Origin: Diospyros lotus
Taxonomy: Eukaryota > Streptophyta > Magnoliopsida > Ericales > Ebenaceae
Direction: 5' to 3'
Assembly: GCF_014633365.1 (NCBI RefSeq)
Contig: NC_068351.1
Coordinates: 11,104,907-11,168,906 of the forward strand
Length of the DNA stretch: 64,000 nucleotides
Every line of letters begins with the position of its first letter. Within the stretch, counting starts at the first letter, position 1. The position numbers and the translations under genes were made by a program. Below, piece after piece: positions 1-64,000 of this stretch. The notes under the pieces are model-generated. The model was not told the origin of the DNA and ran no database searches. It saw only the letters and a program-made list of their open reading frames with translations.

Positions 1-1145
1 CAAATATCCACTCTATCATGCAAAAAAAGAATATCCAATTGTGTTATCACCATTAAACTAAGTTGATCTCCAGTCTTAATGGCCTACATCTCCATCTACA
101 TGTGACTTGTAGGAGTTTGTGCATTGTCCCCTCCCACAAGAGAGTTTAGCCTCAATGAATCACAAGAAGTTCAACCATCAACATGTGTCAGTGACTCAGT
201 CTTATGATGCTGTTAGCATCCTAATCAATGATTTCTTATGTAAGAGAAGCAATGGCAAGACAACTTATCTACTCCCTCGTTGTCTCATGGCCATAGATGT
301 CTGAAGCTTCTTTTTCCAAAATTTTGACATCTGGTGGATTATGCTAACCCTAATGACAGATTTGCTTTTTGTTTGGACTTTTTGCTTCTTCCAAGCCGCA
401 AAGATGATTTCGCTTCTCACTCTTTTTTTCTTTTTTCTTTTTTTGGGGGGGGGGGGGGGGGGAATGAATAGTAGAGCTAGTATTCATGTAGCCTAGTCAG
501 ATTAAGGCTTGTAATTGTTGTTGTTGATAATTAGAATGAAAAATCGCAACAGCATATAGATGGGGAAAGAAGGATGTTTTCACACCAAATATGGATATAA
601 TCTCATATGTTTTTTATTTCTTGCCATATTATTCTTTTTGGCAAATGAAACTCTCAACAGTACTTTCCCTGAGTAACATGAAGCTCATTTTGAGCGAGAA
701 ATGAAGATCGGGAAACGGCAGTAACAGACAACTACGAATAGCAATACAAAGTGACAGAAATAAACCGTTCAATCATTCAATGAAACGCATCACTTAGGGT
801 GTAAATAAAAACTCTTGAGGGGTTGCTTCACTTCGCTTGCGAGTTGCAAAGGAATACAATTCATTTACATGAAAAATCCAATTTTAGGAAATCATAAACA
901 ACAAAAGAAATATCAAGAAAACGCTAGACTCAACCCATCCCAACCCCTACTAGCCAGTGACAGTGACTCCTGAACGAAACACCCCAAATGAAAGTAAAAA
1001 GGACCAGGAGTTAACAGTAGCTCCAACACAGAAATAAGCAAATTAACAGAAAATATATACATAAGCATAAGCAATTACACACCCATGCTATATGCCTGTG
1101 CGAACTAAACCAACAAGTGCAGATTAGAGGAACATGAGAATGAAC
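1..1145. other. No gene seen; probably intron 1 or downstream part of the CCCH zinc-finger gene
   Basis: No coding exon is recognised on either strand. The stretch lies 3' of the minus-strand exon at 1146-1218, after a plausible splice donor, so it is most simply the first intron of that gene, whose remaining exons would be left of the window. It contains a pyrimidine-rich run followed by 18 G (445-462). The short reading frame near 119-304 resembles no known family. Confidence 0.4.
445..462. repeat. G18 homopolymer after a T-rich tract
   Basis: Eighteen uninterrupted G residues follow about 24 bases of nearly pure T/C. Confidence 0.95.
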
Positions 1146-1218
1146 CTGTCCTGAATTTCTTAGCACCGCCATTGGCGTTGAAACTAGCTTCAGTCGTAGT
1201 TCTCTTGCGAGTATCCAT
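1146..1218 (-). CDS. First coding exon of a CCCH zinc-finger (KH-domain type) protein, partial
   Basis: Reading the minus strand from the ATG at 1218 gives MDTRKRTTTEASFNANGG and then AKKFRT, followed by a CAG/GTTCAT splice donor at 1146/1145. The opening MDTRKR...F-N-G-G-KK is what I recall for plant zinc-finger CCCH proteins of the C3H14/C3H52 group, RNA-binding proteins with CCCH fingers and a KH domain. In that group the next residue is Glu, which fits the split codon (phase 1, G left over). No zinc finger is in the window, because all later exons would be left of position 1. The match therefore rests on about 24 residues and is tentative. The gene is divergent from the enoyl-ACP reductase gene that begins near 2.96 kb. 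Confidence 0.5.
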
Positions 1219-1590
1219 GGCAGCCTAATCGAAAGCTCAAGATCGAAGTCCGAACGGCAAATCGACTCAGAAATCGACAAAAAAAACCCAGGGAGATTGA
1301 TTAACAACAACCTGAAGGACTAAAAAAAGAGCGAAATCTTAGACCTAACTTGCCAAAATGCTAGCTTAGAGGCGGAAAAAACCCTAGAAGGGTACGTATC
1401 GACACCCTAGTAGGGTTTTGCTCCGCCAAGCACGACCTCGAGACGGTAAAGGGGAAGTTAAAGTTGCCCACCTGCAAATGTTATAAAGCAAGCGAATATA
1501 AATATAGGATAACGATACGTTGTCCGACGAGAGAGTGTCGGATTGCGGTGGCCGAAATTCTGCAAAAGACACTTTTAACCCTTTTAAAAT
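1219..1590 (-). promoter_or_regulatory. 5' UTR/promoter region of the CCCH gene with telo-box
   Basis: Upstream of the ATG at 1218 is a mixed-composition stretch containing AAACCCTAG at 1379-1387 (a telo-box, frequent near the start of plant housekeeping genes) and a second inverted AGGGTTTT at 1410-1417. The transcription start is not identifiable by eye. Confidence 0.35.
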
Positions 1591-1917
1591 CAGAATATGT
1601 GACGCTCATGCCACTTTCTGCTTGCCTTCTGAAACAAATTTAAGTAATAAGATTTAAAGGTTAAAATAGTCTTCTTAGAGCTTCAGCCACCGCAAATATA
1701 CCGAACGTCATTATCCATACATACACACACGAGTAAATTGATTGAATATGGCGCTTTGATTTAAACATTGTTTAAATTTTAAAATTTATTTTATCAGTCC
1801 TTAAACTTTTAAAATTTCGTCATACCACCACCCTTACATGATTGAAATTTTAAAAAAGTTAACTTGACTAATTAAAAGATATCGTAATTAATTTTGACAA
1901 AGCCAAATGTCAAATTA
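1591..1917. other. Intergenic spacer, no gene seen
   Basis: AT-rich spacer between the divergent CCCH and reductase genes. No reading frame or clear repeat was recognised. Confidence 0.5.
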
Positions 1918-2525
1918 AGGGCATGCATGATGCGATTTAAGCGATATAAGAGAGATTTAATACGCCAAACTATATGTGCAGTTTGGCATTAAACCAGATC
2001 GCACGGTCTGATTTGGTGTGCACAAACCGCATCGCATTTGCGGTGTGATCTGGTGTAGTTTCTACGATTTGGTGCTTCTTTATTGTTTTATTTGATGCTT
2101 CCTCTACTAGCTTATAAATTTTGAATTAAAACATAAAATTATAGTTTTTAAATTTTTATAGTATCTTGAATTTAAAACTAAAATAAGTTACAATATAATA
2201 AAAAATATAAATTTAAAAGTTTAAAATCTACAACATAACCACACGTTCATAATATAAAAATAACACAAAAATCCACAATATAATTCATGGCCAATAAAGC
2301 ATATATTTTTAATTTATTTTTTAAAATTATAAATTATTAGATATTTTAAATTTTTTTTATTAATATACTACTTGGCCAGTTTGGTTTTAACCGAACCAAA
2401 AAAATCACAAACCGCAAACCACACGATTTGAAAATTTCTCAAACCATACCGAATCGCACCCCCCAAAAAATCGCACGGTTTGGTGTGGGCGTTTTCCGCT
2501 GTTTGACGATTTTTTTGCACACCTT
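1918..2525. repeat. Degenerate hAT-like MITE (CGGTTTG-rich)
   Basis: The left end AGGGCATGCATGATGCG and the inverted right end AGGTGTGCAAAAAAATCG are similar. The interior is dominated by repeated ACCAAACCG / CGGTTTGGTG words near both ends around an AT-rich core, as in widespread plant non-autonomous hAT elements. No clean 8-bp target duplication was found, so family and exact ends are uncertain. Confidence 0.35.
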
Positions 2526-2588
2526 AAAAAAAATCCAAAGAATTTACCCGACATATGAACTTATAATTTTGGGTTTGAAATATATTAA

Positions 2589-2802
2589 GGGTGTGTTTGA
2601 TAGTATAGAAAATGAATGAAAAATGTCTCATCCAATGAATTGAATTACATATTGGGTGTTTGACATACTATATTTTTTATGGAATTAAATTTCATGGTAC
2701 AACTATTAAAGTTTATTTTTAATTCTTTCCCAAAAAAATTTTATCTAGGAGATGATGATTTTTATTTTCTATATAAGTTGAAAAATATTTTTTTTACACT
2801 GT
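2589..2802. repeat. MITE-like repeat, same family as 35083-35295
   Basis: It starts GGTGTGTTTGATAGTAT and contains AAAAATGTCTCATC, GGAATTAAATTTCATGG and GTACAACTATTAAA. All of these recur in the same order at 35083-35295. Two dispersed copies in one window make it a genomic repeat. Confidence 0.55.
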
Positions 2803-2844
2803 TATCAAAATAGGTTGGATTCCGTGCGGGAGCGTGACTATAAA

Positions 2845-2964
2845 TCATATTTGGGCCAGATCCTTTTCCCAATCCCAAGCCCCGTAACATTGGCGGGCTA
2901 GAATACTGGGCCGAATCTGGATCAATACAAGGCCAGCAAAAGCCCAGAGCTAAAACTGACATTT
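2845..2964 (+). promoter_or_regulatory. Probable promoter of the enoyl-ACP reductase gene (site II-like TGGGCC boxes)
   Basis: TGGGCC occurs at 2852-2857 and 2907-2912, with several GCCCA words close by, just upstream of the inferred first exon. Such site II elements are typical of TCP-regulated plant housekeeping promoters. The functional role is inferred. Confidence 0.4.
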
Positions 2965-3188
2965 CCACGCGTTCTGTGCTCTCGGCATTTCCAAGGCTCT
3001 CCCAACTGTTTCGAGCTACCGAAGGGCGACCAACTTCGATTTCATCGAAGCCTTCAATACATACATCTCTTTATATATGTATATATATGATCCTCTCGCC
3101 TCAAACTTTGCAGTTGCAGAGCTCCGAGCAAATCCGTGCCTCATTTCAGTTTCACCTCTCAATCATTCGAGATTTCTGGCACTAGAAA
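2965..3188 (+). other. Probable 5' UTR exon of the enoyl-ACP reductase gene
   Basis: A pyrimidine-rich leader ends in GAAAG/GTAGGCT at about 3188, a good splice donor. The matching acceptor is CTCTGTCAG at 4428, 18 bases before the ATG at 4447. A leader intron of about 1.24 kb is thus inferred. The transcription start is approximate. Confidence 0.4.
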
Positions 3189-4446
3189 GGTAGGCTTCAG
3201 ATTTTGTTTATAACTGCAAATGCAATAAGGATCAGCGTATTTGTTTGTTTTCTTAAATTCTGAAAAAGGTGTTTTGAGATTTGTTGCATTATAGTTGAAG
3301 CGGTACTGTTTGTCGAAGAAATTAGAGGCACACTTCAGACTGATCGGAGTAAATTAATATAAGTGATCTTGGATTCTTGGTAATAGTGAAGTGGATTGAT
3401 CATGTCAGCATTGCTAATTTTACGGTGTAGATGTGTTTTTTGTGTTTGTTCTTGTCAGTGCAATGAAACTTCGTGTGTGTATTTGGGGTTTCAATCTTTA
3501 GGCCAGTTGATTTTGCAGTAAATTGTTTAATGTGGGATTTTATTCATGGGCTGTTTGCAGTAGAGTGATTTGTGTGTGATTTATTTTCCGAGCCTCTTAA
3601 AGTGGAGGTTTGTGAATATAGAATCAGCCTGTTCCCCCTAAATCATTTTCTGGAGCCAAGTACATTGATTAATCAGGGAAATGAGAAGTGACTCAAAATT
3701 GTGGTTGATCAATCAGTGTAGGGTTTCTCAGCAAAATATTGTCAAGTATTTATCTTTGTTATTTGGGAGTGCACTCCTGCTGCCTCCGTCTTTGATTCTG
3801 TGAAGTTGGCAATCAAAGTTGTGATCATCCCCCTTGGAAACCCATCCTTTACAATTGAAATGAGATCTTGATTACATGAAACAAAGATCTCTTATCATCA
3901 TCATTGTGGATTAGTTAACATTTTGAAGATTCTAAAGAGGAAGTACAACAAATAGACCTTAAAGGACTGGTGCTGTTTTTCTCCTTTTCCCCATATCTTT
4001 ATCCTCTTTTACACGTTTTGCAACTGGAAGGGAAAGACAAAATTAGGGGAAGTAATTGTTTTACTTTCCAGTTTTATGAAGAAAATGACTTTTCCTTGCA
4101 TGGTCTTGAACTAAAGAAGGAGGGCTAACAGTTGTTTTGCAAGTAGGAGTAAAAACAAATGAAAAACGAGAAAGACCCTCTTCTCCTGATTCTTCTTATT
4201 TTTATTTTCCATTTTATTTCTTTTTCTTTTCCACAAGAGTGCCAAATAGGGGAGAGGGGCAATTTTATTTACCTTTGTTTTACCCTTCTTTCCTCAAGTA
4301 TGTAGACAGTCATGCACTGGGAATGCCGCCTTCTTTTCTTTTCTTTTCTTTTTCTGCTTTTAACCTACCATTTAACCATTTGCTATTGAAACTATTGCAA
4401 ATTTCTAATTTCTGTCTTCCTCTGTCAGTGAATCAACTTTTTGAAG

Positions 4447-7400
4447 ATGGCCACAAGTGCAACTCCTGCCATGCACCTAGCAATAGACAAGCCATGCATC
4501 TATTCATCCAGCAAAGTTTCTTTGCCAGGCACTATAGCCTTCAGAACTGAAATTAAAAAAGCACATTGTGTAAGGATTTCTAGTTCTTCTCATGTTTCAT
4601 CAACACAGCAATTGTTCCAAGGCTTCCAGTTCACTCCTGCAAAATTTCAAAAAGTCATTACAAAAGCAATGTCTGAAGCAAGCAACAACGAGCCTGTGTC
4701 TGGCTTGCCAATTGATTTGAAAGGTCAGATACCTTCAAGTTGTCCTTTTCATACTCATATTATCTGCTCTTGTTTCAGCACATACCTGTTTTTAGGATCT
4801 TTGCTTATGTTCTTGTGGTGGTTTTCATTTCTTTTGGTTCATTCTCTATCACTCTTGGTATTGTCTTCATTGATCTCTTCTTGTTTTTGGGAAAAGATAT
4901 AAATACTCAACTTATTTAAGCTTTTCCCAATGACTTGGGGGTATGGGAACCTTTTTATTTTATTTGGTTCTATCAAGGATCATAATTTAGTTAAAACAAT
5001 GTATGATGTCTTTGTTCAATATCTTGATCCAAATTGGAAATATGTTTGTGTGTCATGAGAAAAATGGAAATCTTTGAAATCAATGTAAAAGATTTAATAA
5101 AAATTAATGCTGTTCATCACAAGTATATATATATATATATATATGAAAATCTATGCAAAACCTTTACCACGCATACTGAAATTTCTCTTTTGCCTCTAAT
5201 ACAAAGTCACTGAGTAAGAAGAAATCCTCCCATCCCATGGATTGATTGCTTATACATCCATTAGCCATTCCATACTTGGGTTAGCATTTCAACACCAGAA
5301 TGGGCTTTATTAACTTTGGAAGAAATTTTGGCAGGTAAGAGGGCATTTATTGCTGGCGTAGCTGATGATAATGGATATGGTTGGGCAATAGCCAAATCTC
5401 TTGCTGCTGCAGGTGCTGAAATCCTTGTTGGAACATGGGTGCCTGTATGTGGATTGATCTAATGCTTTAAATGCTAATGAGGTTGAAGTTAATAACACTT
5501 AATATTGCACTTGGCTCCTAAGAAGTTTGTTATTGTAGGCACTGAACATTTTTGAGAGCAGTCTTAGACGTGGGAAATTTGATGCATCTCGCATGTAAGA
5601 ATACTGATGTTTTTTCAGTTATGTTTCTTCTTCTATGAACTGTTCTATTAATAGTAATTTGATCTTTCAGGTTGCCAGATGGTTCCCTTATGGAGATTAC
5701 AAAAGTATATCCCTTGGATGCAGTTTATGATAGCCCTGAGGATGTTCCTGAAGATGTAATGCTTCACTTTATATGTGCTTCCTGCAATGAATACTTTAAA
5801 AGTGAATATGTGACACCTTTTTGATATTGTTTGGTGCAGGTCAAAGCAAACAAACGGTATTTAGGGTCCTCAAATTGGACAGTTAAGGTAGGATTTCTCC
5901 CCATCTTCATACTATTGTCAAAGCATTTATTGCATCAAAAGAAGTAACAAGACTGACATAGGTCAGAGTTCACCATCATCCCAAGTGACCAGCTGTCTGA
6001 TATAAAAGCAGTGCACTATTGGGTTTATGATATTCAAGGTTCAGGTAAAACCTAGAATCAAGAACATGTGTCTGAACAAGTACCTAATGAATCACTAGAA
6101 CCTAACTTCCACTTAGACCTTAGTTGCATCCCAGTTCAGTCATTTATTCTAGATTTCCTAATACTCTAATTCCACCTTGTTTTGTTATGTCTCTAGCCAT
6201 TGCCTCCATTAGTTCAGTTTCAATTTGGTTTTGCATAACCACTAACAGTCGAGATTCCTGATTTCACTGTTGAAATATGTATGTAGGAAGTTGTTGAATC
6301 TGTCAAGCAAGACTTTGGCAGCATTGACATTCTGGTGCACTCACTTGCCAATGGACCGGAGGTATGGTATTTTTATCTTCTTTCTTGTTTTTCGCAAGGC
6401 AGGGACATGGGGGGGTGGGATGTTGATTTTTAAAGCCAGAGGCACTTTATACTTTATCTTTTATCTTTATTTGCCAGTTACTTGAACCTTCTATGTCTTG
6501 AAACTTTATTTTGTCTAATGTTCTTTTGTTATCTACATGGTATTTAAGTGCTGACAAACTGTCACAGGTCAGCAAACCTCTTTTGGAAACATCAAGGAAT
6601 GGATATCTTGCAGCCCTCTCTGCTTCAAGTTACTCTTACGTTTCTCTACTCAAGCATTTCCTTCCAATAATGAATCCAGGCACAGTACTCTTCAAACTTG
6701 ATTATTTGCCTTTTTCTCCAACATTTTGAATTATGATTAATTTACGATTTGTAATTACAGGCGGTGCTTCAGTTTCTCTTACTTACATTGCTTCTGAGAG
6801 GATCATACCAGGGTACATGTCTTGTGAACCTAGTCCACATGACCAATTACATATAGAACAATGCTGTTGATTGAAACTTTCCTTGTGTAGATATGGAGGA
6901 GGCATGAGCTCGGCAAAGGCTGCGCTTGAGAGTGACACTAGAGTATGGCTTTCCCTTTCCTTTCTTTCTCTTGTCTTTCGTACTAGCCAAATCTAGTATC
7001 TCTAGCTTTCAACTTTTTTGATGAATTTTTACATTTCTCTGACTGATGAAGGTGCTGGCTTTTGAAGCTGGAAGAAGGCACAAAGTGAGAGTCAACACTA
7101 TATCTGCAGGTATTACCATTAGCCATATTAGCAATTGCAATATCGAGGATTTTGAATGCTACCATTTTGTTGCTAAGGTACTCCATTTCGATGCCAGAAT
7201 GTTCAGCATCCATTCCTTACCTCTTTGGGCTGTTTACACTATTTGTTGCATGTTTGTGAGCATATAGAGACTGCTCCATTTTCAAAACCCTCATAGAGAT
7301 GTATCGGAGCCATTTTGCCCCCTTTCCCCGAAATGCACATGTACCTGATAAGAACACAAGAGTTCTGATTTGGTTGATCCCATTCTGGTTCACCATATTA

Positions 7401-8710
7401 CTCTGAGGCGCCAATAACGTTATACGTAAAAATCATTTATGCATAAATAACTGTTCTGTGCAATCTCTGACAAAATCTTGGAGTGAAAATCTTACCCTGA
7501 TTTGCAGTGCTTTGATTCAGTAAAACTAGTTAGGTAATAGCTAGCTAGCTATTTTATTATTCTTATTCTTTTTTTGTGTGTGGCTTCGAGTAGTTATGCA
7601 CAAACTCATTAAGACTGCATTTGGGCATTTCATTTACCAAGGATCTTTCTTTAACGAGCTTAATGAATAGGATCTGAGTAACAATCTGTCCCTTGAGAAG
7701 ATATCCGCTATAAAATTTGTACTAGAGGCAAGAAAGCTCTTAGGTAGTAGTTGGTATTGCCTGCTCATAATGATTCCTCTCTAGCCTGGACTGTTATGAT
7801 GTTGACCCTTCTGTGTCAGCTTCCATCCCTGAAGCCTCATCGAACAATCCATGCAAGCAAATCACATCTTGACTGCCCAGAGGCCAACTCCTAGCTGCAA
7901 CTGACGCTTTAATTTGTTGTGATTCCATGAATTTAAATGTTTTCACATCTCAAACTTTTTACGTATTATTCCACTTTCAGCAAATTCAATCTGTTATGGT
8001 TCTGCAAATTCTTTTGAAAATGGAGTGTGATGATCTACAGGATTACATGTTTAACATCTCGAAGGACAGCATGTCCCCTTTTTGTATCGTTGTGCTAATA
8101 TACTACAATTTTATGCCAGGCCCTCTAAGAAGTCGTGCTGCAAAAGCTATTGGCTTCATCGATATGATGATCGACTATCATCTGCAAATGCACCATTGCA
8201 GAAAGAACTATCTGCAGGCAAGTTATTAGTGGTTCTTTGTGCAACTTTGGAAACGCTCAGGGTTGATCCATAGTAGCATGTTGCGATGCAATTTAGCTAC
8301 AATTTCATGATATGTGCATGTGTATTTCTGCATGCATATATTTCAAATAAGCACGAGCAAACCCTCCTCAGCCAGGCCATGACGAATTGCTAAAAATCAA
8401 AGAAGCAACTAGTAGAACTTGTCTATAAAACATTTTAAAACACAAAATGCTTCCCAACATAACATGCAAAGGAGACGTCATTTTTGTGTGCCTTGTTGCA
8501 AATTGCATTATTCTTACTCCTATTTTCAACTTCTGAGCCTGAGAAATGAATGGAACAGAGGAAGTAGGAAACACGGCCGCCTTCCTTGCGTCGCCACTGG
8601 CTTCTGCAATCACTGGCGCTATTGTATACGTGGACAACGGCCTGAATGCGATGGGAGTTGGAGTCGATAGCCCAGTATTTGCAGATCTCGACATTCCTAA
8701 AGACAACTAG
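4447..8710 (+). CDS. MOD1: Enoyl-[acyl-carrier-protein] reductase [NADH], chloroplastic (12 coding exons, one frame break)
   Basis: Catalyses the last reduction of each elongation round of plastid type II fatty-acid synthesis (trans-2-enoyl-ACP to acyl-ACP with NADH). Coding exons: 4447-4723, 5335-5444, 5539-5594, 5671-5755, 5840-5887, 6287-6361, 6568-6679, 6761-6812, 6891-6942, 7052-7109, 8120-8217, 8559-8710; together about 391 codons, close to the roughly 390-aa plant enzyme. Residues 1 to about 75 are a Ser/Thr-rich plastid transit peptide. Then come the nucleotide-binding stretch [28 protein letters not shown], and the catalytic Tyr-Lys pair in [11 protein letters not shown] (Tyr about 273, Lys about 281). 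The protein ends [15 protein letters not shown]. The ATG at 4447 (MATSATPAM) fits the family start. Oddities: exon 8120-8217 lacks one base near 8178, shifting frame between IDY and SSANAPLQ; introns after 6679 and 8217 start with GC. The frame break may be a sequencing error, since this contig end is indel-rich. Confidence 0.93.
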
Positions 8711-10232
8711 AAGTAGTGAGACAATTCAAGTACTATATCCGTATCAAGCGGCTTCTGTTCTGTTGGTAACGTCATTAGCAAAAATAAGTAAATGTCCTTT
8801 CCCCCTCTTGTGTTTTAAATGACTCTTTTTTATCATTGGAGGATAGATCGGTTGGTGTACTATTTTGAAGTGAGGATAAATTGCGTATTTTCGTAGCAAT
8901 TGATTTTATTGCTGTGTTTATTGTATCATTTCCTGCGAGTTATTCATTACCAGATGCCACTAATGGTCTTCTAAAATTTTTATGGATTTTGGTAGATTTG
9001 GGGATCAATCCGAACTGAGGTTATTTAAGATAGTCTATTTGGATTTTTCTTTTTTTCTTTTTTTTGAGTTTGGGTCCAATAAAACTAGACTTAGTTGGCA
9101 TTGATTTGGGTCTATGGACAAGATCTCCTCAATTTCTTTCATTTTATTTCAAAGGAGGGATTTTTTTATTTTTTTTTTTGGTATTTTTTGGTATGTCAAT
9201 TTGCTAATTATGTACAAATAAGTAGGACAATATGAATTTTTTATATACATTTTAGCTTCCAAAAGAGCTGTATAATTTTGTTACTTACACATTTTGTAAT
9301 ATATAAAAATAATTGTTAGTATGGCTATGTAAGTATTGGCACCCACGGAGACCCATTGCATGCTCAATTATATCCAATTTAGATTTGAGTTGAATTGGTT
9401 TAATTCTAAATTTAAAATGATAAACTCATGATTGAGTTAAATTTGAGTTCATTTAAAACTCAAAATGAACTCTAATCAAGTTTAGTGATTGACACGTGAG
9501 ACAAAAGAGAAGCCACACAAAGGAATCATGACAAATATATTTAGCACCTACTTTTCCTATTCAATAATTAATTAGCACCTGCTTAGCAAAAAAAAGTCCA
9601 TATACAGGTAAAAAAAATTATTTTGAATATATCAAAAATTACTTGTTCTGTTTCGAGAAAAAGAAAAAAAGACTGTGAGATCTCGCCATAAGCATGAGCA
9701 CTCTTTAGTCTTTGCATAAATTAAGGTAAGAAGTCCACTGTAAAACCAAAGCAATACTTGAACATAAAAGGAGTGATAGAAACAAACAAGCGTTATAATA
9801 AAAATCAAATCAACAGACAACAGTGCTAAGCTGCAATTGTTTATGTTTTGTTTTGTTAAAATAATAAATAAAAAATTTAACCCCCCGAAAAAAAAGGAGG
9901 AAAACTCAAAAGACCCCTCCACTCTTCAAATTTTGAATTTTAAATTCTTTTAAACGGCTGATATTTCACCACCTCTTAACAAAACTCACTGCCTCATTCC
10001 CTGAATTGACGAAAATAGCCCCCACCACAACCCACATTATCACTTACCCATGGCCGTAATTTAACGAGTTTAGAAGGGCATTTCTGTACCGGAAAATGCC
10101 AAACTCAACCCCAGCCAGCTAAAAGTAAAACCAGCGGAAGCTCCGTCGATCTCACCAGCAGCGACGGCCGCGCCTTTCTTCTTCTTCTTCCTCATTCAAA
10201 CGCCCAAGACTCAAAATCTACAATTTTCGCAC
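8711..10232. other. 3' flank of reductase gene and intergenic spacer
   Basis: No gene seen. It holds the reductase 3' UTR, a T-rich stretch near 9040-9190, and a short hairpin at 9445-9472 (GAGTTCATTT paired with AAATGAACTC). The same spacer reappears at 11358-12881 in the second copy. Confidence 0.6.
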
Positions 10233-10240
10233 TATAAATA
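10233..10240 (+). promoter_or_regulatory. TATA box (copy A)
   Basis: TATAAATA lies 87 bases before the ATG at 10327. The identical box is at 12882-12889 in copy B. Confidence 0.6.
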
Positions 10241-10326
10241 CCCATTGTTCCGGACAGGAATCCAAACACCCAATCCCCAATCACTTTCAAATCAAATCCA
10301 TCGGATTATTGGTTTTCGGAGCGGGA

Positions 10327-11066
10327 ATGATGAAGGCTTCAATCAAGTTCCGTGAAGACCAGAAGCCGCTGTTGCGAGCAAAGTCCCTCTCAGCATTCTC
10401 GGCCTCCCCTTCCAGTCCGGCGTCGTTTCGGGGGAGTCAAAGAACTGTCGTTGAATCTCGGCACGTTCTTCGACTCCGGCCCTTCTCTGAAGCTCGCCTA
10501 CCGCCCCAACGATTCGTTGAATCCGTTCTCTCTCGTGTTCAAGACGGGATTGGCCACTTCGGATCGCCGATTTCGAGCCCGATGACTATGAGCGCCGAGT
10601 TCAATTTGATCGGGAACCAAACCCTAGCTTCTTCGTTCACTTCAAGCCTAAGTTCGGCGATTTCTGCATCAAGAAGTCTCAGTCGTCTGAGTTCGTTAAG
10701 ACTGTGAGGCGAAGGCGAGCGGAGCGGTATCCGACGACGACGGATCGATTGAAGTGGTGGAGTCGCCGGCAGTGAAGAGCGGGCTGTTCTCCGACGAGAA
10801 AATTAGGGCTTTGCAGTCGGAGTCGTCGGCTGCGAGGCTGATTTGTGGATTATTGAGAGGTACAGAGGCGAGCGCCAAGACGACCTTTCCGGTGCTGAAC
10901 CGCGCCGTGGTGAATCTCCGTTGGGGATTCAGATTCCCGGCGGAGGAGAGAAGAAGCGGTCCGGCGGCTGGGATTTCGATCGACAAGCTCCCCCTCCTCG
11001 TGATGAACAAAATCAGCGTCGAACACGTGGCTGACGATCCCTCAAAGGATTCCTCTAAGGTGCGCC
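10327..11066 (+). pseudogene. Conserved plant protein of unknown function, copy A, cut by the assembly gap
   Basis: It begins MMKASIKFREDQKPLLRA and corresponds to the first 740 bases of the gene at 12976-14105. It carries single-base deletions relative to copy B (for example in the GAGCCAAAG, GTCCAAAG, GACCGGG and CCAAAACCC contexts), each breaking the frame. At two places copy A is the in-frame version (KKSQSSEF, and GISIDKLPLL). It stops at the N run. It is best read as a noisy contig end of the same gene rather than a real second gene. Confidence 0.75.
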
Positions 11067-11166
11067 NNNNNNNNNNNNNNNNNNNNNNNNNNNNNNNNNN
11101 NNNNNNNNNNNNNNNNNNNNNNNNNNNNNNNNNNNNNNNNNNNNNNNNNNNNNNNNNNNNNNNNNN
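11067..11166. other. Assembly gap, 100 N
   Basis: Exactly 100 N, the conventional placeholder for a scaffold gap of unknown size. The bases on either side belong to the same locus. Confidence 0.99.
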
Positions 11167-11205
11167 CTATTTTCAACTTCTGAGCCTGAGAAATGAATGG
11201 AACAG

Positions 11206-11357
11206 AGGAAGTAGAAAACACGGCCGCCTTCCTTGCGTCGCCACTGGCTTCTGCAATCACTGGCGCTATTGTATACGTGGACAACGGCCTGAATGCGATG
11301 GGAGTTGGAGTCGATAGCCCAGTATTTGCAGATCTCGACATTCCTAAAGACAACTAG
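11206..11357 (+). pseudogene. Duplicate of the last enoyl-ACP reductase exon
   Basis: Same 152-base exon as 8559-8710, ending in the same DIPKDN-stop. One substitution changes EEVGNT to EEVENT. No other reductase exon accompanies it, which is expected if it is the start of the second, overlapping contig. It is not an independent gene. Confidence 0.85.
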
Positions 11358-12881
11358 AAGTAGTGAGACAATTCAAGTACTATTCCGTATCAAGCGGCTT
11401 CTGTTCTGTTGTAACGTCATTAGCAAAAATAAGTAAATGTCCTTTCCCCCTCTTGTGTTTTAAATGACTCTTTTTATCATTGGAGGATAGATCGGTTGGG
11501 TGTTGTACTATTTTGAAGTGAGGATAAATTGCGTATTTTCGTAGCAATTGATTTTATTGCTGTGTTTATTGTATCATTTCCTGCGAGTTATTCATTACCA
11601 GATGCCACTAATGGTCTTCTAAAATTTTTATGGATTTTGGTAGATTTGGGGATCAATCCGAACTGAGGTTATTTAAGATAGTCTATTTGGATTTTTCTTT
11701 TTTTCTTTTTTTTGAGTTTGGGTCCCAATAAAACTAGACTTAGTTGGCATTGATTTGGGTCTATGGACAAGATCTCCTCAATTTTTTCATTTTATTTCAA
11801 AGGAGGGATTTTTTTAATTTTTTTTTTGGTATTTTTGGTATGTCAATTTGCTAATTATGTACAAATAAGTAGGACAATATGAATTTTTTATATACATTTT
11901 AGCTCCAAAAGAGCTGTATAATTTTGTTACTTACACATTTTGTAATATATAAAAATAATTGTTAGTATGGCTATGTAAGTATTGGCACCCACGGAGACCC
12001 AATTGCATGCTCAATTATATCCAATTTAGATTTGAGTTGATTGGTTTAATTCTAAATTTAAAATGATAAACTCATGATTGAGTTAAATTTGAGTTCATTT
12101 AAAACTCAAAATGAACTCTAATCAAGTTTAGTGATTGACACGTGAGACAAAAGAGAAGCCACACAAAGGAATCATGACAAATATATTTAGCACCTACTTT
12201 TCCTATCCAATAATTAATTAGCACCTGCTTAGCAAAAAAAAGTCCATATACAGGTAAAAAAATTTATTTTGAATATATCAAAAATTACTTGTTCTGTTTC
12301 GAGAAAAAGATAAAAGACTGTGAGATCTCGCATAAGCATAAGCATGAGCACTCTTTAGTCTTTGCATAAATTAAGGTAAGAAGTCCACTGTAAACCAAAG
12401 CAATACTTGAACATAAAAGGAGTGATAGAAACAAACAAGCGTTATAATAAAAATCAAATCAACAGACAACAGTGCTAAGCTGCAATTGTTTATGTTTTGT
12501 TTTGTTAAAATAATAAATAAAAATTTAAACCCCCCGAAAAAAAGGAGGAAAAACTCAAAAGACCCCTCCACTCTTCAAATTTTGAATTTTAAATTCTTTT
12601 AAACGGCTGATATTTCACCACCTCTTAACAAAACTCACTGCCTCATTCCCTGAATTGACGAAAATAGCCCCCACCCACAACCCACATTATCACTTACCCA
12701 TGGCCGTAATTTAACGAGTTTAGAAGGGCATTTCTGTACCGGAAAATGCCAAACTCAACCCCAGCCAGCTAAAAGTAAAACCAGCGGAAGCTCCGTCGAT
12801 CTCACCAGCAGCGACGGCGCGCCTTTCTTCTTCTTCTTCCTCATTCAAACGCCCAAGACTCAAAATCTACAATTTTCGCAC
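11358..12881. other. Spacer, second copy of 8711-10232
   Basis: Repeats the preceding intergenic spacer with scattered single-base indels. No gene seen. Confidence 0.8.
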
Positions 12882-12889
12882 TATAAATA
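12882..12889 (+). promoter_or_regulatory. TATA box of the unknown gene (copy B)
   Basis: TATAAATA in GCACTATAAATACCC, 87 bases before the ATG at 12976, after a CTT-rich leader. Confidence 0.6.
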
Positions 12890-12975
12890 CCCATTGTTCC
12901 GGACAGGAATCCAAACACCCAATCCCCAATCACTTTCAAATCAAATCCATCGGATTATTGGTTTTCGGAGCGGGA

Positions 12976-14105
12976 ATGATGAAGGCTTCAATCAAGTTCC
13001 GTGAAGACCAGAAGCCGCTGTTGCGAGCCAAAGTCCCTCTCAGCATTCTCGGCCTCCCCTTCCAGTCCGGCGTCGTTTCGGGGGAGTCCAAAGAACTGTC
13101 GTTGAATCTCGGCACGTTCTTCGACTCCGGCCCTTCTCTGAAGCTCGCCTACCGCCCCAACGATTCGTTGAATCCGTTCTCTCTCGTGTTCAAGACCGGG
13201 ATTGGCCACTTCGGATCGCCGATTTCGAGCCCGATGACTATGAGCGCTGAGTTCAATTTGATCGGGAACCAAAACCCTAGCTTCTTCGTTCACTTCAAGC
13301 CTAAGTTCGGCGATTTCTGCATCAAGAAGTTCTCAGTCGTCCGAGTTCGTTAAGACTGTGAGGGCGAAGGCGAGCGGAGCGGTATCCGACGACGACGGAT
13401 CGATTGAAGTGGTGGAGTCGCCGGCAGTGAAGAGCGGGCTGTTCTCCGACGAGAAAATTAGGGCTTTGCAGTCGGAGTCGTCGGCTGCGAGGCTGATTTG
13501 TGGATTATTGAGAGGTACAGAGGCGAGCGCCAAGACGACCTTTCCGGTGCTGAACCGCGCCGTGGTGAATCTCCGTTGGGGATTCAGATTCCCGGCGGAG
13601 GAGAGAAGAAGCGGTCCGGCGGCTGGGATTTTCGATCGACAAGCTCCCCCTCCTCGTGATGAACAAAATCAGCGTCGAACACGTGGCTGACGATCCCTCA
13701 AAGGATTCCTCTAAGGTGCGCCATCACGCAGCGTTAAATTCCCCTTATGTCGATGACGTGGCAAAGACTTGTTTGGCTGTGAAACATCAGTTGGAAGTTA
13801 TCCAGGCGGAGAATGGGATGCTTAGGAAAGCCGTGGACGACCTGAGGTCGCAACTGCCCGTCGGAAAATTGCCCTTATGCGCCGCCGCAGAAGGCGGTGA
13901 GTCGGGCAAGTATAGAGAAGCCGAGAGAGGCGACCGGCGAAGCAATGGCAACAAAAAATCATCAGCATTGGATGGTCCTGGAGGAAGAGGATCGGAAGGC
14001 AACCTCAACAACGAGTTGAAAGCAGGAAAATGGCCACGCCGGAGCTTAAACTCCGCGGCGTCGCCGGATTTTGCAGCGGCTCTAGCCCCAGTGTGTATGG
14101 ACTAG
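12976..14105 (+). CDS. Conserved plant protein of unknown function, about 375 aa (two apparent frame breaks)
   Basis: Single-exon gene starting MMKASIKFREDQK; I recognise the family as conserved in dicots but without an assigned function. The N-terminal half (about 1-110) alternates polar and hydrophobic residues (LSLNLGTFF, SLKLAYRP, FFVHFKPKFGDF), as in beta-rich or barrel-like proteins; that is inference. The middle is acidic and Ser-rich. The second half has a beta-like segment (NLRWGFRFP) and a short coiled coil near the C-terminus (VKHQLEVIQAENGMLRKAV), followed by a low-complexity tail ending APVCMD. Extra T residues near 13330 (KKF instead of KKS) and 13630 break the frame; copy A reads correctly at both. 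Removing two bases makes the 1130-base span 376 codons including the stop. The other ATG-like start a few codons upstream is a TTG and was not used. Confidence 0.72.
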
Positions 14106-14341
14106 CATTTATGACGTCATGTCTTTATTTTTGGTTTATGGGTTATTGTCTTTCTCTTTTCATATAAAATGGATAAGGGTTAGTTTGGTCATGAATATCG
14201 ATGTTTTGCTTTTTCTATTACATTTGTTTAGTTTGGGCTTGTAGGAAAATGCGGTAACAGTGTAAATTTTTCTTATATATATAAAAGGAAGGTTGGACTT
14301 TGGGCACATTTTTGCTTGAATAATTTAGATATATAATAAAG
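14106..14341. other. 3' flank of the unknown gene
   Basis: AT-rich 3' UTR-like sequence with no reading frame. It ends at the terminal inverted repeat that starts at 14342. Confidence 0.5.
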
Positions 14342-15005
14342 GCTATTAGCACGAAAAAATCAAATATTTTTTTTGTGTTTTTGTAATTTTATTTAAATAT
14401 TTTAATTTTAGTAATAGACCCTCAATTTGGTCAATTGGTTACAATCTTAATCATGACCTGAATCTGATTTAAAAAACGTGTGTATTCGTTGACGTGGCAT
14501 GTCATCTGTATTTTAAAATATTTTGAATGAATCCATATTGATACACGTGAAAAAAATTTAAAAAAATGTTATATATATACATAGAGAGAAGAAATAGGCG
14601 AAGGACAAGAACGAAGCAAGGGAAGGACGAGGATGGGTCGGATGGCAATGAAAGAGAATGACAATGGCTACGACAACGGTCGATCTAGAAGTTAGAAGCA
14701 ACAATTGATCTAGGCTTCCTCTTACTCATAGCCACTTCTTACTCATGGTGACAATGATCGATTTAGGCTTCTTCCTGTTCACAGCCACCTCATAGAAAGC
14801 AACCAACGATCCTTTGTTCTTATCGGCTGATGATGTCCTTTGTCAGCTCTATTGAAGTCAACGATCAATCATCAAGTTTTCAGATTTTAGATCGCTTCTA
14901 GATCGGTCTTCATACTACCTCTAGCTTCTAGATCAGCCATCACTTCCAACTCAATGCCGTTGTCGATCATTGTCCCCGTCTCTGTCTCCATCCTCTGATT
15001 GCCTT
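14342..15005. mobile_element. Left part of an inverted-repeat DNA transposon, split by an LTR element
   Basis: Bases 14342 to about 14515 (GCTATTAGCAC..., then TTTGGTCAATTGGTTACAA, ending GTTGACGTGGCA) are an inverted copy of about 22996-23154. Putting the two pieces together without the LTR element gives a non-coding element of about 860 bp with terminal inverted repeats of about 160 bp, Mutator-like in architecture. A target duplication could not be fixed by eye. Confidence 0.6.
15001..15005. repeat. Target site duplication GCCTT, left
   Basis: GCCTT immediately before the left LTR, repeated at 22950-22954 immediately after the right LTR. Confidence 0.9.
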
Positions 15006-17822
15006 TGTAAGCACCCCCGCCCGGATATCCCCAACCACCGGACTACCCGAACGGGAGCACCTACGGGAGGAGAAAAGTAATAAACACCAGACAAAGACCA
15101 CCCCGGCATGCATACACAAAAAAAAAAATAAGAACAGCGGAAGCAAAGCTCAAGACATGCATGCACTATGGGTACCCGCTAACACAGCGGTCACAAGATA
15201 AATAATAATAAATACAAACTCCTGTGCCGACATACACAAGACTCGAGAAAACACCTGGCACAGTACGAAATAATAGAGTAAATTCTACTTAGACATCAGA
15301 GTGGATAGGGATTGACGAGACTGCCTGTACACCACACCGACTCTGCCGTTAAAGCTGACTCCCTTGCCGTGGCTCACGCCGCCACTACCTGGAATGATGG
15401 AAAGCAAGGTGAGTCGAGAGACTCAGCAAGCACAAGGAAGAAAAGGCATAAGGCTACTCAAAACCAGAAATCTCACCCCAGAATAAACCCCCAGGTACAC
15501 ACAAGCCATGAGACACTACAACACAACAGCTCAATAGCATAACAAATAAAAGCACATATCGGTCCTTGGGGCCACACAAGACACACGGCACCCAAGTCCC
15601 ATACAAACCTGCCGCTGCCCTGAAAGGCAACAAATATCTGCAACAAACCTGCGCGCGCTGTCCCAGGCCGGTACTCCCGTCACCTGTATCCGTCGGTACT
15701 CCCGACAACCGAGCCATAGGCTCCCTCGGAACGGTACTCCCGTCCGAGAACTAAATACTATCAGTATCCATGCAATGCACATAGAAATGCAATGGCGTAG
15801 TGAGCATCAACGTGATACAAGGCGCCCATACATCCAGGCATCAGGCCATGCTCCGCCCACATAGTAAACCACACACGCCATGCATATGCCGCGCTGGATG
15901 CAACCTAACCAAGCTAGAATGTCCGTGTCCAAGCATACTCAATAAATGAATATCCCAACATGCATCCCATACCCATGTGCATACCAAATCATGAACAGTA
16001 ATACAATGCATCTACTCATACAATAAATCACATACCGGCAGAGTTACTCAGCAATGCTCGGCACCGGTCAACGGCCAGTGACTAGGGGTGTCCACCCGAC
16101 GGTCCACATCAGGGCCGTACCATAGTCTACCCCAACGTCACCAAACGGTTGACCCCTGCCCCACTGCTCAATAGCTCTAACCAAATCATAAATAAATCCG
16201 AGAAAAACTGTAAATAAAACCCGCACGACTAGGAACCTAGTTCCCTAACTGGGTTCAGCATCATTCCGAAAGGAATGGGGCGGTACAAACCCCCTTAGGC
16301 TCACAACGAATAAAATTATAGAAGCCTCAGATTTAATTTAAATTAAAACAAATGAATAATAGTTCAACCAATAAGGCAATGTGCCGAATTAAAGTAAGGG
16401 AGGTGATAAAATACAGGAAATCACGGGGTTTCTCACGGGAATTAAAGAATACGAGGAAAGGGATTGGAACTTGCCTGAAATTAGCTGATTCCGACCTCAC
16501 TCGAGCTCCGATGCAAATTAAATCATTTCCTAGCAAATAACACAATCGGGACTCAAATTAATTAATTTTAATCGCGTAAAATTTATAATTTAAACGTAAC
16601 ATGCTTCTACAAATTTTTACCCATGTACCTGATCACTTCCCTTGTCGAAAAATCCCAAAATTCCTTTATTTTTTTCTTTATTTTCTTCCTCTTCTTCTTC
16701 TTCTTCTTCTTCTTCTTCTTCTTCTTCTTCTTCTTCTTCTTCCCTGCTTCACCCGCGCCTGCAACTCCATTTCTTCTTCTCCTTTCCTTTCATTCTTCTT
16801 CTTTTCTTCTTCATTTTCCTCTTCTTCCTTTCTTCTTCTTCTTCTTCTTCCCCGCGCTGCTGCCTCCTTCTTCTCCTCCCACGCATCCGGCCGCCTGCAA
16901 CCACGCATGGCTGCGGCCGGCCTTCTCTGTCTGGCCCTCCGCTGGTCGCCGGGCCTGCCTCCGGCCATCACCGCGCGCCACCGCGCCGCCCCGACTGTCG
17001 CTGCTTCACGTCGCCATGGCCGCGACTTCTTCAAGCCGCGGCTGCTCCTCGTCGGCCATGGCAGCTTCCTAACCCATCAAGCTCACTGTTAGTTATATAT
17101 ATATTATCATAGCTTTACAAAACTAGCATATATATATATGCTCTTAAGTTTCTGCCGACTCCACTGCCTCAATCTCAATCCTCTTTAATAATATATTATG
17201 CTAACAATTAAATATTGATTCATATACTCATGTATATAGCATGCAATTGAAACCTTGGAGGCTAAGTCTCTATCCCATTTCACTCTCCCCAGACGTAATC
17301 ATGGCCTCCTGCCAATTTTTGCTTTCAATTGTCTTTTCTCCCTCATCTCTTCCCAGCCGTTTGATTTTCACCTACTAGGGACACGCACACACATGCATTA
17401 ATTGAGGTGGCAGCTCATGGAAATATCCTCATTTCCATTTCCCTTGATTTTTTCCACACACATAATATGTTTACTAAATTAATATAATAAGATATTAGCA
17501 TAATAGGTATAAACTTAAATTAATATTTGCTATTAACACAGTATATCATCACATATACGCACATTAGCCACTTCACTTCAAGATTCCTTCACTTGCCTTA
17601 TTTTATTATTATTATTTAAATTTATCCCATACAATATATTAATTATTATATTAATATCTTTATTTATTAACTAGTTCTAATAATTTAATTAAGTATCTTT
17701 AATCCCTTATTTTCTCAAAACTACCTAAATAAATATTTCCTCTTAAATTTTTGAATATTCATTAATGTCCTTAAACACTGATTTGAATAATTATTATTTA
17801 TTTTCAAATTTGGGATATTACA
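15006..17822 (-). repeat. 3' LTR of the Tekay-like element (left in the window)
   Basis: Starts TGTAAGCACCC and ends GGGATATTACA. It contains a long CTT microsatellite, then a GC-rich block of about 230 bp, then AT-rich DNA. It matches 20136-22949 throughout apart from short indels and microsatellite length. Confidence 0.92.
16690..16743. repeat. (CTT)n microsatellite in the left LTR
   Basis: About 17 CTT units. The shorter counterpart is at 21824-21863. It produces long spurious Ser/Phe/Leu-rich frames. Confidence 0.95.
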
Positions 17823-17840
17823 ATTCTCCCCTCCTTATAG
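17823..17840 (-). other. Polypurine tract of the Tekay-like element
   Basis: The minus strand reads CTATAAGGAGGGGAGAAT directly before the 3' LTR start TGTAATATCCC. This is the plus-strand primer site for reverse transcription. Confidence 0.85.
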
Positions 17841-20119
17841 AATTTCGTCCTCGAAATTCGCGCTCAATCTATGTCTTCAAAATACACTCACAATTCTCAC
17901 GATATTACTTAGCATATTTTTCGAGACCTTCCATATCATTATTTTCCAGTTCTCCCAAGTCAAAGTCTACTACACATCCGGTTTGACTTAATATACTAGC
18001 ACACTTCCCTAATCCATCACCTCAATAGGGCCACGATATGATCACTAATACCTTAACTAGCTTAAGAAATATCATCAATCATATTACTCAAAGCAACAAG
18101 GTTTTCCTATTATCATATCCTAGTCCCACTGCCTCTAAAGCTATCTCACGTTCTCATCACACTTCCGTTTGGTACTATCTCAACCACATATCAACCTAAA
18201 TAAGAGCTCAAAATTTAGAGATATTCAATCTCAATGATAAACTGACTCGCAAGATCAGGCTCTATGCAAATGCAACTAATTCCAGATACAACCGATAGTG
18301 ACAAGAATGGAACCATCATCTTGCATGACGAGAGGCTAGGTCTCGGTAATGTGATTGGGACCTGCCACGTACCTACGAAGCATAGGGACACGGAGACGAT
18401 ACCACATACTCAATCAAGGATTCAACAGCAATATCCTTTAGTCTGATTTTTTTTTTCAATTGATTCGTAATCAGGTACACTGCATTTTCTCGACAGTACT
18501 TTCTCCCACAATTTGCTGCGAATGCTCAGGATCCCATCAATAAATATTGGTAGCCATCTAATCAAGACTATCAAAGATTATACGCTCTCTACTCAACATA
18601 TCTCGAGATCTAAAATGTCACCAGATCTCCCCTCCTTAAAGGAATTGGCACTCCTCAAAGACTCAATAGGCTACTAGAACATAAGCTTTAAAACCATTTT
18701 CCACCTCTGTAAAGCCTACTAGCTGAAAGCACCTCACCGTGTCAGTAACTATCTAATCTCCAAGGCATCTTATAAGTCTCATCAACCACGAAAAGTAACT
18801 GAAGTGGGTTAAGCATTCTTTTGGCTGCATAATACCATCTCATGTTTTTGCCGATGTACCACTTGACCAGCACCAAAGGAGTCTCATCTCCTCACTCGTC
18901 AATAACCGACCCTAGGGCATGTGGTCTGTGATTAGCACCGCACGTACTCATAGCAACTACTATCCTTGCAGCAAAACCAACAGTTACTTAACCCTATATC
19001 CAATTTCGGCCTTGGCCATACACCTGGGTATCTCCCACAACAATAATCTTAGAGGGGTCTTCTTATTCCTAATTCACTTTATCACAGATGCTCCACAGCG
19101 ATCCAAAATGTCTACTATCATCTTTGCTTTACCCTATTTATTACAGAATCTCACAGCCTTAGTCTTTCGACACGCCAATCGCGGCGTCACCTGAACTCCG
19201 CTCCACCTGTGAGAACTAAACACCTATACCCTAGCCAGGTAGTAATGCCAAATCTCCAAACAGCATAACCACTGTAAAAGCCAAGTCCTCAATTCCATAA
19301 TAGTCTTTCAGTGAATTCTCATCACAGATCTTTTTTTGGACTTTGTATTAGTGTTCCGAGTTATCCATCCAAAATCGATTAAAACTTAGGGTTGCTGCCC
19401 TAAACCTCCAAGGAAATGCAAACCCCTCAGAACCTCAATTTACCTCCATACCTCATCATATAACACATCTCTCGACTAAATAAGTACAGACAATTTAACT
19501 GTTACACACGAGCTACCGCACTACCCAACCTTCAGTTTCCCATCTCAGTACACCCTATACACATCTCGGTACTTACAGATCTACTAGTAACCATTGGACT
19601 CCTATAGCACATTTTCCACCATGTGGGACCTTCCCGTACCACTCCTGGCAAAATTCAATCATGAACCTCCAGATCACATTCTACCACGACATCATCTCTC
19701 ATGAGATTAACACAAGCCTTAATAGGGCGTCGACAACACCTGGTGAGACCAAGGAACTTCAGACCTCTTTAAAAACACCTCAGAGTTAGCCCGACAAATC
19801 ATCTGCTCGGGAGAGAAGACATTTATTCCTCAAGGCTACCCGGCTCAATTGCAGGGTCAATCCCTTGCTAAAACAACTCTTACCCAAACACTTAGGGCAG
19901 GCACAAGTCCTAAATAAATCTCATTTATACCACCTCACGGTCCCATCCTAACGTGCACTTATCACCCTTGCGCAAATATAAATTAAGACACCATCTTTCC
20001 CACGAATTAGCAACTCAACGTGACGCAACCAGACTCTATTCGATTCACACCAAAACTCCCCTAACTCTACCCGACAACCTTGGTGTACAGGAACTCGTCC
20101 CAAAAACTGACTCAACTAC
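17841..20119 (-). mobile_element. Non-coding interior of the Tekay-like element
   Basis: 2.3 kb between primer sites. Apart from the short pol-end remnant next to the purine tract, no retroviral protein motif was found in any frame; stops are dense and the longest frames are under 100 codons. Confidence 0.7.
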
Positions 20120-20131
20120 GCTCTGATACCA
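20120..20131 (-). other. Primer-binding site, initiator tRNA-Met type
   Basis: The minus strand reads TGGTATCAGAGC, four bases inside the 5' LTR, complementary to the 3' end of plant initiator methionine tRNA. Confidence 0.9.
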
Positions 20132-20135
20132 ACAT

Positions 20136-22949
20136 TGTAAGCACCCCCGCCCGGATATCCCCAACCACCCGGACTACCCGAACGGGAGCACCTACGGGAG
20201 GAGAAAAGTAATAAACACCAGACAAAGACCACCCCGGCATGCATACACAAAAAAAAAATAAGAACAGCGGAAGCAAAGCTCAAGACATGCATGCACTATG
20301 GGTACCCCGCTAACACAGCAGTCACAAGATAAATAAATAAATACAAACTCCTGTGCCGACATACACAAGACTCGAGAAAACACCTGGCACAGTACGAAAT
20401 AATAGAGTAAATTCTACTTAGACATCAGAGTGGATAGGGATTGACGAGACTGCCTGTACACCACACCGACTCTGCCGTTAAAGCTGACTCCCTTGCCGTG
20501 GCTCACGCCGCCACTACCTGGAATGATGGAAAGCAAGGTGAGTCGAGAGACTCAGCAAGCACAAGGAAGAAAAGGCATAAGGCTACTCAAAACCAGAAAT
20601 CTCACCCCAGAATAAACCCCCAGGTACACACAAGCCATGAGACACTACAACACAACAGCTCAATAGCATAACAAAATAAAAGCACATATCGGTCCTTGGG
20701 GCCCACACAAGACACACGGCACCCAAGTCCCATACCAACCTGCCGCTGCCCTGAAAGGCAACAAATATCTGCAACAAACCTGCGCGCGCTGTCCCAGGCC
20801 GGTACTCCCGTCACCTGTATCCGTCGGTACTCCCGACAACCGAGCCATAGGCTCCCTCGGAACGGTACTCCCGTCCGAGAACTAAATACTATCAGTATCC
20901 ATGCAATGCACATAGAAATGCAATGGCGTAGTGAGCATCAACGTGATACAAGGCGCCCATATATCCAGGCATCAGGCCATGCTCCGCCCACATAGTAAAC
21001 CACACGCCATGCATATGCCGCGCTGGATGCAACCTAACCAAGCTAGAATGTCCGTGTCCAAGCATACTCAATAAATGAATATCCCAACATGCATCCCATA
21101 CCCATGTGCATACCAAATCATGAACAGTAATACAATGCATCTACTCATACAATAAATCACATACCGGCAGAGTTACTCAGCAATGCTCGGCACCGGTCAA
21201 CGGCCAGTGACTAGGGGTGTCCACCCGACGGTCCACATCAGGGCCGTACCATAGTCTACCCCAACGTCACCAAACGGTTGACCCCTGCCCCACTGCTCAA
21301 TAGCTCTAACCAAATCATAAATAAATCCGAGAAAAACTGTAATAAAAACCGCACGACTAGGAACCTAGTTCCCTAACTGGGTTCAGCATCATTCCGAAAG
21401 GAATGGGGGCGGTACAAACCCCCTTAGGCTCACAACGAATAAAATTATAGAAGCCTCAGATTTAATTTAAATTAAAACAAATGAATAATAGTTCAACCAA
21501 TAAGGCAATGTGCCGAATTAAAGTAAGGGAGGTGATAAAATACAGGAAATCACGGGGTTTCTCACGGGAATTAAAGAATACGAGGAAAGGGATTGGAACT
21601 TGCCTGAAATTAGCTGATTCCGACCTCACTCGAGCTCCCGATGCAAATTAAATCATTTCCTAGCAAATAACACAATCGGGACTCAAATTAATTAATTTTA
21701 ATCGCGTAAAATTTATAATTTAAACGTAACATGCTTCGACAAATTTTTACCCATGTACTTGATCACTTCCCTTGTCGAAAAATCCCAAAATTCCTTTATT
21801 TTTTTCTTTATTTTCTTCCTCCTCTTCTTCTTCTTCTTCTTCTTCTTCTTCTTCTTCTTCTTCACCCGTGCCTGCAACTCCATTTCTTCTTCTCCTTTCC
21901 TTTCATTCTTCTTCTTTTCTTCTTCATTTTCCTCTTCTTCCTTTCTTCTTCTTCTTCTTCTTCCCCGCGCTGCTACCTCCTTCTTCTCCTCCCACGCATC
22001 CGGCCGCCTGCAACCACGCATGGCTGCGGCCGGCCTTCTCTGTCCGGCCCTCCGCTGGTCGCCGGGCCTGCCTCCGGCCATCACCGAGCGCCACCCGCGC
22101 CGCCCCGACTGCCGCTGCTTCACGTCGCCATGGCCGCGACTTCTTCAAGCCGCGGCTGCTCCTCGTCGGCCATGGCAGCTTCCTAACCCATCAAGCTCAC
22201 TGTTAGTTATATATATATATATATATATCATAGCTTTGCAAAACTAGCATATATATATATATATGCTCTTAAGTTTCTGCCGACTCCACTGCCTCAATCT
22301 CAATCCTCTTTAATAATATATTATGCTAACAATTAAATATTGATTCATATAGTCATGTATATAGCATGCAATTGAAACCTTGGAGGCTAAGTCTCTATCC
22401 CATTTCACTCTCCCCAGACGTAATCATGGCCTCCTGCCAATTTTTTGCTTTCAATTGTCTTTTCTCCCTCATCTCTTCCCAGCCGTTTGATTTTCACCTA
22501 CTAGGGACACGCACACACATGCATTAATTGAGGTGGCAGCTCATGGAAATATCCTCATTTCCATTTCCCTTGATTTTTTCCACACACATAATATGTTTAC
22601 TAAATTAATATAATAAGATATTAGCATAATAGGTATAAACTTAAATTAATATTTGCTATTAACACAGTATATCATCACATATACGCATAATTAGCCACTT
22701 CACTTCAAGATTCCTTCACTTGCCTTATTTTATTATTATTATTTAAATTTATCCCATACAATATATTAATTATTATATTAATATCTTTATTTATTAACTA
22801 GTTCTAATAATTTAATTAAGTATCTTTAATCCCTTATTTTCTCAAAACTACCTAAATAAATATTTCCTCTTAAATTTTTGAATATTCATTAATGTCCTTA
22901 AACACTGATTTGAATAATTATTATTTATTTTCAAATTTGGGATATTACA
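20136..22949 (-). repeat. 5' LTR of the Tekay-like element (right in the window)
   Basis: Second copy of the LTR described at 15006-17822, with the same TG...CA termini, a shorter CTT tract, and longer AT dinucleotide runs near 22207-22262. Confidence 0.92.
21824..21863. repeat. (CTT)n microsatellite in the right LTR
   Basis: Shorter counterpart of the tract at 16690-16743. Confidence 0.95.
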
Positions 22950-22954
22950 GCCTT
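22950..22954. repeat. Target site duplication GCCTT, right
   Basis: Matches 15001-15005. Confidence 0.9.
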
Positions 22955-22960
22955 TCTTCT

Positions 22961-22995
<35 letters not shown>

Positions 22996-23154
22996 TAGCG
23001 TGCCACGTCAACAAGTGCACACATCTCTTGAATCGAATTTGAGTTGTGGCTAAAATTATAATCAATTGACCAAATCGGACGTTATTGCCAAAACTAAAAC
23101 GTTTAGATAAAATTGTAAAAAAGTGAAAAGGTTTAATTTTTTTACGCTGTTAGC
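22955..23154. mobile_element. Right part of the split inverted-repeat DNA transposon
   Basis: Contains an (AT)n tract near 22966-22991 and then the inverted partner of the repeat at 14342-14515, ending CGCTGTTAGC. Shared landmarks are GTGCCACGTCAAC, the TCAATTGACCAAAT core and the terminal GCTAA(C/T)AGC. Confidence 0.6.
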
Positions 23155-23224
23155 TCTAAAAATAAAAGAATAAATAAGCTAATTAAGAAGCTTCTTATAA
23201 GATAATGACATCATTAAATGATTT

Positions 23225-23405
23225 TAAGAGATATTGATGCAACCATATATATATTCAAATTGGAAACTGACATCTTAAACATGATTTTTTGTGTAGTCAG
23301 CTATTGAATTGTTGTAAGAGACATTGATGCAACCATATACATTCAAATTGGAAAGTGACATCTTAAACATGATTTTCTGTGTAGGATTAGCTACTGATTG
23401 GTTGT
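23225..23405. repeat. Tandem duplication, two units of about 90 bp
   Basis: Both units contain GATGCAACCATATA, ATTCAAATTGGAAA, TGACATCTTAAACATGATTT and TGTGTAG in the same order. Confidence 0.8.
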
Positions 23406-26094
23406 ACTTTCTTTTATGTCGATATTTGTACTCATACCATATTATATTTAGTCTATTATTGGATAAGGTATATTCTACTCCATCAATATAATTTATTAAT
23501 TTTTTTCTTCAAATATTTAATTAAAATTTGACAAAAATGATCATTCTTAATAAGAAATTGAAGATAGTCAAGATGGGTCCAAATTGAACTTGTTAATTTC
23601 AAGGTATAATTATTATTTTGATAATAACAAAAATAAAATATAAACTCGACACTAAATACTTTAATAATAACAAAAATTGTAATTTATTTTTACATAAAAT
23701 ATAAAAGTTTTTGTTTTAGTATTTTTATCAAAAGTTTAAAACATTTTTGAATCAACCTAAGGAGTTCAATTGACCAACCATAGCTAGAATGTTAGGTCCA
23801 AGCTTGGTGGACCCAAGATATTACTTTGGTTGATTTAAGTTAAATAGAATGATAGGTTCCCGTATTGTACAAATTTGATCAAGTACTATGTTTAGTCAAT
23901 CGAAGAACACTAGAAAAGTTTAAGTTATTTCGAACACCAAATTTAGTTAATCTACGTTAAGGGTTGAGTCAATTGAAGTGCATCGATCGAGACACTTCAA
24001 TTGTCTCCTGGATCTTATATTTTTATTTTGTGTCAAATAATTAATTCTTGTTAGTGAAACATATAAGATATATCTTATATTAAATTATACCCTCATAATA
24101 TATATATACTTGATCTTGATGAAATTAAGTCAAAAGCATCTTTTTCCTTTTTCGCTAGGCATATAATAAGGCATTCAATGAAAAAGTAACATAGCACTGA
24201 TCTTCAAATTGTATCCATTGTCTTCTCCCTTACTATTTGATCATATTATTCTCCTATCTTTAAACCATAACTTTTCTAATGATTTTATAGAGAGAAAATT
24301 GAATCATGCGATCACATATTATATTTTCGTTGTTTTTACAACTTAATTTACTTATAAATTAATACTCTACCTCTTGATCTCCATTAAATAAATGAGTTAA
24401 TCTTGCATGTAAAAAAAAAAAAAAAATATTAGAGAAACTAAGGCCATATTTTCTTTATTGTTTTCAGTTTTATAAAACAGTAAAAAAGTGTTTATTTTTA
24501 TCCAATATGGAGAGTACAAATGGGTAAAGAAATACCCACACACACAGATAAATGGGTAGAAGGTGTATTCTTGATCAATATGTATTAACTAATATATATA
24601 TGATGATTTGGAAAAATGCATCATCAATGCCTTTTAAGTTGTTGGAGAATGCTGGACTGATCAAAACGAATGTGACTTTTTATTAAACTTGCAAAATAAG
24701 AAGTTATGGAGGTGGTGACTCTCTTTAACACTCAAATCAAAATAGGTGAGACAGTCATGGGATAAAGTATATGATGCTATAAATGTAAAAGAAGAAGAGA
24801 TGCTATTAATGTTTATAAGCTTAGCTTGGGTTCTCTCCAAATGGGTTGGATTGACGCCTTAACTTGGGCCTTTTCTCCCATTAGGTTGGGTCTATGCTTT
24901 AATTTTGAGTCCTCTACAATGGGTTGATTTCGGCTCTTACTATTTCGATAACGTTATCAAATGAATATATTTATATTTTATTATGTTAGTGTATTATAAA
25001 TATAAAGGTAACCCACTTAACCAAAAGAAACAAAAAAGTGATAATGCTCATGCCATGCATGGGAATTTTTAATTGATTTTTTTACTATTTAATTTTATAA
25101 AATTATATAAATTTTAATTAATATATATTTTCAAAATTAATTAATTATCTATGCACTAATCAACAAAATATTTTGAAAATTTTACCTAGTTATACATATA
25201 ATTTATTAACAAAATCATAAAAAATATTAATATTAAGGAAAGATTCTAAATTAAGATTTTTAAAAATGAGAAAATTTAGAAAAATTAACAAAGAGAAATT
25301 ATTTCTGTTTACCATCCTGGGATGAAAAATTCAAATTTTAATTTTTTACTTTTTTAAAACAAACAAAGCATACAAATATGACAACTAATTATAAATGAAA
25401 AATGCATTTTTTTTAAATATGATAAAAATAAATTATAATTTATCAAAAAAATCAAAAGATAACATGACCCAGTTTTAAATTCAAAAGCAAAAAAAAAAAA
25501 AAAAAAATTTGAGAACATGACTCAAAAATTATTTTATTTTTCTGTTCTTGTCTTGAAAAGTCCAATATATTTTTTTGCATAATTTTGAAATATGGATATG
25601 CTTTCTTATTTCAAAATTTGTAGGAATATAGATGCCAAATAAACATTCTTTTCAATATATAAAATAACATTTTTAATCAATAATATACAATAAATAATTG
25701 AATAATACAATAAAAAATGTTTATAATACCCATATATAAAAAACTCTTTGGTCAAAAAAATACGAAGATGGGATGATTTTAATTTCAAATTAAGTTCTTG
25801 TTTGTATTTTATGTTTATTATAATATGTAATAATAATAATAATAATTGTATAATAAAATTAAAAAATAGATATAGAGAAAATAGATTGAACATGGGATAA
25901 TTCTAATTTTAAGTTAATTGTAATATATAATAATACTAAAAAATTGTATAGTGAAATAGAAAAAAAGTTAGATATATATACAATTTGAATATGGGATAAT
26001 TTCAATTTTAAATTAATTTCTTGTTTGTGTTTTAAATTTATTCTAATATATAATAATTGTATAATAAAATAGTATAAAAGTTAGTGTTGATCTT
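23406..26094. other. Gene-free AT-rich intergenic DNA with decayed repeats
   Basis: No gene is supported. About 23600-24010 resembles a decayed Copia LTR (GATAATAACAAAAAT start, GTCAATTGAAG and CATCGATCGAG words). At 25770-26060 three imperfect units of about 110 bp share GGGATAATTTCAATTTTAA and TAATATATAATAAT. Confidence 0.5.
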
Positions 26095-27626
26095 GAATAG
26101 TTTAATTTTGATAATAACAAAAGTAGTTTACAACACAAAAAATAAAATACACAATGCTAAGTTATGTCTTAAACAATTTTAAAAAATTCAAAGAACTAAA
26201 TTGTGATATTCGAATGTTGATGATAATTCAAACATCTAAAGAAGAGCAACCGGACGTCTAAATCAATTCTAAAAATATTATCTTATTTGAATTGTCGTAC
26301 AAAATGTCTGAAACTCATACTCATATGTCCAAATTTTATTCAAAATACAACTAATCTCAAAATCTTTATTCAAACATCTAAATAAGAAGATACAAGAGTT
26401 CAAAACACTTCCAATATGTGTCTCTAAGTAAAGACTTTATACAAACGATTGAGATTCATGTTACAAAAGTCTAAAACATTTCCAAAATGCATCCTAATTC
26501 CTAAGGTTTCGTGCAGAAAATCAATGGGTATAAATGTCTAAAGATTAACTAGTAAGTATTTTTTGTTTCTAAAGTTTGTTTAGATTTTTATACCAAATTT
26601 GTTAAAACCTTTGAAACATCTTATAGACATCTGAAAAGGTACCCTTAGATGTTTAAATATTGTCACGAGAATTACAAATTCATTCAAGAACAACCATTTT
26701 ATAGATATTTGAACCAAATATCTACATCTAATCTTTAAATATTTTTTCATTCTTACTTATTATTTTGTCTTATATCTTAAAGTTTCAAAAAGTAAAAAGC
26801 TTGTAAGCATTTCCTAGTTTTGTTATTTTAGATTTTGTGTCATTTTTGCTAATTTATGTAACAATTATTATCTTAATCTATGTTGACTTGAGAGTTTTTA
26901 TTTTCTAAAGATAATATTACATTTAAATATTATTTTTACAGGATTTATCTTAACTTTATTCATTACATCTGATGGCTTATAATATAAAGGAGTACTTACT
27001 AAAGATGTCCAACCACCATCACTTTTGTCTCTACTAACTAGTTGAAGAAATTGTATAGAAGAAACCTTCATTTTTGTTCAAACCAAAACATAGAAAATTT
27101 GAGAATAGAAGTGAACTATTGTGTTGAAGCAAAGAGGAGTGTTGAAGGTTGAATATTTATGGTTGAGTTCATTTAGCATCATTATTGTCAAATTAATGCT
27201 TTGTAAGTTTTCTATTAAGATTTTTGTGAGATTTAAATTATTTGCATCAAGAGGTTGTTTTCTTTGTAAGATTGTAATTAATATTTATTAGCTTTTGTAT
27301 AAAGATTAGGGTTATAATGGAAGTTACTAGTTTATGAACAAAGGTTAGAGATTGTTTTTCATTTAAACATTTTAAGAGGCATCTTCAGATAATCGTCCTT
27401 GCGCGGCTCCTGATATTCGTACCCTCAATTACGTCATATCTTGAAGAGAGAGAAAGAAGACCCTTATAACCGAATTTCTATAAAACTTGTATTTTTATGA
27501 TATTATTTATTACTTGCATATCTTGAAAAAAAAATATCATATCTCAAATTATCACCAACTGACTTTTACTAAGGACATTCAATTTTTCATAAATCCAATT
27601 CACACTACTCTTGAAACATTTTTGGG
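26095..27626 (+). repeat. Degenerate Copia-type LTR, possible solo LTR
   Basis: It starts TGTTGATCTTGAATAG with the phrase TTTTGATAATAACAAAAG, typical of the start of SIRE/Maximus-like LTRs, and ends near CACTACTCTTGAAACA after AAATCCAATTCACA. The interior is AT-rich with repeated ACATCTAAA/ATGTCTAAA words. No 5-bp target duplication is seen, so ends and identity are uncertain. Confidence 0.35.
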
Positions 27627-29560
27627 CATCCATTAGATATAGAAAGAATAATAAAAAAAAAAATCCCTTTTATCCATGATTGTGGATGAGTGGGGATTAT
27701 TTAAATTGTGAGTAAGGGGGGTTGTTTAAATTAAAAAAAAATGTTATTTTTTATTTTTATTAAAATTAAAAAATTATCCATGTTAAAAACTATCATTTTT
27801 TATTCATTTACTAGTCTTAAAACAACATTGGTTAGTTTTGAATTTCAAAATTAATTTTGTATTTTATTTTTATGTTTATGTTTATTTTAACATATTTAAA
27901 AATAAAATAAAAATTGTCAAATTATTTTTTATTTGTATTTAAAATTTATTCTAATATCTAATAACAATAAATAATTTTATAATACAATAGAAAAAAAAAA
28001 ATCTCACTGGTGGAGACATTAAAATGAGCCTTTTTGAACATTTAAAAACTATTTTGAAATATATCAAAAGGATTATTTTGGACATATTTAAGATACAAAA
28101 GGCCCACCGGTCTATTATAAAAACTAAAGAGGACTTCACTACATCACAAATAGTATTTACTTCTATCATATATATGGTGATAATGGTTACCTAATTGAAT
28201 TAATGAATCTATATGGAATTCTAATTTCATTCAACCAAACATATATTCAATTATTTTTTTTTATCTTCCCTATTTTTCAAAAGTTATAAAATATCCTTAG
28301 ATAAAAAAATAAAACAATATTTTATTAACTCACAAATAAAGGAAAAATTTTTTTTTTTAACACCCAAAATAATATTTTACTAACATCCAAAAAATAAAAA
28401 TAATATTTGGTTATTTTCAGACTAAGGGTACTTTTGTCACAAAGGTTTTATTTTTATTTTTATTTTTATTCTATTCGATATAAATTTTAACATACCAAAC
28501 ATAGCAATAGAATTCTAATTGATGATTCAATTACTGACTGTAACAAATATAACAATAGAGCCAATGATTCCATTCCTATTCTCATCCCCATTCCCTTTAT
28601 TGCTATTATAGCAAATAAAGCAGGCAGACCCAATACAGTTTTTTTATCTTTTTTCAAAGACCCCACTCCATCAATTAAGTTATTATTGAGGATATATTTT
28701 CATAGTAGTAGTAATTGAGGGGGCTCACTTATCCAAAAATAAGAGTCAAGAGGAGAGCTTTCATTCAATTCTTACAATTTTACTTTCAATATTTTATAAA
28801 TTTTAAATTTAACATAAAAATAACCCCATTTGAATTTTGAAGAGTCTTTATGAAAAAAGTAAATTTAGAACAACGTACCCCCCCCCCCCCCCCCCCTGAA
28901 TACTGAAAATAAATTACATCAAATAAAACACAAATTATTATTATTATTATTATATGCTTTAAAGGGAGCAGAAGCTCCTGTTGTTGCTTGCTTGGTGGTG
29001 GCCGAAAGCATGACGCTGACACTATATTCTAAAATTGGACCAAGTCACAAAATCAACTATTTTCAAGTTGCCACGACAATTAAGCCGTTTTTCACGATCT
29101 GACGGCCTACCCTTAACTAAACATCAATTCGAATTTTGAATCCAATACTATTATGGTCTTCTTCTTGTTTTGTTTCACACTAGTAGATAATTATAATGCA
29201 TGCTATCCCTTCAATATTATGCATATGTTTTTTGCAAAAAAAAATTACGAAAAAAGTATCCGTACATACGCACGAATAGCCAACAGCCAACAGCCAATAG
29301 CCAATAGGATTAGGATTCAAAGCAGTTCAATAAACTTCTTCTTAAAAGCTGCTTGCGGTTGCGGGGGGATTTAGAACTCTACTCATTTTTATTTATTTAG
29401 TTTAATAAATATATTTTGATTTAATTTTTATATCTTGTGACTCAGAGCATTTAATTTGTTTTAAGTGCTAAATTTTAGGTTTTAATTTATTTATTTAAAA
29501 TTTTAAATAAGTCTGAGTCTTTAAAATTTTAACTTTTCAACAAATCATGAAGTCGTATTA
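27627..29560. other. Gene-free AT-rich DNA; C19 tract at 28878-28896
   Basis: No gene seen. It holds a C19 homopolymer, (TTA)n at about 28937-28953, and a pair of GAATTCTAATT words near 28216 and 28511 that may bound an old MITE. Confidence 0.5.
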
Positions 29561-30024
29561 ATTTTTCATGTTATTAGAGAGAAAACATATATATATATAT
29601 ATTCACGTGGGTTTTCAACTCTGGGCTTGTACCCAGAGTTCAGAGCGGGCCTACCCTTCAGATGGGTCGCCGTTTCGGGTTTTCTCAGTCTTGGACCCTT
29701 TAGTTCAGGTTTCTATCTACACTAGATTGCAATTTCCTACCCGGAGGGCCACGGCAGTTTCGTCATTGCATAGAAAAGTATCGTTGCAAATTTAAAAAAA
29801 AAAAAAAAAAAAGAAGTAAGCATTGTAACCTAACCAAGGGTATTTTAGTAAAAGCGAAGCTCAACAGGGAGCCGTCGTCAACACTGGGTTACGTGGTCGC
29901 GATCGGTAGCCTTATAACCAAGCCGAGCCGAACGTACACAGAGAGACGATAAACGAAGCCCTAAATATGGAGGAAATGCATATAACAACTTAAAAACTTA
30001 AAACTCGATACCCCCCCCCTTTTC
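29561..30024 (+). promoter_or_regulatory. Promoter and 5' UTR region of the bromodomain gene
   Basis: Composition rises from AT-rich to about 50 percent GC before the gene. An A-run lies at about 29792-29811, a C9 tract at 30011-30019, and the ATG at 30025 follows only five bases after it. No TATA box is convincing. Confidence 0.4.
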
Positions 30025-33000
30025 ATGGCCAAAACGGACGAAACGACAGTGGTGAATAGAGAACCGGAGACGCCTTGGGGGACGTGGGAGGAGCTCCTCC
30101 TCGCCTGCGCCGTCCACCGCTACGGTACCAACAGTTGGGACTCCGTCGCCGGCGAGGTTCAGCGGCGGAGCTCCGCCTCCGCTGTCCTCAGCCCCGACCA
30201 CTGTAAAAAGAAATATCAGGATCTTAAGCGCCGATTCTCCCACCAGAACGGCACCGTATCACCGCGTGACGGTGATGACAACAAGGCCGACGCCGTCCCC
30301 TGGCTCGACGAGTTGAGAAAGCTCCGAGTCGCCGAGCTCAGACGCGAACTTGAGCGCTGCGATCTCTCCATCGTGTAAAGCCTCCAATCGCCGGCCCTAC
30401 ATACATCTGTAAAATCTATATGTGCCTATCTCGATGTCTATATGTATATGAACGTTTCGATTTGGATGTGTTTGTTGCCAGATCTCTGCAACTGAAGGTG
30501 AAGAGATTGAACGAGGAACGAGAAGAGAGTCTGAGGAAAGGCGACAACGGCGGAGAGAAGTCAGATCTGGACAAAAATGTGCACAGAAAAAGAGATGAGG
30601 AAGAGAAAAGAGAACAACGCGGTGAGCCTGATAAATTGTCCCCGAGATCAGTTGCCGGAGATCCGGTCGCCGGCAACGAATCCAACCGAGAGAACCAGTC
30701 CGTGAGCGAGTCCAACTCGACAGATCCGAAGGGCGAGACCTATAAAACCGGAGACGATGGCAAAGAACCGGAACCTATTCGGACCGGAGAACGAAAGCCG
30801 GAAGCTCAGGACCTCGCCGGCGGTTCAACAAAACCGGTCGGCGAGAATTCGTGTAACGGTAGCTCGGATAGTATAGAGAAGATGCCGGTCCGGGAGTCAG
30901 TGAAGGCTGAACCGGACCGGGGAGCAAGGGACTCGGCCGAGTTGTGGGAATCGGTGGCCGAGTTGTGGGAATCGGTGGCCGAGTCGAAGGATGGTCATGC
31001 CGGCGATGAGGCCACGGCGAAGGAAAGTAGTGACGTGCAGAGCTCGGCGAGCAAATCGAGAAAGGAAGGAGTGTCCGATAAGCTGCGCTCCGGCTGCATC
31101 AGCGGTGATGAACCCGAAAACGATGATCAATCTCCCGCCATGAAAGTGATCTCCGTTAAATCGCAACCGTTAGTTGATATCCTTGAGATTGTCCGGTCTC
31201 ACAGGCTTGGCTCGGTTTTTGAGCGCCGGCTCGAGAGCCAGGTAAATGGATTACTAGTATTCTATTCGGTTATTTAATTGTTAAATTGCTAGCTTTTAGA
31301 AGTACAATAAAAAAAATTTAAGTATTTCTAAAATTTCCAATGGCGCAACTATAACCGCGCTTATGTAATTGATTTGTTTTTTCTTGGGTCTGGTTAAAAT
31401 AATAAATTCTTTTGATTCTCCGACTTTGCTATTACAATTTGAATACATTAAATTATCACATTTATATATATATATATTTATATATAATAATATTCTTATT
31501 CTCCGGCAGACATGATCGGATGTTGAGTATTTACGTAACTACCCCACTTAATGATATTAATATTTGAGATTTTAGTTGGGTGTTATATATTACCAAATTT
31601 GGTATAAAATAAAAATTGGTTAGCTTAGGTACTAAAATCTCTTTTGATATAATTAAATTATGCCCCACCTGAGTTGTGTTTGTGGAGGGCTAGTTGTCAA
31701 ATTGAATAGAAGGGTAAGTAGCTGCCAAATCAATAGCCTCTCACTTTGTGCAGCTGATTAGAAAGTTAATATTTATATTTCCTTTATGGTTGGACTTGTG
31801 CGGTAAGTTTATATGTTAAAACCATCGATTTTTTTTTTTTTACTTTTTTTTTTTTTGGCGGAAACCACGTGTAATTTGACCAACGAGGGCTTACGTTTTC
31901 AGGCTTAGAACTGGATATTACTTTGCTGCCCCAGCCAACTCTTTGATGTTACTACGCTTCTAGGGTTGTTCGAGTATTTTCCATTGATGGCGGCTGGGTC
32001 CCTTTGCTTGTGTGTTCCTTAGCTGGTGAATTAATTGACACATACTCTCGGACCATGTAGTTATGGCCACCGGTGATAGCCTTTTTGTTGCTGTTTTTGA
32101 CATTTCAGGGCTGTGGGAACCACACCCGCATTCTCTTGTCCGCTATTGATTTCTATACAAAGTATCTCTTATTAAGTTTACGACTTCTGGGAGATTATTT
32201 GATTTACTCAACACCATATGTAACCTTCTAAACCAGATGATAAAAAAAATGCATATGACCTAATTAATAATTAATTAATCAAATGAACTTCTGCCATTAT
32301 TATTGCTACCTAGGTCCTATTTATTCTCTTCCTATGATCCTCTTGAGTCTTGAGTATGTTTGTATTGCCAATAAGCTCTGCCTTCTCTCCTTTTCTTTCC
32401 TCTTGTTCGGCACCACTCATTGCCTCTTCTTTGCTTGCTTGATCTATCCTCATCTATTTTCTTTTCAAAACCTGCATATTTTGGGCTGTGTTTGGTGTTA
32501 GATAGCTCTCAAAGTCAAAGAAAATGAAGATTGGTGAACTTATTTGGTAAGGATAGTTTGATAAAAAAAAAATGTTTCTCAGTAATATTGTGATTAAGTA
32601 TAAACATAAAGGTAGGAGATCCAATCCCATCGACATTGTTCCATATTGTCTACACATAGGCATATCCCTAATAGAATTAGAGATAGAATAAGTGCTACAG
32701 CCAGATAAACAGAGTCATTAGTGCAACTGACCAGTTATCCGGAGTAAGAGCATTGAGAAGGGTTTTCAGTTTTAACTTTTATTTGTGTAAAAACTGTTAT
32801 CTCGCTTGAGTTATTGGATTATTCCATTGCTGTATCCTGAATGTAGTATTCAGTCCGAACCATGTTCTCAATTCTCTGTGTTCTGTTTCTCTTGATTTCA
32901 GTTCCGTGGTGTGTGTGATCTAATTATGGCATTTGGCTGCATCACAATGGTTATACCCCCTGCACTTAAAAGCCTGCCCCCCCCCCCTGATGAGCCCACC

Positions 33001-34554
33001 CAACCTGTTTTCTTGTGGTCCAGGTAGCTAGCAGGTGTTGGTTGCAGCTCCTTTGGACTTATATCAATCATTCATTCCTGTTCCAAAATGTTGGAGAGTA
33101 CAGGGGGAAGAAGGATGAAGAAAAAAAATTAAAAAAAAAAAAACTCAGGAATCAGTGTGGTCAGGGTGCTAGTTATTGCCTAACTTCTCATCTGAAGGTG
33201 TGCATTTGATATGAACAAGACTATGGTGCTGAATATTTCATCTTTCCATGTGCTAGGATGATCTTTTTATATGCATTAAGATTTCTAGTTGAGTGGATAA
33301 TGTTTGCGTAATTTATCTGGCTTCAAATGTGCACTTTGGATAGCTTTCACAGTTTAAATATTACAGGTAGGCAAGCATAAATTACAGCTAATTGTTAATT
33401 GGTTAGCAAACCATTTTGTTGTCGACAGAATTTTAGGGCATTTGATTAAAATTAAAGTCACTTGATATATTTCCTTCTGAACCTTGCAGGAAACGCCAGA
33501 GTACAAGAACTTGATTCGACAACATATGGATCTTGAAACTATCCGAATGAGGATTGAGGAAGGTTGCTACTCAGGTTGCAACAAGAAGTTCTTTCGTGAT
33601 ATGCTGCTGCTCTTCAACAATGCAATCATTTTCTTTGGCAAAAAGTCCCGAGAATCTGTTGCAGCTATTGAGCTTCGACAACTTATTTCCAAAGAGATGA
33701 TCCAGAGGACACCCAAGTTGGAATTGTCAGCTGGAGAACAAACTTCATTGCCACCTTTACCCCTTTCCTCAAAGCCAGACCCTGAACCAAGTGATTCCTT
33801 ACTACTGAAGCCAAAGATTTCCAATCCGATTATAGTTTGCCGGAAGCGCAGTTCAATTGCTAAAGCATCGGGATCATCATTGGGAGCAGCAGATAGAAAG
33901 AGGGAACAAAAAGCAGCATTGCTTGAAGAGAAACCGATTTTAGATTGGAAGCAACCTAGTAAAACCTCGAAGAACACAGAAGAAAATAGAGTCACAAAGA
34001 AAAGAACTAGAGACAGATTTGCTTCAGGTCCGGGAAGCTCAAAGAAAAATGGGGGCAAGAATCAGGCCAATCCCGAAAAGAATTCAGAAAATGTTTCCAG
34101 TCAAAACCAAGGGAAGGGCGGGTCTTCAACCGAGCGTTCAGAGGCAAAAAGTGAGAGGAACACCACCACTGTGGCAGGTGCAAAGAAAAGAAGTGCGGCT
34201 AACTTCTTGAACAGAATGAAGCGAGGCTCGTCCACAAACAACGGATCTTTGCTCGATACATTAAAGACCTCGGCTATTAGTTCCAACAATAGCAGAGGAG
34301 GAGGAGCCGGTGATCAGAAGGCTAGCAGCAATGGCAAGGGTAACGGGAAGAAAGAGCAGGCTTCTAGGAGGGCTGCCGGGGGCAGGCAAGTGAAGGAACA
34401 AGAAAGCCCGGCAAAGCGAAGTGTTGGTCGGCCGCCAAAGAGGGCTGCAGCTCCACCTCACCCGCAGCCTGGAGTTGCAGGGAAACGAGGTAGGGAAGGC
34501 GGTGATGCCGAGACTTCAGCTTCCAGACAGCCAAAGAAGAGATCAAGGAAGTGA
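30025..34554 (+). CDS. MYB/SANT-like and bromodomain protein (plant BRD group), 724 aa
   Basis: Three exons: 30025-30374, 30482-31241, 33490-34554, giving 725 codons with the stop and no frame break. It closely resembles the Arabidopsis At2g44430 group of plant-specific chromatin proteins. Residues about 17-72 form a MYB/SANT-like domain (PWGTWEELLLACAVHRYG, CKKKYQDLKRRF). About 92-150 is an acidic-basic coiled coil (WLDELRKLRVAELRRELER, LQLKVKRLNEEREESL) spanning the first splice junction. A long charged Glu/Ser/Lys linker follows, then the bromodomain at about 337-440 (SQPLVDILEIVRSH, YKNLIRQHMDLETIRMRIEEG, FFRDMLLLFNNAIIFFG) and a Lys/Arg-rich disordered tail with nuclear-localisation-like PKKRSRK at the end. 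The role, inferred from the family, is nuclear, chromatin-associated transcriptional regulation. Odd points: a tandem 21-bp repeat (AELWESV twice) in the linker, and an unusual residue at the acetyl-lysine contact. Intron 2 is 2.25 kb and non-coding. Confidence 0.92.
31242..33489. other. Intron 2 of the bromodomain gene
   Basis: Bounded by CAG/GTAAAT and TTGCAG/GAA. It contains an (AT)n tract near 31463, a T-rich block at about 31830-31855 and a C-run near 32979. No recognisable element or gene inside. Confidence 0.8.
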
Positions 34555-35082
34555 AGGTGGTGGGCTGTATTTGTACATTACACTGTATGGGGCGAATTGT
34601 CTTTTGTACTGATAGGTTTTTTATTTTTGTTTTCTATCCCCCTTTTTATACTTTGAAGTTTGAGATGTATCTTGCTAATTTAATTGTAGCTGCAGCCTCT
34701 TGTCTTTCTCTGAAGTCCAAAGCCAAAGGAGAAATTGCAAACATAACATGCTCATGGCAAAAAGTAAAAAGTCTCTGTATCTGAATTAGTTTAGTTGTAG
34801 GGGTTTTATGTTTCTTTTCATTGATTTGATTATCTGAATTTCAATAACTTTACTGTTTTTTTAGTACTTATTTTGGTTTTGTTTCACTAATTTAATAATA
34901 AAGAAAGAAAATGGGGTGTAGCCATTTGGTAGGCCTTTCATTTTTAGTTTTCAGTTATAAGACCAAAGAAAAATATGTTTTGATAAAATGCTCAAACACC
35001 TTTTAGATTTTCATTTTTCATAAAAGCTAAAATCCCTAAATCAAAAACAAAAATAGCTTTGAAAAAGCAACTGTAACCGGAA
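34555..35082. other. 3' UTR and downstream flank of the bromodomain gene
   Basis: T-rich 3' UTR-like sequence with no gene. Confidence 0.5.
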
Positions 35083-35985
35083 GGTGTGTTTAATAGTATG
35101 AAAAGTCCATGAAAAATGTCTCATCTAAAGAATTGAATTTCATCTTTGTTGTTTGATACATTACTTTTTCCGTGGAATTTAATTCCATAGTACAACTATT
35201 AAAACATATTTTGACATCTTTTTCATGAAAAATTTCATCTAGGGGAGGTGTTTTTTATTTTCCATGCAAGTTAAAAAATATTTTATTTTCTAACTAAATG
35301 TTATAAATTTTGATTGCATTACCTAGAATTTAATTTTAGGTAATATTGTCTAGAAAACAAAAACCACCCCATCCCCTTAGAAAATGAATTCCATGAAAAG
35401 AAACTTTAAATGCTTGTACCATACATATTTTTTCATAGAAAAATTAAAGGTGTGTTTGATTGCATTATCTAGAATTTAATTCTAGATAATATTGTCTAGA
35501 AAACAAAAATCACCCCCACCCAAGAAAATGAATTCCATGGAAAGAAGTTTTAAATAATTGTACCATATATATTTTTTCACAAAAAAGTTAAGAGTTTGAT
35601 TGTTTTTTATAGAAAATATGTAATAATTACATATTTTCCATGGTAAATACGTACAATCAAACACACTCTAAGAGTGTTTGATTGTTTTCCATAGAAAATG
35701 TATAATAATTACATATTTTTCATGATAAATGTGTGTAATCAAACACTCTAAAGGTGTGTTTGATTGCATTACCTAGAATTTAATTCTACGTAATATTGCC
35801 TAGAAAACAAAAACTATCTCACCCCCTTGGTAAATGAATTCTATGAAAAAAAAATTTAAATGGTTATACCATGCATATTTTTCTATGAAAGAATTAAGAG
35901 TGTTTGATTATTTTCTATATAAAATATGTAATAATTACATATTTTTCAAGAAAAATGTGTACAATCAAATACACTCTAAGTGTTA
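35083..35985. repeat. Cluster of MITE-like palindromic repeats
   Basis: The first unit (35083-35295) matches the repeat at 2589-2802. Then come three copies of a second family, each with GTGTTTGATTGCATTA-like entry, a perfect or near-perfect palindrome around CTAGAATTTAATTCTAG (35319-35345, 35464-35490, 35766-35792), a run of CACCCC, and an exit reading AATCAAACACACTCTAA (inverse of the entry). A short hairpin copy lies at about 35670-35752. The copies differ in sequence, so they are not a recent tandem array. Confidence 0.65.
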
Positions 35986-36619
35986 ATAGTTACTCATAAA
36001 TTTGGTGTTTTAGGTAGAAGTCGTGTTTTTATGCTTTAGATTTTTGAATATGAATGATGGGGGCTACGTTGTTTGTTTTGATACTATCTACCAAGAGAAC
36101 AATATTTACATAATACTGGGGGTGGTTTAAATGAAAGCTAACTTTGAAGAGATGAGACTTGGAAATTGTAATTGTAATTTTTATTTTTCTGTAAATTTTA
36201 ATGTAATGGTAAAGTTATTTTTAAACTTATTCTAATTTATAGGTTATGAGTTTAATTAAAGAAATAATATTTTTATTGTTGCATGTTTTAGTTTTTTGTA
36301 AAATCTATAAAAGATATTTTAGAAATTATTTTATTGAACTTTTAAATATCAAAATTATATATATATATATATATATGATAATGCTAACACTAAGAGCAAT
36401 GTTTAAGATACAATAAATGTACATGATTTAAGAAATAAGGTGTCATTGTTGCAATAAATGCACACGATCTAATAAATACGATATATTTATTATTAATTAA
36501 TAAAATTATTTAAAAACTAAAAATAATATGTAATAAATGCATATTATCTAAAAAATAAGGGGCAACAATCCCACCCCAAAATTAGACTTGGGCCAACATA
36601 GCTTTATCCATAATGTGAT
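35986..36619. other. AT-rich spacer with (AT)n at 36357-36378
   Basis: No gene seen. A pair of similar phrases (AATAAATGCACA / AATAAATGTACA, near 36410-36470) may be remnants of a small duplication. Confidence 0.5.
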
Positions 36620-37544
36620 GCAGTGGTATTTATGATATATTATATATACGGTAAAATATAAGAATATTTATGATATAACATATGATTATTCTTGATATAA
36701 CCTATAATATTCGTAGTATAATATCGATGTATTTTTGATATAAGATAAAAATATTTGTGGTATAATATAAGTGTAACATAAGTGTATTCATTAAAGGTGT
36801 TTGACGCATAAGTCGAGCGATCGAATAAGTAATATGTTAATCTCAATTCAATGGGTTTGAATTCGATTTTCACCCTACGTAAGAATCCAAAGTCCAATTT
36901 ACGATTTACCTTCCCTAACATAATTGAGGGCACGAGCACTAGAAATCATACAATGACAATTATTTCAAGTGTATTTATGGTAAAATATAGAAATATCTAT
37001 GATATACTGTAAGAGAATTCGTAGTATATTATAAGGGTACCTATAGTATAACAAAACTGTATCTATGATATAACATAAGTGTATATATAGTATAACATAA
37101 GGATATTTGTGATATAATATAAGTGTGTATTATGGTACAATATAAGAGTATCTATTTTATAATGTTGGGTATCCATAGAGTAATTTAATGATATTTGCAA
37201 TATAATATAAAGTATGTGTAATAAAACGTAAGGGTATTTATGGTATAATATAGTTATATCCATAATATAATATGAGAGTAGTCATGTTATAACTTTTGAT
37301 ATCCAAGGTATAATATAAAAGGTATTTGTGATATTAGTATATGTGCATTCGTGATAAACTGTAGGTATATCCATTAGATAATATAGGGATTTTGTGGTAA
37401 AGATAAGGGTATATGCAGCATAAGAATAGAGATAATTGTGGTATAATTTAAAAAGCATTTGTGGTGTAATATAAAGATATTCATAATGTAACTTGGTGGT
37501 ATTTGTGGAATACATAAATCTATAATATAATGTAAGGTATTTTT
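36620..37544. repeat. Minisatellite, unit about 22 bp, left half of a split array
   Basis: Imperfect tandem units built on GTATAATATAAGGGTAT plus a TTGTG-like spacer, interrupted at about 36790-36940 by unrelated sequence. The same unit returns at 57865-58300. It yields spurious Tyr/His-rich frames on the minus strand. Confidence 0.85.
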
Positions 37545-37801
37545 TTTATCCGTAAATAAATATATACATTGATCAAAATGGGACTATATAAATACATTGG
37601 GCATACCTAGGAACAACAAATGAAAGGACCAAAACTAATAACCCATAGCGAGGGATTCAAAATGAGTTAAAACACGAGGATACAAAGAAAAAATAATCCT
37701 GTATACTTGTGTTTTAACTCTACTAACGATGATATCAATAGAAGGGCTTTAGTCTTAAAAAATGTGGCGATTGCGAGCTGTCCATATATAGTAGATTATG
37801 C

Positions 37802-37809
37802 AGGCAAGA
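37802..37809. repeat. Probable hAT target duplication, left
   Basis: AGGCAAGA here and TGGCAAGA at 38487-38494 match in seven of eight bases. Confidence 0.55.
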
Positions 37810-38486
37810 TAGAAGTGTCAAAAGGGCCGATCTGGGCCAAAGAAATTGGGCCCACTGCCTGGCCCAACCCGTGGCCCATTGGGCCCTTATGGGCCGGGCT
37901 CATGAGGCCCTTATGGGCCAGTTAGTTAGGCCCTTACTCATTTTTTTTTAATTTTATTATTCTTTAGTAATTATTGATATTGGATACTAAAAAATTTACA
38001 TTTCGCAATATATATAAATAATAACCATCAATTTATTTAAAATTTTTAAGTTAAAATTTTTTATATATTTAAATTATAAATAAACATTCTCTTTTTTATA
38101 TGTACATTATTTTTCATATTAATTCACAAGAAAATTTATAAGGCATATATAATTTTGAAATATAAAATGATGAAATAATATTTGAAACTTAAGAATTAAG
38201 ATAGAAAATATTTTAAAAAGAAAAAAAATTGATTTTTATATATGTATTATTTTGATATTTATATTTGTATATATTATATGCATTATTTTAAAAAAAATAT
38301 TTAAAAAAAAAGAAAAAAAAGGGTCGGGCTCACCAGGCTTGGGCCGCTAGGCCCTGTCGGCTAAGGGGCCCGACCCGGCCCCCTTGTAAGAGGGTCGTGG
38401 GCCAGGCCCGGCCCTATCCACAACAAAAGGGCCTGGGCCCGGGCCGTTTAAAAAGCCAGTGGGCCGACTCTTTTGACATCTCTAAT
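37810..38486. mobile_element. hAT-like MITE rich in GGGCC
   Basis: The ends TAGAAGTGTCAAAAGGGCC and (inverted) TTAGAGATGTCAAAAGAGTC form terminal inverted repeats flanked by 8-bp near-identical repeats, as expected of hAT. Both terminal regions are GC-rich with many GGGCC/GGCCC words; the core is AT-rich. No transposase. It lies inside the LINE 3' region. Confidence 0.75.
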
Positions 38487-38747
38487 TGGCAAGAGCAATT
38501 CTCTTGGCCTTAGACTGCCAAGATGACCTATGAGTTTTTTTTTTTTAGCCATTTTAAAGTATTGACAATAGATAACATAGATCAACAGATGTCAATCCAA
38601 ACTTTAATCTGCTTCCAAATCTCCAAACACACTGGGCATTGGAAAAATAAATGCTAGTGGGATTCATTGCATGAACCGCAAAGGCCGCAACCTCTCTCAA
38701 TGTCAAGAAAAAATAAGTTATCCTTTGTTAACAATATGGAGTTAGTG

Positions 38748-38752
38748 CTAAG
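38748..38752. repeat. Target site duplication CTAAG, left
   Basis: CTAAG abuts the left Athila LTR and recurs at 53253-53257 after the right LTR. Confidence 0.9.
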
Positions 38753-39402
38753 TGATAATGGTCAAGATTTCCTATATCCTAATGAATTATATCCCTCTTT
38801 TGGCTTTATATTTATGTTTAAAGTAAATAATTATTCGTATTACATATTATTTCAGCATGAAGCAAGGTAGTTGGCTTCTACAATTAATTAGGGGCATAAT
38901 CGAAAACATTGGATTACCCATTTTTTATTGCTCAAATTCAAAGGCCAATTATGGAGTCTAGAGGATGTTTCAAGTGCACTTGGCCCAACTATCAAATGGA
39001 GTCCAACCAAAGGCCCAAAACCAACCAAAGGCCCAACAAAAGCCCAACTTGTAGAAGACTTTTCGTTGTTTTGTATTTTTTTACAAGTGATTTACCACCT
39101 AAAGTCTTTTGTATTCTTATGAGTAGTCCACCACTTAAAGTCTTTGGTATTTTTTGTCTTTTACCTAATTTTCTTCCATTAGTTAGGTCAATGTTTTTTG
39201 AGTACCCATTAGATATAATTATGTTTAGTTGAATAATTATGTGGTTTGTATTGCATCTTGTGAGCTATAAATAGCTCACTTGGGTGCATTTGTGAAAAAT
39301 GTGGTTATTACTTGAATCAAATTTTAGTTTTGTTCTTAGAGTTTCTCTTAGAGAATTGCTCTTATTCTCTATCTTGTTTTCTCTCGTAATCTTACTTCCT
39401 TC

Positions 39403-39407
39403 ATTTC
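39403..39407. repeat. Target site duplication ATTTC, left
   Basis: ATTTC on both sides of the solo LTR (second copy 41102-41106). Confidence 0.85.
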
Positions 39408-41101
39408 TGATGTTCTACCCTTGTACTTAGTTTTGATGATGAAAAACATATGTTATTAAATCCCTAAGTCATGAATCAAGGTGGTGGTTTTCAACAAAAT
39501 CAATTTCAAGTGCATTGTTAAAATGAAAACCAAAAAGATTTATGATTTTCTATTTTAGTTAGAGATTTGCAAAGTCAAGTTTTTAGTCTTAAAAGAATCT
39601 CCTAAAATGATTTTCAAATTAGCTTTGAAGTCGTTGGTCAACATAGAGCTAAAATTGTTCTAAGGCAAAAGACCAACTAGAACATGTTTTTGAAAGTGTG
39701 TTCATTTTAGAAAGTGTTCATTTTAGAAAACTATCTCTTAGTATTTTGATATCTAATATCTCTTAGTAATGAAATGGTTTTGATGAATGTCTATATAAAA
39801 ATCAATTTCTATCATGTGGCTTATATGAATGAGAAAATGAATTTTTAGTATATAAGTTTTGAAGTAAGATATGAAAACTTATAGAAGAAATATTGAGTAT
39901 GGTTGAAAGTGTTTTGAAAAACTTTCTTGTTGAGTGTGATTTGTTTCAAATATATACTTTTGATAATCTCAACTTGTTTTAAAGATAATCAAAATGAGTT
40001 TTTAAAGAATCGAATAAGGTTGTTTTGAAAATTCAAGTTTTTCTAAAGAATAGTCGACTATCAGGATCATTCTGTCGGATCATTCTGTCGACTATGCTTC
40101 AAAATAGTCGACTATTTTTTATGTTCTGTCGACTATTTAAGCATCTGTCGACTATTTTAGCATCTGTCGACTATCGAGTAAAAATAGTCGACTATGCCTT
40201 CTGATCTGTCGACTATTTTTGTTCATAAGTTTCAAAAATTTCTTCATATCTCAGCATCTGTCGACTATTGGAATGTGTCTGTCGACTATTGAAATTTTGT
40301 GTTATAAAATAGTCGACTATTCGTTTTGTCTGTCGACTATTTCTTGCTTTAGTTGTAAAAATAGTCAACTATATATTTCTTCTGTCGACTATTTCTTTTT
40401 GCAGAAAGTTCCAACGGCTATTTTTTCAAATCCCAACGGCTCCAAACGGCTATATTTCTCTTCAACTTCGTGGGACACTTATATATACATGTCATAGATG
40501 ATCAAGAGAAGGCTAATGGATGGGAATGAATTGAATTGAGCTTACATTTTACACTCATTTCTATTTACATTCACTGTGCTTCAATTTTCTCTCTTCAAGG
40601 CTGTGATCTTAATTTGTTTACATTCATTTAAGCCTTGTATCATTTTTGAGAGACATTGTAACTAAGAGATTCATCTCTTAGATTCTCTCCAACTATATAT
40701 TTCTTGTTTTCCTAGCTTGTATAGCTAGAGAGCCCATTTGAGTGGGAGGTTTTGTAATTCCTAGTCTCGGACTAGAGGACCTACTTGGTTTAAGTAGGGG
40801 GTTTTAGTGGATGGTTTGAAAAATCCTTAGTGAGGAGCTAAGGTAGTGGATTAGGCTTGGGTTAAGCCGAACCACTATAAATCTTGGTGTTCTTGTGTGC
40901 TTGTGTTCTTTAAATCATCTTTATCTTTCCAAGCATTCCTTAATTCCTCACTTGATTCACATTTGTCATTTTATATGCTTCACGTTTTTTAATTATTAAA
41001 ACTTCAACCTGTATCAAAAAGTTTTCAAGTTTCTACCAAGTTTTTAATTATACCAATTCACCCCCCTCTTGGTATGTGCCATAGCATCTCCCGTTCTAAC
41101 A
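39408..41101 (+). mobile_element. Solo LTR of a Copia (SIRE/Maximus-like) element
   Basis: 1694 bp beginning TGATGTTCTACCC and ending CGTTCTAACA, with ATTTC target duplications and no internal coding region. The phrases TTTTGATGATGAAAAACATA near the start, CCAACGGCT repeats before a TATATATA promoter-like stretch, and CAATTCACCCCCCTCTTGG near the end are typical of SIRE/Maximus LTRs. It formed by LTR-LTR recombination within the Athila left LTR. Confidence 0.85.
40050..40395. repeat. Array of GTCGACTAT motifs within the solo LTR
   Basis: Thirteen exact GTCGACTAT and one GTCAACTAT variant, preceded alternately by CT or A (CTGTCGACTAT or AGTCGACTAT), at irregular spacing of about 10-45 bases. 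The AGTCGACT form is a perfect palindrome. Confidence 0.9.
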
Positions 41102-41106
41102 ATTTC
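41102..41106. repeat. Target site duplication ATTTC, right
   Basis: Second copy, directly after TTCTAACA. Confidence 0.85.
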
Positions 41107-42113
41107 TTCTTTTAAATTCTTATGTCATTTATTGTTTCTTTATTATCCACCGCCTAAATGGCTGGTTAATTTCTACCTTTAAATTTCTGCAATTTTAATT
41201 CTTGTCTTTTAATTATCCATCGCCTAAATCGTCGGTTAGTTTATGCTATTTTAATTCTTGTCATTTAAATTCTGTTATTTAAATTACGCCATTTAAATTC
41301 TTGTTAATTAACTTTTAAATGGAAATGAGTAGCTAAATCTAATCTTGGGTTAAGGCAAGGACAGTGTCCAACGCTAATGATTCCTAAAGAAAACTATGCT
41401 TTAAATGAGTAACATTAATTTAAATTTCAGTATGAGTGTGTTTTAATTATTGGAAAATCACTAGATTTGGATTTGGGTGTAAGCCTAACTTAGAGATTTC
41501 ATGTCACGCATGGGAGTTACTAGAACTGGAAACGCTATCATACCCAAATCCGGATGATTAATTTAGTTGTTTTGTATATTAATTGTAATTGAATTTATGG
41601 TAGTTGCTTAAATTAGAATCTCACATATCATGTATGGGGATTGCTTAAAATAGAACTATCATCATCTCTAATTGCATTTAGTAACAAACTCTCATATCTG
41701 AAATTAAATTAATGTTACTAACCTTATCTGCTAAAATTTGGGAATTAACGGGTTGGTGCTGGAATTGTCTTAACTCAAGTGCTATCCAATTTTATATCCT
41801 CACATTAAGCATTTATTTCAACTTATACCTTGCTTTATTTTCTAATATCTGTTATCTAAAAATTATAAAAAAATCTTGTTACCAATCCATCTAAATGCGT
41901 ATGCGTGTGTGATATTCTTTTTCTTTTGCCATAAATAAATCTCTCAGTGGACGACCTGGACTCATCCAAAAAGTATAAATTTAAATTTGGACTACAACTG
42001 CACTCGTACACTGACGAGTATAAACCTCTCACCTAAATAAAAAATATATATATAAATTTTTTATTGTGTTTTGTTTTGTGTTTTAATTGCAGGGTGAGAG
42101 TGCAGCCAAATTT

Positions 42114-42131
42114 TGGCGCCGTTGCCGGGGA
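42114..42131 (+). other. Primer-binding site, tRNA-Asp type
   Basis: TGGCGCCGTTGCCGGGGA, five bases after the LTR, complementary to the 3' end of plant aspartate tRNA, as is usual for Athila-branch elements. Confidence 0.88.
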
Positions 42132-42247
42132 GATTGAGGCAAAAACAAAAAGAATAAAAAATATAAGAATAAGCATCTCCTGATAAATTCGGTAACTCTG
42201 TTTCTTTTTTTTTTTCTTTTTACTTTATTTTTGTTTGTATATAGTGT

Positions 42248-44128
42248 ATGATACTTAGGTCAGGTAGAACTATAGAATATCAATCACTCATGTCTCAACA
42301 CAACGAGAACATGCATCTTGCACACAACATGTCTGCACGTGGTAGTGACCACGGTGACCCTAACTGCATTGATCAAAAGATGATCAGACCCCTTAAGGAG
42401 TATCTTTATCCTTCTAGGCAGACAATCCCTTCATGCATTATTTTTCCCATCAACCATCATAGGTTCAACTTCAAACCTGGCACAATCCAATTGTTGCCAA
42501 CTTTTCATGGTATGAATTCTGAAAATCCATATACTCATATGAAAGAATTTGAGAAAGTATGTAGCACTTGCATGGACCATACAACAAATGAGGATGTCAT
42601 AAGATTAAAATTCTTTCCATTTTCACTGAAAGATAAGGCAAAAATGTGGTTAGGCACTCTCCCACCTAGATCTATAGGAACTTGGAGAGAAATGCAAGCA
42701 ACTTTCTTAAAAAAATACTTCCATGCCAACAGAACTGCTACTCTTCAAAGACAAATCATGAATTTTTCCTGTAAACCAAATGAGAATTTTGCTCAAGCGT
42801 GGGAAAGGTTTAAAGACCTTCTTCACACTTGTCCGCACCATACTTTTGAGCAATGGAGAGTGGTCAGTTTCTTTTATGATTCACTCACTCCCTAATTGAA
42901 AATGCCAGTTTCTACAATGTGCAATGGAGAATTCTATGAGAAGACTCCAGAAGAAGCTTTTCACTTCTTTGACACATTGGCTGAGAATACAAGGAACTGA
43001 GAAGTTGGTCCAACATCTGCTCTTGATTCAAGAGAAAATTCACAACCTAGAGGGAGATACCAACTGAGTGAGTGACGATTTAAATGCAAGACTAACTGAT
43101 TTAACAAAGAAAGTTGAAAACATGCAACTCAAAAAGGTGCAATCCGTTAATCAAGTGGAAGTAAAGTGTGTTGTGTGTGATGCAACAGATCATTCAACTG
43201 AAGAATGTCCTACCCTACATGCTTTCAAGGAGGTATTATATAGGCAGACTAATAACAATCATTCACACAATTTTGAGGGGAGACAAAATCAAAATCAGAG
43301 TAGAGCCTATTATGGGAATAATCAGAACTACATTTCATATCATCCCAATAATAGAAATCACCCTAATTTTTCTTGAAGAAATGATTCTGGAAATCATTCT
43401 CAATCTCCTTTCCCTGTACAACAACACACTTTCCAATAGAATCAAGGTTCTTCATCCAATACTTACCAACCTCCTCATAGGAGATCTTTGGAAGATACCT
43501 TGCACCAGTTCATCCAAAGTCAAACAGGCATCAATAATCAAGTTGCCAAACTCAAGACCAAACTAACAAAGCCATGGAAGACATTAGGAGCCAGTTGACC
43601 AAGCTAATACAAACATTGAGTGTGAGAGAACCCGGAAGGTTTCCATCCCAAATTAATCCTAACCCAATTAGGCAAACCAACCAGGTAGAAACTTCAAATA
43701 GTGAAACCAACACTCATGAACAAGTGCAAGCGATGATTGCCCTAAGAAATGGAAGATTAATTAAAAAACCAACTGATCCTAGGATAAACCAACCTGCTGC
43801 TGAAGAGGAAGAACAAAAAGATCATGAATACACCATGGAAAAAAATGAAAAAAATGATAAAAATGAAAAACAAAAAGAAGATGGGAAAGAAATTCAATAT
43901 AGGCCCAAACCATCTTTTCCACAAAGGTTGAGTCATTTGAAAAAAGAGCAACAAAATGCAGATATATATGAAGTGTTTAAGCAAGTGAGAATCAACATCC
44001 CATTGTTGGATGCAATCAAACAAACACCTTCATATGCAAAATTTTTGAAAGATCTGTGCATTGTCAAAAGAAGAACAAATGTGTATGAAAAGGCTTTCCT
44101 GACTGAACAAGTCAGTGCCATTCTCTAA
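42248..44128 (+). pseudogene. Athila gag remnant
   Basis: The ATG at 42248 (MILRSGRTIEYQ) opens a frame with the Athila capsid region (ENPYTHMKEFEKVC, LRFFPFSLKDKAKMWL-like, FSCKPNENFAQAWERFKDLL). It is interrupted after FYDSLTP at 42893-42895, resumes with MCNGEFYEKTPEEAF, and contains a nucleocapsid-like CVVCDATDHSTEECPT at about 43167-43215. Further frame changes lie near 43376-43574. The last segment ends with a TAA where Gln is expected (SAIL-stop-LKTPPKY), directly before protease. Confidence 0.88.
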
Positions 44129-44890
44129 TTGAAAACTCCTCCCAAATATAAGGACCCAGGCTGTCCAACCATTACATGCATCATAGGAAGTCAAAAGGTT
44201 GATCGGGCACTCTTGGATTTAGGAGCTAATGTCAATTTGTTGCCATACAGTGTGTATCAACAATTGGGATTATGTGAACTCAAACCCACTAGAGTGACCT
44301 TTCAGCTGGCTGATCGATCAGTCAAAGTTCCACGAGGAATTGTGGAGGATGTTCTGGTACAAATCGATAAGTTCTACTTTCCTATAGACTTTATTGTTTT
44401 GGACTCCCAGCCGCATCAGGGGCCTCAACCTTCTGTTCCAGTCATCTTAGGTCGACCATTCCTTGCCACATCAAATGCCATCATCAACTGTAGGAATGGT
44501 GTGTTAAAGCTATCTTTTGGGAACATAACTGTAGAAATGAATATCTTCAGGGTAGCCAAACATCAGGACACTGAGAGTGAAGTGGATGAGGTAGACTTGA
44601 TCCAAACACTTACCGATGATTATTTTGAAGAGGTCAAGAGAAGACCCAAAGAAGGAAATCAAGATCTTGAGGAAATAAGAGAAGTGGAAGTCATAGGCAA
44701 AGAAGGTGAGAAGCCTACATGGATGCTTAGTTTAGAGTCATTAAGGAACTTGGACAGTAAGCTCACAGCTTCTGATAGCCATCAGTCCACACCTGAGAGA
44801 AAGTCGTTGCCTAGTGATTTGAAGTATGTCTTTCTAGGAGAAGGGGAAGCATTCACAGTGGTGATCTGTTCTAGTTTGACACCTCAGTAA
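44129..44890 (+). pseudogene. Athila aspartic protease region
   Basis: Contains ALLDLGANVNLLPYSVYQQ, the retropepsin active-site region in its Athila form (DLGA in place of DTGA), then VPVILGRPFLATSNAII, the usual second protease motif. It ends in a stop before reverse transcriptase, so the polyprotein is broken. Confidence 0.9.
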
Positions 44891-46291
44891 GAGCAACAAC
44901 TGATAGAAGTTCTAAAAACACACAGGAAGTCATTAGGATGGACCATTTCAGATTTGCAAGGTATTATCCCTTTGATCTGTACTCATAAGATATTCTTGGA
45001 AGAAAGAGCAAAACCAGTTAGGCAAATGCAAAGGAGATTAAATCCTAATATGAAAGAAGTTGTCAGAAAAGAAGTCCTTAAGCTATTGGATGCTGGAATA
45101 ATTTACCCAATCTTTGATTCTAAGTGGGTAAGTCCAACACAGGTAGTACCAAAAAAGTCTGGAGTCACTGTTGTAAAAAATGAGAACAATGAACTGATTC
45201 CCACGCGCATCCAGACATGATGACGTATGTGCATTGATTATAGAAAGCTCAATTCTGTGACAAGAAAAGATCATTTTCCTTTACCTGTCTTGGATTAAGT
45301 TCTGGAGAGAATAACAGGCCAAGTCTACTATTGTTTCTTAGATGGGTACTCAGGGTACAATCAGATATAAATTGTATTAGAAGATCAAGAGAAGACTACT
45401 TTCACATGTCCATTTGGGACATTTGCATACATGCGTATGCCATTTGGGTTATGCAATGCTCCAGCCACCTTTCAAAGGTGTATGATGAGCATTTTTAGTG
45501 AAATGGTTGAGCAGATTGTTGAAGTATTCATGGACGACTTTTCTGTTTATGGAAGTAACTTTGAGGCATGTTTGGAGAATTTGAAAAAGGTTTTAGCAAG
45601 ATGTGAGAAAACAAATCTGATACTCAACTGGAAAAAGTGTCACTTCATGGTGAAACAGGGCATAGTCTTGTGGCACATTGTTTCATCTAGGGGGATGGAG
45701 GTAGACAGGTCAAAAATTGAAACCATTCAAAAACTCCCCACCCCTAGGAATGTGAAAGACGTTAGAAGTTTTTTAGGACATGCAGGGTTTTATAGGAGAT
45801 TCATTGCTTCATTTAGCACCATAACAAGGCCCTTGTGCCATTTGTTGTCTCAGGATGTTCCGTTTGAATGGACTCCTACCTGTCAAAATGCTTTTGATAA
45901 ATTGAAAGATGCACTCATTTCAGCACCTATCATTCAGTCCCCTGATTGGTCCCTCCCATTTGAACTTATGTGCGATGCTAGTGATTACGCTGTAGGAGCT
46001 GTGTTAGGGCAGATGAAGGATAAGAAACCTCATGTGATATACTATGCTAGCAAAACTCTTAATGAGGCGTAAAAGAATTATACAAGTACAGAGAAAGAGT
46101 TACTAACAATTGTCTTTACCCTAGACAAGTTCCGATCTTACCTCGTAGGGTCACTAGTGATCATTTTTACTAATCACGCTGTTCTGAAGTATCTGTTCAC
46201 AAAGCAAGATGCAAAACCCCATCTCCTTTGATAGATCTTACTCCTACAAGAATTCAACATTGAAATCAGAGACAAGAAGGGAGTAGAGAAT
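44891..46291 (+). pseudogene. Athila reverse transcriptase and RNase H
   Basis: Fingers and palm motifs occur in order: KEVLKLLDAGIIYPI, WVSPTQVVPKKSG, YRKLNSVTRKDHFPLP, CPFGTFAYMRMPFGLCNAP, then the catalytic FMDDFSVYG (about 45527-45553). FLGHAGFYRRFI is followed by RNase H motifs MCDASDYAVGAVLG and TEKELLTIVFTLDKF. Stops occur near 45218-45225, 45296 (Gln expected), 45368, 46070-46072 (Gln expected) and 46231. Confidence 0.92.
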
Positions 46292-47672
46292 GTGGTGGCT
46301 GATCATTTGTCAAGGATTCCAGGTCAAGATCTCACACAATTTGATGAACCAATCCATGACAATTTCCCTGATGAGCAACTGTTTGAAGTGAATGGTATTC
46401 ATGTATTATCTGTTGTCCCTTGGTATGCCGACATTGCGAACTACCTGGCAACTGGTCTGATCCCAGACCATTGGAGTAAGCTAGATAGGCATAAATTCTT
46501 AAGAAAAGTCAGAACCTTCTTTTGGGATGAGCCCTACCTCTTCAAGTATTGTCCTGACCAAATCATCCGTAGATGCATACCCGATCATGAGCAACAAAGT
46601 GTCATTAATTTCTGTCATACTCTTGCATGTGGAGGCCATTTTTCTGTCAAGAAAACAGTTGCAAAAATTTTTCAGAGTGGATTTTATTGGCTGACACTGT
46701 TCAAGGATGTGTACAAGTTCTGTTCAAGTTGCGATCGATGTCAAAGGTTAAGAAGCCTGTCAAGGAGAAACATGATGCCATTACATCTGATCCAAGTGTT
46801 AGAAGTTTTTGACTGTTGGGGTATGGATTTTATGGGCCCATTTGTCAATTCATTTGGTCGAAGTAATCCCAGCTAGAACAAATGACCATAGGACTGTTGT
46901 GAAATTTTTGAAAGAAAACATATTCAGTCGATTTGGGATGCCACAAGCAATCATCGATGATGGGGGTTCTCATTTTTGTAATAAAGTTGTGGCAGGATTA
47001 ATGAAGAAATATGGTGTATTGCATAAGGTTGCAACACCATACCATCCCCAAACTAATGGTCAAGTCGAGCTAGCCAATAGGGAGATTAAGCGCATATTGA
47101 AAAAGACTGTTGCTGCTAATCATAAGGATTGGTCCTTAAGACTAGTAGACGCTCTTTGGGCATACAGGACAACTTACAAAACAATTTTAGGAATGTCTCC
47201 CTATAGGCTAGTATACGGTAAATCTTGTCATCTGTCGGTGGAAATTGAGCATAGAGCATATTGGGTAATTCAAAAGATCAACAAGAGTCTAATTGAAGCA
47301 GGCCTATTTAGGAAGCTCCAATTGAATGAGCTTGAGGAAATTCGGAATGAGGCATTTGAAAATGCACGATTAGCTAAGGTTCGCATGAAAGAGTTACATG
47401 ATCGGCATTTCATACGAAAAAGCTTTCAGGTAGGGCAATAGGTACTCTTGTATGATTCTCGATTGCATCTGTTTCTAGGAAAATTGAAGTCTCGATGGGT
47501 CGGTCCCTTTGTAATCAAGTCCATCTCAGAATATGGGGCCTTTGAGATAGAAAATCTGGAGTCAGGACAGCTTCTTACAGTCAATGGTCATAGGTTGAAA
47601 CCATACCAAGGTAATGTTGAGGAGAATGAAGGTGTTGTGAATTTGGATGATCCACCATCATCTGATGAGTAA
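46292..47672 (+). pseudogene. Athila integrase with internal deletion
   Basis: The His/Cys zinc-binding region is present (GGHFSVKKTVAKIFQ, CSSCDRCQR). The catalytic core follows (WGMDFMGPF, DDGGSHFCN, PYHPQTNGQVELANREI), with D, D and E visible. Around 46855-46865 the roughly 15 residues normally between FG and VEVIPARTNDH are missing and the frame shifts. The C-terminal part runs through a stop at 47439-47441 to LKSRWVGPFVI and NGHRLKPY, ending at the TAA 47670-47672. Confidence 0.9.
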
Positions 47673-48480
47673 GGGACGTTTCATGTCGTATGGGAATCTG
47701 ACGTTAAAAGACCACATTTCCATTTAGGTTAAATGAAAGTTTCTAGATTTGAAAAAAAAAAAGAGTATATAAAATATATATATATATAAATTGTTTCTTT
47801 TGTGCATTACTTAAATAATGTTTCTTTATGTGCAGTTTAAATAAAATTTTTGCATACGAGTTCATGCACTGAAGACTGCCAGGTATGCCTATCTTCTATC
47901 ATTTTATTGCCGATTGAGGACAATGCGCAATTCAAGTTGGGGGGTAAGGTGTACTTAAGAATTGATTTATTGGTGTTTGAAATTGATCCATTGTGCAAAT
48001 AATTTTGTTTGACTCGATAATATTGTCTTGTGTGGTATATATATAATTTTATTAGGCCTCTAAAAAAAAAACCCTAAAAAAAGAAAAATAATAAAGAAAA
48101 AACAAAAACCAAAAAAAAAAATTGAATTGAGAGAGACAGAATTAGCACTGGTGGTAGCTATTTTTCTCGGGCAGTGCAATCACACTGTGCTATAAAGGAA
48201 GAGGCACACTGCCAAATGTTGAAAAATGAGGCAGCGAGCGTTGAAAAAAGAGAAGCGCCAGACCCTACAATTATGGCGTGCCTCGAGTCGAGTGTAGAAT
48301 AGTGATACCCATTGCTCTATAAGAGACTCCATATGTGTATGAGGTAAGCCACACTTCTGCAAGCAAGCTCAGTCTCCTTTCTTTCGTGTTGTTCTCCGAT
48401 CAGGTACTCTCGTTCATTTTACAAGATTCATAGTTTTTAGTTTTATTTTATTATAGTTGTGTTTTAATAAAAAAAAAAAA
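47673..48480 (+). other. Athila post-pol spacer with first polypurine-like copy
   Basis: No conserved frame. TTCAAGTTGGGGGGTAAGG at about 47931-47949 resembles the true polypurine tract at 51588-51603. A TATAAAG at 48191-48197 lies about 290 bases before the next frame; whether it acts as a promoter is unknown. Confidence 0.5.
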
Positions 48481-48958
48481 TGGATCTTCAACTCTCAAAA
48501 ATTCGCAAGTACTATCCATCTCTCCCAATGAAGATATTCGCTGGTTGATCGAAGCAAAAGTTCGATTACTAGGCGAAACTTCACCTAGTTTTAAGCACTT
48601 TCCAGGTTTGGAAAAGAGTAGTTTTGCGAAAAAACGATGAGCGAAAAGAGTGAATGGTTGTCACAAATGTCCTCGTTGAACCTGTAACACACGATGCAAA
48701 TCTGTGAGGTTTACGTCCGTAAATCGAGAAGATAAAATTAGTTTCATAAAGGATGGGCTGAGTAAGGAGTCTTTGGATGATATCCGATTGACTCTTGAGA
48801 CGCATCCATGTGGAATAGTGCAAAGAGAACTTTTTGCTTTATGGACCCAGTTTATAAGTGACTACCAACGCTATAGTCTTGGGAATCTGACTAAAAACAA
48901 CCCTGTTTGCCAATCTTTAAGAAAATTGGATGGGAAGCTTATCCCCACTTCATAGAAG
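48481..48958 (+). pseudogene. Unidentified degenerate reading frame upstream of the LOG-like frame
   Basis: Starting at an ATG (48480-48482) is MDLQLSKIRKYYPSL. After a one-base shift it continues NEDIRWLIEAKVRLLGETS and PSFKHFPGLEKSSFAKKR, and after further breaks FIKDGLSKESLDDIRL, ETHPCGIVQRELFALW and VCQSLRKLDGKLIPT, ending at the TAG 48953-48955. The residues look like genuine eroded protein sequence rather than chance: hydrophobic/charged periodicity persists across the shifts. I do not recognise the family. It lies in the same orientation as pol and immediately upstream of the LOG-like frame, so it may have been part of the same accessory gene, of an env-like region, or of captured host sequence. 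Confidence 0.45.
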
Positions 48959-49132
48959 GTGTTTAAGCCGTTTCTAGACGTAAAACCAGAGGAAGATGTG
49001 AGCCACAATTACAACTATTTGTATATATGCATGATTTTTGTTTGTGTCTATTTCTTGTTGAATTTTTGTATAACTACTTTTGATCACCACACCTCTTTTT
49101 TTTTTCAGGGCCTACATAAGGAACAAACATAA

Positions 49133-49792
49133 ATGGAAGGTCAGTTAGTTCATCGAATCAATACCATATGCGTACTATGTGGCTCTCAACTAGGGAGCGA
49201 CAGTAGTTACGCACTTGCAGCAAACGAACTAGGCCTAAAATTGGGAGAAAGAAAAATTAATTTGATATATGGAGGGGGAAGTCGTGGATTGAATGGTTGT
49301 GTTTCATAAGCTGCACATCTTGGAAAAGCATATGTGGTAGGTGTAATGCCAATCCCTTTGGCTGAACCACGTATTTTCGAGATTACACGCGGTCAACTTA
49401 TAGAAACGACTTCTATGTCCGAGCGCATGGCTTATAAGATTTATCAGTCAGACGCTTTCATCGCTTTACCAGGAGGTTTTGGTACACTTGAAGAAATTTT
49501 CTATATAATCTCCTGGGTTAAGAGCAATCTCTATACCAAACCCATTGGACTTTTAAATGTTAATCATTTTTTTGATGGGTTGCTCTATTTTCTTGATCAG
49601 GTTGTGGAATAAAAGTTCATTTCTCTTTCAGCAAGAAAGATTCTCATTTCTACATCTACCATTGAGGAGCTGCTAGAAAAATTACACGCTTATGTTCCAC
49701 AGCACGATCCTTATGAGCCTAGGATAGATTGGTCTAAGGTAATCAGGAACAAGCGCCAAAAAGGTTCGATTAATTTAGATTTATCTCTGTAA
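49133..49792 (+). pseudogene. LOG-family (cytokinin riboside 5'-monophosphate phosphoribohydrolase-like) frame inside the Athila element
   Basis: One continuous 220-codon frame from the ATG at 49133 to the TAA at 49790-49792, the usual length of LOG proteins, with only two in-frame stops (codon 59 at 49307-49309, codon 160 at 49610-49612). It matches LOG from end to end: TICVLCGSQLGSD, INLIYGGGSRGLNG, YVVGVMPIPLAE, an Arg at codon 98 in MSERMAYK, the hallmark PGGFGTLEE at codons 113-121, KPIGLLNV, and a C-terminal SARKILIS...EELLEKL. LOG enzymes release free cytokinin base from its nucleotide. Host LOG genes are normally split by several introns; this one has none. The stop at codon 59 replaces the usual Gln of VSQA (CAA to TAA). 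It lies between pol and the 3' LTR in the pol orientation, with TTTTTTTTTCAG ending 24 bases before the ATG. Its residues are quite divergent from typical plant LOG. Confidence 0.87.
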
Positions 49793-49795
49793 GGC

Positions 49796-50025
49796 AAGTC
49801 TATGATAAGATGACTGAGCAATGAGTACTTTTTGTACTCTTGAGATGCATCTTCTATGACTTGTACAAAATTTCTTTTCTTGTGTTCTTAAAAAAAAAAA
49901 AAAACTGTGGAATGTTGTTAGACGAGTCTATGATAAAATGGCTGAGTAAGGAGTATTTTTTGTACTCTTGAGACGTATTTTGTTTATCTTATGACTTGCA
50001 TGAAATTTTTATTTTGGTGTGAAAA
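49796..50025 (+). repeat. Tandem duplication just downstream of the LOG-like frame
   Basis: Two units of about 110-125 bp share AGTCTATGATAA, ATGACTGAGCAA/ATGGCTGAGTAA, GTACTCTTGAGA and TATGACTTG. Unit one starts at the LOG stop, unit two near 49917. Confidence 0.75.
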
Positions 50026-51587
50026 TATAAAAATATATATATATACATATGGTATGCTCATTTGTTTGTTTGAGTTTTAACAGTTCACAAAAAATCTATA
50101 GACTTGTGAAGTTACAGGTATTCCTAACAACCCTAATTTATTACTACAATTCAAGTTGGGGGGTGTAAGGTCTAGTTATGAATTATCTGATTCATATTTA
50201 ACTGTGAGTTTGCTATTACTAGCTTGTAGTCTTGTGTGAATTGATTATCCTTATCTGCTCTTATAAAAAAAAATAAAAAAATAAAAAAATAAAAAAATTT
50301 GTGTTTTAAATAACGTTATTCCTAAAGCTTTGGAGTTATGCATTGATAGTTGGTTAAGTCTGCAATACGAAATATGAATGCATTGATTTCTTATTTGAAA
50401 ACGTATATGCATCGGAACAAGTAATTTGCATTCATCAAGTATTCAAAATTTAAAAAAAAAAAAAAAATTGGTTATCGGTCATAAAGTCAAAGGTGATAGT
50501 AATTAGCTGATTAGTACACTGTATGATCCCTAAACAGAAGTGGAGACTATTTTTCAAGTGAGTGTTTGAGCCTAATAACTGTTAATTCCGAGTGAAATAA
50601 CACTTACTCTAAATATGCTTTATTGTTTATCTCATCTTTTCAATGGTTTCAAAACATCAATTCGCCTTGAATGTCTAGTATAATAGCGGATGAATTTGAC
50701 TAGTTTCAAATTTCAAATTAGATGACTGAGTAACATTGTTTTGTAGAAGCATGATAGGGGGATCAATTTCTTTTATTTTGGGCCTATTAACCTTTTTTCT
50801 TTATTTACATTAATCTCCCTTGTTAGCCCATGTGAGCCATTTGTAGTACAATTTCTTTCATTATCCTCGTTTAACCCATAATCATATGAATTTTATCCAA
50901 CCTGGTGTAATTTTGGGAATTAGTATGTCTAGCTATTTTCATATTAAAAAAAAAAAGAGAAAAAAAAAAATTTCTCTTAGCTATTCAGCACAATTGTTTC
51001 AAAAAAAAAAAAAAAAAAAAATCCCAGCACACCATTTGCATACTCTATCATTTTCTTTGACAACCTGTATTAACCTTATAACCCCATTATAACCGGGTCT
51101 GATCCCTTTTGATGCTATAAATTATGTGATCTCAGAATTCGAGTTCGGAGTAGGGAATTATGTTTAAATTCAGAAGTTATTTATCTAGGGCATTATTCCA
51201 GTCATGAAGCTATGTCAATTTCCCCGTTCTTTCATGAAAATACGTTCCTTGTATTTGGGATGACTCCGAGTTTTGAACTTGTTTTACATTTATTCTTATA
51301 ACGGTGCACCCCCTTGTGTGTACACCTGAGGAATCGTTTTATTGGAGGGAAAATCCACAGTAAGGTTTAAAGTCAAAATTTTAAGGGAGTAAATCTGTGT
51401 ATTGGTCATCCTGATTGCCATTCCTGAGATTGTATGACCTTTAACCAGAAATCTAATTTTGAATATTCGACTGTATGCCAAACTACTCTACGCATTTTGG
51501 TTTCGAATTTAAAATTTTTATATTCATGCTAGTATTGCGATTAGATCATGGCTGGTGTATAATCTAATTGCTAAGGGACTAGCAATA
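50026..51587 (+). other. Athila post-pol spacer with second polypurine-like copy
   Basis: No conserved frame; several A-runs. TTCAAGTTGGGGGGTG at 50150-50165, followed by TAAGGT, is the second copy of the purine tract motif and has nearly the same surroundings as the copy at 47931. Confidence 0.6.
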
Positions 51588-51603
51588 TTCAAGTTGGGGG
51601 GTG
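51588..51603 (+). other. Polypurine tract of the Athila element
   Basis: TTCAAGTTGGGGGGTG directly before the 3' LTR start TGATAAGG. Confidence 0.88.
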
Positions 51604-53252
51604 TGATAAGGGTCAATATTTCCTATATCCTAATGAATTATATCCTTATTTTGGATTTATATTTATGCTTAAAGTAAATAATTATTCGCATTACATATTA
51701 TTTCAGGATGAAGCAAGGTAGTTGGCTTCTACAATTAATTAGGGGCATAATCGAAGACATTGGATTACCCATTTTTATTGCTCAAATTAAAAGGCCAATT
51801 ATAGAGTCTAGAGGATATTTCAAGTGCACTTGGCCCAACTATTAAATGGAGTCCAACCAAAGGCCCAACAAAAGCCCAACTTGTAGAAGACTTTTCTTTG
51901 TTTTGTATTTTTTTTATAAGTGATTTACCACCTAAAGTTTTTTGTATTCTTATGAGTAGTCCACCACCTAAAGTCTTTGGTATTTTTTGTCTTTTACCTA
52001 ATTTTCTTCCATTAGTTAGGTGAATGTTTTGTGAGTGCCCATTAGATATAATTATGTTTAGTTGAATAATTGTGTGGTTTGTATTGCATCTTGTGAGCTA
52101 TAAATAGCTCACTTGGGTGCATTTTTAAAGAAAGTGGTTATTACTTGAATCAAAGTTTAGTTTTGTTCTTAGAGTTTCTCTTAGAGAATTGTTCTTATTC
52201 TCTCTCTTGTTTTCTCTCGTAATCTTACTTCCTTCCTTTTTTCTTTTAAATTCTTATGTCATTTATTGTTACTTTATTATCCACCGCCTAAATAGCCGGT
52301 TAATTTATGTCTTTAAATTTCTGCAATTTTAATTCTTGTCTCTTAATTATCTACCGCCTAAATAGGCGGTTAGTTTATGCTATCTTAATTCTTGTCATTT
52401 AAATTCTGTTATTTAAATTATGTCATTTAAATTCTTGTTAATTAACTTTTAAATGGAAATGAGTAGCTAAACTTAATCTTGGGTTAAGGCAAGGACAGTG
52501 TTCAACGCTAATGATTCCTAAAGAAAATTGCGTTTTAAATGAGTAACATTAATTTAAATTTCAGTATGAGTGTGTTTTAATTATTGAAAAATCACTAGAT
52601 TTGGATTGGAACGTAAGCTTAACTTAGAGCTTTCATGTCACGCATGGGAGTTACTAGAATTGGAAACGCTATCATACCTAAATTCGGATGATTAATTTAG
52701 TTGTTTTGTATATTAATTGTAATTGGATTTATGGTAGTTGCTTAAATTAGAATATCACATATCATGTATGAGGATTGCTTAAACTAGAACTATCATCATC
52801 TCTAATTGCATTTAGTAACAAACTCTCATACCTGAAATTAAATTAATGTTACTAACCTTATCTGCTAAAATTTGGGAATTAACGGGTTGGTGCTGGAATT
52901 GTTTTAACTCAAGTGCTATCCAATTTTATATCCTCACATTAAACATTTATTTCAACTTCTACCTTACTTTATTTTCTAGTATCTGTTATCTAAAAATTAT
53001 AAAAAAATCTTGTTACCAATCCATCTAAATGCGTGTGCGTGTGTGACATTTTTTTTCTTTTGCCATAAATAAATCTCTCAGTAGACGACCTGGACTCATC
53101 CATAAAGTATAAATTTAAATTTGGACTACAACTGCACTCGTATACTGACGAGTATAAACCTCTCACGTAAATAAAATATATATATATATATATATATAAA
53201 TTTTTTATTGTGTTTTGTTTTGTATTTTAATTGCAGGGTGAGAGTGCAGCCA
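51604..53252 (+). repeat. 3' LTR of the Athila element
   Basis: 1649 bp, TGATAAGGGTCAAT to GAGTGCAGCCA. Uninterrupted counterpart of 38753-42108, with moderate point divergence, indicating an old insertion. Confidence 0.92.
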
Positions 53253-53257
53253 CTAAG
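53253..53257. repeat. Target site duplication CTAAG, right
   Basis: Matches 38748-38752. Confidence 0.9.
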
Positions 53258-54290
53258 CCACAAAATGAACGCCTGTTTAGGAGGCATAACAGAATTCTAA
53301 ACATCCCCAACCCATATTTTATTAATCCCTTTTGGACAGACGTGATTATAGGCACTCGACATTCTGATATAATCCCATTGATTCCAACTTTTGATTAACT
53401 GAATAGCAGCAGCAACCGAACCCTCTGAATGGGACAAAAAATCCATGATTGCAAATATATATTTTTTTCAATAGAGGAGAATCATCTTTTTTAAATGATC
53501 TCTCCCAAATCGAAGTATTCCTAAGGTAAACATGATTAACCCATCTGACACCAGATGAAGTCCTTCTTACTATGAAATTTCCATAACACTTTGGCCAGCA
53601 GAGCTGAGTTCCAGCATCTCAAATCCTTAAAGCCCAAGCCTCTTTCTTTCTTAAGGCAGACATCCTTCCAAGCTGCTAGAGAATGAGGGGGGTTCCAAAG
53701 AAACTGCTTACACAATTGAGTAATCTTGTCGATGACAGTGACTAGAATAGGTAAAATAGTGAACCAAAAACACTCTACCCCCTTAGAGAATACTCTTGAT
53801 CAGCTTAGCCCTACTTACATAGGACAGCGTCACACAATTCCAAACTTTAATATAACCAACAATTTTATCAATCAGAGGTGAATAATAGTTAACTTTGAGC
53901 TTTATAGCTGCAATCGGGATGCCAAGATACCGAAATGGCATTTGACCATTCAAAAACTTAGATAAATTCTAAATGGCCTCAAGGTCATGGTCTTTAATAC
54001 CAACACAATACATATTAGACTTGAAACATCAAATCATCCGCAAAAGCAAGGAGAGTAATTCGAAGGCTACCATAGCGAGGATGAAAATTAAACTCTAAGT
54101 TGTTAGTCGCAATCTTTAGCAATCTGGAGAAGTATTCCATACACAATACAAACAGAAACGCGGACAGGGGATCCCCTTGCGTTAAACCCTTATTCCCTTT
54201 AAAGAACCCACATAGGTTGCCATTGATTAAAAGAGAGAATGAAGTAGTTGAGACGCGCTCCATCCCCTTCCTTTCATCTGTGATTGGGTA
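53258..54290 (-). mobile_element. LINE (L1 type), reverse transcriptase part, 5'-truncated
   Basis: The minus strand encodes VSTTSFSLLINGNLCGFF, GLTQGDPLSAFLFVLCMEY and the catalytic FADDL (FADD at 54033-54044). Downstream come GIPIAAIKLKVNYYSPLI and LKKERGLGFKDLRCWNSALL, leading towards the zinc-finger domain that resumes left of the Athila element at 38747. Frame breaks are numerous. The 5' end is lost at about 54290, just upstream of the MERVST segment, so endonuclease and ORF1 are absent. Confidence 0.87.
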
Positions 54291-54303
54291 GTTATTATCA
54301 TAT

Positions 54304-54810
54304 TTAATAACTCAGGAAAGAATACTCAATCTTTTTCATATAAAAATAAGTAATAAAAGAGGAAAAATAATCCAGTAACAATTGTAGGACAAGATCAGTT
54401 TGAAATTGAGTGTTCGTTAGGAATTCCAAGACATCCAGTTGACTAATCGTATTGATCATACTGATGGCATGGTTTCTGACATCTGAGCCCTTAAGCATTT
54501 GGGCCCAAAATAGCTTATTCAATATCTCATATCAAGCTATCCGACTATGCTCGCCAAAGAAGTCCTTAAGATGTATCATGATCACATCACTCAGGAAGTG
54601 CTCAAATTGACGCTATAAATCGTTGGACATCGATGTGAGAATACAGATACAGGCCCTCATGTCATGTTTTTTCAAAATCTTCCAAGTGATAATCTCATCC
54701 TTAGTCGCAGTTAAAAGAATTTCAATAGGTTCTATATAAGACAAAGTGTCATTTATTTTTTCCATATTGAGCACTATTTTTAGACTTCGAAACCAATCAG
54801 AAAAATTAGG
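54304..54810 (-). pseudogene. Copia gag fragment (UBN2-like)
   Basis: The minus strand gives FSDWFRSLKIVLNMEKI, LKDFFGEHSRIA, KLFWAQMLKGSDVRNHAIS, MINTISQLDVLEF and a Tyr/Lys-rich YMKKIEYSF, the usual order of Copia Gag. Several stops interrupt it. Confidence 0.78.
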
Positions 54811-56062
54811 GCTAGTGAGCGTTTAGTTTCTAGAATACGACTTAACGGATTTAAACTAGTCATTTCATCTGTAGAAAATAAATAGATATATTAACTTGTA
54901 TCTTTGTAAAATTTCATTTAATTAAGGACTTTTGATTAAATGGGTACTTTCACTAAATTTTTTGAATTCTTCACTTGCCAAGTAGAAAACGTGATCCTTA
55001 TTCAAAATTCAATAGTAGGTGGTCGAATTCTCTTTCATAAGAATACCCCTCACATTTTAGTTACTTGAAATAGTCTCATAATTAAGTAGACAACACTTGC
55101 CATCACATCATATATGGAGCTCGACCATTGGCTTCCAACGCATCACAAATCTCATATTTTAGTTATTTGGCCTGATGGACTAGTTAAATTCCATCCATTG
55201 TCTGGCTAAGTGCAATGGGTTGAATATCACACTCCCTCACATTTTAGTTACTTGGTTCAGAGAAATCTGTTAAACACCGCCTCATCTCATGGTTAATAGG
55301 AGAAATCAAACAATTTTTAATAAAATGCACCATCACATTTTAATTATTGGATACACCCAATCAAACTGATGAACCTCTACGACAATGAAAAGCCACAATA
55401 AATTAGATCTACTATTTAGATCTAATATTAATTTTATGAGAAGATTTTTGGGTTTCTTATTTTAAAGTCTCATCATACATCATCAATCATTCAATCATAC
55501 AACAATTGCATAATAAAAGAACAATAAATAAACCAGGATGACCATGGGCTTACACATAGAATAAACTCGAGCCTCCAAAGTTTAAACCATGTCATATATC
55601 AACTTTTTGATAGACTACTTGCATCACTATTTCTATTGCGCTCAACTCTTTAACGTCGTCTTCAATTTACAACATTTATAAAATAAAGACAAAAAGAAGC
55701 TATTTGAGGCTTATGTCTCAAAACATATCCGAATGAATGAATTATTACAAATTTGAATTAAATCAAATAAATCCCTGTAACATTCATTCATTCAAACTAA
55801 GGTCATGCTCATCTTGTACATATATTCGCTTTTGGTGTTTCAAAACAGTTTCGAAAACATTTATCCTGCATATGTTAAATAATATAATCCAATATCCAAA
55901 CACACATATCTAAATCTTTGTGTTAATGTCCAACGCGAATTACCGCACAACTATCAAAATGAAGCAATTAGAGCATGCTGCCTGGGTGTTGGAATCGGCA
56001 TACCGATTAAAAGCAATATTTGACACATACATTTGTGTATATGTATTAAATGCCAAGATGAG
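54811..56062 (-). other. Untranslated leader region of the truncated Copia element
   Basis: AT-rich, no frame; lies between gag and the primer site. Repeats of CACATTTTAGTTACTTG (about 55050-55345) may be small internal repeats. Confidence 0.5.
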
Positions 56063-56079
56063 ACTCTGATACTACTAAA
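56063..56079 (-). other. Primer-binding site of the Copia element, degenerate
   Basis: The minus strand reads AGTAGTATCAGAGTCT next to the LTR end, one or two changes from the initiator tRNA-Met complement TGGTATCAGAGC. Confidence 0.6.
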
Positions 56080-57864
56080 TGGAATCATTAGTATGTGGCA
56101 GTACGGACAAAAATAATTTTTTTACTGTGTATCAGATATACGCAACAGAATATAATATACACACCATACACTATCTTGAGTATTTAAACAACACACATAT
56201 TCATTAAAAGAATATAAATAAATACATACCTGCTGTCCAATATATGGTTGGGATACATAAACAATTTCTATACTAAGACCGTATCCACCTCACGTTGTGA
56301 TGGTCCTAATCTGTCCACACCTAGTATGTTGAATGGTACTATTTCAGTCACCTCTTGCTGTGCTAAACATAAGGGGTTCATGTATCACTAGTACTTGCAT
56401 CTCAAAATTTTATGTGTAATCTTTACACGTAAAATATCTCTGACAATAGAAGATTTTTAGAGGAAGTAGAGGAAGAAAAAGAAGAAGAAGACGTAAAGGA
56501 GATGAGAGAGTCAATAAGAAGACTCTCCATCCATTTAATAATTAATGTCCTTCCCCAAATTCAATTTCTCCTCAAATTCGTTGCCCCTTTACTATGGAAT
56601 TACTATGCAATTAATAATTATTAATTCTACTATGAAATCAATAATTATTAACTTTACTATACAATCAATAATTAATAATTATTAATTATACTATGCAATC
56701 AATAATTGTTGACTCTATTATTGGCTGGTGGGGCTAAGGTTAACTTTTAACCAACCATTTTCAGAGATATTTCAGGCACACAATGTTAATACCAAACACA
56801 ACACTATACAGTGTATAACTTTCTAGATTCACTACTTGCTAGCACTCAGATAATACCGAAACTCCTTTCAGTATCGGTCAACCCTTTGACCCATCACCGG
56901 AACTTCTCCAAATTCCAATGAAGTTTCGAGAGTTCTTGAATAACGCTCAGCAGTTATTCATGACAGTATAGGTGGAAGTAAAGTCTTACTTCAAGTGAAC
57001 TTATTACAGCTGACGATTACTATGTGTTATAATTCTTTTATCATCTAATATCCTGACTGAGTAAGAGTCATGGAACGATAAACTTACAAACTCAGTAACT
57101 ATATGTCAAAACTCATTAATGTGAGTAAATGACACCTTAGAAAATATCTTTCCTGACTTTTAATCTGCCTTAATCAGGGATTGTACTCTCACATTAATAG
57201 TAGATTATATAGGACATTCACCTCATCAAATACCAACGAGGCCGATAAATCATATTCCTAACACCTGTCTCCATATACTAGCAATACGGAACCATATAGA
57301 TGAACATTTCCATCTTCCAATTGAATGGTTCGATTTATTAGCAAATCTTGCACACCAATACACAAAATAATCATGTCAGTTCAAGTCTGAGGATCAACAT
57401 ACTATCGCAACTTGATGATTTGACCATTATCCACCATGCCATGTGGTCAGTCATTGACATCACATTCGACTGATCGTTCCCTAAAGACCACCCACAGGTT
57501 TACTAACGATATCTCATGTTATATGGTCGTGACACACCACCCCCATTAGTATCCCTATACTAAATAAGGTAGTAACCTTTGTGTTAGTCTATACTTGATT
57601 AATCAGAGTCCCCATCCAAAGAATATAAGAACTAGGAATAGTTTAAAAAGTTCTACTATTAGATAATCTTGTCACACATTCTAAACCCTTTGAGAATAAG
57701 ATTCTCACACAAAAAATCTAAAGACTTATTCATATAAATGATTGGAGAAAATATGAATAAAGAGAACTTTGTCTTTTATAGATTTATACAAAGATACAAT
57801 GAATGTATAAAATAAACCCGCTAGATGTCATCCAAATTTAGCGTTAGGACACATAACACTAACA
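56080..57864 (-). repeat. 5' LTR of the truncated Copia element
   Basis: On the minus strand it begins TGTTAGTGTTATGTG and ends AATGATTCCA next to the primer site. Inside, about 56580-56710 holds four imperfect units of CTATGCAATCAATAATTATT type. Only one LTR remains, so the boundaries rest on the primer site and the TG...CA ends. Confidence 0.6.
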
Positions 57865-58300
57865 AATGTAAGTATATATTAGGTATAACATAAGAATATT
57901 TGTGGTATGATATATAGGTATCTCTAGTATAATGTGCATGTATGTATGCTACAATATAAAGGTATTTGTTATACAATATTACGAGTATCTATGGTATAAT
58001 ATAAGGGTATAAGTGGTATAATTTATAGGTATATATCCATAATACAACATTAAAGAATTTATTATATAAAGTTGGATATATGTAATATAATGTTATGGTA
58101 CTCGTGATACAATATTGGTGTGTTTGTAATATAATATTTGAATAAACATGGTATGATATTGTAGCATCTGTGGTAAAAATTAAGATATTTGTGGTATAAC
58201 ATAATATTTGTAGTACAACAATAGGATATACATAAAATAATATAATGATATTCATGTTATAAGGTAAGAGTAAACATAATATTGAGGTTCTCATATATAG
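57865..58300. repeat. Minisatellite, unit about 22 bp, right half of the split array
   Basis: Same unit as 36620-37544 (GTATAATATAAGGGTAT with variants). The first bases AATGTAAG also occur at the end of the left half, as expected if foreign DNA was inserted into one array. Confidence 0.85.
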
Positions 58301-58397
58301 TTAAAAAAGTTTAAAGTTTAATTTTTGAAAGAAAAATAATAATATCGAATTGAGTCAAACCATTTGATTTATCAAATTAATCGAGGCAAAACTGATC

Positions 58398-59678
58398 TGT
58401 TGAGCCAACTTGTTCATATTAATTAAGTTTTGATGATTAACAAAAAGAGAATTTTTAATATACAAATTATAGTATTTTTAGTGATTAACAAAAAGAGTAT
58501 TTTTGTTAAATATATTAATTGTAGTATCGAATTATTTTTTATTAATTTATAAAATATTTTTTTCATAACATATGTATTACCAAAAATATTACTTCTTGTT
58601 GAAAATATTTTTTAGATTAATTTATAAAATATTTTCAAAATATATGCATTATTAAAAATATTATTTTCTATTAAAATATTTTTTTAAATATATTTTAAAT
58701 TAATTTATAAAATATTTTTATAACTTATGTATCACAAAAAATATAACAAACTAGTTGTGTCTCCCATGATTTGATCCCACAACCTCAAACTAACAAAAGC
58801 TTTCTTTCACCAACTAGTCTACAAGCCTCTTTATTATTTAAATGTACATATTAAATTTAAGTTATATTAAATTTTTTCTACTATAATAGTCAGATTTTTG
58901 ACCATTGGAAAAGTGGCTAAAATGCCTAAAAATACCCCCCCAACTCATTTTTTGAGTATTCAAATACTTCCATTGCATATCCAAAGTACTCAAAAGCTCT
59001 CAAACGCACTCAAGCAAAACATTCAAGTAGTCTAAGGCTCTCGAAGCATTATTGCACATCCACCGAAGAACCACAAGGTAAGAGGAGAAAAGTTCTTCAA
59101 GTTTTCTACGACAAATCTGAACTTTTCCATTTAAGATTATAAATTTATTTATTTATTTAAATATTATTTTCTTGTATAATTTGTTCTTAATTGCTTATTT
59201 ATGTCCAAATGTGGATAAATTATTTATAAACATTTAAATTATTATTGATGACTGTATAGGTTTTCTAGATTTGTTAAAATCTAGGTGAATCTAGTTTCCA
59301 AGGTAAAATAGGAAGAAAATCTTGGTATAGTGGCTACCTAGAACCTATTGTAATCTAGGTGTGTATCTAGTTTTCAATGTGAGCTAGTATGAAAACATTG
59401 GTAATTTTGATTTAGTGGAATTCAAAGGGTGGTTAGATCTTGGGAAAGTGGATTAGGTGTGTATGGAAATACTGAACTATTATAAATTATGTTGTGTCTC
59501 ATATTATTTATTTTTTTTATATCTTGTGACTTACATTTATTATTAATCTTAAACATAATTTATTATATTTATCAAATATATTTTCTAAATTTTTTTAATA
59601 ATATTTATTAAAATTAAAAAAAAAATTAATCACTCAATTCAATCTCCTTCTTAGTGGCCATATCCTAAGAGACCAACA
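58398..59678 (+). mobile_element. Copia-like solo LTR
   Basis: Starts TGTTGAGCCAACTTG and ends GAGACCAACA (TGTTG/CAACA inverted ends). TTTTGATGATTAACAAAAAG lies near the start, and the promoter-like GTGGCTAAAATGCCTAAAAA precedes a C-run and ACTCATTTTTTGAG. Flanks TGATC and TGATA match in four of five bases. No internal coding region. Confidence 0.6.
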
Positions 59679-60173
59679 TGATATAAATGTATAATTAAGA
59701 CAAACCCAAATAGAATTGCTTCGCTTCAATTTCCCAAAGAAACATGGGTTCTTCGTTTTTTTTTCCTTCAAACTGCCATAAGACTAAGGAATTTAAGATA
59801 GAATTAAATAAATTTCTCCATTACATAATAAACATTGGTAAAATTCTTGTTAAATGCAACCAATAGAGCAAGTAAATCTAATAAACTTCTTCATTATTGA
59901 ATCAACTCTTTTTATATCTATTTATTATACTATAGGAGTAAATACAATGAATTATTAGGAAAAAAAATAGAAGATAATTGTTTTAGTCATGAGATGTCAT
60001 GATTGTGCTATAATATGCAAAGCCAGTTATTAATTATTTCTTAAAAAGAAATGGGTTGTGAAGAAAACAAAGTACAAATAATAGATTACTTTAAAATTAT
60101 TTTAAGAATGAGAGAGATTTAGAGAGAGCAAGGTAAAATTAATAAAGATTTCGCAAAATATGAGAAAAAAAAA
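59679..60173. other. AT-rich spacer, no gene seen
   Basis: No frame or repeat recognised. Confidence 0.5.
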
Positions 60174-60345
60174 ATGGTATGGAGACCCACTGTTTTGACG
60201 AGATGCAACTGCACAAGGAGAGTTGGGCCACCACACCATAATCGAAGGACGGGTTGTCGCCTTCGCCGTTGTAGATTTGGAGAGAACCGCTGCTACTGTT
60301 GTGAGGAAGGAGCCTCATCGCGATGCTGCTACCAGACACAAGCAT
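60174..60345. other. Isolated GC-richer island, unidentified
   Basis: About 170 bases near 55 percent GC in otherwise AT-rich DNA. The minus strand has an open frame (SSSGSLQIYNGEGDNPSF, DYGVVAQLSLCSCIS) of unrecognised origin. It may be a decayed exon or a chance frame. Confidence 0.3.
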
Positions 60346-62950
60346 TAATTAGGGGAAAGAAGAGAAGTGCTTCACATTTAATTATCTCATGGGAGGGGAG
60401 AAGTGCTCCGCAGTTAATAATTTCAAGAGAAGTCTTAAAAATGTTCTAAGTAATTTACCTTAAATTACTTGTATAATAATAATACATTAAAACTAAACAA
60501 ATAAAAATTATGTACAAATTAACATTTATGTGTTAGTTGTGAATTGTTTAATATGGGTTAGTGGGATATTTAGGAATTAAATTCACTAACTTGAAGATAA
60601 TTTTTGTGACCACCCTTTGTTAGTTGTTACTGCTAAAAAGTCATACAGCAGGAGTTTGATTGGGAGCACACGAAAGCTAAGACAGATGTATGGTGTGACT
60701 CACATTTACCCAAAATTATTAATGCCACGTTATTGTTGGACACTTTTTATTTGTGTAAGCGCACAGAGAGAGAGAGAGAGAGAGAGGGGAGGAGGGGGGA
60801 CTCAATTCATTGGATTCACGTGCCTGATCACGTGAGCTTTTGTAGTTTAGTGGGAGGAAGTAGGGACGGTCAATCCGGCGTCACGTGAGCTTTTTGTAGT
60901 TTATTGATCATAACGGATGCAATAATGATTTAGTTTAAGATAGCCCATTTGTAAATTTCCATTGTGGATGGGCTGATGTCTCTATCTAATAAATGGGCTG
61001 GGCCATTGGATGGTGTCTCACCAAATTAAAGATAAGGAGACAAAAAAGAACCCATAATTGACTTTGCTAAAGCTCTTTTAATTTCATCCACTGTAAAAAG
61101 TAACAAAAACAATTTGTAATAAAGAAACTTAATTAGGATTAAGATTAATGGAAGATCCAATTTGTAAGCTCTTTTCCACACTAATTTCTTCCTATTTTTC
61201 TTGCGATAGGAAGACTTGATGTGGTGAGGAAACTGTTCCACGAAATGCAACAAATTTAAAGCATTTGATTATCATTTGGGTAATCGCAAACCGATATATA
61301 ATTATTGTTTTAATCATATGACTACTTGTTCTACAAGAGTTTCGATCTTATTAATTAGTTAAAGAGTTCATGAGTTGGGGTGAAAGACTTTTCAAAGTAA
61401 AGTAATTATTAATATATATATATATATAAATGTCTCAATTAGACTATTCTATTCCTACACCGAAGCAAGTTATAATAAAATCGTGTTCATCATCAACTAG
61501 GCAAGCGTAAGATTATGATGATTGAGAGAGAGAGAGAGATTAACAGAATTAGAAGGAAACTTTTGACTAATTAATGATCTCCATCTTTTATAAAAAAGAA
61601 ATTAACATTTAGCTGGCTTCGAATGGCCTGCGATCGATGAGGGCTAGGGTGGCCGGCTGGAGTGGTTAGTACGGCAGTAAGACTTTAGCTGAATAAATAA
61701 TGACAGGAGTAGTGTCGACTTGACTTAGACAAAAATATAAATATGTGGGGGGGGGGGGGGAAGAGAAGAATGAATAGTCAAGTGGGTTTGAGAATGAATT
61801 ATTTTTTGTTTGTTTGTTGGTTTATTTTAATGTAGGACAAGGACAGGATCAATTTTTAAAATGCCTGCCTGCCTGCCTGCCTGCCTGCCTGCATAACGTC
61901 TACAAGTCAAACATGATTTTGGGTCTCGTAATTAAGGTTGAATATATATATATATATATAGATTGGAGGATTGATTTAAATTTACATGATTGGGCCAGTT
62001 TAGTTTGTTTTGCTTGTGCTTTTTTTTCTAAATATTTATGTTAACACATATTTTATATATTAATATATATATTTTTTTTTGTGTCTCAAGTTTTAATTTT
62101 GAAATTGCTATCTAACTAGATTAAACTTGAATTTAATTAATTTGGCCAGATTGATTAGTTTGATTTTATTTTATGATTTGATCAATTTAATTCAGAATTT
62201 TAGATTTTGATCATAACTAATTCACTTCAAAATTTATTTAAAAACCAAACTAATTAATCCAACTCATAAACAATCTTGATGTACAATATATATGTTAGGT
62301 TAGAAATATTAGTTCTGGGTGCTGTGGTTGTGACAAATTGGTAGGGTTTACATGTGTGTGTGTGTATATAGAAGCACTTGATTATTGTTAGGTTACATGT
62401 CATCACATCATTACTTGGATGGCATCATGCCATCGTCCACGTAACTGCGACTTTCATTATATCACATGTCATCACATGCATCCATCCCTTGTGCTCGCAT
62501 GCATGTCATCGTCCATCGAGCTGCCATGGCATGTTAATTTATTGAAATACGCCCCCTACAAAAATCGTGGTGTGGTATCTTAAACTTTTAAAACATCAAA
62601 TTAAATATTTTTATTTTAAAAAAAATAGAATTATTGTGAAACTATTAAACGCATTTCTATATAATCAACAAATTGTGCAAGATCACTTAGGAATAGTCTA
62701 GGGCTGAGCTAATAGGGACGTGCCACGTATCTTGTGATAGAAAGCCCTTGCGTTTGCTTCTCTTTCTCTTTTAAGTTGTGTTTTCAATCAGAGATGCATG
62801 AGACGTAGTCAGATGAGATGCAATTGACACTAGAGATACAAATAAAAGAGATGTCAAAGGACCGAGTAAGGGAAAGACATCTTTCTTGATGCTTAAGATT
62901 ATAAAAACATGACAATATTTTGTTTTTTATGTCAAAAGACGAACACGTTT
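60346..62950. other. Gene-free intergenic DNA with simple repeats
   Basis: Contains (GA)n at about 60767-60787, (AT)n near 61412, (GA)n near 61525, G14 at 61747-61760, (GCCT)n at 61862-61892 and (AT)n near 61942. A repeated phrase CACATGTCATCACAT lies near 62395 and 62463. No gene recognised. Confidence 0.5.
61862..61892. repeat. (GCCT)n tetranucleotide repeat
   Basis: Seven to eight GCCT units in a row. Confidence 0.95.
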
Positions 62951-63694
62951 AGAGCATTTCCAACGTTGGACACCAAATTCAACGCTAATTTGGTGTCCAA
63001 TAGTATTTTACACCAAATTCTCTAATACCAAATTCGTGTTGTTTTCAATATGCTAACATTAAATTGGTGCAAAGAGAATTTTTAAAAAATATTTTATAAA
63101 TAAATATTTAATAAATATTAATTAATTTATGGAGAAAATGAAAATGACCTTATGAATTTTTAAATGGTAGTTTAGAATTAAGAATAGAAAGTATTTTATT
63201 TTTAAGCCATGTTGTTGCTGTTTTTTATTTTATTTCATTTTTATTTTTATCATGTATTTTTAATTGAAGTTAATGAAAATGTTATTACTTTTTATTATAT
63301 TATTGAGTTTTTGCATTAAGAATATTTTCTTTCTATCAAGTAATTATTGAAGTAAAAAAATTTCATATACATAAACAAATTTAGTTCATTTTATATTAAC
63401 ACTGTATTTATAAAATATATTAAATATTTTAAAATATATTCAATATTATACTTATTTTATGGATCTTAATAAAATATTTTCATTGATATATATTTTTTAT
63501 AATAATTTAATTTATATTTTTAATTATTAATCAAAATATACAAATATAATAAAAGTGATAAAGAATATAAAGAGAATAAATTATTTTGAAGTTATGGGCA
63601 AAATTAAAAAAAAAATTGATCTTAATGAATAATATACCACTAAATTTAATATTATATTATTCACTCAACACCAAAATACTATATTCTGCTCTGG
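62951..63694. repeat. MITE-like element next to the carboxylesterase remnant
   Basis: The left end AGAGCATTTCCAACGTTGG with ACACCAAATTC words is a common plant MITE terminus. The inverted right end reads AGAGCAGAATATAGTATTTTG, then GTGTTGAG. The core is AT-rich. The termini share only AGAGCA clearly and no target duplication is visible, so this is tentative. Confidence 0.35.
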
Positions 63695-63717
63695 CAAGGA
63701 CTATTAAACATATTCTG

Positions 63718-64000
63718 CTAATCCATTAGTGGGTCCCCACCAATTGCCCTCACTATGCACCTTAGCAGCTGTCCGATCTTCCCATCGTCGCTTACAACCA
63801 TTGGATTGCAGTACTCATGATTGCGGTCAGCATCGCTGGGCAATGCGAGTGACCATAGGAGATCGCTGGTCGCTAACGGCACAATCTTGTCGTTAATGAA
63901 TTTGACATCCGATGCCATTTGGCGAACCCCACTGAAAAAAGGCTGGTTCATTATCAGCCCTTGGATCTTTACCGGAGAAAGAAAGATCAAGATTGAGTGC
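63718..64000 (-). pseudogene. CXE-class carboxylesterase (alpha/beta hydrolase), 3' part, broken
   Basis: The minus strand from the right edge encodes LSPVKIQGLIMNQPFFSG, INDKIVPLATSDLLWSLALP, ADRNHEYCNPMV and RCIVRAIGGDPLMD, in the order found in plant CXE carboxylesterases (2-hydroxyisoflavanone dehydratase/GID1-like esterases). These are serine hydrolases; the Asp in GDPL(I/M)D belongs to the catalytic region. The usual continuation DRQ is here D-TAG-Q, and family similarity ends directly afterwards, where a MITE-like repeat begins (63694 and leftwards). The His-containing C-terminus is therefore missing. The 5' part with the oxyanion and Ser motifs lies beyond 64000. A functional copy would need the missing end, so a pseudogene is the better call. 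Confidence 0.72.

What the first reader, a model, noticed from the sequence alone, without database searches (positions are those of the whole stretch)
49133..49792. Intronless LOG-family cytokinin-activating enzyme frame carried by an Athila retrotransposon
Seen: a full-length 220-codon frame with all LOG landmarks (YGGGSRGLNG, Arg at codon 98, PGGFGTLEE) lies between integrase and the 3' LTR, in the pol orientation, inside an element with clean target duplications. It has just two stops and no frameshift across 660 bases, while gag and pol carry stops, frameshifts and a deletion. Known: plant LOG genes are multi-exon. Inference: the retrotransposon captured, or has long maintained, a LOG-like gene from spliced RNA, and it may have stayed under selection longer than pol. 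Hormone-metabolism genes are not, to my knowledge, a recognised part of Athila elements.
Basis: partly seen in the sequence, partly recalled or inferred. Interest (0 to 1): 0.88.

Follow-up and report, generated by a model that had tools for sequence, protein, structure and literature searches.

The report
Hormone-enzyme gene carried by plant retrotransposon
A broken copy of a plant jumping gene still carries a gene related to cytokinin-activating enzymes, and relatives in other plants suggest that this gene is an old, conserved extra part of the element, with an added tail resembling a gene-repression signal and a neighbour resembling a plant-virus protein.

Summary
The frame is real: 219 codons plus stop, two internal TAA stops, LOG landmarks kept, in a 14.5 kb Athila-type element (TSD CTAAG). 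It is neither a private capture nor, by collinearity, a late pseudogene insertion. In 17 gene models (11 Citrus, 5 Primulina, 1 unnamed) integrase and LOG occur together; LOG follows integrase in 14. TE-type LOGs form one clade apart from the sampled host LOGs. Two features did not appear in my paper searches. (1) A C-terminal tail, basic cluster plus LxLxL at the very end, EAR-like: 44 of 59 clade rows against 0 of 117 control host LOGs. (2) Between integrase and LOG, a zinc-finger gene homologous to plant-virus nucleic-acid-binding proteins (Viral_NABP, E 3e-8 in an intact relative), broken here. That LOG outlasted pol is not supported: 2 stops in 219 codons against 13 in about 1,800. Against a universal enzyme role, 16 Citrus models examined lack PGGxGT. 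The mechanism is inferred.

The parts
38753..42108 (+). 5' LTR, with a nested insertion at about 39407-41105
   Evidence: Aligned to the 3' LTR, K2P 0.051 outside the insertion; TSD CTAAG just before it
42114..42131 (+). Primer binding site TGGCGCCGTTGCCGGGGA (tRNA-Asp type, recalled)
   Evidence: Position, just inside the 5' LTR
42245..42895 (+). gag
   Evidence: PF03732 E 2.6e-20
44129..44890 (+). protease
   Evidence: PF13650 E 8e-7
45371..46072 (+). reverse transcriptase / RNase H, part of a pol broken by stops
   Evidence: PF00078 E 4.6e-18, PF17919 E 1e-21
46235..47672 (+). integrase, one frame change and one internal stop (47439)
   Evidence: PF17921 E 2e-13, PF00665 E 7e-8; stop; collinear with Citrus and Primulina models
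47931..47945 (+). first of three identical polypurine-tract-like sequences TTCAAGTTGGGGGGT
   Evidence: Exact match
48480..48955 (+). zinc-finger ORF related to plant-virus nucleic-acid-binding (CRP/NABP) proteins; two in-frame stops and, by my reading, a frame change near its start
   Evidence: Piece 48680-48952 is 65% identical to Citrus P0248 over 77 aa (E 6e-30); DNA 75% identical to L009 over 520 nt; the intact L009 ORF hits PF05515 E 3.3e-8. The window's own pieces hit no Pfam family at E<=1
48956..49039 (+). conserved stretch after the zinc-finger stop codon; 30-nt bins 80-97% identical to L009
   Evidence: no significant RNA fold in either copy
49021..49108 (+). candidate intron: donor GTATAT (or GTGAGC at 48998), acceptor TTTTTTTTTTCAG ending at 49108
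   Evidence: Sequence inspection; conservation with L009 drops only after about 49070, past the donor; no transcript evidence
49133..49792 (+). LOG-family frame with stops at codons 59 and 160
49424..49426 (+). Arg98 codon
   Evidence: at least 90% conserved in the 21-row alignment
49469..49495 (+). PGGFGTLEE motif
   Evidence: PGGxGTxE in 55 of 59 clade rows
49751..49789 (+). C-terminal tail: basic KRQK (49751-49762) and LDLSL (49775-49789) at the end of the protein, EAR-like
   Evidence: no LxLxL tail in 117 control host LOGs
50150..50164 (+). second polypurine-tract-like sequence
51588..51602 (+). third polypurine-tract-like sequence, next to the 3' LTR: the functional position
51604..53252 (+). 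3' LTR, followed by TSD CTAAG (53253-53257)

Best explanation
The frame is a dead copy of a conserved extra gene of an Athila-type lineage. The lineage carries, downstream of integrase, a zinc-finger gene of the plant-virus NABP/CRP kind and then a LOG-family gene whose product ends in a basic cluster and an LxLxL (EAR-like) motif. SHOWN: the frame, its place in this element, the integrase - zinc finger - LOG order in gene models from other plants, one LOG clade apart from the sampled host LOGs, and conservation of catalytic motif and tail in that clade. INFERRED: both genes are expressed from the 3' part of the element, perhaps as spliced RNA, and act on the host cell rather than in replication itself. 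The LOG protein keeps cytokinin-nucleotide phosphoribohydrolase activity in most lineages and enters the nucleus, where the tail recruits TOPLESS-type co-repressors; together with the zinc-finger protein it would make the cell proliferative and less able to silence the element. Rough odds: conserved accessory gene 0.9, working EAR tail 0.5, working cytokinin activation 0.5.
For: Homologues: P0001 (Diospyros lotus) 82%, 219 aa, no stops; JGI P0002 81%; 90%-identity clusters with 327 members (representative from Pterospermum), 328 (Orobanche), 81 and 52 (JGI). Of 83 long models examined, 17 match both integrase and LOG; LOG follows integrase in 14, with the zinc finger between in 11. Two Xanthoceras models contain an Athila gag-pol linker stretch between LOG segments. 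One clade: SH-aLRT 99 for 59 rows, 97/93 for 30 rows. Tail: 44 of 59 rows end in LxLxL or LxLxLxL; the Leu columns have entropy 0.39, 0.14 and 0.67 against about 2.2 for the x columns and 2.05-3.27 in the linker; 0 of 117 controls. In the P0001 model the tail 207-219 has pLDDT <50 while 156 of 219 residues have at least 90. PGGxGTxE in 55 of 59. Zinc finger: PF05515 E 3.3e-8 and PF01623 (sub-piece) above cut-off in L009, PF01623 above cut-off in P0269 and P0309.
Against: Only one LOG-bearing element was read as DNA; the other associations rest on predicted gene models that may fuse neighbours (in 3 of 17 LOG precedes integrase, and P0308's integrase match is only 28% identical). None of 16 Citrus models examined has PGGxGT, and 10 show GDLATLEA there, so cytokinin activation is not universal. 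11 of 59 clade rows lack the tail, five of them stopping before it and four forming one clade. L009 has the zinc finger but no LOG in the 980 nt that follow. PF01623 stayed below cut-off in P0272, P0276 and P0310 and was not seen in P0300 in my scan. No dN/dS for LOG; no expression, localisation or binding data. The window copy is broken.
Confidence: 0.6

Rival explanations
1. Recent private capture: this element family copied a spliced host LOG mRNA not long ago.
For: Intronless frame in pol orientation; plant LOG genes are multi-exon (recalled, not tested).
Against: Gene models of Citrus and Primulina have LOG after similar integrase; the clade is separate from the sampled host LOGs; the window LOG is nearest to TE-type LOGs.
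Confidence: 0.05
2. Inert passenger: an old captured gene that rides along without function.
For: Broken here; no PGGxGT in 16 Citrus models; tail lost in one small clade; no LOG next to the zinc finger in L009; PMC6317226 asks whether such extra ORFs have any function (passages).
Against: Catalytic and LxLxL positions stay conserved in a diverged clade while linker and x positions vary; open full-length frames from many sources.
Confidence: 0.2
3. The LOG core is a dead scaffold and only the tail (nuclear entry plus co-repressor recruitment) is selected.
For: Of 16 Citrus models none has PGGxGT, yet 6 end in LxLxL, three of them (P0250, P0276, P0306) with GDLATLEA in the motif's place.
Against: PGGxGTxE is kept in 55 of 59 clade rows and R98 in at least 90% of 21 rows; the Citrus copies may share one loss.
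Confidence: 0.2
4. Independent retropseudogene inserted into a dead Athila copy.
For: An A15 run begins 98 nt after the stop codon.
Against: A runs are common in this 3' region; the order is shared with other plants. A short target duplication around the frame was not tested: one search looked only for repeats of 30 nt or more.
Confidence: 0.02

Closest known systems
YgdH/LOG-domain extra ORF of plant Ty3/gypsy elements (Steinbauerova et al. 2011, cited in PMC9289625)
   Same: LOG-family domain encoded inside Ty3/gypsy elements; Citrus and poplar named there, and Citrus and Populus appear in my searches
   Different: The passages I read mention no C-terminal basic/LxLxL tail, no viral-type zinc-finger companion and no clade; Steinbauerova 2011 itself was not held
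Plant LOG cytokinin riboside 5'-monophosphate phosphoribohydrolases (AtLOG3 2a33, AtLOG8 1ydh)
   Same: LOG profile, YGGG, R98, PGGxGTxxE
   Different: Host LOGs are 43-48% identical to P0001 or the window frame; the residue after the catalytic Arg is mostly I or M rather than K; added tail; separate clade; carried by a mobile element
Cysteine-rich / nucleic-acid-binding proteins of carlaviruses, allexiviruses and mandariviruses (PF01623, PF05515)
   Same: Basic stretch followed by a C4-type zinc finger; Viral_NABP E 3.3e-8 in L009
   Different: In a retrotransposon, with a further conserved C-terminal part (NREDKIxFIKDGL...)
ALKBH-carrying Phalaenopsis Ty3/gypsy elements (PMC9289625)
   Same: Plant LTR retrotransposon with an added enzyme domain
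   Different: RNA demethylase, Phalaenopsis orchids, activity shown in vitro (abstract and passages read)

Membership tests
LOG family (TIGR00730 / PF03641) | Profile score above curated cut-off | tested here: met
   PF03641 89.9 bits, cut-off 27, on the window's middle piece; close relative P0001 TIGR00730 146.6, cut-off 96.35
LOG family (TIGR00730 / PF03641) | PGGxGTxxE and catalytic Arg | tested here: met
   Window PGGFGTLEE and R98; PGGxGTxE in 55 of 59 clade rows; not met in 16 Citrus models
LOG family (TIGR00730 / PF03641) | Cytokinin riboside monophosphate phosphoribohydrolase activity | not testable with these tools
   Equivalog NF058542 is not reached by P0001 (90.5, cut-off 300), but a Vitis host LOG misses it too (131.9)
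Athila (Ty3/gypsy, OTA non-chromovirus) | gag-PR-RT-RH-INT order between LTRs, 5-bp TSD | tested here: met
   this fits other Ty3/gypsy lineages too
Athila (Ty3/gypsy, OTA non-chromovirus) | No additional aRH domain (unlike Tat, PMC6317226 passages) | tested here: inconclusive
   None seen by Pfam in the ten pieces scanned, but the frames are broken
Athila (Ty3/gypsy, OTA non-chromovirus) | RT phylogeny within Athila | not tested
   No reference set at hand; the Athila label rests on PBS type (recalled) and structure
EAR-motif repressor proteins | LxLxL (or DLNxxP) motif (definition recalled) | tested here: met
   LDLSL at the C-terminus of the window frame; low-confidence, disordered-looking tail in the P0001 model
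EAR-motif repressor proteins | TOPLESS binding or repression | not testable with these tools
   Needs a binding assay
Plant-virus NABP/CRP (upstream ORF) | Pfam PF05515 or PF01623 above cut-off | tested here: met
   Met for the intact relative L009: 34.2 bits, cut-off 23; the window's own pieces gave no hit
Plant-virus NABP/CRP (upstream ORF) | Silencing suppression / nucleic-acid binding | not testable with these tools
   Reported for viral members (PMC12172455 passages)

The most novel reading that the evidence does not exclude
An Athila lineage has carried, through much of eudicot history, a two-gene host-manipulation cassette: a viral-type zinc-finger protein (silencing-suppressor family) and a LOG enzyme turned into a nuclear co-repressor-recruiting factor by an added basic/EAR tail. 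The pair reprogrammes host cells, by hormone activation and gene repression, into a proliferating, permissive state that favours heritable transposition.
Probability: 0.25. Interest if true: 0.92.

Novelty: new variant of a known kind. Interest (0 to 1): 0.7.

Why it matters
Most extra ORFs of plant LTR retrotransposons show no known domain and their function is open (PMC6317226 and PMC7264820, passages). Here one extra gene has a known enzyme family, a testable catalytic motif and a testable short linear motif, and its neighbour belongs to a plant-virus protein family. This makes the question 'do plant retrotransposons manipulate their host cell?' directly testable with two proteins. TE-type LOGs are also named as host cytokinin genes in public annotation (P0001, P0028), which can mislead gene-family studies.

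Tried and rejected
Viral contigs: a scan with the TE-LOG alignment gave 4 loci with matches of 35-45% identity, not followed further; the PBS pattern gave 4 loci, of which one (L006) showed only a short integrase-like match of 34-42% and none a LOG match; the zinc-finger alignment gave 62 candidate stretches, none confirmed. The genome-contig scan with the zinc-finger alignment gave 37 stretches, one confirmed, L009. Rfam on L009: nothing. PDB search with the L009 zinc-finger protein: nothing at E<=1. RNA fold of the conserved stretch: window z 0.45, L009 z -1.68, not convincing. dN/dS against L009: synonymous sites saturated in the two integrase-side stretches (pS 0.79 and 0.84, no ratio); zinc-finger pieces 0.16 (34 codons) and 0.48 (91 codons): purifying but rough; LOG could not be tested. 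Idea that LOG outlasted pol: rejected on stop density. Host species not identified; the nearest named TE-LOG is from Diospyros lotus.

Full report
WHAT IS THERE. The frame 49133-49792(+) is as described: 219 codons and a terminal stop, internal TAA stops at codons 59 and 160, no frameshift. At both stop positions the closest intact relative, P0001, has Gln. The middle open piece alone scores PF03641 at E 2e-25, and the frame with X at the stops matches Arabidopsis LOG structures at E 2.5e-50 and 1.8e-42. It lies in a 14,500-bp element with LTRs 38753-42108 and 51604-53252, TSD CTAAG, primer binding site TGGCGCCGTTGCCGGGGA, and gag, protease, RT, RNase H and integrase in order. The LTRs differ at 80 of 1638 aligned sites (K2P 0.051). 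A nested insertion of about 1.7 kb sits in the 5' LTR. Gag-pol (42245-47672, about 1,800 codons) has 13 stops clear of frame changes (three more lie next to them) and 3 frame changes; LOG has 2 stops in 219 codons. LOG is therefore not better preserved.

NOT A PRIVATE CAPTURE. A search of 5.8 billion proteins (7566 hits among the 8000 candidates scored, best 120 listed) found an intact 82% relative in Diospyros lotus, relatives without organism names from JGI and ENA, and large 90%-identity clusters (327 members with a Pterospermum representative, 328 with an Orobanche one, 81 and 52 from JGI). To find gene models that join LOG to retrotransposon proteins I searched with a query lengthened by filler (80 hits, 485-1489 aa). 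By BLAST with the window's own domains, of 83 models examined (those 80 plus three Xanthoceras models) 19 carry LOG with another element part, 17 carry integrase and LOG, LOG follows integrase in 14, and the zinc-finger region lies between in 11. The order is that of the window. In the other three LOG precedes integrase, as expected if annotation fused neighbouring elements; in one of these (P0308) the integrase match is only 28% identical. The 17 come from Citrus (11), Primulina (5) and one Metaclust entry without an organism. Two Xanthoceras models contain an Athila gag-pol linker stretch of about 45 residues.

ONE CLADE. From the 120 hits I dropped 8 odd-length or fragmentary rows and thinned the remaining 112 to 67; with the window, 21 host LOGs and three PDB fragments this gave a 92-row tree in which 59 TE-type rows, the window among them, form one group (SH-aLRT 99). 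In a 52-row tree with fern, alga, fungus, Thecamonas and bacteria, 30 TE-type rows form one group (97/93) and the sampled seed-plant and fern LOGs another (83/92). Long branches (Thecamonas, fungus) sit beside the TE group and their place is unsure. The control host LOGs were found with a Taxus LOG and, where named, are mostly LOG1/LOG3-like, so a closer unsampled host LOG class is not excluded.

THE TAIL. TE-type proteins end in a basic cluster and LxLxL at the C-terminus (window: NKRQKGSINLDLSL). Of the 120 listed hits 84 end in LxLxL or LxLxLxL, host LOGs and truncated models included in the 120. Of 117 control host LOGs none has LxLxL in the last 14 residues; 3 have it elsewhere. In the 59-row clade 44 have it, 4 have a hydrophobic variant and 11 lack it; five of these stop before the tail, and four others (one from Primulina) form one clade. 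The three Leu columns have entropies 0.39, 0.14 and 0.67, the x columns 2.19 and 2.16, and the linker before the basic cluster 2.05-3.27: the pattern expected of a selected short motif. The P0001 model has a confident core (156 of 219 residues with pLDDT at least 90) and a tail below 50. LxLxL is the EAR form that recruits TOPLESS co-repressors (recalled). None of 16 Citrus models has PGGxGT; 10 show GDLATLEA there, 6 end in LxLxL, and 3 show both, so tail and catalytic motif can part. Some of those models are spliced by the annotation and may be distorted.

THE NEIGHBOUR. Between integrase and LOG lies a broken ORF (about 48480-48955; two in-frame stops and, by my reading, a frame change near its start). 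One piece matches the same position in a Citrus model (65% over 77 aa, E 6e-30). A scan of prokaryote genome contigs with an alignment of this region found one 3330-bp contig in a MAG whose title names Nomurabacteria (L009) that encodes a similar integrase and an intact 182-aa version; I infer plant contamination. That protein hits Viral_NABP (PF05515) at E 3.3e-8, 34.2 bits against a cut-off of 23, and Carla_C4 (PF01623) at 19.8 as a whole and 24.0 as a sub-piece against 20.9. PF01623 also passes in P0269 and P0309 but not in P0272, P0276 or P0310, and was not seen in P0300. The window's own pieces gave no hit. Viral members are reported as silencing suppressors and pathogenicity factors, and one as a transcription factor causing hyperplasia (PMC12172455 passages). 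L009 has no LOG in the 980 nt after the zinc-finger stop, so LOG is not at that place in every relative.

CONSERVED STRETCH AND CANDIDATE INTRON. DNA from 48860 to 49039, from the last part of the zinc-finger ORF past its stop, is 80-97% identical to L009 in 30-nt bins, although synonymous sites of the integrase-side stretches are saturated (pS 0.79 and 0.84); zinc-finger pieces have pS 0.66 (34 codons) and 0.395 (91 codons). A GT donor (49021, or 48998) and a polypyrimidine-CAG acceptor (ends 49108) lie before the LOG start, so LOG may be read from a spliced RNA, like env. Against a sharp exon edge, similarity to L009 falls only after about 49070. There is no transcript evidence and no convincing fold. 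Three identical polypurine-tract-like sequences (47931, 50150, 51588) bracket the zinc-finger/LOG block. In L009 a stretch like the first lies after the zinc finger instead (92% over 38 nt to 47913-47950). Recombination between elements could have added the block (inference).

WHAT IT PROBABLY DOES. Best reading: a conserved accessory gene acting on the host cell. Catalytic motif retention (55 of 59) favours real cytokinin-nucleotide hydrolysis in most lineages; the tail favours a nuclear, co-repressor-linked role. Neither is shown. The inert-passenger and tail-only readings are kept as rivals. Named TE-clade sources belong to several eudicot orders (ranks recalled).

KNOWN AND NEW. A LOG-family (YgdH) domain in plant Ty3/gypsy elements is in print: PMC9289625 (abstract start and passages) reports it in Citrus sinensis and C. 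clementina, and in poplar with a filter off, citing Steinbauerova et al. 2011 (not held). My ten answered paper queries, seen as listings, and the passages read showed no report of the tail or of the viral-type zinc-finger companion; most subscription papers are outside that library. Hence 'new variant of a known kind'.

Noticed in passing
window 47931, 50150, 51588: Three identical polypurine-tract-like sequences TTCAAGTTGGGGGGT in one element; only the last adjoins the LTR. They may mark 3' blocks joined by recombination.
   Followed up: partly
window 48950-49039; L009 2344-2430: DNA after the zinc-finger stop is more like L009 than coding synonymous sites are; no clear RNA fold.
   Followed up: partly
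window 49788-49862 and 49916-49990: A 75-nt repeat (80% identical) begins at the LOG stop codon and recurs 128 nt downstream.
   Followed up: no
window 39407-41105: Insertion of about 1.7 kb in the 5' LTR containing repeated GTCGACTATTT-like units.
   Followed up: no
window 53536-54311, minus strand: Open frames that look like non-LTR retrotransposon reverse transcriptase remnants, by eye.
   Followed up: no
window 10129-11317 and 12724-14105: Near-duplicate gene-like frames near a run of N: a tandem duplication or an assembly artefact.
   Followed up: no
window 16572-17112 and 21702-22247: Two similar TTC-rich stretches about 5 kb apart, perhaps LTRs of another element.
   Followed up: no
L009 (DAIEQH010000041.1): Plant retrotransposon-like sequence in a MAG labelled Candidatus Nomurabacteria: likely contamination.
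   Followed up: partly
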